A stretch of DNA of 64,000 nt from Liolophura sinensis (taxonomy: Eukaryota; Mollusca; Polyplacophora; Chitonida; Chitonidae). Under the pieces are notes generated by a model, which had not been told where the DNA came from, did not search any database, and was given only the letters and a program-made list of their open reading frames with translations. The stretch lies in the NCBI RefSeq assembly GCF_032854445.1, contig NC_088298.1, forward strand, positions 10,591,504-10,655,503. Reading direction: 5' to 3'. The translations under genes and the position numbers were made by a program. This document shows, in pieces, positions 1 to 64,000 of the stretch. Position 1 is the stretch's first letter; the number at the start of each line of letters is the position of its first letter.

Positions 1-430
1 TTTATGTCTTATGTTCAGCATTCTAAATGGTTAAAATCTTGTAACCTAGGATTATGTTATAATCTGCGAATATTGGTATCCCGGTGGCACTGGCAAATTT
101 CTACAAGCACGACATACTTATTATGGCGCATGTGCAGATCCCTATCCTCACTTCATGTCAAGCGTTTGCGTTTTCTGACATCACTTCCTGCCTCATCACC
201 CTAATGACCCTAATGACCTTAGCGTTGTTAAAACTGAATGTAGTCAGACATCGCTAGATGCTCATCGTCGCAAGGTTTTCTCAAACTTTTGTTTTAAACA
301 CTAGAGACCTTTAGCTAGAGGTTACAAGGTCAGCTTGTGACTTCAAACTAAAGTAGGTAAGCTAAGTGCAGAATGAAGTTATAAATTACAACTTGTAACT
401 TCTACGCGTAAGCCGGCTTTGTCCAGTTGG

Positions 431-500
431 ACCCCGCCGTCTTGTAAGTGAAACATTTCTGAGTACGGCGTAAAACACCAATCAAATAAATAAATAAATC
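431..500 (+). mobile_element. SINE family A, 3' end fragment
   Basis: The segment keeps the family-A tail: a GCCGTC..TAAGTGAAA core, TGAGTACGGCGTAAAACACC, then AATCAAATAAATAAATAAAT. It matches the tails of the fuller copies at 11754 and 15523. The tRNA-derived head is missing, so this is a 5'-truncated copy. Confidence 0.75.
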
Positions 501-636
501 TAACAGGACCAGTTCCTTAGTATCGCTAGGCTTTGTAACCTCACTGGTCATAAAAAGCTGGGAATATTCACCGCAGAACATAAGGCATGTCAGCAGCCTC
601 TGGACTCACGCTACTTGCGGATCGGGAGTGAGATAA

Positions 637-1094
637 CTTTTATCGAGGAACGCAGTTACGAGAGTTGAGGAGAGAAGCAGCCTTAATGTCTGTTCACAGG
701 CGCATTAAAACCCCAACATAAATCGACGCCAACCGTGTGATCTCTGTACTTAACTAGGCAGGTGTGAGACTCGCCCAACCAAAAAGGTCCAATCCAAACC
801 AAGTCTATTCCTGAAAAAAAAAACATCACATTTTCCGAGCATTTCGTGAGTTATCGAGCTGGGCGCCACAGTACAGCAGACCCTGAAATTGTCCTTTTTT
901 ATCAATTTGTGTTCATGTCATATTCAATTTTTGGTCAGGCCTACATAGGAATGGGGTAGTTTATTTGTAGAAACATGTAGCTGATGCAGATTTATGTCGA
1001 TTTATGTTAACAGCAGTAAATGTTCCTTGCCGTCAATGCTACACACTGGGTCTGTTTCTCTCCGCAACTCTCGCAACTGCGTTGCTCGATGTAT
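637..1094. mobile_element. candidate MITE with about 45-bp terminal inverted repeats
   Basis: The left end (about 637-681, core AACGCAGTTACGAGAGTT) and the reverse complement of the right end (about 1046-1094, core AACGCAGTTGCGAGAGTT) match at roughly 29 of 33 positions. Ends facing each other 450 bp apart fit a non-autonomous DNA element. No target-site duplication was convincingly identified and no transposase frame is inside. Confidence 0.45.
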
Positions 1095-2433
1095 AAGAAA
1101 TACCCAACTCCGCAACTAGACTAACGCTTCGTGCGAAAGAGAAAGGGTCTTACGGTCGATATAATGCATATAACATTTTAGTTCACCTATTACTTTTGAC
1201 CGCGTGCAGCTTACACCAGTTAATTAAATAAAAAACAAATAAACAGAATTTGCCTCTTCGTTTATCTTTCTTCCAAAATTACAGAACATTCTTTATATAT
1301 AAGATAAGGTGTTGAAAGCTTTGTGCATTGGTTTGTATAGGTCAGTGTGTGAATGCCTGTACACAGTTAATCAACCAAGCCCTTGACACACTCACTGACT
1401 TATGTGTTTAGAATGTTGACACACTCCAAAACAGGCTGTATATGTAGAAACATTGAACACGAGACGGTGCACATGGCATACGATGATTGGGCTGTGACGA
1501 TTCCAGCGCTGTGAAACATGTACACACGTACGTCTGTGCCTGGAGAAAAGAGTCGAGTTTAAACAGCGCTTATTGGCCCGAAGACAAAAAAAAAAAAATC
1601 CCTATCTCTGTCCTGATTGGGTGAGAAGAATTTCGGCTATAGACAGGAGACGAGTTATTTATCAGTCGAGAGTGCTTCACTGACGCCAGATAATCTGCTT
1701 GAGAGTTATCGAGTGGAAAGTACCAGTACAGGACAAAGTGCATAAAAAACAAACATGTGTCTAGAACATCTGATCTGAATCGAAGGTCAAATCTTGTATC
1801 AGATCACCGTATATTTTGTTAGTATGAAGATTAGTTAAATATTTATACAATGTGTAGGCTTTAATATAATTTTTTTTACCAAATTGTTGAAATTAAGAAT
1901 GAATTAGAAATTAGTAAGTTATAATCTGGAAACATAATTTCCATAAATCATGTGAGTTAGAGCTACGCCTTAAAGAGCTACGGTACATTTACACCGGATA
2001 TTTTTGGCCCCAAAAAGCCATATTTACTATTTCCTCTTTCAGAAAATATCCGAATCGTACCTGTACAAATTATAGAGAAAATGATCCTGAAGTTTTTAAG
2101 ACGTTATAAAGCGACGTCAGTATGAACACGATCACATATTTTGAACGGTAACACGTACACAGACGAGGCTGATATTTTGTGAAGGGTAAAAAAAATGAAA
2201 AAAAAAAAAAAACAAAAACATAAAAAAAACATAAAAAACGCAGACAACGGGTGTATGTTAACATAAAAATTACATAATCTTTTGAAAACTGAAATCTTTT
2301 GCCTAATACAGAAATGTGTTTAATCATTGCATTACCAAACAAACAGATATAATCTAACATATTTTCCTGAGGAAATGAAGCCCCATATAGTTAACGGTGA
2401 AGTTCACAATGACATAAGGTATGTGTCGGTGCA

Positions 2434-2555
2434 CCACGTGCAGATGTTGAAACTAAACCAACCTTTTCTTTTTTTAGCTGGCAGGTCGCCATTTACTAGG
2501 TCACTGAGCCACTTAAGGACAAAGCTCGGTCAAGGCCTTTTGAGGTCAGGGGTCG
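2434..2555. promoter_or_regulatory. E-box and DR1-like element upstream of the desaturase start
   Basis: CACGTG lies at 2434-2439. At 2543-2555 AGGTCA, one spacer base and GGGTCG form an imperfect DR1, the type bound by RXR heterodimers or HNF4. Vertebrate FADS2 promoters are known to respond to such receptors. Function here is inference from motif and position, about 170 bp before the ATG. Confidence 0.3.
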
Positions 2556-2720
2556 CTCGGCATCATCCGATGATGGCGCGAGACAGAATCAAGAAAAACA
2601 AACCGGCGATAGTCAGCGATTGCTGAAAAGGGTAACTGGATTTACTTTTCGAAGGCCGAAGGAGATCAGGTCATTTTTGTCTAAATTTGTCTAAGACACC
2701 GACATTGTTTTGCTGAGAAC

Positions 2721-2912
2721 ATGTGTCAGCGGGACGACGAAAGCAGCCCTGTGAGCCTGCCAATGTACACGTGGGAAGAAGTCAGAAAACACACAGCGAG
2801 AAATGACAGCTGGCTTGTAATAGACAGCAAGGTATACAATGTCACAAACTGGGCCCGGAAACACCCCGGTGGGGGCAGACTTTTAGGGCACTATGCTGGG
2901 GAAGACGCGACG
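2721..2912 (+). CDS. FADS: desaturase exon 1
   Basis: 64 codons, ending GAC GCG ACG before GTAAGT (phase 0). Encodes most of the cytochrome b5 domain, with the HPGG haem-ligand motif and HYAGEDAT. Confidence 0.93.
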
Positions 2913-5900
2913 GTAAGTAGTTATCATTTTTTGTTTGAATAAAAGGACGTTTTTGAGTTAATAATGGAATACTTATGACATGGACGTAGGCAGCGCGAAC
3001 TACTTAGCCCTGTTTATAGGCCTACCTGTAGACACAGCTGGGATTAGCAAGCTGATATGCACAGCCGAACATGTTAATCTTATTGGTATGTGTTAATCAG
3101 ATTTAAATTTAATGTAATGCTCTTAAATGAGGAGAGACGAAATGTATTGACCTGGGAAAGAATGGATGAGTGCAATTGAATTAGGAATAATTTATACAAG
3201 GTATTGGGTGTAGTGTAAATCCGGTAGTTTTCTATTTTTTTCCCTTTAATTGTATGTAAATTATAGAGCAGTTCACATTTTCACATTCACAGGTTAAAGG
3301 CTTGTTTATTCTGTTTTTTTTTCTTTACTAAATTGCCAGGGATAAGCTATGGTACATCATAATTAAATGCAGTGAAATTTCATTTACATGATGGCCACGT
3401 GGTTTAAGAGCCTACATCTTGATTTGTAATCATAACATTAGTGGTTCAAATCTGAGTCAGGTCACACCTATGATTTTTGTGCTTCATTACTTGGAGCCCA
3501 CAACACATGTAAATTGATGGGTCAAGTACTAATTGGCCAGATGTTAGTAAGCCCATAACATCACACTACAACAGTAATTTCCGGGTGTCTTGTCTGGTGT
3601 CTTCAGCATGGCATTCCATTTAAGCAGCACTATAAATCTGTTAGCAAGGGATCCGTTGCTCTACAGTAAAACATTGTGATGTCATGATAAGACTGAAATA
3701 AGGCCATCATTGCAAGCATTTTTGTTGGGGATAACCCAACTGACAAACTGACCTATCAAAAATGGGCCCTTTTTTTAAAAAGATTATCTGCCTATCATTT
3801 TCATTAGGTAACCTGAGTCTCATTTTGTGTTTTACGGGCAAGCTGACGCTTTGTAATCGAAAAGTGAATAAAATAAAATTGAAAATCTACCTTTTGTTTC
3901 GTCAGACATTTTTATAATTTTGAGGATTTGTCTCATTTATTTTTATGTTAATTTATACCCTCCTCAAGCACTGAAATAAATCATTGTGCCTTAAAACATA
4001 AAGATAAACTGGTGTGGCTTTAGCCAGAATAAAAGAAGAAAAATTCATACATGTTACTGACAGACTCTATTTTTTTCTGATACGGATGGCAAGGTTGGGT
4101 TATGACAAACAAGTAATATTTAGGCATGGCCTTATGTTACAATTTAAGTGGAATGTCATGTGCTTCAGTGGTGGCAGTACTTTGGTGTACTTGCCCTGCC
4201 ACAAGAAGACACCTCATATCTGTATACATTTAATTACTCCTAGTCATCGTATGGCTGAAAAACTGTTAATTAGGGCTTAAAACCCCAAGTTAATTAGGAC
4301 TTAAAACCCCAAGTTAATTAGGACATAAAACCCCGAGGACACAAAACCCCAATGTCCTAATTAACATGGCATACATGCATTTTTGTGCACATTCATTGTT
4401 ATGGCATTTTCTATTCAATGGCAGTATGTTATTTTGAATATTGGACGTCGATTCTAACTTAAATAGCTGCAATAAAACCAGGGAAGAAATGATCTGAAAA
4501 AGACTGGATATTTTTTGTTCATTTTCGATCTGTATTACACTGATGTATTTACATATTCAGGATGCTTGGGTTGGTTTTCACAATGACAAACAGTTGGTGT
4601 CCAAGTTTCTGAAACCTCTGCTGATTGGACAACTGGCCCCAAATGAAATCACGGAAGTAAGAATTTTCTTTGTTTCTTTTTTTTGTTTTTTTTTTCAAGG
4701 AGTTTACACAGTGGATGGTTTTACTGAATTAACTCAAATGTGTTTCAGCTGCTGGTTTGTTCTAGCCATTTATATATGTGTATCTATCTCTCGTCAATGT
4801 TTTTCTGTCTGGTTTGTGATAAAAGAAAAACATTTTTTTCACATCCAGACAGATTGAAACAAAAAATGAAAATGCATAATGTTATCCTTTTAGCCTGCAT
4901 CACATATAACAGTCAACAGTAACATAGCGTGCCAGCGAGGCACAATCACTTAGGAGGTTCTCACCAATACACTCTGAGTAACCGCCTGAATTCTACCACT
5001 GTGTCCAGGAAGACTCATGGAGTTATCTCCCCCTGATTCACTGCCCAATGTCTTACAGTCACTAATATGCTGCCATAACGTAATGACCCAGGAGCCTCTT
5101 ACCAACGCAGTCGCTGTGAGTTCAATTCCAGTTCATGCTGACTTCCTTTCTGGTCGTAAGTGGGAAAGTCTGCCAACAAATTGCGGGTGGTTGTGGGTTT
5201 CCCCTGGGCTCTGCCCCGTATCATCCCACTGTAATTCTGGCAACCTCAGTATAAGTGGAATATTTTTGTGTATGGCATAAAACACCAATCAAACAAAACC
5301 AACAGTATTAACATTACTTGAAAGATGATTAGTGACTGTATTTATTTATTTGTTTATTTATTTATTTATTTATTTATTTATTTGATTGGTGCTTTATGCC
5401 ATACTCAAGAATATTTCACCTATATGACAGCAGCCAGCATTATAGTGGGTGGAAACCGGGCAGAGCCTGGGGGAACCCATGACCATCCGCAGGTTGCTGC
5501 CAGACCTTCCCACATACGGCCGGAGAGGAAGCCAGCATGAGCTGGTCTTGAACTCACAGCGACCGCATTGGTAAGAGGCTCCTGGGTCATTACGCTGTGG
5601 CAGCATATTAGTGACTGTAAGACATTGGGCAGTGAACCAGGGGGAGATAACTCCATGAGTCTTCCTGGACACAGTGGTAGAATTGAGAGGGTTACTCAGA
5701 GTGTATTGTATGAGAACTAATGCCAATAAGTTTGATTCCTCTCATGATATAAGTAACACCAAATGAATCAATAATTACCTTGGGCTATAATGAGTAATGA
5801 CCTCTTTAAACAGGGTCTTCATTTAATGTCCCTCATTGCTTACATGACTTATGTTGAAATTTAAAACCATGACTTTTTTTGTGAGCAAATTTTTCACTTT

Positions 5901-8900
5901 CATTCCGTTTTACAGACACCACTTATGAAAGACTTCAGGGACTTGCGGAAGAAACTGGAAGACATGAACCTGTTTAAAGCAGACAGAATTTTCTTCCTGC
6001 TGACAGTGGGGCAGATACTCCTATTTGAGCTCATCGCTTGGGTGATTTTCTACTGCATGGGTACAGGCTGGGTACCCTTCCTCCTGGCTTCCCTCTTCCT
6101 TGTAACAGCTCAGGTGAGACTGATAATTAATTCACTGGGAATGCAGAGAGGGAATAGTTACGTTGCATACCTCAATTATGAGGCTTGAATTGGTTTATAA
6201 AAGGTATCTGAGATTTTCGATGTTCAGTAGGGTATTTATTATGAAGAGAATGTCCCTCTCTCCCTGGTAACGGCTCAGGTGAGGTTGATAATGACCCTAC
6301 AGGTGTGCAGAGACAATAATTATGTTGCCTGTCTCAATTATGTTCGTTGCCAGCCTCCGTATTATGTTGCCTTAAAGGGCTTATGAAGCATATTTGTCAG
6401 ATGATTCTTCAAGTATGAATCACTTGAATGCACAGAAGCACAAGCTCCTTAAGCTCTTTCACTCATTATTTGTTTTGGCAGTGTTCATAATTTCACTGGT
6501 CTAGCTTATTACAGAATAAAGGAAAAAGACACAAAAGCGTCTAACCTTTCTTCTTGGGATGCAAAAATTTCTTTAATGCAATGGCAGTGTTTGTATTAAG
6601 ACCTTCAGCTTTCAGACCAGAAATTGAGAAACTGAGTAAATTAAGAAGCTTGAAATGGTGATGTCAGCAGTGACATTTCTCACAATCGCTCATTGGACAG
6701 GGTCCTGGGTGTTAAGCTGGTAACTGGTTTTAGAGTTAATTCTTTTTCGGGTATCCTTAAGTCAGTGAGTGAGAACTGCGATTAAGTTTGAGAAACTGTT
6801 GATATGTTACATGTACATGTATGTTGCCTTCTTTACTATACTATGTTGCCTTCTTTACTTCATGTTGCCTTCTTTACTTCATGTTGCCTTCTTTACTATA
6901 CTATGTTGCCTTCTTTACTATGTTGCCTTCTTTACTTCATGTTGCCTTCTTTACGTCATGTTGCTTTAATTATATTGCTACATTTTAGTTTTGCTTTACA
7001 GGTTGAATAAATCCTTTTTCAAAATCGGTAGAGGGTATAAAATAAAAACAAAACTGAAAAATCGTCTATTTTCTTGAAAATGTGGACAGTTCAGTCAGCT
7101 TTTTTTTTTAGTAATGTTGACGACATACTGGTACTTGCTTTGTTGGGAAACCCTGAAAAATAAGAAAACTGTAAAAACATTAAACTTTTTTTCAATGTTT
7201 ATTTGATTTTTGAATTGTTGCTTGGCCATAAATCACAAAATCCAATTCATGTACCTGTTAACTTGACGTCTCCATATCATAACAGAAAGGGAAAGTTGAA
7301 TAATTATCATAACATGTTCTGCACATCTTACTCAACCATGTCAACTGCTAAATTCTTGAGAATGATATGTCAGACTCAACATGTATGACTTATCAGAAAC
7401 TCCTTACCTCTACATTTCCACATAGGCTCAGGCTGGCTGGTCCCAACATGATTTTGGTCACTTGTCCGTCTTCCGCAAGTCAAAATGGAACCACATTGTG
7501 CACATTTTCATCATCAACTTTTTGAAGGCGAGTATACGTAGGTCTGAGCTGGTAGCTGAATTATATTGTGCCCTGAAGAAATAATGATGCATTTGGACTG
7601 ATTATCTGAAGTCACCATCTTAGATTTGTGAATGTCCTAAAACCTGTACGTATTCCATCCAGAAATAAGCTTGAGCTCAGTAATCATTAATGTACATTCG
7701 TGTAAAGAACAGTGAGCTATTAAATAACAATGCATATTAAATAACAGTAAATTACGCTGTGGAATCAGTGTAAAAGTAAATGATAGGGGTGTTATTTCAA
7801 TACAAGTACTGCATGTACTGAGCTGAGGTTTTGCATACAAGTTGTTTCATGTATTGAGCTCAGGTTTTGCGTACTAGTTGTTTCATGTAATGAGCTCAGG
7901 TCTTGCATACAAGTAGTTTCAAGTATTGAGCGCAGGTTTTGCATAACAATTGTTTAATATATTGAGCTCAGGGTTTGCATACAAGTTGTTTCATGTATTG
8001 AGCTCAGGTTTTGCATACAAGTAGTTTCATGTATTGAGTGCAGGTTTTGCATACAAGTAGTTTTATGTATTGAGTGCAGGTTTTGCATACAAGTTGTTTC
8101 ATGTAGTGAGCTCAGGTTTTGCATACAAGTTGTTTCATGTACTGAGCTCAGGTTTTGCATACAAGTTGTTTCATGTACTGAGCTCAGGTTTTGCATACAA
8201 GTTGTTTCATGTACTGAGCTCAGGTTTTGCATATAGGTTGTTTCATGTGCAGAGCTCAGCTTTTGCATAGAAGTTGTTTCATGTAGGGAGCTCAGGTTTT
8301 GCATACAAGCTGCTTCATGTACTGAGCTCAGGTTTTGCATACAAGTTGTTTCATGTAGTGAGCTCAGGTTTTGCATACAAGTTGTTTCATGTACTGAGCT
8401 CAGGTCTTGCATACAAGTTGTTTCATGTATTGAGCGCAGGTTTTGCATAACAATTGTTTAATATATTGAGCTCAGGGTTTGCATACAAGTTGTTTCATGT
8501 ATTGAGCTCAGGTTTTGCATACAAGTAGTTTCATGTATTGAGTGCAGGTTTTGCATACAAGTAGTTTCATGTATTAAGTGCAGGTTTTGCATACAAGTTG
8601 TTTCATGTAGTGAGCTCAGGTTTTGCATACAAGTTGTTTCATGTACTGAGCTCAGGTTTTGCATACAAGTTGTTTCATGTAGTGAGCTCAGGTTTTGCAT
8701 ACAAGTTGTTTCATGTACTGAGCTCATGTTTTGCATATAGGTTGTTTCATGTGCAGAGCTCAGGTTTTGCATAGAAGTTGTTTCATGTAGTGAGCTCAGG
8801 TTTTGCATACAGGCTGCTTCATGTACTGAGCTCAGGTTTTGCATACAAGTTGTTTCATGTACTGAGCTCAGGTTTTGCATACAAGTTGATTCATGTAGTG

Positions 8901-11900
8901 AGCTCAGGTTTTGCATACAAGTTGTTTCATGTACTGAGCTCAGGTTTTGCATACAAGTTGTTTCATGTACTGAGCTCAGGTTTTGCATACAAGTTGATTC
9001 ATGTAGTGAGCTCAGGTTTTGCATACAAGTTGTTTCATGTACTGAGCTCAGGTTTTGCATACAAGTTGTTTCATGTACTGAGCTCAGGTTTTGCATATAG
9101 GTTGTTTCATGTGCAGAGCTCAGGTTTTGCATATAGGTTGTTTCATGTGCAGAGCTCAGGTTTGGCATTTATATGTGGCTTAATAGCTACCAAATCTATG
9201 TTGAAATTGATAATCGTCATCAGTCATTGAACGTAACACTCGCACAATTACGGTATCTTGGTGAGATGGTTAATGTGCTGCGACTCTCGGGCCCATGGCT
9301 GAAGAGGTCACAAGTTCGAATCCAGCTCTTGCCAATTTTAGTGTGGATTTAAGTTTTGAGGTTTGTCACTTATAAACCTGATCGCTCACGCTGTTTAACA
9401 CCAATCCAAGAAATAACCACTTATTACATCGGGTACATTTTATTAGGAATTGATCAGTCCATTGATCAGTCGGTTTTGAATTGATCTGCAGGGGGCCTCT
9501 GCTGACTGGTGGAATTATCGGCACTACCAGCATCATGCCAAGCCTAACATCATCCGTAAAGACCCAGATATCAGGATGGAGATGCTGTTTCTGCTGGGAA
9601 AACAGCAACCTGTAGAGGTGAGTGGATGAGTGTTAAGGATGCAGATGCTGTTTCTGTTGGGAAAATAGAAACCTGTGGAGGTGAGTGGATGAGTGTGAAG
9701 GATGTAGATGCTGTTTCTGTTGGGAAAATGGAAACCTGTGGAGGTGAGTGGATGAGTGTGAAGGATGCAGATGCTGTTTCTGTTGGGAAAATGGAAACCT
9801 GTGGAGGTGAGTGGATGAGTGTGAAGGATGTAGATGCTGTTTCTGTTGGGAAAATGGAAACCTGTGGAGGTGAGTGGATGAGTGTGAAGGATGCAGATGC
9901 TGTTTCTGTTGGGAAAATGGAAACCTGTGGAGGTGAGTGGATGAGTGTGAAGGATGGAGATGCTGTTTCTGTTGGGAAAATGGAAACCTGTGGAGGTGAG
10001 TGGATGAGTGTGAAGGATGTAGATGCTGTTTCTGTTGGGAAAATGGAAACCTGTGCAGGTGAGTGAATGAGTGTGAAGGATGCAGATGCTGTTTTTGCAT
10101 GGAAAACAGCAACCTGCAAAGGCGAGTGGATGAGTGTGAAGGATGCAGATGCTGTTTCTCCTGGAAATATGCCAACCTGTGTAGGTGGGTGGATGAGTGT
10201 GAAGGATGCAGATGCTGTTTCTGTTGGGAAAACAGCAACCTGTGGAGGTGAGTGGATGAGTGTTAAGGATGCAGATGCTGTTTCTGTTGGGAAAACAGCA
10301 ACCTGTAGAGGTGAGTGGGTGAGTGTGAAGGATGCAGATGCTGTTTCTGTTGGGAAAACAACAATATGTAAAGGCGAGTGGATGAGTGTGAAGGATGCAG
10401 ATGCTGTTTCTGCTGGGAGAACAGCAACCTGTGGAGGTGAGTGGATGAGTGTGAAGGATGCAGATGCTGTTTCTTTTGGGAAAACAGCAACCTGTAGAGG
10501 TGAGTGGATGAGTGTGAAGGATGCAGATGCTGTTTCTGTTGGGAAAACAACAATGTGTAAAGGCGAGTGGATGAGTGTGAAGGATGCAGATGCTGTTTTT
10601 CCTGGGAATATGCCAACCTGTGTAGGTGGGGGGATGAGTGTGAAGGATGCAGATGCTGTTTTTCCTGGGAATATGCCAACCTGTGTAGGTGGGGGGATGA
10701 GTGTGAAGGATGCAGATGCTGTTTCTGCTGGGAGAACAGCAACCTGTGGAGATGAGTGTGAAGGATGCAGATGCTGTTTCTGCTGATAGAACAGCAACCT
10801 GTGCAGGTGAGTGGATGAGTGTGAAGGATGCAGATGCTGTTTCTGTTGGGAAAACAGCAACCTGTAGAGGTGAATGGATGAGTGTGAAGGATGCAGATGC
10901 TGTTTCTGTTGGGAAAACAGCAATGTGTAAAGGTGAGTGGATGAGTGTGAAGGATGCAGATACTGTTTCTGTTGGGAAAACAGCAACCTGTAGAGGTGAG
11001 TGGATGAGTGTGAAGGATGCAGATGCTTTTTCTTTTGGGAGAACAGCAACCTGTAGAGGTGAGTGGATAAGTGTGAAGGATGCAGATGCTGTTTCTGCTG
11101 GGAAAACAGCTACCTGTAGAGGTGAATGGATGAGTGTTAAGGATGCAGATGCTATTTTTGTTGGGAAAACAGCAACCTGTAAAGGTGAATGGATGAGTGT
11201 GAAGGCTGCAGATGCTGTTTCTGTTGAGAAAACAGGAACCTGTGGAGGTGAGTGGATGAGTGTGAAGGATGCAGATGCTGTTTCTGTTGGGAAAAATACT
11301 TTTTCTGTTTTCTTCAGTGAGTGTTACATGATATTGGTAGCATTTTGTTTATTTACTTATTTGACTGGTGATTTATGACACCTGGGACAGTGACCAGCAT
11401 TATGATGGTAGGAGACTGGGCAGATGCTCGGGGGGGAAATGCATGACCATCAAGAGAAAGACAATAATTTGTTTACCTGTGTTCTGTCAATTATGACTTC
11501 AAGACTTTATAAAGTGGTTGATATCTTTGATATAAATGCTCCATAATTTTAGAAACTGCAAAAATTAAAGTCATTGACAATTCCACACATGTATATCTTA
11601 AAATATTGTTCTTTCTATTTCTTCAGTTTGGGAAGAAAAAGAAAGGATTCATGCCCTATAATTACCAGCACAATTATTTCTACCTAGGTGAGTACAGGTA
11701 TGCATGAAGGGCTGATTGGCACCTGATTGAGTTCTCAGTTATCACACCTGGTCGGGGGCCTCCGTGGCGCAGTTGGTTAGCGCGCTAGCGCAGCGTTATG
11801 ACCCAGGAGTCTCTCACTAATGCGGTCGCTGTGAGTTCAAGTCCAGCTCGTGCTGGCTTCCTCTCCAGCCGTATGTGGGAAGGTCTGCCAGCAACCTGCG

Positions 11901-14900
11901 GATGGTCGTGGGTTTCCCCTGGGCTATGCCCGGTTTCCACCCACCATAATGCTGGCCGCCATCGTATAAGTGAAATATTCTTGAGTACGGCGTAAAATGC
12001 CAATCAAAGAAATAAATCACACCTGGTCCATATACCTTAAATAAGTATTAATATGCACAAATGACGTTTGATGCACAAATTTCTACATGTAAGTACTGAA
12101 TGTGGCAAAGATGTTTTTTTACAACCTCTTAATTGACATTTGATCTGCAACTCAAATTTCTACCTGTAAATATTACAACGTGGATAGGCATAGTCACATT
12201 TGATTTCCATCTCTAAATTTCTGTAATAAATTGCTAAAATGTGAAGATGTTATAAATATCTAGTATCCAGTCTTAATAAGCATTTTAGCAATTAATGTAC
12301 TGACCCAAATCTGATTAATAAATCGCGGACGATAGATTTTGCCACGTGACTTTCAAACCCGTATAAACTGTAGATGTATGTACCATTATTTGATTATTGA
12401 AATGAACATTTGAAAAGGAAGTTGATGTTAAATTTGCAATGCTTTGGATTTTATGTAGTTTTTCGGCCTTGCATTAGAAGTATTTAAATATAGTACAGTG
12501 TATTTATATACATGTAGTATAGTGCTACCATGAATTACATTAATGAGTCAGTCCAGTGTCGGGTCACATTTAAGACTCAAAGCTTGGCTTTCAGCATTAA
12601 GGGTATTGTGCAACGACTGGTTGACCTGTATCAGTATAATGGCTTTGCCAGGGGGCCTTACGTGCCCTCGGTAGGTCATTTCAGTCAATGCAGCACTAGA
12701 TAAGATCGGTAGAAATCCGCCCTGTTACAAGAAGGCACATTACATGCACTCTAAGGATTCCTCTTATGATTAAAAAATTGTTAAGTATGATTCTCTTTCA
12801 CTCACTCACTCTCTCACTCACTCACTAATGAAGGTAATAACATGACCATGATGTCTGTGAACCCTCTAATTAAGAATACTACTATCAATTTATGAACTTG
12901 CTACATGTTGATAATATTTTCATCATCTTTATTAATCAACTTTTCTCTGTTTTTTCTCAGTTCTTCCTCCTCTGCTGCTACCATTATACTTCAACTATGA
13001 AATTCCGTACTTTTTGATAAGCCGCAGGAAATGGGGGGTAAGTTGCCCTTAGCATCTTATAATGAGACTATGGACCAATTGACCAAAGCAGGTGGATTTC
13101 AGATGGAATGATGGTTGTCATTTTAATTTGTGTCTATAGTTTACTTCTTTTTAGCGAGTTGCCTATATTCATCTGTCTGTAAAATCAGTCATAGTCGCAA
13201 CCAAAATCGCCTTTCCTTTTGTGACTTGTAACAACAAAAGCTTCGCACGTCGATATTTTGGAAATCCCTATTCTTGCAAAGATAAATGAAGTTAGAATAC
13301 TTTTCTGAAGTTTATAATGTTAAACTCCATGAGCCTTGTTTTCGGCACCTAAAAGTCGGCTGATGTCATCATTGTTCAGAAGTCAGTGGCATGCTGAATG
13401 TTGGGCGGAGCTTAATATGTTTGTATGAAGGATGACGCCAGTTACCAAAACCGCTATAGACTTTAATTTAAACCCTGTTTCTGACAGTGCCATATTTGAT
13501 GGTCTTGGTGTGGAAACCAGGTTTATGGAGTTTAACACTATGAATTAGAAAAAGTATTACAACTGCATTTTCCTTGTATAGACATACAAAATATTAATGT
13601 GTACAGCTTGTGTTGTTACATGTCACTAGGAAAAGGCTATTTTGGTAACGGCTATGACTGATTTTACAGACAGCTGAATATAGGAGACTGGCGAAAAAGA
13701 AAAAGGTTACAGTTATCAAAATAACCAGGATTTAATCCAACCTGTTATCTGATTGATTAATTTGTTGATGTTTTTGCACCTATATGACGATGGTCAATAA
13801 ATCACTGATCTTTGCCAGGTAGCGAACAAACCTCTGCACTTAAAGCCTTAACAGACACAACCAAAGCTGGATTTGAACCTGCGACCTGATTGGTCATGGG
13901 CTGATAGTTGTAGTAAAATACCACCCAGTCTTGTGTCCTCCTTCTACAAACATGTACATCTTGTATATTCTTGAGTAAATTGAGTCTTAACACACCAACT
14001 AATAGAATAGAATAGAAATAGAATTTACAAGAAAGGTCATTATTTTTTGTTCTGTTTTTTTTTTTACAGGAATTGGCATGGATGTTATCGTTTTTCCTAC
14101 ATTATTGTTTGTTATTTGGCTGTTTTCTGGGAGTTTGGGGAACTCTAGGCTTGTATCTGTTTGTCAGGTAAGGAGCTCAAATTGGCAGTTTGGTCAATGT
14201 AAATGAATTTCCATTGAATGATTATAGACTATAATGATAAATAAATTTCTTCTAAATGACAAATAAATTACCTTAAAGTGAGATAGAAATTGCTGATAAA
14301 TGACAAATAGAGTAACAGTGTCTCACAAAATCACTTATCTTCAAGGTTTGTTGGGAATAACAAAAAAGGGGATCTGATAGAAAGGGGTATAACTCCTGAA
14401 TATTTGTGAATTTAGTGCTTTTGGTTGAGTAGCCTCCCCTAGACCAAGCTGTGTACGCCCTGCTTTTGCGCAGTAGGCCATTGTACATTTTCTCAAATTT
14501 ATTATTTGTTTATTATTTGATTGGTGTTCTACGCCGTACTCAAGAATATTTCACTTATATGACGGCAACCAGCTTTATGATAGGAGGAAACTGGGCATAG
14601 CCCATTTATGGATGGAGAGAAAGCCAGCATGAGATGGACTTGAACTCATAGCGACAGCTTAGGTGGAAGGCTTCTGGGTCATTGCGCCACGCTGGCCTGC
14701 TAACCCTCTCTTCCACGAAGGCCGCCTACACAAAATTAATGTTTGCATATAATCAAGTACTACAGTAGTGTCCTGTCATAATCTCGTTACGTGCGATATT
14801 GCTCAGATTCCTGGAAAGCCATTGGTTCGTCTGGACAACTCAGATGAACCACATTCCCATGGCTGTGGAGCGTGAACAGAGACTCGACTGGGTGACCATG

Positions 14901-17695
14901 CAACTCAAGGCCACATGTAACGTCAAACAGTCCTGGTTCAATGACTGGTTCAGCGGACATCTTAATTTCCAGATTGAACACCAGTGAGTATTGAAATCAA
15001 AGTTTGGTTGTTTTTGTTTTAAATAGTGGTTTTTATTTATTTTCGAAGTTAGATGCAGCTTTGTGGTTAAATGGTATTGGTTAAAGGGGTACTTGCACTT
15101 TTTAATCGCTCTGACACATGAGGTATGAGTTAAATACCAGCTTTTTTGAGACTATGATCTCACTGCCTGTGGGACCTTGGTGACAGTAAACAGTCAACAA
15201 CCCTTTTGTCAACACTTGTGTAATCTAAGGTTTGTTGAAGATCACTTATTTACCACAATAATGGTGTGAATATGTGTACTTCAGATGTGGGAAAGTTTGT
15301 CAGTATCTTGCAGAAGGACTGGGGTTTTCCAAGGCACTGTGGTTTCCTCCACCTAAAACACTGGCCGTCTTCATATAATTGAAACATTTTCATCAACTCG
15401 TTAAACAATAATGAAATAAATACATATATATTTACTTCCTTATTTAAGTATTTTTCATCTGGTAGTATATACGACTCTTTTGATTTTTGTACATTATTTG
15501 AAGATCATTTCTCTGTAAACTGGGGGGCCTCCTCGGCTCAGTTGGTTAGCGCGCTAGCGCAGCGTAATGACCCAGGAGTCTCTCACCAATGCGATAGCTG
15601 TAAGTTCAAGTCCAGCTCATGATGGCTTCTTCTCCTGTTGTACGTGGGAAGGTCTGCCAGCAACCTGCGGATGGTCATGGGTTTTCCCCAGGCTATGCCC
15701 GGTTTCCACCCACCATAATGCTGGCCGCCGTCGTATAAGTGAAATATTCTTGAGTATGGCCTAAAACACCAATCAAATAAATAAATAAATCATTCTGTAA
15801 ACTGAAACACACATCAACATCTGTGACTGGAAAGCAGTAGTAGGCTACTATGTTAGACATGCTGACCTTACCTGCTGTACCTGCAATCAACTTATATAGT
15901 GTAGACCTACGCTTACTTTGTTTGCCTCTCTACTCAGTGCTGTGTTGATTGTAGCTAACATGGCAACATTTGCGTCTTCAACATATGTCATCATGGTAGT
16001 TACAATCAACTGCCACACAACGATTGCTTTGTGTAGCAGGGGCCAGGGGCCACTCAAAGTGATCGTAGGCTTAATTGATTGTAACTACCGTGGTGATATA
16101 TGTGATATATGTGAGAAACATACATGTATGTTGCCATGGAAGCTGTATAGTTCAAACCATCTCAGCCTTCAGTCACATTTTGCAGGAGGTTTAAAAGAGA
16201 GAGTTAATTTTTATTATTAACTTGTTGTCATTCTGTTTTTGCAGTTTATTTCCCACAATGCCGCGGCACAACTACCACAAGGTGGCGCCACTTGTACAGT
16301 CTCTGTGCCGAAAACATGGTCTGAATTACCAGTCAAAGGGGCTATTTGAGGCTTTCAAGGACATTGTTGTGTAAGTTTGACTTCTAAAAATGTTCACCTG
16401 TTACACTATTTCTTCAAAAATTTGGAACAGATATTGGTAGTGTTGAAAGTAGAATATTACATTTCTTTACCAGCCTTTTGGAACAGTAAATGTATGAGTA
16501 TGTTGTTCATTAGATGGTCTAACCATGTGAGAAAAAAGAAACTCCTGCTATCCCTGCTAGAATTACATATATATTGGCTGAAATGAGCAGACTAGGCGTT
16601 GCAAATTTTAGAAGAAATAGGGTAAACATTGCATGCCTTAGTGCTGTAAGTTTGACATTAACATTGTATGCCTTAATGCTGTAAGTTTGATTTATTTATT
16701 TATTTATTTGATTGGTGTTTTACGTCATACTCAAGAATATTTCACTTATATTACGGCGGCCAGCATTATGGTGGGAGGAAACCGGGCAGAGCCCGGGGGA
16801 AACCCACAACCATTACAACTTAATGCTGTAAGTTTGACATTAACATTGTACACCTTATACTGTAAGTTTGACATTAACATTGTAAACCTTATGCTGTAGT
16901 TCAGCTTAAACATTGAAGGCCTTAATGCTGTAAGTTTGACATTAACATTGTACACCTTATACTGTAAGTTTGACATTAACATTGTAAACCTTATGCTGTA
17001 GTTCAGCTTAAACATTGAACGCCTTAATGCTGTAAGTTTGACATTAACATTGTACACCTAAATGCTGTAAGTTTGACATCAGCATCGTACACCTTATGCT
17101 GTAAGTTTGACATTAACACTGTACAGCTTCATGCTTTCATTCAGGAAGTTGTTGCCTTTTAGCTGACTTGCATATCTAGTGTTATTCTCAAAGGATTGGC
17201 ATCCATTAACGGTGACCAGCAATATTTTGTGGACGTTCACAATTTGCGTATTGTGTTCATATTGTTCTGTTGTTTAACAGACTATAATTTCGGGTTATTA
17301 TCACCTGTAGTTCTTCCAAAGTTGTTCCTGTAATGTCCCGAAACCTTCCCATTATCTTTCACCTCAATGTCGGGTTGCTGCTGCACCATGCGAGTGAATT
17401 AAGGGTCCGGCTGCATGCAGTTTTGAACAATGAGAATGAAAGCCTTTCATTTTGCATACCATCTTCCCTGTTGATTGGCCAGCTCTCATTTTTAATTGAA
17501 ATAGACAACCGCTTTTGAATAAATGTGCATTGTATTGAAAATCCTCACAAAAATTAACAAATGACACTGATATCGCATTAACTAACTGCCTGTACCTGTA
17601 AAGAGATAAGTGGGAGAGTTAATATGTATTTACTTTCGATTTGCAGATCTCTGAAGGAATCGGGAGAGTTGTGGTATGAGGCATATCACATGTGA
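2721..17695 (+). CDS. FADS: front-end fatty-acid desaturase with N-terminal cytochrome b5 domain (11 exons)
   Basis: The joined exons 2721-2912, 4561-4656, 5916-6113, 7426-7527, 9492-9617, 11627-11687, 12961-13037, 14070-14167, 14807-14983, 16245-16370 and 17647-17695 give about 433 residues, close to the roughly 444 of vertebrate FADS1/FADS2. Residues about 15-80 form the cytochrome b5 domain with haem motif HPGG (48-51). The di-iron histidine boxes are HDFGH (170-174), HYQHH (207-211) and QIEHH (372-376); Gln heading the third box is the hallmark of front-end desaturases. Hydrophobic segments lie near 115-160, 252-275 and 285-316, as expected for an ER membrane enzyme introducing a double bond between an existing one and the carboxyl end. 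Regiospecificity (delta-5, 6, 8 or 4) cannot be read from sequence. The start is supported by an in-frame stop 12 codons upstream (2682-2684). All junction phases agree; intron 4 has a GC donor. Confidence 0.96.
3388..3740 (+). mobile_element. tRNA-derived SINE, family C, in intron 1
   Basis: The head has a Pol III A-box-like stretch (TGGCCACGTGGTTTAAGAG) and a B-box-like GTGGTTCAAATCTGA about 55 bp later, as in tRNA-derived SINEs. Its body differs from families A and B. The right boundary is estimated. Confidence 0.45.
4258..4345. repeat. short tandem repeat, about 25-bp units
   Basis: Three to four copies built on TTAATTAGGACTTAAAACCCC, lying in desaturase intron 1. No other feature is seen in the rest of intron 1. 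Confidence 0.7.
4561..4656 (+). CDS. FADS: desaturase exon 2
   Basis: 32 codons, acceptor TTCAG before GAT GCT TGG, donor GTAAGA after ACG GAA. Completes the cytochrome b5 fold ([10 protein letters not shown]) and begins the linker to the membrane part. Confidence 0.92.
4957..5305 (+). mobile_element. SINE family A with atypical 5' leader, left arm of an inverted pair
   Basis: From about 5077 the copy is ordinary family A (ATGACCCAGGAGCCTCTTACC to the AACACCAATCAAA tail). Upstream it carries a leader of about 120 bp (ACACTCTGAGTAACC ... GTGACTAATATG-type sequence) in place of the usual tRNA A-box head. The same leader is present in the inverted copy at 5341-5717, so it predates the duplication or defines a subfamily. 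Confidence 0.8.
5341..5717 (-). mobile_element. SINE family A with the same atypical leader, right arm of an inverted pair
   Basis: Reverse orientation, beginning with a TTTATT repeat tail, then the family-A body, then the same 120-bp leader seen at 4957. Together the two copies make an inverted repeat of about 350-bp arms separated by a short loop, inside desaturase intron 2. Confidence 0.85.
5916..6113 (+). CDS. FADS: desaturase exon 3
   Basis: 66 codons between TTTTACAG and GTGAGA. Encodes the linker and the first long hydrophobic region ([16 protein letters not shown] onward), ending VTAQ. Confidence 0.93.
6252..6345 (+). repeat. diverged copy of the end of exon 3 and its 5' splice site
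   Basis: The block CCCTCTCTCCCTGG.. GCTCAGGTGAGG.. CTCAATTATG repeats, 165 bp downstream, the end of exon 3, the junction CTCAG|GTGAG and about 70 bp of intron. The duplicated donor is still consensus-like. Reading on from exon 3 reaches a stop at 6186-6188 first, so use of this site would truncate the protein. Confidence 0.75.
6829..6965. repeat. minisatellite built on TGTTGCCTTCTTTAC
   Basis: About seven copies of TGTTGCCTTCTTTAC separated by TATACTA, TTCA or nothing, so units are about 15-24 bp. It lies in desaturase intron 3. The short open frames across it are by-products of the repeat. Confidence 0.9.
7426..7527 (+). CDS. FADS: desaturase exon 4 (GC donor)
   Basis: 34 codons from GCT CAG GCT GGC TGG, carrying histidine box 1 HDFGH. 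It ends TTG AAG and is followed by GCGAGT, a GC-type 5' splice site. Joining here to exon 5 restores the family sequence FLKGASADWW; no GT donor in the neighbourhood keeps that frame and alignment. Confidence 0.9.
7801..9166. repeat. 36-bp minisatellite in desaturase intron 4, about 38 copies
   Basis: Unit approximates GAGCTCAGGTTTTGCATACA plus AGTTGTTTCATGTACT. The variant AACAATTGTTTAATATATTG occurs at about 7946 and again at about 8448, so a block of roughly 500 bp was itself duplicated. Because 36 is divisible by three, long open frames of 12-residue repeats run on both strands; they are not genes. Confidence 0.95.
9253..9417 (+). mobile_element. tRNA-derived SINE-like element in intron 4
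   Basis: Has an A-box-like TTGGTGAGATGGTTAATG and a B-box-like ACAAGTTCGAATCCAGC, and ends in ACACCAATCCAAGAAATAA, reminiscent of the family-A tail. It does not fold into an intact tRNA cloverleaf by eye, so it is called a SINE, not a tRNA gene. Confidence 0.5.
9492..9617 (+). CDS. FADS: desaturase exon 5
   Basis: 42 codons from GGG GCC TCT to GTA GAG, followed by GTGAGT. Contains histidine box 2 (RHYQHH) and the conserved KPN. Its last 45 bases (from 9573) are the first unit of the 63-bp array that fills intron 5. Confidence 0.93.
9573..11297. repeat. 63-bp minisatellite carrying copies of the exon 5 end and its 5' splice site (about 27 units)
   Basis: Each unit reads approximately GATGCAGATGCTGTTTCTG, TTGGGAAAACAGCAACCTG, then TAGAGGTGAGTGGATGAGTG and TGAAG. 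Unit one spans the real exon 5/intron 5 junction. By eye 16 intronic units keep NAG followed by GTGAGT, three have AAAG followed by GCGAGT, and the rest are altered. In the exon frame every unit with GTGAGTGGATGA gives a stop, first at 9627-9629. The 63-bp period explains the long spurious open frames on both strands (up to 492 codons on the minus strand). Confidence 0.95.
11627..11687 (+). CDS. FADS: desaturase exon 6
   Basis: 61 bp, acceptor TTTCTTCAG, donor GTGAGT, ending in phase 1. Encodes [20 protein letters not shown], matching the GKKK..PYNHQH segment of animal FADS proteins. Confidence 0.92.
11754..12015 (+). mobile_element. full-length SINE family A with 13-bp target-site duplication
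   Basis: Starts with a tRNA-derived head: A box TGGCGCAGTTGG and B box GAGTTCAAGTCC. It continues through the CCACCATAATGCTGGCCGCC core to TTGAGTACGGCGTAAAATGCC and an A/T tail. It is flanked by perfect direct repeats ATCACACCTGGTC at 11741-11753 and 12016-12028, the mark of LINE-driven insertion. This is the best reference copy in the window. Confidence 0.93.
12545..12832 (+). mobile_element. SINE family B, head truncated, in intron 6
   Basis: Contains GTGCAACGACTGGTTGACC, GGCACATTACATGCACTC, TAAGGATTCCTC and AAAAATTGTTAAGTA, ending in a CACTCACTCACT tail. It matches the fuller copy at 24021-24345, which has the tRNA-like head. Confidence 0.8.
12961..13037 (+). CDS. FADS: desaturase exon 7
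   Basis: 77 bp after TTTTTTCTCAG; the first two bases complete a Val codon begun in exon 6. Encodes [18 protein letters not shown], a membrane segment; donor GTAAGT, phase 0. Confidence 0.92.
13136..13714. mobile_element. fold-back element with about 195-bp inverted arms in intron 7
   Basis: The left arm (about 13140-13337) and the reverse complement of the right arm (about 13520-13705) align over their whole length. Shared blocks include CTGTCTGTAAAATCAGTCATA, ACTTGTAACAACA-like sequence and GTTAAACTCCAT. The interior of about 180 bp is unique and non-coding. Long arms with a small centre suggest a fold-back or MITE-type DNA element. Confidence 0.8.
13735..14000 (-). mobile_element. tRNA-derived SINE-like element, reverse orientation
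   Basis: Read on the minus strand it contains a B-box-like GTCGCAGGTTCAAATCCAGC within a degenerate tRNA-like head. The body resembles no other copy here except a short TATTCTTGAGTA tail motif. Boundaries are approximate. Confidence 0.45.
14070..14167 (+). CDS. FADS: desaturase exon 8
   Basis: 98 bp after a long T tract and ACAG; donor GTAAGG, phase 2. Encodes a hydrophobic region ([17 protein letters not shown] and onward), the second membrane hairpin. Confidence 0.92.
14500..14728 (-). mobile_element. SINE family A, reverse orientation, diverged
   Basis: Begins with TTTATTATTTGATTGGTGTT, then CGCCGTACTCAAGAATATTTC and the family core, and ends near GCGCCACGCTGGCC, a decayed head. Lies in desaturase intron 8. 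The middle has a deletion relative to the copy at 11754. Confidence 0.85.
14807..14983 (+). CDS. FADS: desaturase exon 9
   Basis: 177 bp from acceptor ATTGCTCAG to donor GTGAGT. Encodes [18 protein letters not shown], then ATCNV and [12 protein letters not shown], the highly conserved block leading into histidine box 3. Confidence 0.94.
15290..15425 (+). mobile_element. old SINE family A remnant
   Basis: GTGGGAAAGTTTGTCAG, TTTCCTCCACC and CTGGCCGTCTTCATATAA correspond in order to the family-A body but are much more diverged than neighbouring copies. Its position just before a fresh copy at 15523 is coincidental. Confidence 0.55.
15523..15793 (+). mobile_element. full-length SINE family A with target-site duplication
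   Basis: The head CAGTTGGTTAGCGCGCTAGC, the body and the AATCAAATAAATAAATAAAT tail are all present. Direct repeats TCTGTAAACTG flank it at 15512-15522 and 15794-15804. Lies in desaturase intron 9. Confidence 0.92.
15955..16145. repeat. inverted repeat (hairpin-forming), intron 9
   Basis: The left arm CATGGCAACAT..CATCATGGTAGTTACAATCAA is matched in reverse by TTGATTGTAACTACCGTGG .. ATGTTGCCATG. Arms are about 55-65 bp with gaps and the loop about 55 bp. It could be a small MITE; no known miRNA was recognised. Confidence 0.6.
16245..16370 (+). CDS. FADS: desaturase exon 10
   Basis: 126 bp after TTTTTGCAG. Its first base completes the second His of QIEHH, followed by [18 protein letters not shown]. 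Donor GTAAGT, phase 2. Confidence 0.94.
16640..17130. repeat. minisatellite in intron 10, about 32-40 bp units
   Basis: Repeats of AATGCTGTAAGTTTGACATT followed by AACATTGTACACCTT, with a higher-order pattern (a 95-bp block recurs at about 16825 and 16920). A family-A SINE has inserted into one unit at 16689. Confidence 0.9.
16689..16816 (-). mobile_element. SINE family A, 5'-truncated, inside the minisatellite
   Basis: TTTATTTATT tail, TTGATTGGTGTTTTACG, then TCAAGAATATTTCACTTATA and part of the body up to AACCCACAACCATT. The flanking CTTAATGCTGTAAGTTTGA on both sides is consistent with a target-site duplication, although the repeat array itself also supplies such matches. Confidence 0.88.
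17647..17695 (+). CDS. FADS: desaturase exon 11 (terminal)
   Basis: After GATTTGCAG, encodes the C terminus [16 protein letters not shown] and a TGA at 17693-17695, equivalent to the SLKKSGELW..AY end of animal FADS proteins. Confidence 0.93.
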
Positions 17696-19504
17696 GCTGA
17701 CCATAGAGAAACAAAAAATTTAATTATTATAAATTGTTCAAGATTTTTATTGGAATTTGTGTTTGCATTGAAATAGAAAGCTTTTGACTGATTTTTACGC
17801 CATGGTCACGAACATCCGTGAGTTGACACGAATCTGGATGAGATCACAAAGCTATTGTTTACAGTCACACTGGATCTGCCAATTTTTATTGATTCAGTTT
17901 TAATTCTGAAGCTGTCCCTAACATGTTGGATGTACAAGTGTATACTACTTACATTTCTTCAGTGAGCATGAATGTTGTGTGATCTAGGATGCAGTGATGA
18001 AAGATTTAAGAAGACATTAATAATGTAGACCTATTCTACAAGCTAGGCTAAAACCACCACAGACAGCCTAGGAGTTAGCCACTAGTCTGCCAGGAGTTTG
18101 CCCATGGTGTGGAATGAGCAGTAAAGACCAAATATCCCGTTTGGTTTGTCTTCATCATACATACAGGCAATAGCAATAAGGATGTCCTGAAATAGGACAC
18201 TGCCTTGGTTGAGTAGGACACTGCCTTGGTTGAGTAGGACATTGCTTGGTTGAGTAGGACATTGCCTTGGTTGAGTATGACACTGTTTTGGTGAGACGGC
18301 ATTGTTAACTTTAAATGACTATCTTGTTTCCTCATATAGGAAATTTCCATGGGAGAGTTGTGTCCCATAGTCAGTAGTTTTTCTGGAAGCCAAGACTGTT
18401 TATCCAACATGTCCAATGAAGTAGATGCTCTGCTTTTTTCATTTTAGCCAATTTCTCTTTATCTGCGGGCTACCATTAAAAGGAAATCTACCTGTGTTCA
18501 ACAAAAATGTATGGAAAATCTTGCTAAGATGGCCACATGAAAAGTCTAGCCCCGCTTGTACCTCGATCTGCCCAGTAGATGGGTGTAGGGGTCAGCAAGG
18601 TGTTAACCTGGACTCAAATACATAAACACATGTAAATTACATTAGATATGCACTCTCAGCATTCCAGGGGAGGCAGTAGTAGAACACTTAAAGCCTGCTA
18701 CAAGTGTGATAAGGGTGAGCTTGGTTGGGCATGGAGAGGTTGCATGTGACATCATCACCTTGGCAGAGCAATAGCCAGGTTAGCCATGTTGGAGGCCTGT
18801 TAACCTGAGCTGCTATAGCCACAGTACTCCAATATGGCTACCCGCAGTACATGTAATTCATCCAACCTTCTATATATCACAGAAAAGCTTTAGCCTCAGG
18901 TTAGTTTCCTATTAATTTTCACATTCATGTATTTTGTGATGCATATGTGATGCATATGTACATCTTGATGCACAGCATCAGATCCAACTTGGGTTCACTG
19001 CAATATTTTTGTTAATTATTGTACTTGTTTCATAACCACTTTTCTCCGGTGAATTGTTACTGTTTATTTGATTGTAACTAAATATTGAAGCGATATTTTA
19101 CCTGTAGACTAAAAGGAGATTGTGGGCAAGTTTCCTTGTAATTTGAGTATAAAACACAAATTCACCCTGACTTCAGGTTTTAAAAGTGGGTGCTGAATTG
19201 CTTTCATTTGACTGCCATCATAATTACATTTTGCCAAGAATCAAGCTTTACAAATGTTGTTTTTAACTCATTATCCAATGAAGTAAAATTTGACTTTGTA
19301 CATATATTGTGATCTTTATAGTGCTAATTTATGTGAAAACAAAGGAATTTTTTTATTGTGTTTGCTTTTTTTTATCTTAACATTTCATGAACTAAAGTGT
19401 TTTTATGTATACAAAATACAAATAGCATAGTTTATTTTCAGTGTGTACATGTATACATATTACAGTCTTTTGGTTAAATTGAACTATTGTGTTGCTATTA
19501 CTTA
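17696..19504 (+). other. desaturase 3' UTR and flank
   Basis: Begins just after the TGA. No canonical AATAAA was found in this stretch by eye, so the end of the transcript is not located. It contains a short tandem repeat at 18190-18300 and T-rich DNA near 19330-19380. No other gene is seen. Confidence 0.45.
18190..18300. repeat. tandem repeat, about 21-bp units, five copies
   Basis: Units of GGACACTGCCTTGGTTGAGTA with small changes. The minus-strand open frame across it is a repeat artefact. Confidence 0.85.
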
Positions 19505-19985
19505 GACAATTGGATAGCAATAGTTAGCATGGCAGTAGTTACTACCACCAGCATACCAGTAGTTTACCACCAGTATACCAGTAGTTTACCACCAGCATGC
19601 CAGTAGTTTACCACTAGCCTGGCAGTAGTTTACCACCAGTATACCAGTAGTTTACCACCAGCATGCCAGTAGTTTACCACCACAAGCATACCAGTTGTTT
19701 ACCACTAGCCTGGGAGTAGTTCACCACCAGTATACCAGTAGTTTACCACTAGCCTGGCAGTAGTTTACCACCAGTATACCAGTAGTTTACCACCAGCATG
19801 CCAGTAGTTTACCACCACAAGCATACCATTTGTTTACCACTAGCCTGGCAGTAGTTCACCACCAGTATACCAGTAGTTTACCACTAGCCTGGCAGTAGTT
19901 TACCACCAGCATACCAGTAGTTTACCACCCACATGCCAGTAGTTTACCAGTACTTTACCACCGACATGCCAGTAGTTTACCACTG
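19505..19985. repeat. minisatellite of about 22-bp units
   Basis: Repeats of CAGTAGTTTACCACCAGTAT and variants (CATGC, CTAGCCTGG), about 21 copies with a higher-order pattern of three or four units. Confidence 0.92.
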
Positions 19986-22619
19986 ATCTAACCTAACACC
20001 TTCATGAGAAGACTGAAGGAATAGTACTGGAAGGCTAGAGGCCCGTTAAATGCGTGCTAGTAAACCTAGAAGTGAATCAGTTGCACTCCATTTTGGACAT
20101 TGATTGTCACTAACATCTTGTTTAGGGCATTACTGTAAACGTAGGAATTTATGTGTGGTGTCAGAATTGACCGCATCATGCAAATATGTTTATTGACGAT
20201 CCTCCCAAGGAGATTTTTTTGTACTTTTTTTTTTACATTCCCTGTGGGGATAATTGACTGCATATTCGCCAACAAAGAACAACTGCCCCCTCCTCTCCTG
20301 AATTTGATGTTTATTTTGGGTATTTATCGGAAATGAATTGTCCCTCCTTTCTAAAGGTCAAGCCTATTGGAATTTTTTTATAGATACATTAATTCCAGCG
20401 TCTTTGATTTTATTTGTGTTAATTCGGGAAAATTTACCTTCTTACTATCGAATCCAAACATATTTAATAAGTAGAAATGGGAACCATCAGTTGTGGACTG
20501 ATTTTGGATTGTCTTCACAAATTTCAGGACATAGAAAACCATCCAAGTTTGTGTGAATGCCCTAAAAGCACATTAATTAATGTGTTAATTATATATCAGA
20601 TTTTTAGGGTCGTGCTGATCAAGGTCCTCGCTTTTCAGTTGCTAGGTAACACCAAGCATGCGCACTATCTTTTATGTTTTGTCTTTGTAGAACAGGAAAT
20701 TGTCCTGCTCCAATTATTCTCCGGTGACCTTGGTGGTGAGGCCCTGTGCGGTCTTGCATGAAGTTCTGAGTTGACCCCTAGCGTTCTATCACAAGTATGA
20801 CGTGTGTCACACGTGGGAAAATTATTTTCTAAACGTCTTTGATATACTCTTCGGTTTTCTCTGCCCACAAAAATGACTGATCTTGTATCATAAGAACGAT
20901 CATGAGTATGGCGTTTAACAACTGTGAAATAAATAAACATTTTGGATGGATATCAAATTTATCAGTTCAAATGCATGCGGGTAAAATAAGCATGTACTGA
21001 AGAGCTGATACGATATTAATGATTTGTTCGCTCTCACAGTTAGGCCTATTTATTTGGCTAAACTGCACTGCAAACCAGGTGACTATCGCAGTGTTATTTT
21101 CATGAGTTATAATTAATAACTCATTTCAATCAAGTTTTGTGTAACGTGTTACATATTTGTTTGCCCTGTAAACGGACCTGTTGAAATGACTAAAGTGTGC
21201 CCCGGTGACAAAATATTAAGTGTTAAAACAAAAAAAAAAGAAAAAAAAATTAAATATTGAAAGGGTACATATTTTTTTCACATATTGTAAGGGAGCAATT
21301 TGAAGGAATAATTTCCAACTTGAAATCAAATCTGTAAGGTATTTAATCACTCCCAACCATGACATCTTTCATGTACCAAAGTTTGTTTATACTATCAATG
21401 CTATGTGTACATATATTGGGCTTAATGTTGTAAGCGTTAAAGCGAATTAAAAAAGGCCCAGTTTTGTTGCAGATGCTGAGCTATTTATTTTTTTATTTGA
21501 CATTTATATTTTCTTGGGGAAAACGGAAGAGGTATTCCTCAATATGACTTCAGTGTCATAAAAATACAACCTTTTTCTTTTCCAGTGCACTTTAGTGTTG
21601 TTATAAGAAAAGTATTAATTTTTTAAGTCTCCTAATTTTAAGACATGGACATCGGTGTTATTTTAGTGCTTTACATTACTTGTGGAAGTTATAAATTATA
21701 ACTTGCATTGACCCACAAGATGTTATATTGATGAATATTTTGGGAGATTTAATTGAATCCCTAGATGGACCAGATCTAGTCACCACATTTCTCGTCACCA
21801 TATTTCTCATATCCTCGGCGTAGGCAGGTTATAAACGTGTATGTCATAACAAGGGAGGCTGACCTGTTAGTGAGTTCGTCAAGGTTAAGCAGTTATAAGA
21901 GGCAGTCCCTTTATGACCCTTTATGACTTTTACATTGCTTTTTCACCCTGTGTTTTTCTTGCCATTTGATTTTTGTCAACCATGTTATATATTATTTTAT
22001 AAGTAGCGTGTATTTAGGGGGGGTTCAGCGGCATCCAAAGTCAGAATAGGTATTTTTCTTGAGCACAGCGTATATCTCCTGTCAGTAAATCAGTCAATCA
22101 CGATAGCGGTAAGTCAGTCTGCAGTTAGTAGAAATAATAACATTTATTTAATAAAAAATTTAGCTGTATAATATACCCCCCTTAATGGCGAAGTCACTGA
22201 AGTTACCACATGATTAGTTCTGTCAATATGTTCATACCGATTCTGATAAGGGAAGACTTAATGAAAGGGAAGCCGCTTTACAGCATGGAAATTTGTCGTC
22301 CAAAATCCATATTTATTTTTTACCACGTCAGGGCTACGTCGTTTTGAATTATTGTTTTTATTTCTGAATTATTAGCTGCGACAAAAAGCTCTGGTAGCAG
22401 TACTGTCTGTCTGGTTGGCCGCCAATAAAATTTTTAAAATGGCCCGTTCACTTAACAAGGGGCCTAAGTGTAAGACGACATCGATTTTTTTTTTTTGCAG
22501 CTATTGTGCATGTTTTATTGTGCTTTTTGGTACGCCACAGTTGCTGGTACTGAAAATCGTATGAGAAGTATAGAATCCCATTGGACGAGCAGTCTAGATG
22601 GTGACAAGTAGTAGATGTA

Positions 22620-22715
22620 ATTACGTGTAATGCCTGGTTCCCTCCTACCATAATGGTGGCCGCCGACGTATAAGTTTTACATTCTTGAGTAAAACTCCAA
22701 TCAGATTTATGAATG
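22620..22715 (+). mobile_element. SINE family A, 3' fragment
   Basis: GGTTCCCTCCTACCATAATG, GTGGCCGCCGACGTATAAG and a decayed TTCTTGAGTAAAACTCCAATC tail match the family core. Confidence 0.7.
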
Positions 22716-23389
22716 AAAACCCGGTTGACCCTCAGCCATGATAATATCAAAATTTTTGTTATCTATAATGCTAGATATGCAAAAAGCGTGAAACATTTTC
22801 TTGCCTTGTGAAATACAGCGAGTTAAATTTTCAAATCAAAATTTTATCCCAGAGAGCACTCCTTTGTATTGTGTTTGCAAGCAAAAATAACAATAAAGAC
22901 AAAAAAAACGGTCATCACTCAAGCTTCTCGGCTGACTTTGTGAATGTATAGTTTTTTGTACGGTGCTGAAATGTAGAATTCAAGGTACAGTGTACGAATA
23001 AATAAAATTGCTGTTTATAGGTAATTGTGACTTACGGCGTTATTTATTGAAGTCAGAATACAAATAAGTAGCCTTCTGTGTTTTATTGGAAGTCCCACTG
23101 AAAACGCTATCGAATAATACCCTTATTTAAGGTAAATGACTTAAAATTTCGTAAAATCGCTATCAGGTCATTGACACAAACATATGACTCTTCTATTTAC
23201 AAAATATAGAATCGGGCCCAGGTATGATGTGAATAAAAGCCCTTCCCTCTGAACCACTATAGTTCCCCCCCTCCCCCACCCCACCCACTTTTACTGTTTG
23301 TGCAAAGGATTTGGTAACACTAAGCGGTCTAACCTCGCCTGACCACGTGCGCAATCTATCCTTTAATGGAGATAGCTTGTCTGCCAGCA

Positions 23390-23505
23390 TGGTGACGTGT
23401 ATGTGGCAGTCTGCAGTAAATTGCCAAGGTTTAAAACCTGACCGCTTTCGTATAAGACAAATGTTCTTGGCGTTGAAAACAATCAAATAAATTATTAAAC
23501 GAATA
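23390..23505 (+). mobile_element. degenerate SINE 3' end
   Basis: GTCTGCAGTAAATTGCC, TTTCGTATAAGACAAATGTTC and TTGGCGTTGAAAACAATC then AAATAAATTATT parallel the family-A tail at low identity. Confidence 0.4.
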
Positions 23506-24020
23506 AATTTACTAAAAAGAAGAAAACAAAAACAGGGAACGGTAATCGTGAGTGTGGTATTTGGTGATATTTAAACTGACGAAAACTTTCATACGCATGC
23601 GCATGCTATGTGTGAATCTTGTGTTGTTTCTTTAATTTCTTCAGCTGACAAATTCTTGACTTTTTAAATTCATAACATGTTATCATTAGAACACGATTTC
23701 TCAATAATAATTTAATATAGAACTTCCAAATTTGGTACACATATCCTTCTTGTTGTGGGCCGAACCCTATAATATATAGCCGTTTTCTGTAATTTTCACC
23801 AAAAAATGGGGGCATGTGGTTTTACAAATATTCAGCGGAGCTTCTTCGTTTTCTGTTAGATGAAGTTCACATCGCCTTGATTTGCTTGTCAGATGGATGT
23901 AATTCGACAGCTGAACATATTTAGTGTGCATTTGAGTCTACACATCCGGCCGTGTATGCGCCACCTGTGGGTAAGCTCAAGAGTTACTGGCCAAAGGCAC
24001 GTGGTTTGATCCTAGTACTC

Positions 24021-24345
24021 CGACCGGTCTCGATGGCACAGTTGTTAGAGCATCCTCTTCAGGAGCGGTAGATCCAGGATTAATCCTGGGTCGAGTCACA
24101 CATAAGACCTTAAAACAGGAAGTTGTAGCTTGGCGTTCAGCATGAAGGGTATAGTGCAACGACTGGTTGTATAATGGCTCGGGCGGAGCAGCTTACTTGC
24201 CTTCAGTAAGGCGTCTCAGTGAAGCAGCACTAGATAAAAGAGCGGTGGAATTCCCTCCTACAACAAGGAGGCACATTACATGCACTCTAAGGATTCCCTC
24301 GTCGTCATAAGACTGAAAAATTGTTCAGTACGACGTTAAACCCCA
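24021..24345 (+). mobile_element. full-length SINE family B
   Basis: tRNA-derived head with A box TCGATGGCACAGTTG and B box GGGTCGAGTC, then GTGCAACGACTGGTTG, GCAGCACTAGATAA, AAGGAGGCACATTACATGCA and GAAAAATTGTTCAGTACGACG. Other copies lie at 12545 (+) and 55410 (-). This SINE architecture is common in mollusc genomes (from memory, not searched). Confidence 0.85.
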
Positions 24346-24590
24346 CCCCACCCTGTTTTGATCCCGGGTAGTCCTTGGTATGACCCCGCCCTGGTTTGAT
24401 CCCGGGTACGTCCTTGGTATGACCCCGCCCTGGTTTGATCTTGGGTACGTCCTTGGTATGACCCCACCCTGGTTTGATCCCGGGTACGTCCTTGGTATGA
24501 CCCCACCCTAGTTTGATCCCGGGTACGTCCTTGGTATGACCCCCGCCCTGGTTTGATCCCGAGTACGTATTTGGGTTCATCCGTGTATAT
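24346..24590. repeat. 39-bp minisatellite adjoining SINE B
   Basis: Six units of GACCCCGCCCTGGTTTGATC plus CCGGGTACGTCCTTGGTAT. It starts directly at the SINE-B tail, suggesting the array grew from the insertion site. The 13-residue repeat frame on the minus strand is not a gene. Confidence 0.92.
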
Positions 24591-25108
24591 GTGGAATGAG
24601 GATACGGTTTCTCAGGATAAACTACTTAGGACAAAGCTTCCAAATTTGGTACACACATTCCCATCATTCAAAAAATGGGCCCGAATGTTGGAAAGTGTAT
24701 TAGCTAATACAGGTATTAAGTCCTATTATTTATAATTTTAATGAAACATAGCAACCATTTCAGTTGTCCAAAGCCAAAGTGTAACAGCAGAAGATTTAGT
24801 TTTATTGGTTATATTGTTACGCAATTATTAGAAAAGTACAAAATTGAAGACTTGGCTTAAAGTTAAATCTGGTATTGAATCTCAAGAAAGGTTTAAACAA
24901 TTGGACCCAGATTAGGCCTATCAGTTTTTTTAATTTTTTTGATTTCTTCATTTTGCAAATTTTTGACAATTTTAATTCAGAACATGTTTTATCATGAGGA
25001 CAGGATTTCACTAATAGCATTTGATATAAAACTTCCAGATTTGATGTACACATCCTCCTCGCTGTGGAAATAACCTGTAAGAAGCTGTTTTCTGTGCTTT
25101 TCACATAA

Positions 25109-25370
25109 ACGGGGCTCAGTTTGTTACCGCGCAGGGTAATGGCCCAGAAGCCTCTCACCAATGTGGTCGCTGTGAGTTCAAGTCCGGCTCATGCTGGCTT
25201 CCTCTCCGGCCGTACGTGAGAATGTCTGTCAGCAATATGGGGATGGTCGTGCGTTTCCCCCGAGGTGTGCCCGTTTTTCTCCCACCATAATGCTGGCCGC
25301 CGTGGTATAAGAGAAATATTCTTGAGTAAAACAGAAATCAAATAAATAAATGAAATAAATAAACGGAGCA
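25109..25370 (+). mobile_element. SINE family A, near full length
   Basis: Head GGGGCTCAGTTTGTTACCGC is slightly decayed; the B box GAGTTCAAGTCCGGC, body and AAATAAATAAATG tail are present. ATAAACGG on both sides may be a short target-site duplication. Confidence 0.88.
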
Positions 25371-25539
25371 TATGTACTTCACAAAGACCCAGCACATTTT
25401 CTTTGTCTTCTTCGCCTTACTTTACTTGAGAAATGGATAGAAGTCCACAGCTGATGTGCATTGGGGCCTCCACATGCAGCTTGCACTTCCACATGCAGTT
25501 TGCACGGGTCACATTACAAACCAATGTGCGCCAAGCACC

Positions 25540-26285
25540 TAACAAATTATCATTCAATATGCCAGACAAACTATCCAACATTATCAAACAGTATGCCTCA
25601 AGCACCTGATAATCTATCTGACATTATTAACCGATGCGCTTCAAGTTCTTGGTAAACTATCCAGCATTAGTAACCCATGTGTGTCATGTTCGTATGCGAC
25701 ATTACCATAAAGTGTGCGTCAGGTTCCTGACAAACTATGCGACATTATCATTAAGAGTGCGTCAAGTGTCGGACAAACTATGCGACATTTTCATTAAGTG
25801 TGCGTCAAGTTCCTGACAAACTATGCAACATTATCATTAAATGTGCATCAAGTTCCAGACGAACTATGCGACATTACCATTAAGTGTGCGTGAAGTTCGA
25901 GACAAACTATGCGACACTAGCATTAAGTGTGCGTCAAATGCCCCACAAACCATGCAACATTATCATTGAGCGTGCGTCAAGTTCCTGACAAACTATGCGA
26001 CATTACCATTAAGTGTGCGTCAAGTTCGTGAGAAACTATGCGACATTACCATTAACTGTGCGTCAAGTTGCTAACAAACTATGCGACATTACCATCTAAT
26101 GTGCGTCAAGTTCGTGAGAAACTATGCGACATTATCATTAAATGTGCATCAAGTTCCTAACAAACTATGCAACATTACCATTAGGTGTGCGTCAAGTGCC
26201 GGACGAACTATGCGACATGATCGTGAAGTGTGTGTTAAGTGCCGGAAAAAATATCGGACGTTATTAATGTGCGCCAAATAAATGG
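25540..26285. repeat. 43-bp minisatellite, about 16 copies
   Basis: Unit ATTACCATTAAGTGTGCGTC plus AAGTTCCTGACAAACTATGC and GAC. Copies before 25640 are much more diverged and fade out near 25500. Confidence 0.92.
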
Positions 26286-26600
26286 TAAACTATCCTATAT
26301 TATCGACCAAAGTACCTGGCAAACGAAGCTATGCACATGTGCAGTGAAGGCAAAACATGTTGCCAGAAATAAGATTATAGAAAGCGTTCAATTATACTCG
26401 TGTAACTGTTGAACCAATTGTATATTTATATATACCGGGCATAAGAGCTTGGTGCATGGTCAGCTTTATCGGCAGAGGAAACCAGAGTGCCCCGATCAAA
26501 CCACCGCCCTTCGATAGCTATCTACATGGTAAAACCCTATGATTCGAAGTCCCATTCAACAATATATGTATTCTATTTCTACATAAAATAACGAAGACAG
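26286..26600. other. spacer between minisatellite and NR4A 3' end
   Basis: Nothing recognisable; single-copy looking AT-rich sequence. Confidence 0.4.
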
Positions 26601-26620
26601 TTGTATATTTTTGTTTGATC

Positions 26621-26626
26621 TTTATT
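26621..26626 (-). promoter_or_regulatory. NR4A: candidate poly(A) signal AATAAA
   Basis: TTTATT on the + strand, AATAAA on the transcript strand, about 4.3 kb past the NR4A stop codon. Followed on the minus strand by T/G-containing sequence. It is a candidate only. Confidence 0.4.
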
Positions 26627-26805
26627 TTCAGTCCCGCATATGGAGATACACAGTGACTGTTGACAATATGATACTTAGCAATCTATAGCTTCAGTCCGCC
26701 TATTGAGTCCTTGGGAATAGGCGTACAAAGGGGCTTGTAAAAGTGGTAATAAATGAACCAACGAGCAAAAAAAATATCCACGAGCACTACCATCCAATCC
26801 AGATG

Positions 26806-26829
26806 AAAATAAATAAGTAAATAAATTAA
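26806..26829 (-). promoter_or_regulatory. NR4A: AU-rich element in the candidate NR4A 3' UTR
   Basis: On the minus strand this reads TTAATTTATTTACTT then ATTTATTTT, with three ATTTA pentamers and the nonamer TTATTTATT. Such elements destabilise immediate-early mRNAs, and NR4A messages are known to be short-lived. The + strand AAATAAAT pattern could also be an old SINE tail, but no SINE body adjoins it. Confidence 0.45.
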
Positions 26830-27769
26830 CGAACACAAATGTTTTTCCACAGGTGTAAAACTTAAAAAGACAGAATATACAGGACTGTATTCAGTCAAAA
26901 CGGCTTGATTTGGTAATTAATATAACTGCTTTTGACGGAGCTTTTCAGGAAATACTCATCGAAATATAACACAGAGTAGAAAACGTTCGATAATGTTTCG
27001 GAATTCTATCTGTATAACAACCGTTTTCATTGGATGTAAATCGCAACCAAAAACCTACGTAACAACTCTTCCCATTGAATGAGTCAGAACCAAAGCCATG
27101 TAACAACGGATTCCATTGGATAAGTCACCTTGGAAGGAAATGCTCTTTCCTTTTTTTTTTACAATACGATCTAACAAGCAAATAGATCAACAAATAGTTT
27201 AGTCTTTACTCTCTCTCTTTTCGTAGCCAGTACAAATATATATATTTAGGGCATACACGTTTAGGAAGTACATGGTAAAAATGTAATAAACACCAAGAGG
27301 TCAAGTACAAACTTTTAGTATTGTTTATGAGGATTTCTTGTTTTCACAATAAGGTAAGAAATGTCTTCAGTTATCACTGATGTGTATATTTCCCGCTCCA
27401 CGCGGTAACATGACACCGGTAGTTTGATACCACTTATGGAGTTTCTCGTAAATATACAAGGCTTAAAGGGTATAGCGTAACCTCACTGAACTTACATCAC
27501 ACTCCGTGGACACGAAACAGTGTCCGTTCTGGACCAACTATATCTCTCTACGTCACGCCAAAGCAATATTTCCAAGACAAACTTTGGTAACTTCAGCGTT
27601 TATGTCTCGAAAAGGTAACCAGGGGGTCAGAATGGATATGAGAAAAAAATATCTGTAGACAGAACTTTCTATACAGCGGACATGGCCGGGAATTCTGGGA
27701 TACATACTCTATAGACAAAAATTTCACTTCATTCGATTCATTGAGGCATAAATCACGCGACACTGTAAG

Positions 27770-27777
27770 TGACGTCA
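27770..27777. promoter_or_regulatory. perfect CRE palindrome
   Basis: TGACGTCA, the CREB/ATF site, within the candidate NR4A 3' UTR. Confidence 0.6.
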
Positions 27778-28060
27778 CAACACCACCTTACATCGTCACT
27801 AGACAAAAATATCGATGCAGACATCAAACTCGAAGAAAAAAAATTGAAATAATTGATCGTGTTCTACAATACCACAAAAATGTTACACCATCTAATGTTA
27901 CCAGCAATAATAATTATAATAATAATTGTTACTATAGCGTTATTAAATAATGCAAGAATACCATCTGTTCTTGGTCCAATATGACTAGATATTGTGAACG
28001 ACTCAGAACATTGCTCAAATATAGTCTGTGGCTATTTACAAACAAGAGTCTTTCCGGAAA

Positions 28061-28128
28061 TGACGTCACGAATGCAGAGCGCGCGCCCCGGAAGATACGC
28101 CCATGTGCAGGACCTGCGCAGTATATAC
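28061..28128 (+). promoter_or_regulatory. promoter-like block: CRE, CpG-rich stretch, TATA
   Basis: TGACGTCA at 28061-28068 is followed by GCGCGCGCCCCGG and, 53 bp after the CRE, TATATAC at 28122-28128. The arrangement parallels the block at 46439-46532. If active it would drive a + strand transcript antisense to NR4A. No initiator or exon is proven. Confidence 0.35.
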
Positions 28129-28854
28129 GTACAGAAATATACAAAAATACACCGACTGACTGTATGTTTACCAGCTATCACATCTTAATACGGATTAACA
28201 AAATGCAAATACTATAGGCTTGGGGGGTGGGGCGAGATGACAAAAAAAAACAGAAGATTGCACCGCCATTTATATACAGTTATGGATTGATGGTTCGGAG
28301 AATGTAATGTAATGAGACTTACGACCAAGAAATGAAATGGGGTTCATTTGGCAACCATTCGTGAAATGGGGTCCATTTGGCAACCACTCATGAAATGGGA
28401 TCGAACAGACTACAGCATGCCATATCAGGTCCGGTAACTACATCACCAGCTCAACCCTTTCATTTTACAACATAGGGTCATATTGGCATCTGATTCGCCT
28501 GTATCGCGGCTTTTTAGATCAACAGCAAAAATAGTCAGTCTCATAGAAAAGCACTGGTACGCCAAACCTTAAGTCAGACAACAGCAAAAATGGGGTAAAG
28601 GTGTCAAGCACGTGGTAGGACTATCGGCTATCTGAAAGAGTTTGCTGAAAAAAAATCTAACAGCTTGAATAAACAAAACTAGCTGCAAAACCCACAATAT
28701 CCACTAACGGCGACCAAAAAAAAAAAAAAAAAAAAAACAAAGAAAGAAAAGAAAATATAAGAGTGCATCACATTAAAATTCAAACGTCACGTATATCCTA
28801 CAACATCAAATTACGCCATTTAAACTTCAGTGTGGAACTTTAAATGTAAAGCCC

Positions 28855-28937
28855 ATGACGTGACACGACGTCAAACAGGCATAACATGACGTCACATGAA
28901 CAGCAAAGGCTTAAACAAGTATACAGCGGGACGTCAT
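28855..28937. promoter_or_regulatory. CRE and half-CRE cluster
   Basis: ATGACGTGACACGACGTCA at about 28855, a perfect TGACGTCA at 28887-28894 and GACGTCAT near 28931 fall within 85 bp, suggesting a CREB/ATF-responsive element. Confidence 0.4.
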
Positions 28938-30459
28938 TTATCAAGGCCTCGGAAATTTTCCAAGAACAAAGCCTGCACATGACAAGAAATTCACGGAAAT
29001 GTATGTTTGAAATAATAACATAAGCATGAAAGCGACATCAAACGAATGCAGTTTGTGCGTATCAGTTCATTATTACATCTTAGACTGTTGTGAGTATTGA
29101 TCACGGCATACTTAGCAAACCACCTTAATATAGCTCCAGTTATTTAGATGCCTTCAATGATCATACGAACCAATAGAGGCCATTAAAAAAAATACCGATT
29201 TTTAACACTAAAATCCCTTTGAAAAAAACATTGACCAGTTCTGAAATGATCCTTCTGAACTGTCTTTAAAAAAAGTATTTTGCTTTTAAATTTTATGAAA
29301 TGCTTTCCACATAACTGGTCTTTTTTTCAAAAGTGAATCATATTTTATAACCTGAAAATTTTGATTTCAAAGCTAGTTAATTTGTTTATCAAAACTGACA
29401 TTTTCTTTCGTACGAAATTCAAATCTTAATTAGTAGGCATACTGATCAAGCCTAGATTTGCCGCATTCTGCAAAAAGGACTGAAACCTTTAATCAAGGTC
29501 TATTAGCCCAGAAACATGGCGAATTCAAGCTTCAGGCAAAGAGGGTCGTCATGGCACCCAGATGGGATGTCATCGGAGAGCTAGCACCATTTTACACAGA
29601 TTGAATATTATGACGACAAAGGGCAAGATTAAAATAAAAAGGGAATAAATTGAATACCCTGCTTTGTGGTTGTGGGGGGTGAAAGTGTAGGTTCGGATTC
29701 AATCTGAGAGAATTCTGCTGAGTCATCTGTTCCATCGACATCAACAACAAACAAAAGTTTCAGATATGATTTCTTGCGGGAAAAATCAAGTCATTTGGCT
29801 ACCCCGGGATGAGATGAAGAAAAATACTGGGCCGAGGAGTTTTGGAAATGTTAGGATGCTGTGAGATCTTAACAGTTCGGAATGTGATGAAGAATCAGAA
29901 GATGGTGTAATGGTTTGCCGGAACCAGAGGCTCGCGCGTGAACGCCATTTTGAATGCGGCATTATGGGAGTGGAAGAGAAATGCAATATACTTCTTGCAA
30001 TATAGTTTAACGGTATTGATCTGCAAAAAATAAAAATAACTCATTACTCAAATGGTTTTCTACGATTTCCAGCGAAAAGAAAAACGCCATGCACTGTATT
30101 AGTAATCTAAATGGCGCGACTAGATTTGAAAAACTTGTGTCGCCAGTTCAATGCTAAGTTGATAAATTAAAGGGGCAATATTTTGCATGTAGAAAAAACA
30201 GACTAATAGCAACTAATGCGAAGCGACATTGCATAAAAAAGCCCCAAACATGGCCAATAAAACTTCTGGGCCCGCTAAAAAAATTCCGAGCCCAAATATA
30301 CGATGCCAATAATTCCAAATTTACATACATGTATAATGAGAAGGTGGAAGCTGACGATGGATTTTCAAATTACCCATTAGAGATGACATCACAAAACAAG
30401 AACACCTAAACACTCTGACAAACAAAACATTATGCCTTATTTCACGAATAATGCTGTTA

Positions 30460-30512
30460 CATACGCACACGCACACACACATATATATGTATATTTATAT
30501 ATATATAGAGAG
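30460..30512. repeat. (CA)n/(TA)n microsatellite
   Basis: ACGCACACGCACACACACAT followed by ATATATGTATATTTATATAT. Short and imperfect. Confidence 0.85.
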
Positions 30513-30941
30513 AACTAAAGTAACAAAATCATAAACATCAAGCAATTGCTGTATGGGGAAACACAGAAATAAATTAAAAATGCGATAAAAAGGATTGAAC
30601 AAGTAAAAACAAAACACAATAATCTCAATAAATGGTGTTTTCAATGCAGTACATGTTTATACTTACGCTTTAAAAACCAACATTTCGGTAAAAAGATGTA
30701 AAAGTGTCAGTGGGTGGTGGACGTGTGGGTGGTGGAAAGGGCGGGGGAAGTCCGGCGATGTGTTAGCTCAGTGATGACGGAAAACAATGTAGGCTAAATA
30801 CAAAACTCCGACATAATAACGTAAATGAATGCTGCCAAATACAAAAACGATCGTCTTTGGCGTAGATTATGCAAAAAACAGTGCGAAATTCCACACGTGG
30901 TCCTAAACTACCTATTTAACGCAAGAGGGGGGTAACTCGGC

Positions 30942-31201
30942 TTAAAATGGGAGCTTACTGGTTAAAAACAGACTTTCTATTATTGGTGGCGCTTGAACCA
31001 TGTCTTCCAGTTTGAGATAAAAGAGTCTCTGGAGCCCTTCACGACTCAGTGACCTGAGTTCTGCAATTTTTCCCAGAATGGTGGAGAAGAAATGAGGTTT
31101 TCTCTGGGCTTCACTGTTGTATGTGCAATGATCGCGCAAAGTGTCTAAGATCTTTAGCTGTAAGTCCTCCATCTTTTTCGGTTCCTTCAGACCATGGCGT
31201 A
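30942..31201 (-). CDS. NR4A: NR4A terminal exon
   Basis: 85 codons and TAA at 30942-30944, acceptor TTTCCATTTCAG. Encodes [14 protein letters not shown] to the AF-2 end [11 protein letters not shown], which has one residue more before LPF than vertebrate LFLDTLPF. Confidence 0.95.
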
Positions 31202-34200
31202 CTGAAATGGAAAAGACCTTTATAGTATAAGGTATGCATGTATAATATGAAATAGTATTTAAATGGAGAAAGTCAGGCTCGATCACCAGTTCTCTGTAAG
31301 GTTAGGCAAATTTTGAAAATGACATAAGTGTGGTACTCTCAATATAAAAGACAGCAGCATTAAGACTGAGTTTCTACGAAGTTTGACAAAGGACTGATGT
31401 TGTTCATAATATAGCTATGCCACTATGCCATATATAGTAAGGAAATTATTCCTATTAAAAATGACATAAAAGACATGTAAAAAAATAAATATATACTGTA
31501 TCGCTGTTATTCTCCCGTCATTTACAAGATTTGCCTCCCTTTACTTATACTCTCTACAGATGGTGAGCACTGAATCTGGTAATGACCTGGCTTTTGCACA
31601 GCAAACATTTTGGTTTACATATATTTGATTTAGTGGAGCCAACAAAAAAAAAATCAAAGCATATACCGCGACACCGTATTTGCCATTAGGCCTACATCGT
31701 AAAACAACCAGCTGTGCTCACTATTAAAAACAGCACTGACATTACATTACTGAAGTCAACCAGAAGAAATTTTTAAAACTTTTTCTCCTTATGAACAGCA
31801 GAAGGTTAGATACATATTTTGAATCAATTTTATTTCCAAATTATAAGCATATTAAGCATGTTGCTATGGATACTTACATGTTACCATGGCCAGAGCTGCC
31901 ATACATGCCAAAGAGGAAATGTCCAATCCCATCCTCTGTAAGGATTTGCCAAACTCTAGTACAGACGCTATCCAATCGCCAAACATTTGTAGACACTGCA
32001 GCCTATGCATGACCATTCCATTACAAAACACTACCTTCTCATCATCTGACTGCATTCTGAAACAGATGAACAACAACAACGAAACGAAAAGTTAATATTT
32101 TGCGCGAGACACAAATAACAAAAGCTTTATTTTAGCAAAACAAGAAGCTTATCACTGTTTATGGCACTTTTTACGTGCTTGGAGATCACAGTTTGCAACT
32201 CATACGTTGCAGAGGGGCCTATAGGTCCTAAATTCTGCATAGATATTTCTCCTAAAATTTCAAAATGTAACCCTACCAAATGAGATGCATTATCTTGCTT
32301 TAGATGTTCAAGAAACATTTTAGCACAAACTCTACAGAAGGTAAGATTTATCTGCCAAACATGGCTACGCTGTCTTCCCGTTTTGTAGGTCCGTGTTTTG
32401 TTGGGTTTTCTTTCTTTCTTACTTTCTGCTGGGTAACTGAATCCCTTTCCCATAATTATTAACATATGACTTCAATATAATCCTATCGGCTAGAAAGGAA
32501 ATATCATTTTCGTGCCAGTTAACCTTGGGGCCTGGTGAATTCTGTATTTATTGATACGACTGTAGTTTGAGGCTTGTATTTCAAGCAGCCTTCCCGGTTC
32601 TCAACCCCCTTTAGGGATCACTCGTCATTAAGCATCTGGCAACCAGCCGCCGCTTCGGATTTTTTAGAAGCACGCGAGAAAACACAAAAGCTGTAGCAAG
32701 AGAGGTGAAGGCACGGTTTCGGATTTTGGTTGATCTCAGTTGATGCTTACGCTGGAAGGTGGGAAGTTTTGGCCCAAGGGATGTAATTTTTTTTAACCGG
32801 ATATCACACTAGCTGTGAGATCCTCAAGAATCATTGTCTGGGTCTTAGCAGTGAACACGAGTCAAGATTGAACATTGCGCCATCGTAAACCCTGGTAAAG
32901 TCAATGTAAAAAGCCCAAAACTGTCAAGTCTGTAACTTAATGCGTATGTACCTTTTTCCATGCATACATCTTTTGCAAACAGGTATGTTTAGTCATTGTA
33001 TCACCATATATATCATTTAACTGGTCCGATACGTTGTAATATCGAAAATTGTAAATTGTACAATCATTTAAGAACAATGTTTCGCTCTTTTCGTACTAAG
33101 CAACTTCGAATTAAACGGTTACCGTTATGCTGATGGCATATAATCTTATAGTCGACTCACGAAATACGCCTACACATCAACGCCATACCACCATTAGCCG
33201 CAGGGTTTATAACATGTGCTATTTACAACTATGTCTACTGCCAAGTTTTGTATTGTTTCTGCACACTGTCAGATGATGTCATAATGGCATACTCCCAAAT
33301 CGTTACCACGTCCGTTTGTATTTTATGTGTGGGGACATTGAGCCACTTTCCATCACCTTACAGCGTCAGTTAAGGTTTTTGTGAAGTTTGATTAATTTCC
33401 TTTCCAGAAAAGGAAATAAAAAAACATCAAAAGTATGCTTTAAGACTTTTACGTCCTTCAAAAAGTGCACTTTTACATACCAAACTTCAGATGAAATAGA
33501 TTAGCCAATATACCGCACATCTATTTTGTATTTAACCTATCCATTTAAGTTTTACAAATTCTTTTTTCTTGGGCCCGCTAATTCACAAGTAATTTTAAAA
33601 TTCAGATTCAGGCTTATTATAGTTTTTTTCCATCCCATTGTGGCTCTAACCCACCTGTATGCAGTCCTTAGTGCGAAGAGTTCTAATGAGGCCGACTGGA
33701 ATAAAAGATCTTGATCTTCTTTACACAGATCTTGGAAACCCGGGATCTTTTCTGCCCACGTTTTGATGACGTCAATGGAGCTGACGAGAATGTCGTAAAA
33801 TAACTTGATGTAGTCTTCGTCAGTTGTTGGGCTATCCTCACCGGTGGGAAGTTTGAACTGCAAATAACAATATGCCAAAGTCTGAATTAATAGTTCAATT
33901 TATTTATTTATTTATTTATTTCATTGGTATTTTACGCGGTACTCAAGAATATTTCACTTATACGACCGCAGCCAACATTATGGTGGGAGGAAGCTGGGCA
34001 GAGACCCGGGGAATCAACGACCATTTGCAGTTTGATAGTTCAATTAATAAGACAACCTCTAGCTAAACAAGATGATGTATCAAAATATTCACAGTGATCA
34101 TCGCTGAAACTCAGTTCGCATGCACCAGCCCGTGCTTGGACTTGCTAACATAACTATATAACTGAACTAACTGGGCGAGATCTCACAGCATTTCTCGCCT

Positions 34201-37200
34201 AGAAAAGTCGGTTCCAGACAGTGTAAAAACATAGCATTCTCTGCTGTTATACGCTGCAGTACTTGTGAACTAACTCTTAGCTTTACGAGAACAGTGACGT
34301 ATTACACAAAAAGAACAATTTGATTTACAGTTTCTCTTCTTTACTAGTAAAAATGGGTTTTCTTGAACTTTTTGTTCATTTTTGCTTATATCCTAAAAAC
34401 ATCCTTTTTTGCCGTAACCAAGTGTTGTTGTTGTTTTGTCATTATTGTTGTTGTTGTGAGAGCGCCTTCAATCCTCACCTTTTGGTAATCTAGGTTGGGA
34501 ATGTCCGGTGAAGTGTCAACGTGTGCCCTGACCAGGGCGGTAATGAGGCTGACGGGTGGGGAAGGTGGAGACTCCTGGGGACTCTTGGGCTTTGAGGGTA
34601 ACCGTCCCCGTCGTCCTTTTAGGCTGTCAGTCCGCACCACTGTGGGAAGAAAAATCAAAAAGGACTGTTTGAATGACTGATCAGGTGATTCACATCGGCT
34701 CCATCACACTGGATAAGTATGGACAGGAGACAGTTGGTCCTCTGTCATGGCACTGAAAATCGCTGCTTGGTGAAACGATTAGAGTAGATTTACCGGAAAA
34801 CAATTTTACTGTCGTATTACATCTTTGAAGAATGTGGTGGACTCGTATATATTAAAGGCTTTAGATGATAAGTTTTGTTTCTTAAAGAAATGTTTCTGAC
34901 AATCTCTGTAAATATGCTTCTTTATATATACAACATGGCTCCCGTCCATGCAAATACATCCTCGGTATTCCTGAGGTTCCCTTGACCCAAAACTCCTTTA
35001 GTTAGCCGTTTCTCCCACCCAACTTCAATAAACCCTTCTTTTTCAGTGACTCAAGATTCGAGTTTTAGGGACGGCCGGATACTATTTTTATTGCCAGTGG
35101 CGAGATCAGCGAGTTAGCTATCTAAATATCTCAGATGTCTACACAAATCCAAGTCTTCTTTCCAGCTGATACTAAAACATATTAGCACCCAGTAACAGCT
35201 GGATCAACACTGCCAGCGGCGGAAGAATCGGATCAACCGAGATTCCATGCTGTGTGACAGTCACTTCGTCAGGAGAAGCCACACTGAGGGTTCCATTCCC
35301 TGCATGGACTGCTTACTTCATTCTTTTCTTCGATATTTTAGTTTTTTACGAAATTTTTAAACCTAGAAATAGAATTCAGTGTGTATTCTTCTTCAATTCC
35401 CTTCATATCAGCAGTGCAGATAAACTATCCCCTTAGAAAGAAAATGTAAAGTTTAACGAAACAAAACAGAAAGGAAAATAATTGGGGTGGCAATAATATT
35501 TCCGTACCTTCTTTCACCATTCCGACTGCCAAGCATTTTTGAAAACGACAGAACTGACACCTATTTCTCCGTCTTTTATCCACGGGACAATTCTTGTCCG
35601 CGAGACAGACGTATTTGGCGCCCTTCTGAACAGTTCTCTGTAACGAGAAAGAAAATAGTTTACATCTCATGATTAAACAACTAATATATGTTTTCTTTGA
35701 CAAAAGTTCCCATGTTATAAGCTGTGCTAAACTTTTCTTTTCTCCTCTGCTCTCAGTCACTTTTTTCTTATTCTTATTGTTTCATGCATTTTAATCAGTT
35801 TTCTTTCGCTTTCGTTTTCATTGTATCCAATTTCGCTTTTAATATTGGTCAGTTACCTTGAAAAAGCCTTTGCAGCCCTCGCAGGTTCTGACGCCGTAAT
35901 GCTGACAGGCAGCGTTGTCACCGCACACGGCGCACATCTGGCACTCTTTCTGCGGCGTTTCCTGGCACGGCGATGAACGACTCGACGAAGGCGTGGAGGG
36001 AGTAGTCGGAGACTGCATCTGGAATTTTTGAACCTCCATCCTGTAGATGTAATAAAATCCATATGAAAAATCGACAGTCTTTTAGGGTTTTTCTTTTTTT
36101 GCCTCATGAAACATTTCCAAAATTTCGTTTTTCTTAGACACGTGGCTGTGTAATAAATGTGTAATAGTTTTGGAGACTCAAGTTTTCTCCTATTCTTTAA
36201 CGGAGCAATCTAAACATGTATATTATTCACATGAGTACGAAATTCTGTATTCTACTCCCATTTTTCTAAGTTTTTTCGGATCCTTTGATTCAGTTGCTGT
36301 ATCTAGGGATATGTATGAAATCCAATGTGCAAAATTGGATTTCTTATTCTGTGTTCGGTTGGTTAATATATCATTATTTAATATTTATTATATATGCAAG
36401 TTTCATTTCGGGTCATTAACATGGTTTTTATATTCCTACTCACCCGTCGGGAGTTCTCGGAGTGGAAATGGTCAGCGAAGGCCGCCGCTGAAAAGCTTGC
36501 CTGGACAGATGAATGTTCATTTCACCCCGATAAAGAGCGCCAGTGGCGGGAAAATTGAAATTAGCATCTGGGCTGGGAAGCCGCTGACTCTCATAGTAAC
36601 CCGACTGGTGGTAACCAGGGTAACCACTTTCGTCTCTTGTCTGATAGAGTCCCGTGTTGTCATGGTAACCATGTGAAAACACGGCTTGTTTTTGATCCAG
36701 ATCCGTGAAGCCCTGCACCTCTGAATGACTGAACAATGGCTGCGTTTGGTGATAACCGTGAGATTTGGAGAAATATTTTTGGTTGTCATGGAAACCTGTT
36801 TGATGGGGATGGTGATGATAGTACGATGAAGGATCCGTATCAGCCGGAAAGTTTTGAAAATGTCCCTGATAGTGGGTGGTTTCACCGAATTTCTCGGCTT
36901 GTTCTTGAGTCACTGTAGCGCAGTGATCGGTGAAGAGTCCAGAAAAGCCCTGTTTACTGGCGGAATCTTTTTCAAAGAGAATACCAGCTTCGTATCCGAA
37001 GGTAGCATCCGGATAAGTCTGGGGCGTAGTCTGTGATACAGGCTGCTGGTACCCATGAGCGGTGACCTGACTGTTGTCATATCCGGCGTAGGCGTCGACG
37101 GGGACGTCTGCTGCGGCTAAGCTGCTCTCCAGTGTGTACGAAGGAAGGGTGACCGCAGAGTAAGGGTAGACACTGATGTCCGCGGGAACGGGGTTAGCGG

Positions 37201-39300
37201 TGTTCATGCTGTAGGCTGCTGACGAAAACTGGTCCACCACCGGTGACGTCCCGGTGGAAAATGTCGTCTGTAAAACAAATCCGGACAGTACGTTAGCAAA
37301 ATTGTTTCAGTTCTCTCCGTTTGACTTATCACACATCATGCTATATCGTTGCCTGGAACGCTGTATGTACAGGTACTGACCAATCAACCAATCAACTTCA
37401 TCTGTGATATATTACCCATATTCGCTCAGTTCAAAGCACAGATGGATACTTACGATTTAATGTCTAAGCATTTAGCTGGAAACAACAGGGCTATATTCTG
37501 TATAAATACAGAATTAAAATGTCCGCTCTGGCCTTTTCTGAATGCATATTTCTATCTACTTATATACCGTTAGGCCTGGAATTGATGCCGATTGTATTCA
37601 GTTCCGAATGTCCAACTGCCTGGTAACTTCTTTCGTGATTTTTGACTCTCGCATTAATTCCCATCGCACTTTTTACATTTGCAAACCACATAATGTTCAA
37701 TGATCAATGCATTTCTTTGTTATACACATTATATTGTTTTCTTCTTTATGAACCGACAACTCACAAGCGTGAAATTTAAAGCCCAATTAATTCGACACTT
37801 TTTAAATCGTGTTTTATTTCAGCGTTTTTTGTGTACATTGTATGGTTTCATCCGATGAAGTGCGTGGCACAATCTGTACCTGATTGTTGTAACACTGGGG
37901 CAATTGTGACGAACGTCTTGTGCAATCTGTTCAATTAAATCGGCACAAACACAGCAGAACATATCGCTTGCCAAACTGAGGTTGGTGCAGTGTTCCCCGC
38001 TAGGTGGCGCACGCTCAGTTCACGCAAGGTCATACTTGAACCACGATGAATGAAGCGCGTTGTCCGCCAAGTCACGCGACGCCACCAAAGCCTGAGGATC
38101 AACAACTGTCATGCACTGGTTACGTCTGCGGTCAAAGAAAAATTCTCCGATCTGTCGAGGGAGCTGGAATAGTGCTTCACTTATTTGATCGTCCCGACAG
38201 TTCACGTTCGCTAAGCACGTGACCGTGAACTCGACACGCGCATCGGCGAGGATTTGTGGAGTGACCTTTGACCCGCTGTGTGCGTTACGACTTTATCGTA
38301 TTGGTCATTATTTAATACGCCGTAGTGTCTCTCGTCGGCGCTGGGGACACGGGTTTATCTTTGCAAATTCCAGCCACGTTCTCTCCATAAATCTAACATA
38401 TGTCCACAGAGCATTGGCTTCAGCATTTGGTCCTTGTTAAAATTCATGGGACCATTGACCACTTAATTAATAAAATGTAGTTATCATTACAAAACGGAAA
38501 TATAAAATGAAACATAAACCATATCATGGACAAGTTCGAAGTATTTTTCTTTCTTTCGAAAGACCAAGCTCTTGAATAAAATATTGTATGAAGTGTACAT
38601 TTCTCGCGAAAAGAAAAAAAGACTTTCTTTAAACAGCTAGCAAAAATAACATATACTTCATTTTTTTTTATTATTATTAGACCTCAAACGTTTTCATTAC
38701 ACATAATGTACGTCTACATAACATTCATGCTATAGAGCAACTGTGCACGACATTTATTACATTTAAGTAACTTTTCCCCTAAATACGTTGTTTAACATTA
38801 CAGCTTTCCTAGGTATAATATAAATGTTTTTGTTGCCTAGCAGCCACAGAGCTTCACCAGGTACTGTCAAATTTCTTGACTTAATACCGCGGCCGGACTA
38901 TGTGAAGGTGTTTGAGAAAGTACAAGAACAAGCAAAATTGCTCTACAGACTTATATCAAAGATGAAAGATACGAACCACCAACACAAAGATGAAAAAAAG
39001 ACGATGAGCAAGAAAAACGCACGAAAAAAGCATCAACTCTGTAGTAAATGATTATTACAAAAATGGTACATCCATAAAATGGCTGATGGAAATTGATCAT
39101 TAAGAATTGTTAGGGGAGCGACCTATCAAATGTCCCAGTCTCTCTCTGCTCTGTAGCCTTGACTATGTAGAACATATGAAAGTTTGGATATCCAGGTTTT
39201 GCTCTATACCACAAATAAACCCCAAACAACACCAAACAAACCACAACGGTGAAAAATCCCAATAAGCTCCCTTACCCACCTGAGAATGTAACAGCAACAT
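30942..39300 (-). CDS. NR4A: NR4A-class orphan nuclear receptor (Nurr1/Nur77/HR38 orthologue), 7 coding exons
   Basis: Exons in transcript order: 39280-39300 (start), 36444-37267, 35857-36040, 35508-35637, 34479-34639, 33655-33857, 31878-32056, 30942-31201; the last seven are certain. Joined they give about 653 residues (vertebrate NR4As about 600-625). Residues 1-317 are a Tyr/Gln/His/Ser-rich activation domain. About 318-386 hold the two C4 zinc fingers ([20 protein letters not shown], then GCKGFFK and [19 protein letters not shown]). These are followed by [20 protein letters not shown], the NR4A-specific A-box extension that contacts the AAAGGTCA site. From about 441 the ligand-binding domain contains WAEKIPGF and [14 protein letters not shown] and ends LPF, as in the family. 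The DNA-binding domain is split by an intron after GFFK, a typical nuclear-receptor position. NR4As act in the nucleus as immediate-early factors. All phases agree. The first exon is the only uncertain part. Confidence 0.96.
31878..32056 (-). CDS. NR4A: NR4A exon, ligand-binding domain middle
   Basis: 179 bp, acceptor TGTTTCAG, donor GTAAGT. Encodes [20 protein letters not shown] through ALAMVT. The 1-nt overhang joins the last exon to give VTLRHGL, where vertebrates have VTERHGL. Confidence 0.95.
32057..33654. other. NR4A intron, largest within the ligand-binding domain
   Basis: 1.6 kb without recognisable repeats. A minus-strand open frame at 32127-32465 resembles no family I know and lacks splice context; it is treated as non-coding. 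Confidence 0.5.
33655..33857 (-). CDS. NR4A: NR4A exon, start of ligand-binding domain
   Basis: 203 bp from acceptor TTATTTGCAG to donor GTGGGT. Encodes [30 protein letters not shown] and [21 protein letters not shown] chance CRE sequence at 33767-33774 lies within the codons for Ile-Asp-Val-Ile. Confidence 0.95.
33901..34034 (-). mobile_element. SINE family A, 5'-truncated, in an NR4A intron
   Basis: TATTTATTTATT tail, TTCATTGGTATTTTACG and TCAAGAATATTTCACTTATA core. Perfect 11-bp direct repeats ATAGTTCAATT flank it at 33890-33900 and 34035-34045. It is the only SINE found within the NR4A coding span. Confidence 0.92.
34479..34639 (-). CDS. NR4A: NR4A exon, A-box and hinge
   Basis: 161 bp, acceptor TTCTTCCCACAG, donor GTGAGG. 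Encodes [20 protein letters not shown] and the [18 protein letters not shown] hinge typical of NR4A. Confidence 0.96.
34640..35507. other. NR4A intron between zinc finger 2 and hinge exons
   Basis: 868 bp with no recognised repeat or exon. Confidence 0.6.
35508..35637 (-). CDS. NR4A: NR4A exon, second zinc finger
   Basis: 130 bp, acceptor TCTCGTTACAG, donor GTACGG. Encodes [17 protein letters not shown] through [12 protein letters not shown], with the four Cys of finger two. Confidence 0.96.
35857..36040 (-). CDS. NR4A: NR4A exon, first zinc finger
   Basis: 184 bp, acceptor TTACATCTACAG, donor GTAACT. Encodes a Ser/Thr/Pro linker, then [20 protein letters not shown] and CKGFFK, the P-box for AAAGGTCA recognition. 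Confidence 0.96.
36444..37267 (-). CDS. NR4A: NR4A exon, N-terminal activation domain
   Basis: 824 bp, acceptor TTTGTTTTACAG before ACG ACA TTT TCC, donor GTGAGT. 274 codons rich in Tyr, Gln, His and Ser (for example [18 protein letters not shown]), weakly conserved as is usual for this domain. The + strand open frame at 36170-36676 is its shadow. Confidence 0.9.
37997..38010 (+). promoter_or_regulatory. CTCF-like motif
   Basis: CCGCTAGGTGGCGC agrees with the CTCF core (CCASYAGRKGGCRS) at 13 of 14 positions. CTCF is present in molluscs and other bilaterians. Binding is not shown. Confidence 0.4.
38020..38205 (-). other. unidentified open frame in the NR4A first intron
   Basis: 61 codons ([20 protein letters not shown] ... 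[12 protein letters not shown]) with coding-like composition, ending in TGA. GTGAAC overlapping the stop could be a donor in phase 2, which would not join the phase-0 NR4A exons. It may be an alternative 5' exon, an antisense by-product of a CpG-rich element, or chance. Confidence 0.2.
38216..38274. promoter_or_regulatory. E-box and perfect DR1/NBRE in the NR4A first intron
   Basis: CACGTG at 38216-38221; at 38262-38274 the minus strand reads GGGTCAAAGGTCA, a DR1 that contains the NR4A monomer site AAAGGTCA. Both fall in the CpG-richer segment. Autoregulation or RXR/HNF4-type input is inference. Confidence 0.4.
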
Positions 39301-39482
39301 TGACGGTGTGTTGTTGTTGTCTGACGGTGACAGGGTTGGCTCGACCGGGGCACGGGCTCGGGACGGGCCCTCGGCAGGAGAGAAGGGCCGTGCTAAATCT
39401 GGGCGGCTGTTAACCCCTTGTCGGTAAACACCGAGTTCGCTCGTCGTTAAAGTCTCGGCAGACGAGGCTTCACCGGCTAAAC
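39280..39482 (-). CDS. NR4A: NR4A 5' exon with probable start codon
   Basis: Donor CAG|GTGGGT at 39280 leaves phase 0, matching the next exon. The closest ATG is at 39298-39300, giving MLLLHSQ before TTFSTG. A pyrimidine tract and GTGTCAG at 39483-39485 look like an acceptor, so at least one more upstream exon probably exists. The frame stays open upstream through the whole exon (TTSELGVYRQGVNSRPDL, then a Pro/Ser-rich stretch), so a longer N terminus or an isoform is possible. Confidence 0.6.
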
Positions 39483-39699
39483 CTGACACAGTTCGAAGAA
39501 AGAAAAAAAAACATGAAAAATCACTTCTAAACATAAATGAATGAATGTCTATGGCTTAACGCTTTCTAAAAATGAATTTAGATAACAATATATTGATACA
39601 CCGATTTTTAAAATATTTATCTTCACATAAATATTTACTCCTTGTATGGAAGATCTAGAAGGGAACGTGGTTTTCTCTGGAACGTCAACCCCAAAAACA

Positions 39700-39770
39700 C
39701 TAGACCGCCGTCATTATAAGCCTACTCGAAATATTCCGCCTTAAACATCAATCAAATAAATAAACCTTCT
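39700..39770 (+). mobile_element. SINE family A tail remnant
   Basis: CCGCCGTCATTATAAGC, CTCGAAATATTCCGCC, TTAAACATCAATCAAATAAA follow the family-A 3' end at moderate identity. Confidence 0.6.
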
Positions 39771-41418
39771 GTTTATTTATGTTAACGCAGGAAACTACAT
39801 ACTGCCCTGTACCTAAAGCATACAGGCCTACGTCTGTCTGCGTTTGAGATGTTGTTGTTGTTCGCGGGTATCAATGGCTGGAAAAAATCCACAGTATTGA
39901 AAATATGAGAGCATTTTCATAAACAAAGTAACATTTTCTGAATTGAAAAGCAAGTTAACACAGACTTATGAGAAAATGTAATGTTATATTATGAAAGAAG
40001 ATGGGACAAATTCAATTATCAGTGGCTCTGCGTACATTAAAACGTGTGGTTGAATTGATCTTCTGAAAGAAAAACAGTTCAGGTATAGCAAATTTGTGTA
40101 AATTCGGTGTCACTGCAAAAATTCAAACCTCCGAATTCACAATGGGATAAAAAAAATGAGCGATTTAACATATTAAGAGAAGATTCTTGATCTGAAAATT
40201 AAAAACCAAGAATAATGTTTGAAGTATACGCTTAGACCTGTTTTAAGATGTCAAATGTCAATTAGCACATTGTATACGTAACAGCTTTAAGTCACAAACG
40301 ATTTAAAATCTAATATTTCCTAACAGCGAATTCTTTATCGTGCTGCATAAAAAACAGAAGCACTACATTCGCATTCTATAAATTTTGTTAGGAAAACATT
40401 TTGCCAGGTTAGGAAATCTGTGAAATGTTCAATCCACGGTGTATCGTTAATCAATACACTATCAGTGACTGATAGTTAATTGAAGGGGAAATTAATCAAA
40501 AGTACGACAAAAAAAATGAAAATAAATTAACGAAATATGTAAAAGTTTCCACAGTTATAGTATTTTCGGATGAGTTTAAAATGTTGCGTGGCTGAAATAC
40601 ATTGCATAGAATACATACATACATACACGCTGTGGTCGTCTGCTGTCGACAGGCAAAATGCTAAGCTGATGGGTATAGCGCACAGAAATAGTGCTACGAT
40701 CCGTGCAAATAAATTAAGGGACTTCTTTTTACTACGAATCAAGTAAATCCCCGGCGGAGCAGCGTCAGATAAACAGGGGTTCGTCGCGTTACATCAACGC
40801 TAAAGACACATTTTCATTTCGGCAAAAGGGTCGTGATGATAAATATTCATCCTCACGAGTAATCCAATAGGATTTGTAAGCAGAACATCTGCCTCTTGTC
40901 AATCAAAACGATCAATGAACAATCGACCACGTATCACGTGACAATTTTGAATCGGCCGGGGAGATACTGCGTCTGTGGTTGAATTTTTCAAGGGTATAGG
41001 TGCTAACAACAACATCTAAAACGCAGTCAAACGTAAATGGAGTAGGTACAGGGCAATATTATGTGTTAACATATACTGCAAAGGATTAAATTTTTAACAA
41101 ATTCAGGTCTCTCAGGAATGATGTGAGGCTTTTAGTACGCATTCAGAGTAAGTTTACATAATAATACGAATGAATATTTGTCTGTTAATTCTGTCTGTCA
41201 AGTCTGTTCTAACTTTAAAAATGAACTTTCGTTCAGTTTTAATTTCTTCTAACAGTGACAAGGTCGACGGAAGACTTCTCTCAATTTCTACAGTTATATA
41301 TACGTTTTACCAATAAATCAAAATTATATATAATAATATAATGGGCCACAGCAAGTGCTACTGAAGTAACCTTTATAATCTCATTTAGCTCAGTGAAAAA
41401 TAATATTTTTTTGTTACA

Positions 41419-41604
41419 AGGCATTACCGCGTGCGAATACGTGAAGACAATCCATATAGTGTTACGGTAAAATCCCAGAAAGGCATTACCGCGTGCGAAT
41501 ACGTGAAGACAATCCATATAGTGTTACGGTAAAATCCCAGAAAGGCATTACCGCGTGTGAATACGTGAAGACAATCCATATAGTGTTACGGTAAAATCCC
41601 AGAA
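41419..41604. repeat. three near-identical 62-bp tandem copies
   Basis: Unit AGGCATTACCGCGTGCGAAT, ACGTGAAGACAATCCATATA, GTGTTACGGTAAAATCCCAG, AA. The copies differ at about one base, so the expansion is recent. The unit has inverted TTACCG / CGGTAA near its ends. Confidence 0.95.
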
Positions 41605-42348
41605 AGGTTTCTACTCCAAAGACTATATGTATACTTAACATGAGAAAAATTCCGTCAGACTATTTATATTCTACCTCCGTACAAGAAATAATTTTGTGCC
41701 ATCCAGCTTATCACACAAGTATTTTTCCGTGAGTACGCATTAACGAATCCGGACAGAATATTCAACGTGGTTATTCGAAAAAATCCAACAGCTGAAAGAT
41801 GCAGAATCCGAAATCCCTCTTGTGTAATCGACTTTCAGAGACGACTAAACAAAGAGAATGGCTTTGTTTGAATGTTTTTTCCTCAGGAACCGACCGTAAA
41901 AATGTAGTTTACAGTGAGTGTCATAAGCACCAAACAAACTCTGAAAATATTCGCACAGAATCATGTGAAAGCAGTCCACAAAACTGTTGTTCCGGGCCGA
42001 TTTAAACGCTTAGCACAAACTTTTGTTAATATCGTAAGAGGTATCCGGCTGGGTCTACCGCTTAGACCTGTTTTATATCCTTATCGACGTTATCTTTATC
42101 CCATTAAATACGTCAGTTAATGGGGATACATAGTAAATACATATAATAAATACATAATAACATGCTTACTTAGAGGCGCTAGCAATCTATGATAAGAAAA
42201 AAATGCTAATTGCTGGTAATGAGAACTAACATCAATAAAGTGTTAGCAATGTATTATTATACAGATATAGTGTGCCAAACAATTCAGATTTAATGATTTA
42301 TTAGGTCTATCATGTATGTGGGTAAACATGGTTACGATGTATCTGGTG

Positions 42349-42698
42349 AATTCAAAATAATTTTGCTAGTAAATGTGGTCCGTAACTTGAATCAAGCGCC
42401 ACTGCAAATTCAAAATAGTTTTGCTAGTAAATGTGGTCCGTAACTTGAATCAAGCGCCACTGCAAATTCAAAATAGTTTTGCTAGTAAATGTGGTCCGTA
42501 ACTTGAAATCAAGTACCACCGCAAATTCAAAATAGTTTTGCTAGTAAATGTTGTCCGTAACTTGAATCAAGCGCCACAGCAAATTCAAAATAGTTTTGCT
42601 AGTAAATGTTGTCCGTAACTTGAAATCAAGTACCACTGCAAATTCAAAATAGTTTTGCTAGTAAATGTTGTCCGTAGCTTGAATCTGTAGCACTGCAA
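42349..42698. repeat. minisatellite of about 58-bp units, six copies
   Basis: Unit AATTCAAAATAGTTTTGCTA, GTAAATGTGGTCCGTAACTT, GAATCAAGCGCCACTGCA, with alternating variants (GTGGTCC/GTTGTCC; AAGCGCC/AAGTACC). Followed at 42745-42805 by a short GGTACCGAGCGG repeat. Confidence 0.93.
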
Positions 42699-43964
42699 CT
42701 AAGCAATCACGCAGTGTACACATCTCACGAGAGAGACAAAAAGTGGTACCGAATTAGACCGAGCGGAACCCAGCGAGCCCGTGTGGTACCGAGCGGGACT
42801 GAGTCTATAGGATGCGGCTAGTAACACCAATATGGACTGTCAACAGAACCTCTAACCCAAAGGCACCCTCAATGACACAACTGTTTCCAACCAAGAGAGA
42901 GCACTGGGACAGATAATCATTACAAAATGCCATACGTCCATCACATATTGATATCGGAAATAAGCAGCCCTACAGCTTAACTGCAAAATTAGAAAAAAGG
43001 ACACACAACAATATAAACACTACAGGTGATAGTTAATAATCTATACAATAGAGTACAATATCACTCCAAGGAATTCAATGCATGCTTCTATGGTATACGG
43101 TTACTCCGTGGCCTGCTATTCGATAAATTTGGTCATCTAGTAAATTGGGTTTTCCTGTTGCCCCCCTCCCACCCCGTCATAACCAACCCCCTGCCCTCCA
43201 AACCGTCTACCAGGCTGCATTGTTAACAGGTCTGTCAGGAGTCACTGAATCATTGCCCGGCATGCTAATACTCCCGCCTCTCAGTTCCCTTTAAGTGGGC
43301 TAAAAAGCCCCTTAATATCTCAATACTCGTAATTGTTTCCCCAAATCGGCCGTTTTCGCTGACACTGCCCACCTTTGGCATTTCCACACTTCGTTCCCTT
43401 CTGGTAATTAGTAAATTAATAACCGCTCCCCATGTTTCCATCCCTTGTGGGTCGTTGGTAAATTACAGAATGAATTCGGACTATTACCAAATATCAATGC
43501 GCGCGGAAGATAACTTTTCCATATTTGAGGCTCCAGTGACAAAAAAACAGTGAAATGTATAACTGATTCTAATGCCAATGTAGAAACAAAGAATACTTGA
43601 CATTGCCCGATCCAAGTGCTGCAGTTAAAAAAAAAAGATATTTACTAACTACTATTCACAATAAAGTTAAATATAAATCTTTTACATCTTGTTAGCACTG
43701 TTACTAATGTTATATAACGAAGGGGACCAAACTGACATTCTCTATACAGCAAGCCATCATCAGCGGCTTGCAAATATGCATGAAGTTATGTTCGATATGC
43801 TGATACCAATAGCGAACTGACTTACTTGTATTCTAAAAGTATTGTCTGCCACTGGGACAACGGCATCACAAATTAACTTCTGTTCAATATTCAACTGTAA
43901 AATTTGTTAGGGTAGAATCAGCCTAGTGTTGAAAGCTAAAGCCGGCATGAGTTATTTATTTATT

Positions 43965-44170
43965 TGTTAGGTTGTTGTTTAACGCCATGCCCAAGATGAG
44001 TTATTTATTTATTTCGTTGTTGTTTTACCCCATATTCAAGATTTTTTAACTGATGAAATGGCGGTTTTATGGTTGTAGGAAAGCAGAGGGCATGGGATAA
44101 ACCATAGCAAACCTTGGCAAGTTACTGATGAGCTTCACCACCTGTGACCTACACATATTTGCACACCATA
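43965..44170 (-). mobile_element. decayed repeat with SINE-like tail
   Basis: Two TTATTTATTTATTT(C/G) runs are each followed by GTTGTTGTTTAACGCCATGCC-like sequence and CAAGAT, resembling the reverse complement of a SINE 3' end. The body is not alignable to families A or B by eye. Confidence 0.35.
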
Positions 44171-45405
44171 TTTTTGGAAGACACAGTGATCTTAATACAA
44201 CTAACGTGTAAACGAAGGCGGAAATGCATGAAGGCGTTACATTCTTGGCGTTAATTTCAATTGTTGATGTTGTTTTGTAATTCTGTGTATAAAGTCAATA
44301 TAAAATGGTTCTCTTTTATTAATTAACGTGTACAATTTCTAGAGGTTGATGCCTCATGGTAGTTCATCTTTGTTTACGATACGGCGGTGATAACTCTGAC
44401 AATGTAAACCTAATAATACATGTATAGGGCTGGATGAAAAGGAGTTGAGTTGTTAAATGTTACGTTAACGGATAATAATCTCTCTCCTCTCACAGCACAA
44501 GACCAGATCCCCCGAGGGCTTGTCCAGTCATATGTCCCGTAATATCTCACACAGCGGCCAGATCAAAGGCGATTAGATAATCACATTGTTTACATGTACT
44601 ACAAAGTACGCACCGCAAGCAATACCGGTACTAATTTATACCTGTGAATTGGTAAACAATTAAGGCAGGAATAGGGCACCAGAAATTCAGCAAAATTACA
44701 ACATGAATATTTCAAAATATAGTAATTTCACGCAATTGTATAGGCGACACAGCTACTGCGCCTCATGCACGCGGGAGACATTTAGAATTTAATATTTTAT
44801 ATGTATTAAGCAGGTAAGGGCTGTAGATTGGCTATTGTGTTAAAGACGCTATACCGGCGAGGTGCAGACTGACGAGGCTGACATTTTGTGAAGGTAATTA
44901 TTTGGGCTATTGTAAAATAACAGCAAAAATTTGATTGGATTTGAACTAATCCCCAGCATAACGTTAAGTTCGACTGCATGTGTGGACAAGTCATATGAAT
45001 GAATGTCAGAACTGTAACGTGGTTTCACCCAAACTAGTAATTCAGGACAAAACTGGTTGTACAGTTTCTTACGAATAAAAACAATTATTATTATAGATAT
45101 TAAGACAACATAAGTTGTATACAAAAATCAATTAATACTGCAGCAAAACAAGAACGCGATGTGTTGGGCGAAGTAGTAATTTATAAAATAGGAGGTGTGT
45201 AAATCCCGAAAATTTAAGACACTGTAAGCAAAGTTAAACTCACATTGTTCTAGAATTTCTGTGAACAACTTTAAAATGTGACTGACAATAAAACACTTTT
45301 GAGTTTTGAGTTGTAGGCTGTATCTCACGCTTAGTTCATTGCAATACAAGTGAAAGACATATGTTACCGTGGTAGTTTACAATCCACTTAGGCTCTGATA
45401 ACTCT

Positions 45406-45628
45406 CAGGCGCCGAGAACACGAAGCGATCTTAGACTTATGTTAAGATTTCAAATCACTTAGTGATTGTTATTTCTTATGTAACAAGGTCAAAATAGTGT
45501 TTGACAAAATATGTTCTGGGTAAGTTGTTGTAAAACAAATTTCCCCTAAAAGACGGAAAGGGACATACCAAGTTTAATGGTTGAAATCTTTACTTAAGTC
45601 TAAGATCGCTTCGTGATTCTGAGGCCTG
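45406..45628 (+). mobile_element. 223-bp MITE with terminal inverted repeats, copy 1
   Basis: The ends CAGGCGCCGAGAACACGAAG... and (reverse) CAGGCCTCAGAATCACGAAG both continue into CGATCTTAGACTTA. The interior matches copy 2 (59622-59847, opposite orientation), for example AACAAGGTCAAA, TTCTGGGTAAG and AAAACAAATTTC. No coding capacity. Confidence 0.88.
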
Positions 45629-46423
45629 TAACTTAAACCCGAAACATGTAAAATATGTTGCCTTAATTTAAAGTGAATATTAAGGGAGGACAAAGTGAGG
45701 ATAGAAGGATAAGGAATCGACATTGATTGGCCAACTATGGAGATAGGATTCTTAGGTTAAAGCCTCCAGCCGTGGTCACGCTTGAATAATGTAGTACCTA
45801 GAATCCATGTTAGCCCTGAACTTGTCTTTCTCTCACACCAACCAATCAGTGACGATTCTGTATCCCTCTGAAACTGCTGGAAAACTATAACGCGAATTCC
45901 CACAAAAGTTATATTTATATACAATGCACACTGAAATATTTTGTATTAACAGGTTTTTCTAATATGCGTCGCCCCACCGGTGCGTTTCCGTCGAAATTTG
46001 TCACAGGTCTTGTTCCACAATGTGAATTCACTTCATCTTTACAAAAATGTTTGTCTTAGATTTACGTCTGAAATTGCTATTCGATAATTAATTGCAGGTC
46101 TCAAATAAACAATCTATTTATATAATAAGCCTGAATAGATTTATGCCTACTATTTTCATCTTGTGTTCATGTCAGATATAGAAGATCTAGAAATAGGCAA
46201 TGAGTGATCATCATCGAACAGATTTAGCTCGGGATGACCGTGACCTACAGGCGGCTCCTCTGACGACATCACAGATATTAGTGCAATGACGACGTTCACC
46301 CGCCGGTAGAGTTCATTGTTTTCAGGGCATGGCGTATGCAACATTTCTATCCGTGGATTCCATGGTTACCGAGGCCAATTGCGCGGACCGCCTTCCCGCG
46401 ATGCGATCGATTGGAAAAACGGC

Positions 46424-46532
46424 TATATTTGGAGCGCGTGACGTCAGCCTTGCGCGGGGTGACGTCAATGAAGGGAACTTTCAAGCTCAATGAGCTATTT
46501 TTCGCTTTATCGATCTGTACGGTCATATATAC
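46424..46532 (+). promoter_or_regulatory. promoter-like block: CArG-like box, two perfect CREs, TATA
   Basis: CTATATTTGG (one mismatch to a CArG/SRE box) near 46424, TGACGTCA at 46439-46446 and 46460-46467 inside a CpG-rich stretch, and TATATACGG at 46526, with a TTCATCT initiator-like site about 24 bp further on. This is classical immediate-early promoter architecture on the + strand. TATATA is itself palindromic, so bidirectional use toward NR4A (7 kb away, minus strand) cannot be excluded. Confidence 0.45.
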
Positions 46533-46549
46533 GGCGCTGCGTTGGTTTC

Positions 46550-47255
46550 ATCTAAACCTGACCAGCGGTGAGTTTCTCTTTCCCCATCTCCCCCTTCCCA
46601 ACAGTCGTCTGTCTCTCAGCTCCCCTCCCCCGCCGCAGAAATCGAGATAAACAAGTCCATCATATCTATATATTTCCTTGTTTTGTTTTCCTTTCCACAG
46701 AAGCCACCAAAAGTCAGAAGCCAAGCTTCTACCACTAAGTCTGTTGCCTATTCGCTCTGTCAAAACACCGTGACTGGAAGAATTTGAAACGAGAAAGTAT
46801 TTTTTCAGATTTTCTCAAAAATTGTACGGAAATTATAAGAGATGAACAGTATTTCAGTAGAGGTGGAGCGAGATCAACCACAGAGTTGAATCAGAAACCC
46901 TCAAATTCTGACAGATTTCCAGTGAAAGAAGACATCACAGTTTTCGGCATGTACGCTGATGTCCCCCTCAGAAGTGCAGTACATACAACCACCTTCAAAA
47001 ATCAGAGGGAAATACGCGACGAAAGCTGTAATCAATAGACTCTTCACAACATGGATTCTTTCCGAAGATTCTAGATAACAACAGACCTCGTGGATGATAT
47101 CCATTACCTTAAAGCCAAGGTGTTCCACGCCAAAACATGGAACTTCGGTCAGGCTGCAGGTTCAGATTGGTGCCTCGAGGTACAGACTACCAATGATTTG
47201 GTCCACGTCTCTCAGATGATAATTCCAGTGCCAAATCAGGGACAGAATCGACATG
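46550..47255 (+). other. possible transcript downstream of the CRE/TATA block
   Basis: A consensus donor GCG|GTGAGT at 46567/46568, a pyrimidine-rich 133-bp intron ending TTTCCACAG at 46700, an exon-like stretch 46701-47255 and a second donor ATG|GTAAGC. Open frames inside are short, lack good ATGs and resemble nothing known (for example a 30-codon frame from about 46948). A non-coding or 5' UTR exon is as likely as a coding one. Confidence 0.25.
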
Positions 47256-50200
47256 GTAAGCATAAATACGTCAGAAAATTAATTTCTTACAATTGTGTAT
47301 AATTGTTGTTCCATAAATTCATTGATTTCAAAGAAATTGTATTTACTCTTTGCTCCCTCGAGTCTATGTATATCAGTAAGATGTCTTGGACTTCAGTCAG
47401 ACTTATAATCTTAATTCGTGGTATAATACCTGGAGTTATATTTGAACATACATTCTAACTTCTTTTATATTCTGTCATGAAACTCTAAGACAACTCTAAA
47501 AACTTTTAATGCAAGTCACTGTTTTCAAACTAAGACTAAATCTGATTTAAGACTAAAACAGATTTGTGATCTGGCAGCCGAATATTTATAGATCACTACC
47601 AGGAACGTCACCTGCATGGACCGACTATATATAGTACGCCACAAATGGTCCGTTACAAATTTACAAACGCTCAGAATCTATCTTTATATTCTCATTTAAG
47701 ACAAAACTTAAGTTCAAAGGTTTAACTATTCATAGTAACGTTAACATATCATAAAGCTCCAGATGTATTAATTAGCAATGTAAATTACACCTTTTATTTA
47801 CTCTGAAATAAACTTCTGTACGACGGGTCTATGTTTCGGCATGGTTTGTAAATAATTAAATTGCTAGATATTCGATCGGGCATCGACGGAACCAGCAAGT
47901 AAATCTTAGAGATGATATTATTACGATCAATTTGTACAGAGGTGATAAGGTTTTCTTTAAGCGCACGTGCGCAATTAAGAGTAATTAGAGAGTATTGTCA
48001 GGTTGTGGCTACAGCGAGCGATTCCGGTATCGGAGGAGGGGATCGCAAACTTTCGGCAGTCACGGGATGACATTTAGCTTCACTTGAGCAGTGGACAAAA
48101 CAAAAAGCGAAATTTTTAAGTTTATTTGCCTTTTGTCAGAGCCTCTGGAGGGAAATTGTTTGACTAGGTTAATCACTCCAGTAAAATATTTATCAGTCTA
48201 TACGGTCATCGCCATTTTAACAGGCGCAGGTCAAAATGGGTTACGAACTTCCTTCGGCAAAACTCGGCCGACAAAGGTTCAAATTAAACAATGAAATTTT
48301 TCCAGAGAAAAATCGGTTCAAATCAATATCCAAAAGTTTGCACACATATGAATCTCTTTGTTATGCGTTCACAAACCTCACCTTCATATAATTTCAACCA
48401 ACCTTAGCAGCTTATTAAAATTTAATGCCGCCATTGATTTGTTATAAAAAGAACAACAGTGCAATGTTAACGAAAACGGACTCGCACTGGGAAACTCGGT
48501 GTAAACAGTGTAACTCGATAAGCATGGGGATCATCCGGCATGGCGTCCCTATACCAAACGGTAATCGTTGGCGTCCTCTTCTGGAGAAATATTGTAAAAT
48601 TTGCTGGTTTCCCCCGATTAAACGTGTCCGTCAAAGGACTGGTGTCTACCTGATATGCATTCTACATCTTTATACAAATACAACGATTGCACAACTTGTG
48701 TGTTTTGCTCCATGGCTCTTGTTCCGCACATTAACGAAGGTTCCTACTCTGGAAAATGGACAGATCCGGATTCACAGCAGGTCTGGGTTTTCATAGATCT
48801 ATCGATGTTAAACACATCCCTTAATAAACAACATGGTCTGATTTTCCTCATCTGAACTGTTGGATCTGATAATGTTAGCATATTAATGTATATTTACATA
48901 TAATATATATTACTGACCAAGAATAGTCTTTACAACAAACGAAATTACGCATAAAGATGATATTGCATGGGAGAATTGGTTTTTTGCAAATGATGCAAGA
49001 CATTCATACGAGGCCCATTTTCACAAGTACGTATACATGTGATTTAAAACTGTATTTCTCACAGTATATACCGTGTAGCGTCACAGTAACGTCATCACGA
49101 TATACTGTAAGTAAATGTACAGTGTCAGATGCTTGATTATAAGCTCTCGATAGGCATGTAGGCACCAACCGACTCAGTCCAAATCTGAACAAAACAACGG
49201 GTGTCGTAAATTAAGTGGCAATTGATAAATTACAATGGCTGCATTTATTGAATTGACATAATTGTGCGATTAAATTTATTATCGTCCGCGTGAACTACCC
49301 AGGATGGTGCTGATGACGCTAAATTGTTTTGTTTGTTCTGTTTAATAAATGAGAAAAAATAATTCTTTCCCTTTTTACAACTATACAAAGGATAAGTAAA
49401 ACATTATATGTTTATATACACCCTACATGTTTAGTATATTTGGTTCTATATATGTATGTTATATATTTTAATCATTCAAATTTCCCACTTAGGATTTACT
49501 ATCGTGCTTATGCATACTGTCGTAAATTTCCTTTTTTTATACCCAGTTCAAATATTATGTATTTCATGTTTTCCACAACAAACACATTCTACTGCGTGTT
49601 GAATTAGATTCAAAAGAATAAACACTGTGTAAAAAGTTAACGGGAAAAATGTACCATTGTCAGTTGTTGTACATATGTTGGAAAATTCCAGATTGGCTTA
49701 AAAAACTCGAGTTACAACTTGACAGACGCACAACTGTTTTGCGTAAAAAAGTGGTACTTTGGGAAAAAGGGAGAGGATTATATGGGGAATTTCTTAGAGT
49801 GAAGCTCAAACGATCCTTGTCAGACTGTCCACATTCCGATTCAACACACGGGCAGTCAGAGAATGGTACCAAAAGTGGCGGGTAATTGACCCCAAGCCTT
49901 CAAGGTACCACCCACCATTTACCCCCCAAAAGGGGAAAATTTTCCTTTCTCATATTGTCCTATATGGCCATATAGACTGGCAGACAACGAGACTGAAATG
50001 TAGAGAGCGTCGCGCCTTAATTGTTTAATATCATTGTTGACGCTGATCAAAAGTTGTCAAGAAAATTATTTAGCTTTTTCTCAAATATACAGACATGTTT
50101 CAGAATAAAAATTAGACTCATTCAGCAAACTGCCATAACAACGATACGAAACAGTGGATTCATTTGTCATTTTGTCTGAAGACTTATTCTCTCAGTAAAT

Positions 50201-51604
50201 AAAAAATGAAAACTAAATTGTAAACATTTTTTCAGTGTTACATTTATATTACTGTCAAACGTTATGGTTTTCACTTTGTTAAAGCTTTGAAATTCAAATT
50301 AACATAACGCAGTGATAATGCCGAACGTGACAAGTTGCTTCACTGATTTCCGATCTGCAACTGACGACGGACTTGGGGCGAGTACACAGCTTGTTGGCTT
50401 GGGTGATCTTCGTCCACTGGAGTCTGACTCATAACGTACCATCCCACATTCCCGAGAAAGTTGTAGAAATTAGAAAGACCCCGAGTAAACGTTGGTCCAG
50501 GCTGCCAGTGCCACCGTGCCGGGCCCAGCCGTGGCGTGTTGGTATGTCAACCCTTGTAAGACCCTCGCCACTGTCAGAGCGGAACCTCTCTCATAAAGCA
50601 GCCTAAGTTTGCTGTATACCCTTTGTTCTTGTGCCAGAAAATTCTGTAGCGCTTAAACAGTTATCTGTCTTATTTTCTGTAATTCAAGTCCAGGAACACC
50701 TGAAAATTTGCAACTATGATCAATGGATTTTTTTTTACCTAATTCTGCTTAAGCCATGGTGCTACGGGGCGTGTATGTTACTTCTTCAGTATATGCATGA
50801 AAAGTTTGAGTGAAGCCCTGTGTGAGCTAGATTGATGATTGGCCGGATTTCACTGGTAACACGTGACAATGTGTAAAAAATTTTTATACTACAGTGTTGT
50901 TAATTATAAAAAAATAAATGTATACAGTTTCTGGCTTGAATGGATTTTTTATTTTTTAGTTTTTGGTTCAAGTTTATAAGAGAAACAAAAAAACCCCAGG
51001 TTATTTAATATAATTTAAGAATAGAGAAATAGAAAGTGAATCCGACGGAGACTGGGTGAAACAAAAAATAGAATGCGCCGAATGAATTGAATGGCTGGCT
51101 TTTGCATGCATTTTATATTAATTAAAAAGAATAACTATGGCAAGAGCTTTAATTTAGCACATCAATTATCTACAGCTACCAGCAAATAGCACATAATTCA
51201 CTGATGGATATAATTGTTCGTTTCTTTAATAATTGTTTGATTCATCACTAAAAGCAACAACAACACCCCCTCCCCCCCCCCCACACACACACAAAGAAAA
51301 AAATTGTGAAGCATACATATCCGACTGACAGCAATATTTGTTTCTCCACGCATGTGCTTCTTGATGAAACAGGAAAGGTTCTCTTTTCAACCTTTTTGTC
51401 CATTAAGATGAGAGCAAACATGAACTTTCAAAATACAGTAATATTTTTTTTACGACAAATGCGGTGGAATTAATTTTCTTCCAAACAGCCAATTGTTTCT
51501 CTCTTTCAGCTTCATCTATTTACAGTAATTTTTAAAAGATAGTTTAATAAGTATTTTATGCTCATGACATATTATTGTTTTCATTTCATGCATTTACTTA
51601 AAAA
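47256..51604. other. gene-poor region
   Basis: No coding exon recognised. Single-copy looking AT-rich DNA with unremarkable short open frames (for example 48425-48796 + and 49649-49885 +). There is a C-run joined to (AC)n at 51264-51294. Confidence 0.4.
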
Positions 51605-51822
51605 ACAATTATTTGATTAGTGTTTTTCGCCGTACTCAAGAATATTTCACTTATACGACGGCGATCAGCAGTAAACCCAGCGGAACCCAGGGAAAACAAT
51701 GACCATCCGCAGGTTGCTGCAGACCTTCCCACGTATGGGCGGAGGCGAAGCCAACATGAGCTGGACTTGAACTCACAACGACCGCATTGTTGAATGCACC
51801 TCGGCCACGGAGGGCCTGCATA
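51605..51822 (-). mobile_element. SINE family A, reverse orientation
   Basis: TTTGATTAGTGTTTTTCGCC, GTACTCAAGAATATTTCACT, the core, AACCTGCGG complement and GGCCACGGAGGGCC head. It has an internal deletion in the core compared with 11754. Confidence 0.88.
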
Positions 51823-53319
51823 TATAAGTATATACACATATACTGTATACAACTGCAAAAATACACTCTCTAAACTGTAGTGTTAAATTTAACATAATTT
51901 TACAGTTGACATCATATTATTATACTGTATAATGCCAGAGGGACACGATATTAGCAATAGCCAGATACACCAAAATAAAAAAGCATATGAATCCTGTCGG
52001 AATGACAAGTCTGTCTTTAATAACATTATAGTTTATAGGAATAACGTAACCTATTATGCCATCGTTTTCTGTCTATTGAGCAGAATACCTTTAGAGTATA
52101 CGTGTACATAAGGCAGATAAATGCTAGTATTCGACCAAAGCGTGTATAGTGGGTACACTGTACATGCGTGGAAAACGCATTCATTCAAACAGGTGTCTGC
52201 GCATTACTCTAAATTCAGAAAAGGCAAGGACTTTTTATGCTCGAATCGTGAGCGATAAAATCAATACAGGTGTGGTAATTGTTAGATGACGTCTTCTGTG
52301 ACAACAAAATGGTTACATATGTTTTCTTTGTTTGTTTTTTTTTAGAGAAAAACATCCGCACTGTTTAATTGATATTTAATTGGTCTATAAACGCCAAGTA
52401 TAACATACGCTATAATATCGCAGCATGGTGATGCACCAAGCGCAAGCGACAATCCACAAATGTTCACAGATACATACACGCAATCATTCTCTAAAATATA
52501 ACGCCATATACCTACAGTTAAGAGCCGATACTCATCAAAACATTCAAGCAGAAATTAACACCTGGTTACATTGGCTGATTTATTGCACGTCATCCTGTGG
52601 CGTCACAAAGTCACATGACCAGCCTGATAACAATCGAACTCTGGTGCGACGATCGTTTTTCCGGTTATTTTTATTTTTCATATAAGCAACAGTTCATCGA
52701 TATTTCCGCTATTTTTAACCGGTGTATAATAAAACAATCGAGAATAGGTCCGCGTCTTCTATTCTTGGAAGGCTACGCCTATGACCACAATCGATTTACT
52801 TCCATCGTATATTTAAAAGTATATATATAAATATATATACATAAATGTTTGTGTGTATATATAGAGATAAATGTCTTTTTATGGAAGCGGAAAACAAATA
52901 ACATTTATAGCTGACGTCGCAGGTGGGTTTGAGTCCAGGTGGAGGTGTATAAAGGCTCGTGGACAAAACTCTCGTCATGATATGCTGCATTCCTGTTATC
53001 ATCTAGGATTCGTTGGTGGAAATATGAGCATAACGAGGGAAAGGACAAGGAGGGGGGGGGGGGGTAATTTGTCTTGGCTAATTCATGTCAGTACTCAAAA
53101 GAAATGGACATTTGTTTGGCACAAATAGAGAATATATATGTATACCTTGAATCATGCTGATTTCATTAAGTCACGCCTAGGCTATATGTACACAAGAAGA
53201 AGAAAGATATTTGCAATAGCAGAGTTAATGCCGTTTTCGTCCATGTCAGAAATAATGGCCAATCCATCCACCTCTCCACGTGTATTTATTTATACATTTA
53301 TCTGTGTTTTACAGGGCAC

Positions 53320-53525
53320 TGGACAATGGACACCAACTCCGTGGACTGAGCAGTCTGCAGATGCCGAAAAAACCTTGCCCTACCCCTGGGGAAACCAGCA
53401 AATTTCACCATACAAACATCGGGACCCTGGGTAAAACCGCAGGCGAAGCTGCGAGCGCCGGATTCGAACACCCTACCCCAGTTACCGAGGGATAGTAATC
53501 TTAATTTTAGCAATGTAACGCCACT
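53320..53525 (-). mobile_element. tRNA-derived SINE-like element, reverse orientation
   Basis: On the minus strand, GGGTGTTCGAATCCGGCGC is B-box-like and ACTGAGTGGCGTTACATTG precedes it as a possible head. Body boundaries are uncertain. Confidence 0.4.
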
Positions 53526-55409
53526 CAGTCTCGTCGGTTTCAAAGACGTGCTGTAATGACGTTCATTTTGGACATAACGCAAATAATTTCGCGATCAAAG
53601 GGTTGCCATAACATCGTTGATGCACAAGGACAGCCAACGTGGCGTTAAACCTTAATCATTTACTCCCGATCAAAGGGTTTCGCAAAAACTATAACTTAAC
53701 TCAGTCTGGACAAGAATTACACTCCGTCTAAAAACATGCACCATGATAAGATACGAAAACCTTGGGTGTAAGAAATATTCTTGGTGTAATTATTCTATAC
53801 AATGGTAAATGGGAGGGTCAGCGTCATCCCATACTTAAATCCCAAAGCCCCCATATATGCCTCTTCAGTGGCAGACAGACGTTGTTTGTAAACGGGCTTG
53901 CCCCAGGGGGTGGAGGGTCGGGAAGAGTGGAGGACGGGGTATAACGGGCACGTGCCGCTCGTGAGTGGTCACTCACCCTCGGGGCTTGACCAGCAGAAGT
54001 GTCCAGTATAGGAAAACGGGTATCAGTTAGAGGCTCAGTGTGCACACGTATACGGTGGGGTTCATTGTATACGGTGGACTATTGTGAACATTGTTGGACA
54101 CTCCAATAGTGGCGCATTGTAATGTGTTAAGCAGTTACATATCTTCCATCAAAAGCTACCGGAGTTAATCAAAACTGGTGCATAAAAACATCCCATCTGC
54201 ATTATGTGGCCGATTAGAAGACATAATATTTAAAGAATAAAAAAATTTTGTATTAAGACCGTCACGAACGTATGCACGTTAACATGTTCTATTCCTGTAG
54301 AACATATATTTTAAAGAATGGAAAAATAATTTCTTTACAAATTTTTGTCTATTCTTTTGTTTATTCATTTCCTAAAAACTAAAGCCATAATGACTTACAT
54401 TCAATTATTGCACACCTGTAGATTTATTTCGGGATCAAAGGAAGCTAGTATCAGGTTACAAATAGTCTATGATTTTGCTAACACAAAGTCAAATAAGAAG
54501 TGCGTTAAGAGGTGGACAACACGTGGCAAACTCGTTGAAACGACAAAAAAAAAAGAAAAAAAAAGAAAAATCGAGGAAACAAAAATCGAAAACCTGACCA
54601 ACGAAAGAGTATCGATATATCCCGATAATTTTTTTCTTTTCATTCAACCCAGAAGCTGTCCTTTTGCAAACTGTAACGGCTGGTTGACAGGTACTCGTTA
54701 AACAAAAAACAACAAAGGCACCATCTCCGCGCGCGCGCGGCGTTACGGGCTATTGCCTGCATGTGTGGCCTCGACGAACAATTCTCTCAAGCCACTATGT
54801 TATGTCTGAAGCTGACGTGCATGAGCGAGAGAATGAACTCATGACGAAGAAGAAGAAGAAAAAAGACAGCGTTCGTGTGCTACAGTTTGAAACACCGTCT
54901 GTGAAAATTTAAACAAAACGGCTTTGAATTGCGATTAGCATACAAAATAAGGTGAGAACATGTCCAAACCAAATATTAAACACATGAGTTGGGTTGTGTT
55001 AGAGGCTTCATTCCTATGACTGATGTGCGCCACTGCAAGGCAAAACATACATTATTCTGCAATGTCTAAATCATTATTATAATCAGTCTTTAAGAGGGGG
55101 GGGGGGGGGTGGATAAATTTATTGTTTAATCGCAGTGGTAAATTTACTTTTCAAATGAGGTAGTATACGCAGAGTTAAAAGTTAAATTTCAATTGTTTAT
55201 TGAGTTGACAGTGGATATTCAACTTCACACCAACCGCATACATGTATAAGTTAGTGCCTGTATCAACTATATGCTTTTGTGTGTCAATGCATATGTCTCT
55301 CTGAGCATGTATACTATATCTATAGATAATAAACACTGAACCACCATCACTTACTTATATGAGAAGGTATATCACCCAGTACCATGCATGCAGTGTTTTC
55401 TTTTCCTTA

Positions 55410-55484
55410 GAGTGAGTTATTGCTTGTGGTTTAACGGCGTACTTAACAATTTTTCAGTTTCAGACGACAAAGGAGTCCTTAGAG
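55410..55484 (-). mobile_element. SINE family B, 3' fragment, reverse orientation
   Basis: AGTGAGTTATTGCTTGTGG, TTTAACGGCGTACTTAACAA, TTTTTCAGTTTCAGACGAC, AAAGGAGTCCTTAGAGT is the reverse complement of the family-B end seen at 24270-24340. Confidence 0.8.
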
Positions 55485-57130
55485 TCTTTTCCTTAGATGC
55501 CAAATATCATATATGTCTATTATACCAAGAATAAAAAAAAGAGATGGAATCTGCACTTAGCTCGCTGAGTCCGTTTTCAAGAAAATGAAATTGAGAATTT
55601 CCAGCAAAAAGTAAAAATATTGCGTAACTTTTCTTTAATTTTTTAAAACTGTTTCACGCAATATTATGCAAACTCTCGAATGCATTTAGATGCGGAGAGA
55701 GCGAATGGCTATGTACATTCAAAATACAGCACACACGCCACAGCCATGTTTTAAATACCACGGGTGTGATATCTGGTGAAACTTTGTTTACCTACACCTA
55801 ATAATAGTTTTAAATAGCAAATATCACAGTGCATTTGAGCTCTATCACAGAATAGTAAAAAATTCTGATATTTTTAAAATTGGTTAATGTACAGTTACCT
55901 ACCTTCCGTGTCTGACTCTTTAAGAACGTTCCGATCCAGTTGTGAAAAGGTAGTCACTGTTCACACAGCGATCCGATATTTCCTAATTGCAATTCGTCAA
56001 AAGCAAATTGACTTCAACAGAATTTCTTCTTTGATTTGTCTGTGATTAACTATTCAAATAATTTTTTGTAAGCCACATGTAGTACTGTAAACGTACTTCC
56101 AATATTAACGCCAAGGCTTTAGAGCCTAAAACAAATGATATAAAACTGCAAATTAAGTACGAGCTTCAAGGACAGTTGCATATACGCGAAACAGATAGCG
56201 AAGTGCACGAGCGATGTGGGTACGGTACGCACCCTAGCAGTGCCGTTTGTTCACTGGCTCAACAGGCTGTGAGCATCACAAGGACCTGTTTGGCAGAACA
56301 AGTTAATTCGCCTGCAGAATTTCACGGCAATTATCAATCGGATGTCCGGAGCAACTTCCTCTGCCAAGTAGCACACAAATTTTTGTTTTTCTCCAAACTT
56401 ATAATACCTAAAATTCTTGAGTATCTGTCATTAGCATATAATACAGGGATCAATTTTGAGCCAATCAAATCTCGTGTTACGCTTAGCCGCAGCTCGATGA
56501 CGTAACCGCTTTCCGGTTTTGACAATATACCGCGGGGCCGACAATGTGTGGTGATAATAGGGAAATACGGGAAATTGTACGATCTCAAGACAACACCACG
56601 TGCTCTGCTATAAGGGAAAATCTCGAGTCCGCGTGTGAAGTGCAACCTTTAATTGCTGTCACGACTTTTGAACACATCACTCTTCAAGCATGCTGTTTCA
56701 GTATCAGTATTAAACTAAAAAAAAAAATGACAGCTGAAAACTACGCGTGAAATTACTTTCTTTTAATTTTCAGACTTTTTGAAAGAGTTAAATGATATCA
56801 TTGCCCATAAACCCTACTCCACTATTCGTAAGTTAGATAGTAGGTAAGTTTATTAGTGAAAGCAAAACAAAAACAAGCAAATAAAGAAACATACTTTAGG
56901 TGAAATACGATATTCTAGGACAGTTTTAATGTTTCCAGCGGCCTTTCTCCTGATGCTCTCTTCACTTTTGTGCGGTCTTTTCCTTTCTGAACCAATACAA
57001 TTCTATCTGTACCATCAAACTTGGAAGTGGAGTACATAGTCAATTTTTTTTTCGTCTTCTGATTTTTTTTTTGCCGGTGTCTTTCTTCCAATTTCCTAAT
57101 TTACTTTGGCTAGTTATCGAGCTAATCACA

Positions 57131-57424
57131 CTATACCCCTGAGATTCCGTAGCGTGAAGGACAAGTGAGACGTCCTTCCAAACATAAGAGCGATCGCGAT
57201 CGTCTGCGGTCGACCCTGGACGGATCAGGAAGACTGATATGGGGAAAAGAGCCTTCCAGAGCTCTGTTAGATGCCATATGTTTAGGGTTAGGCCTCTGAC
57301 TAGATGAGGCTGGGAGGGGTGAATGGGATGTAGACGAAGCAGAAACAATAGCCTGAGGATGTTGTTCTTTAAAGCTTCGTAACAGTGGTTCGTTGACGTC
57401 GTCCACATAAATGGGCCAGTGCAA
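57131..57424 (-). other. unidentified Ser/Pro-rich open frame, possible exon
   Basis: About 97 codons to a stop, reading HWPIYVDDVNEPLLRSFKEQ, then Ser/Pro-rich sequence and a basic end RVDRRRSRSLLCLEGR. Composition looks more coding-like than its surroundings, but there is no ATG at the front, no convincing acceptor and no family match from memory. It could be an exon, a degenerate gene fragment or chance. Confidence 0.2.
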
Positions 57425-59621
57425 ACAAAGGAAACCAACAGTACTATATCATTTTTTATTCTGAAATATCTTTATGGAGACAACCTGGGAATTAGACAGA
57501 CAAAATGTACTTTATATCTTTATGTATATGCAAAACCTCACTCAAAATCAATTTCTCTTACAATGTATCTTAACAGATGAGTGTTCTGTTGTTCAACAAC
57601 AGACCAAAGGACTTCCGATTTGTTATTACACTTCAAAGGCACTTTACTAACCACGCTACCATTATTTTCCGCGGGATTTTTTTTTCTTTAATAACACGGG
57701 TCCGTTATGTTAAATCGATGGAGTGTCCTGCCGGGGGAAATAGGAGAGCGAAAGGGCACCATGTTCACGTTTTACTTCCTAAGGATAAATTCACCATTAA
57801 AAAATCCTCAAAACTGAGATGATGGAGATTGACAAAGACCGCCCTACACTATACTGAGCGTCAAAACAACCACAGATATAAGTAACACTGGTTGGCAGTA
57901 TACTCAATAAAAAGAATTTTCCCCCAATTTTCCGGCAACGGTTAATATTTTATTTTATATCCTGTTTAGATCATCGCTAATCTCTGCAAGCTTTATTAGT
58001 AGCGAAGTGGGAAGTTCTACGATGGCGTTAGTAATCAATAACGGAGTATATTATGTAGTTTCAATGACACGCCCACACGGCTGTAAATCTGTCGAAGGCA
58101 CCGGGCCGATTTTAATAATTGCCGGATGGTGGAAGCCTCCTAAAAAAAGATCAACCCTACTGCTTGTGTGGAGGCTGCGACCTTAATCTTTGTTACGGAC
58201 ATATTGTTTCCCCATAAAAGTAGTTCCCATTAAGCTCTATAATCACAAATTTGATTCGCGCCATCCTACTTTTGATTGGTCAGATCTGAAGAAAAAGGCA
58301 ACCAATCATTGAATGCTCTGTTTTCTATTGCTACATTTGATGTCTTTATTACAGCATGCTATAAGGAAGTGCTTATGGATTTGGAGAGATCAGAGGAAAT
58401 CCACATGTGCAGGTTTGTAGACTTGAAAAAAAGACACACAAAAATCATGCGGAATGTTTCGCTAACATGGCCACTAAGAAAAAAACATGCCTAGCAGCGC
58501 CCCGTAGCTGCGCATAGACTCTATCTGATGCTGTTAAGGCAAAGCAAAAGTGATGCAATCAGTAAAAATGAAGGAAGAGTTTTCGGTTTTAACAAAGTGG
58601 GGTTTTAATAAACAGATCACAACTTTAGAACCTATTTTATGTGAAACTGACACCCTCTCTGATCTCGTTCCCTGGAGAATACGTGCCTCGTGCCGCCGTC
58701 ACCACGAGAGCACGTGCATGTCATTCTCCTGCGCATGGGGCTTGTCCTTGCGGCATTTTTAAAGGAAGCAAATAGAATATCCAGAGTTAACAACAGACAA
58801 AATATGGGGATAAAAAAGACTCTTGTCTACCCAGACCAACTTCGAATCGCCCTGGGAGATCCCAGACACAGCCTGATTTTCCCCTGCTCTACGGAGATAT
58901 CGAAATAAACGCTGGGCTTCACTTGTTTTCCTTTGGCAGGTTTTCCTCTCATGGCAACTTCTTGTGGAGCGATCTTATCTAGTACATGATAGGCTAATTC
59001 AGACCAGTATCTATCTCCTGTTATCTTTGCGTCCGTCTAAACTCGCCTAGCTCCGCATGCGAGAAGCTCACAGCCGGGTGCACGTATCAGGTGTATATCA
59101 CTGGGCGAACGTAAACAGGATCCGGCCATTTACCGAGCAATATAGATAAAACCTTCCGCCAGGTTTCCGAAGTGATGCACCTCTTTGCTGCGGTATGTGA
59201 CAGGATTGCACCCATCATTACATAAAATAGACGATACTAAGCTGAGCTCATTAGAGGCAAGCTGGCTGTGTTTCTTTTGAAACTTTCAAGTCTTAATATA
59301 TACGTGTAGTGTTTTGTTATACCCGTATGTGTAAGAGTATTACATGAATAGTGTTGAACGTTGCATTGGAAATGGGCCTAACAATAAGCTATTCTGGACG
59401 TCATACTTTTATTTGGTTTAGGACAGGTATCAGAATGTCGGGTTTGGGGCTCAGATAACCGGATATGTAGAGAGAGCAAAATGATGAAAGTAAAATACGA
59501 AGTTGTTTTGACGAGAAAGACAAGAAAAAAATCTATGTACTATTTCACTTCAAATGAGATTTTAAAATATGAAGAAAGTCTACCTTTTTATACTTATTTC
59601 TTCATGGATGTGAAAGTAAGT
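57425..59621. other. gene-poor region
   Basis: No recognisable coding or repeat feature beyond short open frames. Composition is patchy, with higher-GC patches near 58690-58760 and 59030-59110. Confidence 0.35.
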
Positions 59622-59847
59622 CCTGGCCCCGGGAACACAAAGCGATCTTTGGCTTAAGTAAAAATTTCAATCATTAACTTTTGTATGTTACTTTCCGTTA
59701 TTTTAGCTGAAATTTGTTTTAGAATATCTTACCCAGAATTTACGTTGTCAAGCAATAGTTTGACCTTGTCACGTGAGAAATAACAATTTTAAACATATAA
59801 GAGATGTTGAGCTAAGTCTAAAATCACTTCGTCACCTCTGGGCCTGG
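59622..59847 (-). mobile_element. 226-bp MITE, copy 2, opposite orientation
   Basis: Reverse complement aligns along its length with 45406-45628, including both inverted ends (ACGAAGTGATTTTAGACTTA and AAGATCGCTTTGTG). Same length within a few bases, so both are near full-length copies of one non-autonomous element. Confidence 0.88.
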
Positions 59848-60855
59848 TTAATTCATCTACATGATACACGTTTTCAAATGAACGAACAACTTTCACATGA
59901 CATCTTTCGGTGCGTTTTGTTCAGCCTACCACAAAAACATTTATTTGAGTTGGAAAACATCAGTATTTCCAGGAGCTTATTGAACTTTCATTAAGATATG
60001 TCGTGGAGTTGTAGACAGATAATCGTAGACAATAAGGCAAATTGATTGAATGAATGATGTAATGAATGACTGAGTGGAATTTATTCGTGATTTATGTCGC
60101 GGACCGAGTTATAAAAGCACTCATACCATCGGATGAGCTTTTCCGCTCAGCCTTCGATTCCGTCCTACCCATCAGAAACCTGTTGGCAATCACTGCTGAA
60201 ATACAGCGCATATCTAGATATTTACTCTCAGCAATAACCTCATCAGACGCTCCGGAGTTGACTTAGGTGGTATCCTCCGTATAGAAACACATGTGTATAT
60301 AGAGAGCCGAATTAACCAGGGAGCATATACGATATGGAGTCTTACGAGGCACGAGTTTGTATGTTTACATGGAAGTCCATTGAACACGGTTTAGGTTGGG
60401 AAGAAGCACGTGTGCGCGGTGCTATGGGGGACACCCTATCCCTCTTAACAATGGTTCTATCTGCCTGGGTTAGGGTGCGTGTTTATTTACCCATATGTAA
60501 TCCTTTCGTCATTTCTTCGTATTTCTGCTAACAGACAGAATAGTACAACCCCAGCAATCCAGCGCCTCTAAGCATTTCCGTATGTCTTCTGTTCACCAAA
60601 ACATCGTTTCCCATTTTTTTTCAATTTTCCATCAAAATCTCCTAAAACGTGTTAACAACTATAGATAAAAAGTTCTTGTCTCTATTTTTTAGAAGCTGTC
60701 GATAGAAATACAGATTGTCATATACGATAGTGCGGAGGCGGTATTGAAATAAACACGATGGAGTTGCGCAGCCACAGAGGAGAATGCTGCCAATAAAGGT
60801 GAGCGGTAGGGATGAAGGGGGAGGGGGGAGGGGACTGCGTCTAACTACGGCTGCT
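59848..60855. other. gene-poor region
   Basis: No recognisable exon or repeat. A GGGGGAGGGG purine stretch lies near 60815-60833. Confidence 0.35.
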
Positions 60856-61104
60856 TCATTCACCACAACGTCCCGATTTCTCAAAGTTTGTGTCGATTAA
60901 ACACTGCATAATGTCCCGTACAACCACACTTTGTTCAGCATATATTATAGGGTTAGAAGCATTCAAGCTGTCTACGAACTTACACAGCGGATACATTAGA
61001 ACAACCTGGTGCACTTTAAACCACAAAGGTTTCCCTAAAATCTGATGTAACATATTGCGATCAGCACCCTGTCTAATAAATAATTCCATGAAATGGTATT
61101 CCAT
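60856..61104 (-). other. unidentified 82-codon open frame
   Basis: An ATG-to-TGA frame reading MEYHFMELFIRQGADRNMLH and onward. The opening vaguely recalls an ankyrin-type helix (LFIRQGADRN), but no repeat structure follows and no splice or promoter signals are evident. Could be a single-exon fragment or chance. Confidence 0.2.
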
Positions 61105-63434
<2,330 letters not shown>

Positions 63435-63779
63435 TTTCTGTAATTTGACATTGGCAAAGAATAAAATATACTTGCAAATATACATATATGATATCCAGTA
63501 GGCCTATTCAAGACTTGTGAGTACACAAACACAAATGTCCAAAGATAAGAAAAAAATCGCTCAAAATATATATTTACAGTTCGGTTTTGATATGTTTGCC
63601 TAGTTGGGCATAATGAAATTAAATTTCTTTCAGCAATTCAATAAAAGCTATACAGCTTCCAAAATCGGGATCGGTGGGTGGGAAACTTTCAAGTCATCAA
63701 AACTGACTTTGTTTCCACGAACTTTTCTTTTTTTTTAACTGAGTTCATTTGTCAGGGGATTTCGTCGAACGAGTGAAAA

Positions 63780-64000
63780 ATGGCGTAGCTATCCATGGTA
63801 ATTAGCGAAAGGGTGTTGAGCGAGTTCGGACGGCGGGGCTTCCCCTTGTAACCAGTCACCAAGCCCCGCGAGAGGTCCGCTTACGGCGGGACCCGTCCGC
63901 CGGCCGACAGACACCGCGCGCGACATAGTTTCATTTCCTAGCACTTGTGACACCAGTGCAGAAGCCAACGGAATCACAAAAGCACATATTTGCCGTAGAC
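63780..64000. promoter_or_regulatory. CpG-rich segment at the window edge, possible promoter or first exon
   Basis: CpG density rises sharply (GGCGGGACCCGTCCGCCGGC, ACACCGCGCGCGAC) against AT-rich surroundings. A 62-codon minus-strand frame crosses it without family resemblance. It may be the 5' end of a gene lying beyond the window; direction unknown. Confidence 0.3.

Follow-up and report, generated by a model that had tools for sequence, protein, structure and literature searches.

Intron 5 of a front-end desaturase gene in the chiton Liolophura sinensis opens with a tandem array, each unit of which repeats the end of exon 5 together with its 5' splice site (donor). The question raised by the locus is whether this ladder of donors regulates the enzyme, or whether it is one instance of something that happens more widely in the genome. 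The locus lies within a window of 64,000 nucleotides (contig NC_088298.1, positions 10,591,504 to 10,655,503 of the forward strand), and positions given without a contig are those of the window. A preliminary description had proposed that donor choice sets the share of functional enzyme, with array length potentially tuning desaturase output. The available evidence indicates that several introns of this animal have arrays derived from their own donors, in what looks like a recurrent habit of the genome, not a private switch.

The desaturase gene and its donor ladder

The host gene (gene A, 2721..17695, + strand) looks like an intact front-end fatty acyl desaturase gene, with 11 exons running from start codon to stop, of which ten (2721-16370) were rebuilt by hand and the last (about 17647-17695) was placed by eye. 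The product of the ten hand-built exons is an open protein of 417 aa, in which Pfam finds FA_desaturase (3.2e-36) and Cyt-b5 (1.2e-21), i.e. the N-terminal cytochrome b5 and the FA_desaturase domain, with HDFGH, HYQHH and QIEHH boxes, of a front-end desaturase. Exon 5 spans 9492..9617 (+ strand, phase 0), and intron 5 has its real acceptor at exon 6, modelled at 11627..11687 (+ strand), leaving a short intron of about 2 kb. Intron 4 appears to use a GC donor, AAG/GCGAGT (GC at 7528..7529, + strand; the slash marks the exon-intron junction), the nine bases of which are identical to those of the GC units of the array described below, so that GC donors are probably usable in gene A.

Two paralogues of gene A lie on the same contig, both on the minus strand (B, C4:10.915-10.927 Mb; C, 24.950-24.968 Mb). 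In paralogue B exons 5 and 6 are fused, with no intron 5 at that place, and in paralogue C the corresponding intron is at another place, after the bases AAATGTG. A separate 36-bp minisatellite of ~38 copies occupies 7812-9168 in intron 4, on the opposite side of exon 5, its unit having just a weak donor-like site (-5.6 kcal/mol). Similar interspersed elements (GGCCTCC...AGTTGGTTAGCGCGCTAGCGCAGC), taken to be tRNA-derived and SINE-like, occur in the window at 11757-12020 and 15524-15800, and recur in introns and at fetched loci.

The array itself spans 9573..11297 on the + strand. TRF reports 9573-11295 with a period of 63, 27.5 copies and 90% matches, and an anchor cut gives 27 units, all of 63 bp except one of 55 bp, and a 32-bp stub that runs to 11297, i.e. 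27.4 copies. Unit 1 (9573-9635) joins the final 45 coding bases of exon 5 to 18 intron bases, including the real donor, GTGAGT (9618..9623, + strand). NAG/GTGAGT is intact in 16 of the 26 later units and AAG/GCGAGT stands in three (units 9, 13 and 16; GC first at 10122..10123, + strand, and also at 10374 and 10563); the remainder have GTGAAT (three), GTGGGG (two) or GTGGGT (one), or have lost the donor through an 8-bp deletion (the 55-bp unit 19, 10707..10761). Read-through past 9617 gives GTG AGT GGA TGA, such that a transcript using any distal donor would acquire an in-frame TGA at 9627-9629. The preliminary account of about 27 copies of a 63-bp unit, of a first unit made of the coding end of exon 5 plus its donor, of 16 perfect and three GC copies downstream, and of the in-frame stop is thus confirmed in each respect, by TRF and the anchor cut, by the sequence and gene model, by a unit-by-unit count and by the reading frame. 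On the + strand of the window AGGTGAGT occurs 17 times within the array and once elsewhere; it does not occur on the - strand.

In its head-to-tail, imperfect units, tens of copies and a unit length within roughly 10-100 bp, the array is a minisatellite; in that the unit holds the authentic donor of exon 5, with the array extending into the intron, it resembles the exon-edge VNTRs of human CBS and ABCA7. The near identity of units 3 to 8 suggests recent expansion close to exon 5. Unit 1, which still codes the protein end of the exon, differs from the other units by 3 to 12 bases. That the ladder is an assembly artefact is extremely unlikely: arrays are indeed hard to assemble, but these units differ from one another (mean pairwise divergence 11%), the array sequence is found at one locus only, and independent ladders of other sequence are present on C1 and C4. 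No second haplotype copy was seen in the one assembly searched, where, by best-candidate scoring, the array matched one place in the genome.

Directly after the array there is an acceptor-like pyrimidine tract plus CAG (11298..11317, + strand), with a pyrimidine share (0.875) equal to that of the real intron 5 acceptor; 15 sites of this kind are present on the + strand of the window. Recursive splicing at 11317 was considered and rejected, since the site reads CAG/TGAGTG instead of CAG/GTGAGT, as was use of the units as micro-exons, the best acceptor-like sites within the array having pyrimidine shares of 0.625-0.75 versus 0.875 for the real one. Open frames of up to 239 aa (sense) and 596 aa (antisense) run over the array; the longer one covers all of it (9536-11323, - strand), and a second antisense frame is open for 512 aa. 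These long frames on both strands are regarded as a by-product, because 63 = 3 x 21, and when the columns were recounted in the open sense frame, changes did not concentrate at third codon positions, as they would in a coding repeat.

It is likely that the exon 5/intron 5 boundary gave rise to the array as a minisatellite, and that the proximal donor is normally used, with some stop-containing leakage. From the observed anatomy and unit divergence we infer the steps of duplication, i.e. that a short tandem duplication took in the donor, the 45 coding bases before it and the next 12 bases of the intron, and that slippage or unequal exchange later expanded the array into the intron. The intronic copies would then have been free to drift, with unit 1 held by its coding duty. 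The exon-proximal donor is probably the normal one because only its use keeps the exon short and free of a stop, and it may be favoured by exon definition. Distal donors may leak slightly into TGA-bearing transcripts, which would be removed or give an enzyme lacking the third histidine box.

Donor choice and desaturase output

That the splicing machinery could meet a series of exon-end copies carrying strong donors, as the preliminary description had stated, is borne out by the anatomy of the units and by modelled U1 pairing. The predicted energy is -11.9 kcal/mol for the real donor, the same for 13 of its 16 perfect copies downstream, and -11.8 to -13.3 kcal/mol for the other three; by comparison, 0.2% of 2353 GT sites in the window (20,000-60,000) reach -10. 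Strong, equal donors of this kind, the TGA at 9627-9629, and the human CBS 31-bp array at the exon 13 boundary, for which activity reportedly falls with copies (PMC5188458), are what recommends the proposal that the spliceosome spreads its choice over at least 17 equal donors, with the TGA making every product but one useless and array length setting enzyme output.

In a tree of the 27 units, with parsimony changes counted per column, the donor columns +1 to +6 have 1.17 changes per column and columns -3 to +6 have 1.22, versus 0.84 for the whole unit, and 49 of the 63 circular six-column windows have as few changes as the donor or fewer. There is thus no sign that selection keeps the donor copies, because the donor columns are not better kept than their surroundings. 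Further points against a choice among equal donors are that one unit has no donor, three have GTGAAT and three GC; that in human ABCA7, the nearest precedent to have been tested, unit retention is given as about 2%, independent of array length (PMC5954066); and that similar ladders are present in unrelated genes. The comparison thus lends a regulatory role no support, donor columns changing at least as fast as the rest, and control of enzyme output by donor choice is improbable.

Less probable still is a role as a U1 sponge, in which the ladder would bind U1 snRNP along the intron, either guarding against premature polyadenylation or slowing splicing. Many strong modelled U1 sites in a row are consistent with this proposal, but those sites show no conservation and intron 5 is short. 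Structure hiding the donors was also considered and rejected: modelled openness ranges from 0.27 to 0.83, scattered round the background mean of 0.45, with no pattern.

The periods of related arrays bear on the same question. Among 12 donor-derived arrays with a readable period, it is a multiple of three in three (63, 84 and 33), and it is not, or is mixed, in nine (98, 95, 88, 88-90, 61, 50, 34, 32 and 31), a share divisible by three that is as chance would give. The desaturase array is expected to be mostly passive, possibly with a mild cost, and not a tuned switch, because canonical splicing persists in ABCA7 and a cost of length is reported for CBS.

Recurrence of donor-derived arrays

Other donors in the desaturase family have also been copied into their introns. 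In a local-alignment test, 40 exon plus 30 intron bases at each donor were compared with at most 1.2 kb of the intron, and the threshold was placed at a score of 20 once intron 10 had been seen. Junction-spanning copies were found in gene A for exons 3, 5 and 10 (scores 25, 64 and 20), and for none of its other seven donors. The end of exon 3 plus the start of intron 3 (6093..6180, + strand) is duplicated once downstream, as a diverged junction copy with CAG/GTGAGG (6258..6342, + strand; local score 40). The decamer at the real donor of intron 10, GTAAGTTTGA (16371..16380, + strand), recurs in nine exact copies in a 34/102-bp array (16646..17135, + strand; TRF and alignment), and is absent from the rest of the window, both strands included.

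In paralogue B, a 50-bp ladder of CCAG/GTGAGT, with at least 5.6 copies in the fetched piece, starts at exon 8, and a 95-bp array (L036, G000:C4:10920738 region) starts at exon 6. The L036 units have TTCCTTG/ATAACTT versus TTCCTTG/GTAAGTT at the real exon 6 junction, the donor being broken in every unit listed, as if the founder had lost its donor prior to expansion. Behind exon 1 of paralogue C lies a ladder, mostly of 32-bp units, in which GTAAGAAT occurs 33 times counting the real one; the 15-mer CACTGTAAGAATTCT is common to this ladder and the real donor, and the score (16) falls below the threshold. Copied donors scoring 20 or more thus number three of ten in gene A, two of nine in B (where donors B4 and B8 had just 115 and 204 intron bases searchable) and none of six in C, i.e. 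five of 25 in total; the donor tally for B and C only, computed with 16, recounts to 15. The mirror test of acceptors found copies for none of ten in A, none of six in B and none of four in C (0/20 in total). Fisher one-sided P values for donors versus acceptors are 0.048 with exon 5 and 0.085 without, computed with 26 and 25 donors where the recount gives 25 and 24, and so slightly off, on the cautious side.

Outside the family, the upstream edges of the first 12 consecutive donor-ladder clusters on C1 were inspected in order. In five of the 12 the 5' edge is an identified exon end, with the ladders beginning at exons for an ankyrin-repeat protein (Pfam 1.2e-9), SUFU (1.5e-8), RPTOR (1.8e-15), a second RPTOR exon 47 kb further (7e-6) and a helicase-like protein (3.9e-11), the last presumably of the Mot1/BTAF1 type. 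At L044 there is an open frame by the ladder, for which no exon match was found, and in the other six the array start was not reached or no exon was evident. Among the eight other ladders measured, the copied exon part is 4 bases long in paralogue C and ranges from 12 to 53 bases in the remaining seven. L045 (G000:C1:1309495-1310645) has an 81-bp repeat with an open frame keeping a cysteine pattern, taken to be antistasin-like, and a donor in each unit; its array start was not reached.

The breadth of the phenomenon was gauged by counting ladders genome-wide, defined as three AGGTRAGT 59-89 bases apart, with the same letters backwards as control, i.e. a motif of the same composition in which dinucleotides are not preserved. 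There are 3131 donor ladders (1354 + 1777) versus 1185 backwards (562 + 623), and 50,967 single AGGTRAGT (25,372 + 25,595) versus 47,888 backwards (24,156 + 23,732). For an acceptor-type motif of equal information, TTTTSCAG, there are 669 ladders (346 + 323) versus 261 backwards (146 + 115), and 84,914 single motifs (42,699 + 42,215) versus 42,632 backwards (21,137 + 21,495). Ladder hits per single motif are therefore 6.1% for the donor, 2.5% for the reversed donor, 0.8% for the acceptor and 0.6% for the reversed acceptor, in a comparison in which hits inside one array are non-independent and real donors inflate the single-motif count of the donor motif. When hits are merged into clusters within 5 kb, C1:1-5,472,460 has, among the matches listed, 19 donor versus 2 reversed clusters and, by eye, 3 of the acceptor type; this region is richer than average, with about 100 donor hits versus about 28 at the genome average, the hit totals being approximate and the cluster counts unaffected.

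It may be, however, that this genome is simply rich in minisatellites, some of which fall on donors with no preference for them. A control sample of 200 kb from 20 places on C1 contains 27 arrays with a period of at least 20 and at least four copies, covering 7.6% of bases, and a copy scoring 20 or more lies within 1.2 kb downstream of 231 of 2834 random positions (8.2%), a background against which the three of ten donors of gene A are far less striking. Within gene A itself 20% of random positions pass, in part owing to its own arrays. GTRAGT hexamers in the sample, few of which need be real donors, show no excess (12/161 with downstream copies), and the excess is modest in the earliest part of the gene-family sample. 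Copies were found for one of 17 presumed exon ends in the sample, several of which may not be real, and for none of the donors proposed for a nuclear-receptor gene within the window. That gene, of putative NR4A type by eye, has exons with the DNA-binding domain at about 30948-37306 on the - strand. Nor do the sampled arrays show a general excess of strong donors, the unit donor reaching -9 kcal/mol or lower in one of 27, an ABCA-like case, which also supplies the single exon end with copies among the 17. That case, L003 (C1:1,000,001-1,010,000, minus strand), is one more donor-derived array: an exon ends with CAG/GTAAGA, followed by a 98-bp array of roughly 28 units, each made of the last 38 coding bases of the exon plus 60 intron bases. 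This exon and a neighbouring one match ABCA7 among PDB sequences in two collinear pieces, weakly (3.3e-4), and Pfam gave no identification for the exon.

Against chance placement stand the ladder hits per single motif (donor versus the three other motifs), the 19 versus 2 clusters in the same 5.47 Mb, among the matches listed, and the observation that 161 of 7626 random positions (2.1%) have the donor pattern, i.e. a downstream but no upstream copy, versus three of ten gene A donors (P 0.001, post hoc). On balance chance alone is a doubtful explanation, albeit one of real weight, and a preference of the arrays for donors is likely. The fuller reading, that 5' splice sites are preferred birthplaces of minisatellites, with hundreds of ladders at real exon ends, including those of RPTOR, SUFU and the desaturases, and with acceptors seeding none, is put forward tentatively, its chances being judged a little short of even. 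Two causes are conceivable, survival on one side only or a mutational process linked to transcribed donors, and tens of near-identical donors behind the right exon would have to be tolerated by the spliceosome.

The process proposed for exon 5 has probably been repeated in the genome at donors and, as far as tested, not at acceptors. Duplication of a donor would leave the protein unharmed, provided that the proximal donor is used, because this donor stays intact and the copies fall in the intron. Donor duplications may thus survive, the proximal donor giving the right protein, and duplicated acceptors would tend to spoil it; mutational bias at transcribed 5' splice sites is an alternative cause. 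Recurrence at many exon ends provides natural tests both of how one donor is chosen among many equals and of how minisatellites originate. If it is true that donors seed arrays and acceptors do not, this bears on the roles of mutation and selection at splice sites.

Comparison with known systems

An effect of copy number on enzyme activity in human CBS was reportedly described by Lievers 2001. The array concerned, a 31-bp VNTR (c.1444_1467+7) at the exon 13/intron 13 boundary, is described with 16-21 copies, its unit combining, by its name, an exon end (24 coding bases) with the start of the donor (7 intron bases), as does the Liolophura unit (PMC2630376). Lower activity with more copies is reported for it (PMC5188458). 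By contrast with this 31-bp repeat in one human gene, the Liolophura array has a 63-bp unit and drifted donors, including GC forms, and belongs to a genome in which such arrays are numerous.

Human ABCA7 has an intron 18 VNTR with a 25-bp unit and 23.7 reference copies, the first two bases of the unit being the GT of the exon 18 donor (PMC5954066). According to the same account, retention of one unit is about 2%, unvarying with array length, and splicing stays canonical from 12 units up to hundreds, with longer arrays leading to more exon 19 skipping and lower expression (PMC5954066). ABCA7 differs from the desaturase in that the unit, as described, has no coding bases (PMC5954066), and in that the reported effect of length is on exon 19 skipping and expression, not on unit retention.

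Two single duplications are also related. CBS 844ins68 is a duplicated intron 7/exon 8 junction with two competing splice sites (PMC2630376); it differs in being, as reported, one duplication, placed where an intron ends, and in that the distal copy is the preferred one. Intron gain in potato RdRp is likewise described as a tandem duplication across an intron/exon boundary that reuses splice signals (PMC4974935); there, however, one duplication makes a new intron, whereas the desaturase copies pile up inside an existing one.

Searches of open-licence papers found no report of recurrent donor-born arrays in one genome, in the few wordings used, and none on mollusc desaturase splicing. The kind of array is already known from two human genes, CBS and ABCA7; what seems to be new in Liolophura is its recurrence in one genome, at the exon ends of unrelated genes, and the contrast between donors and acceptors.
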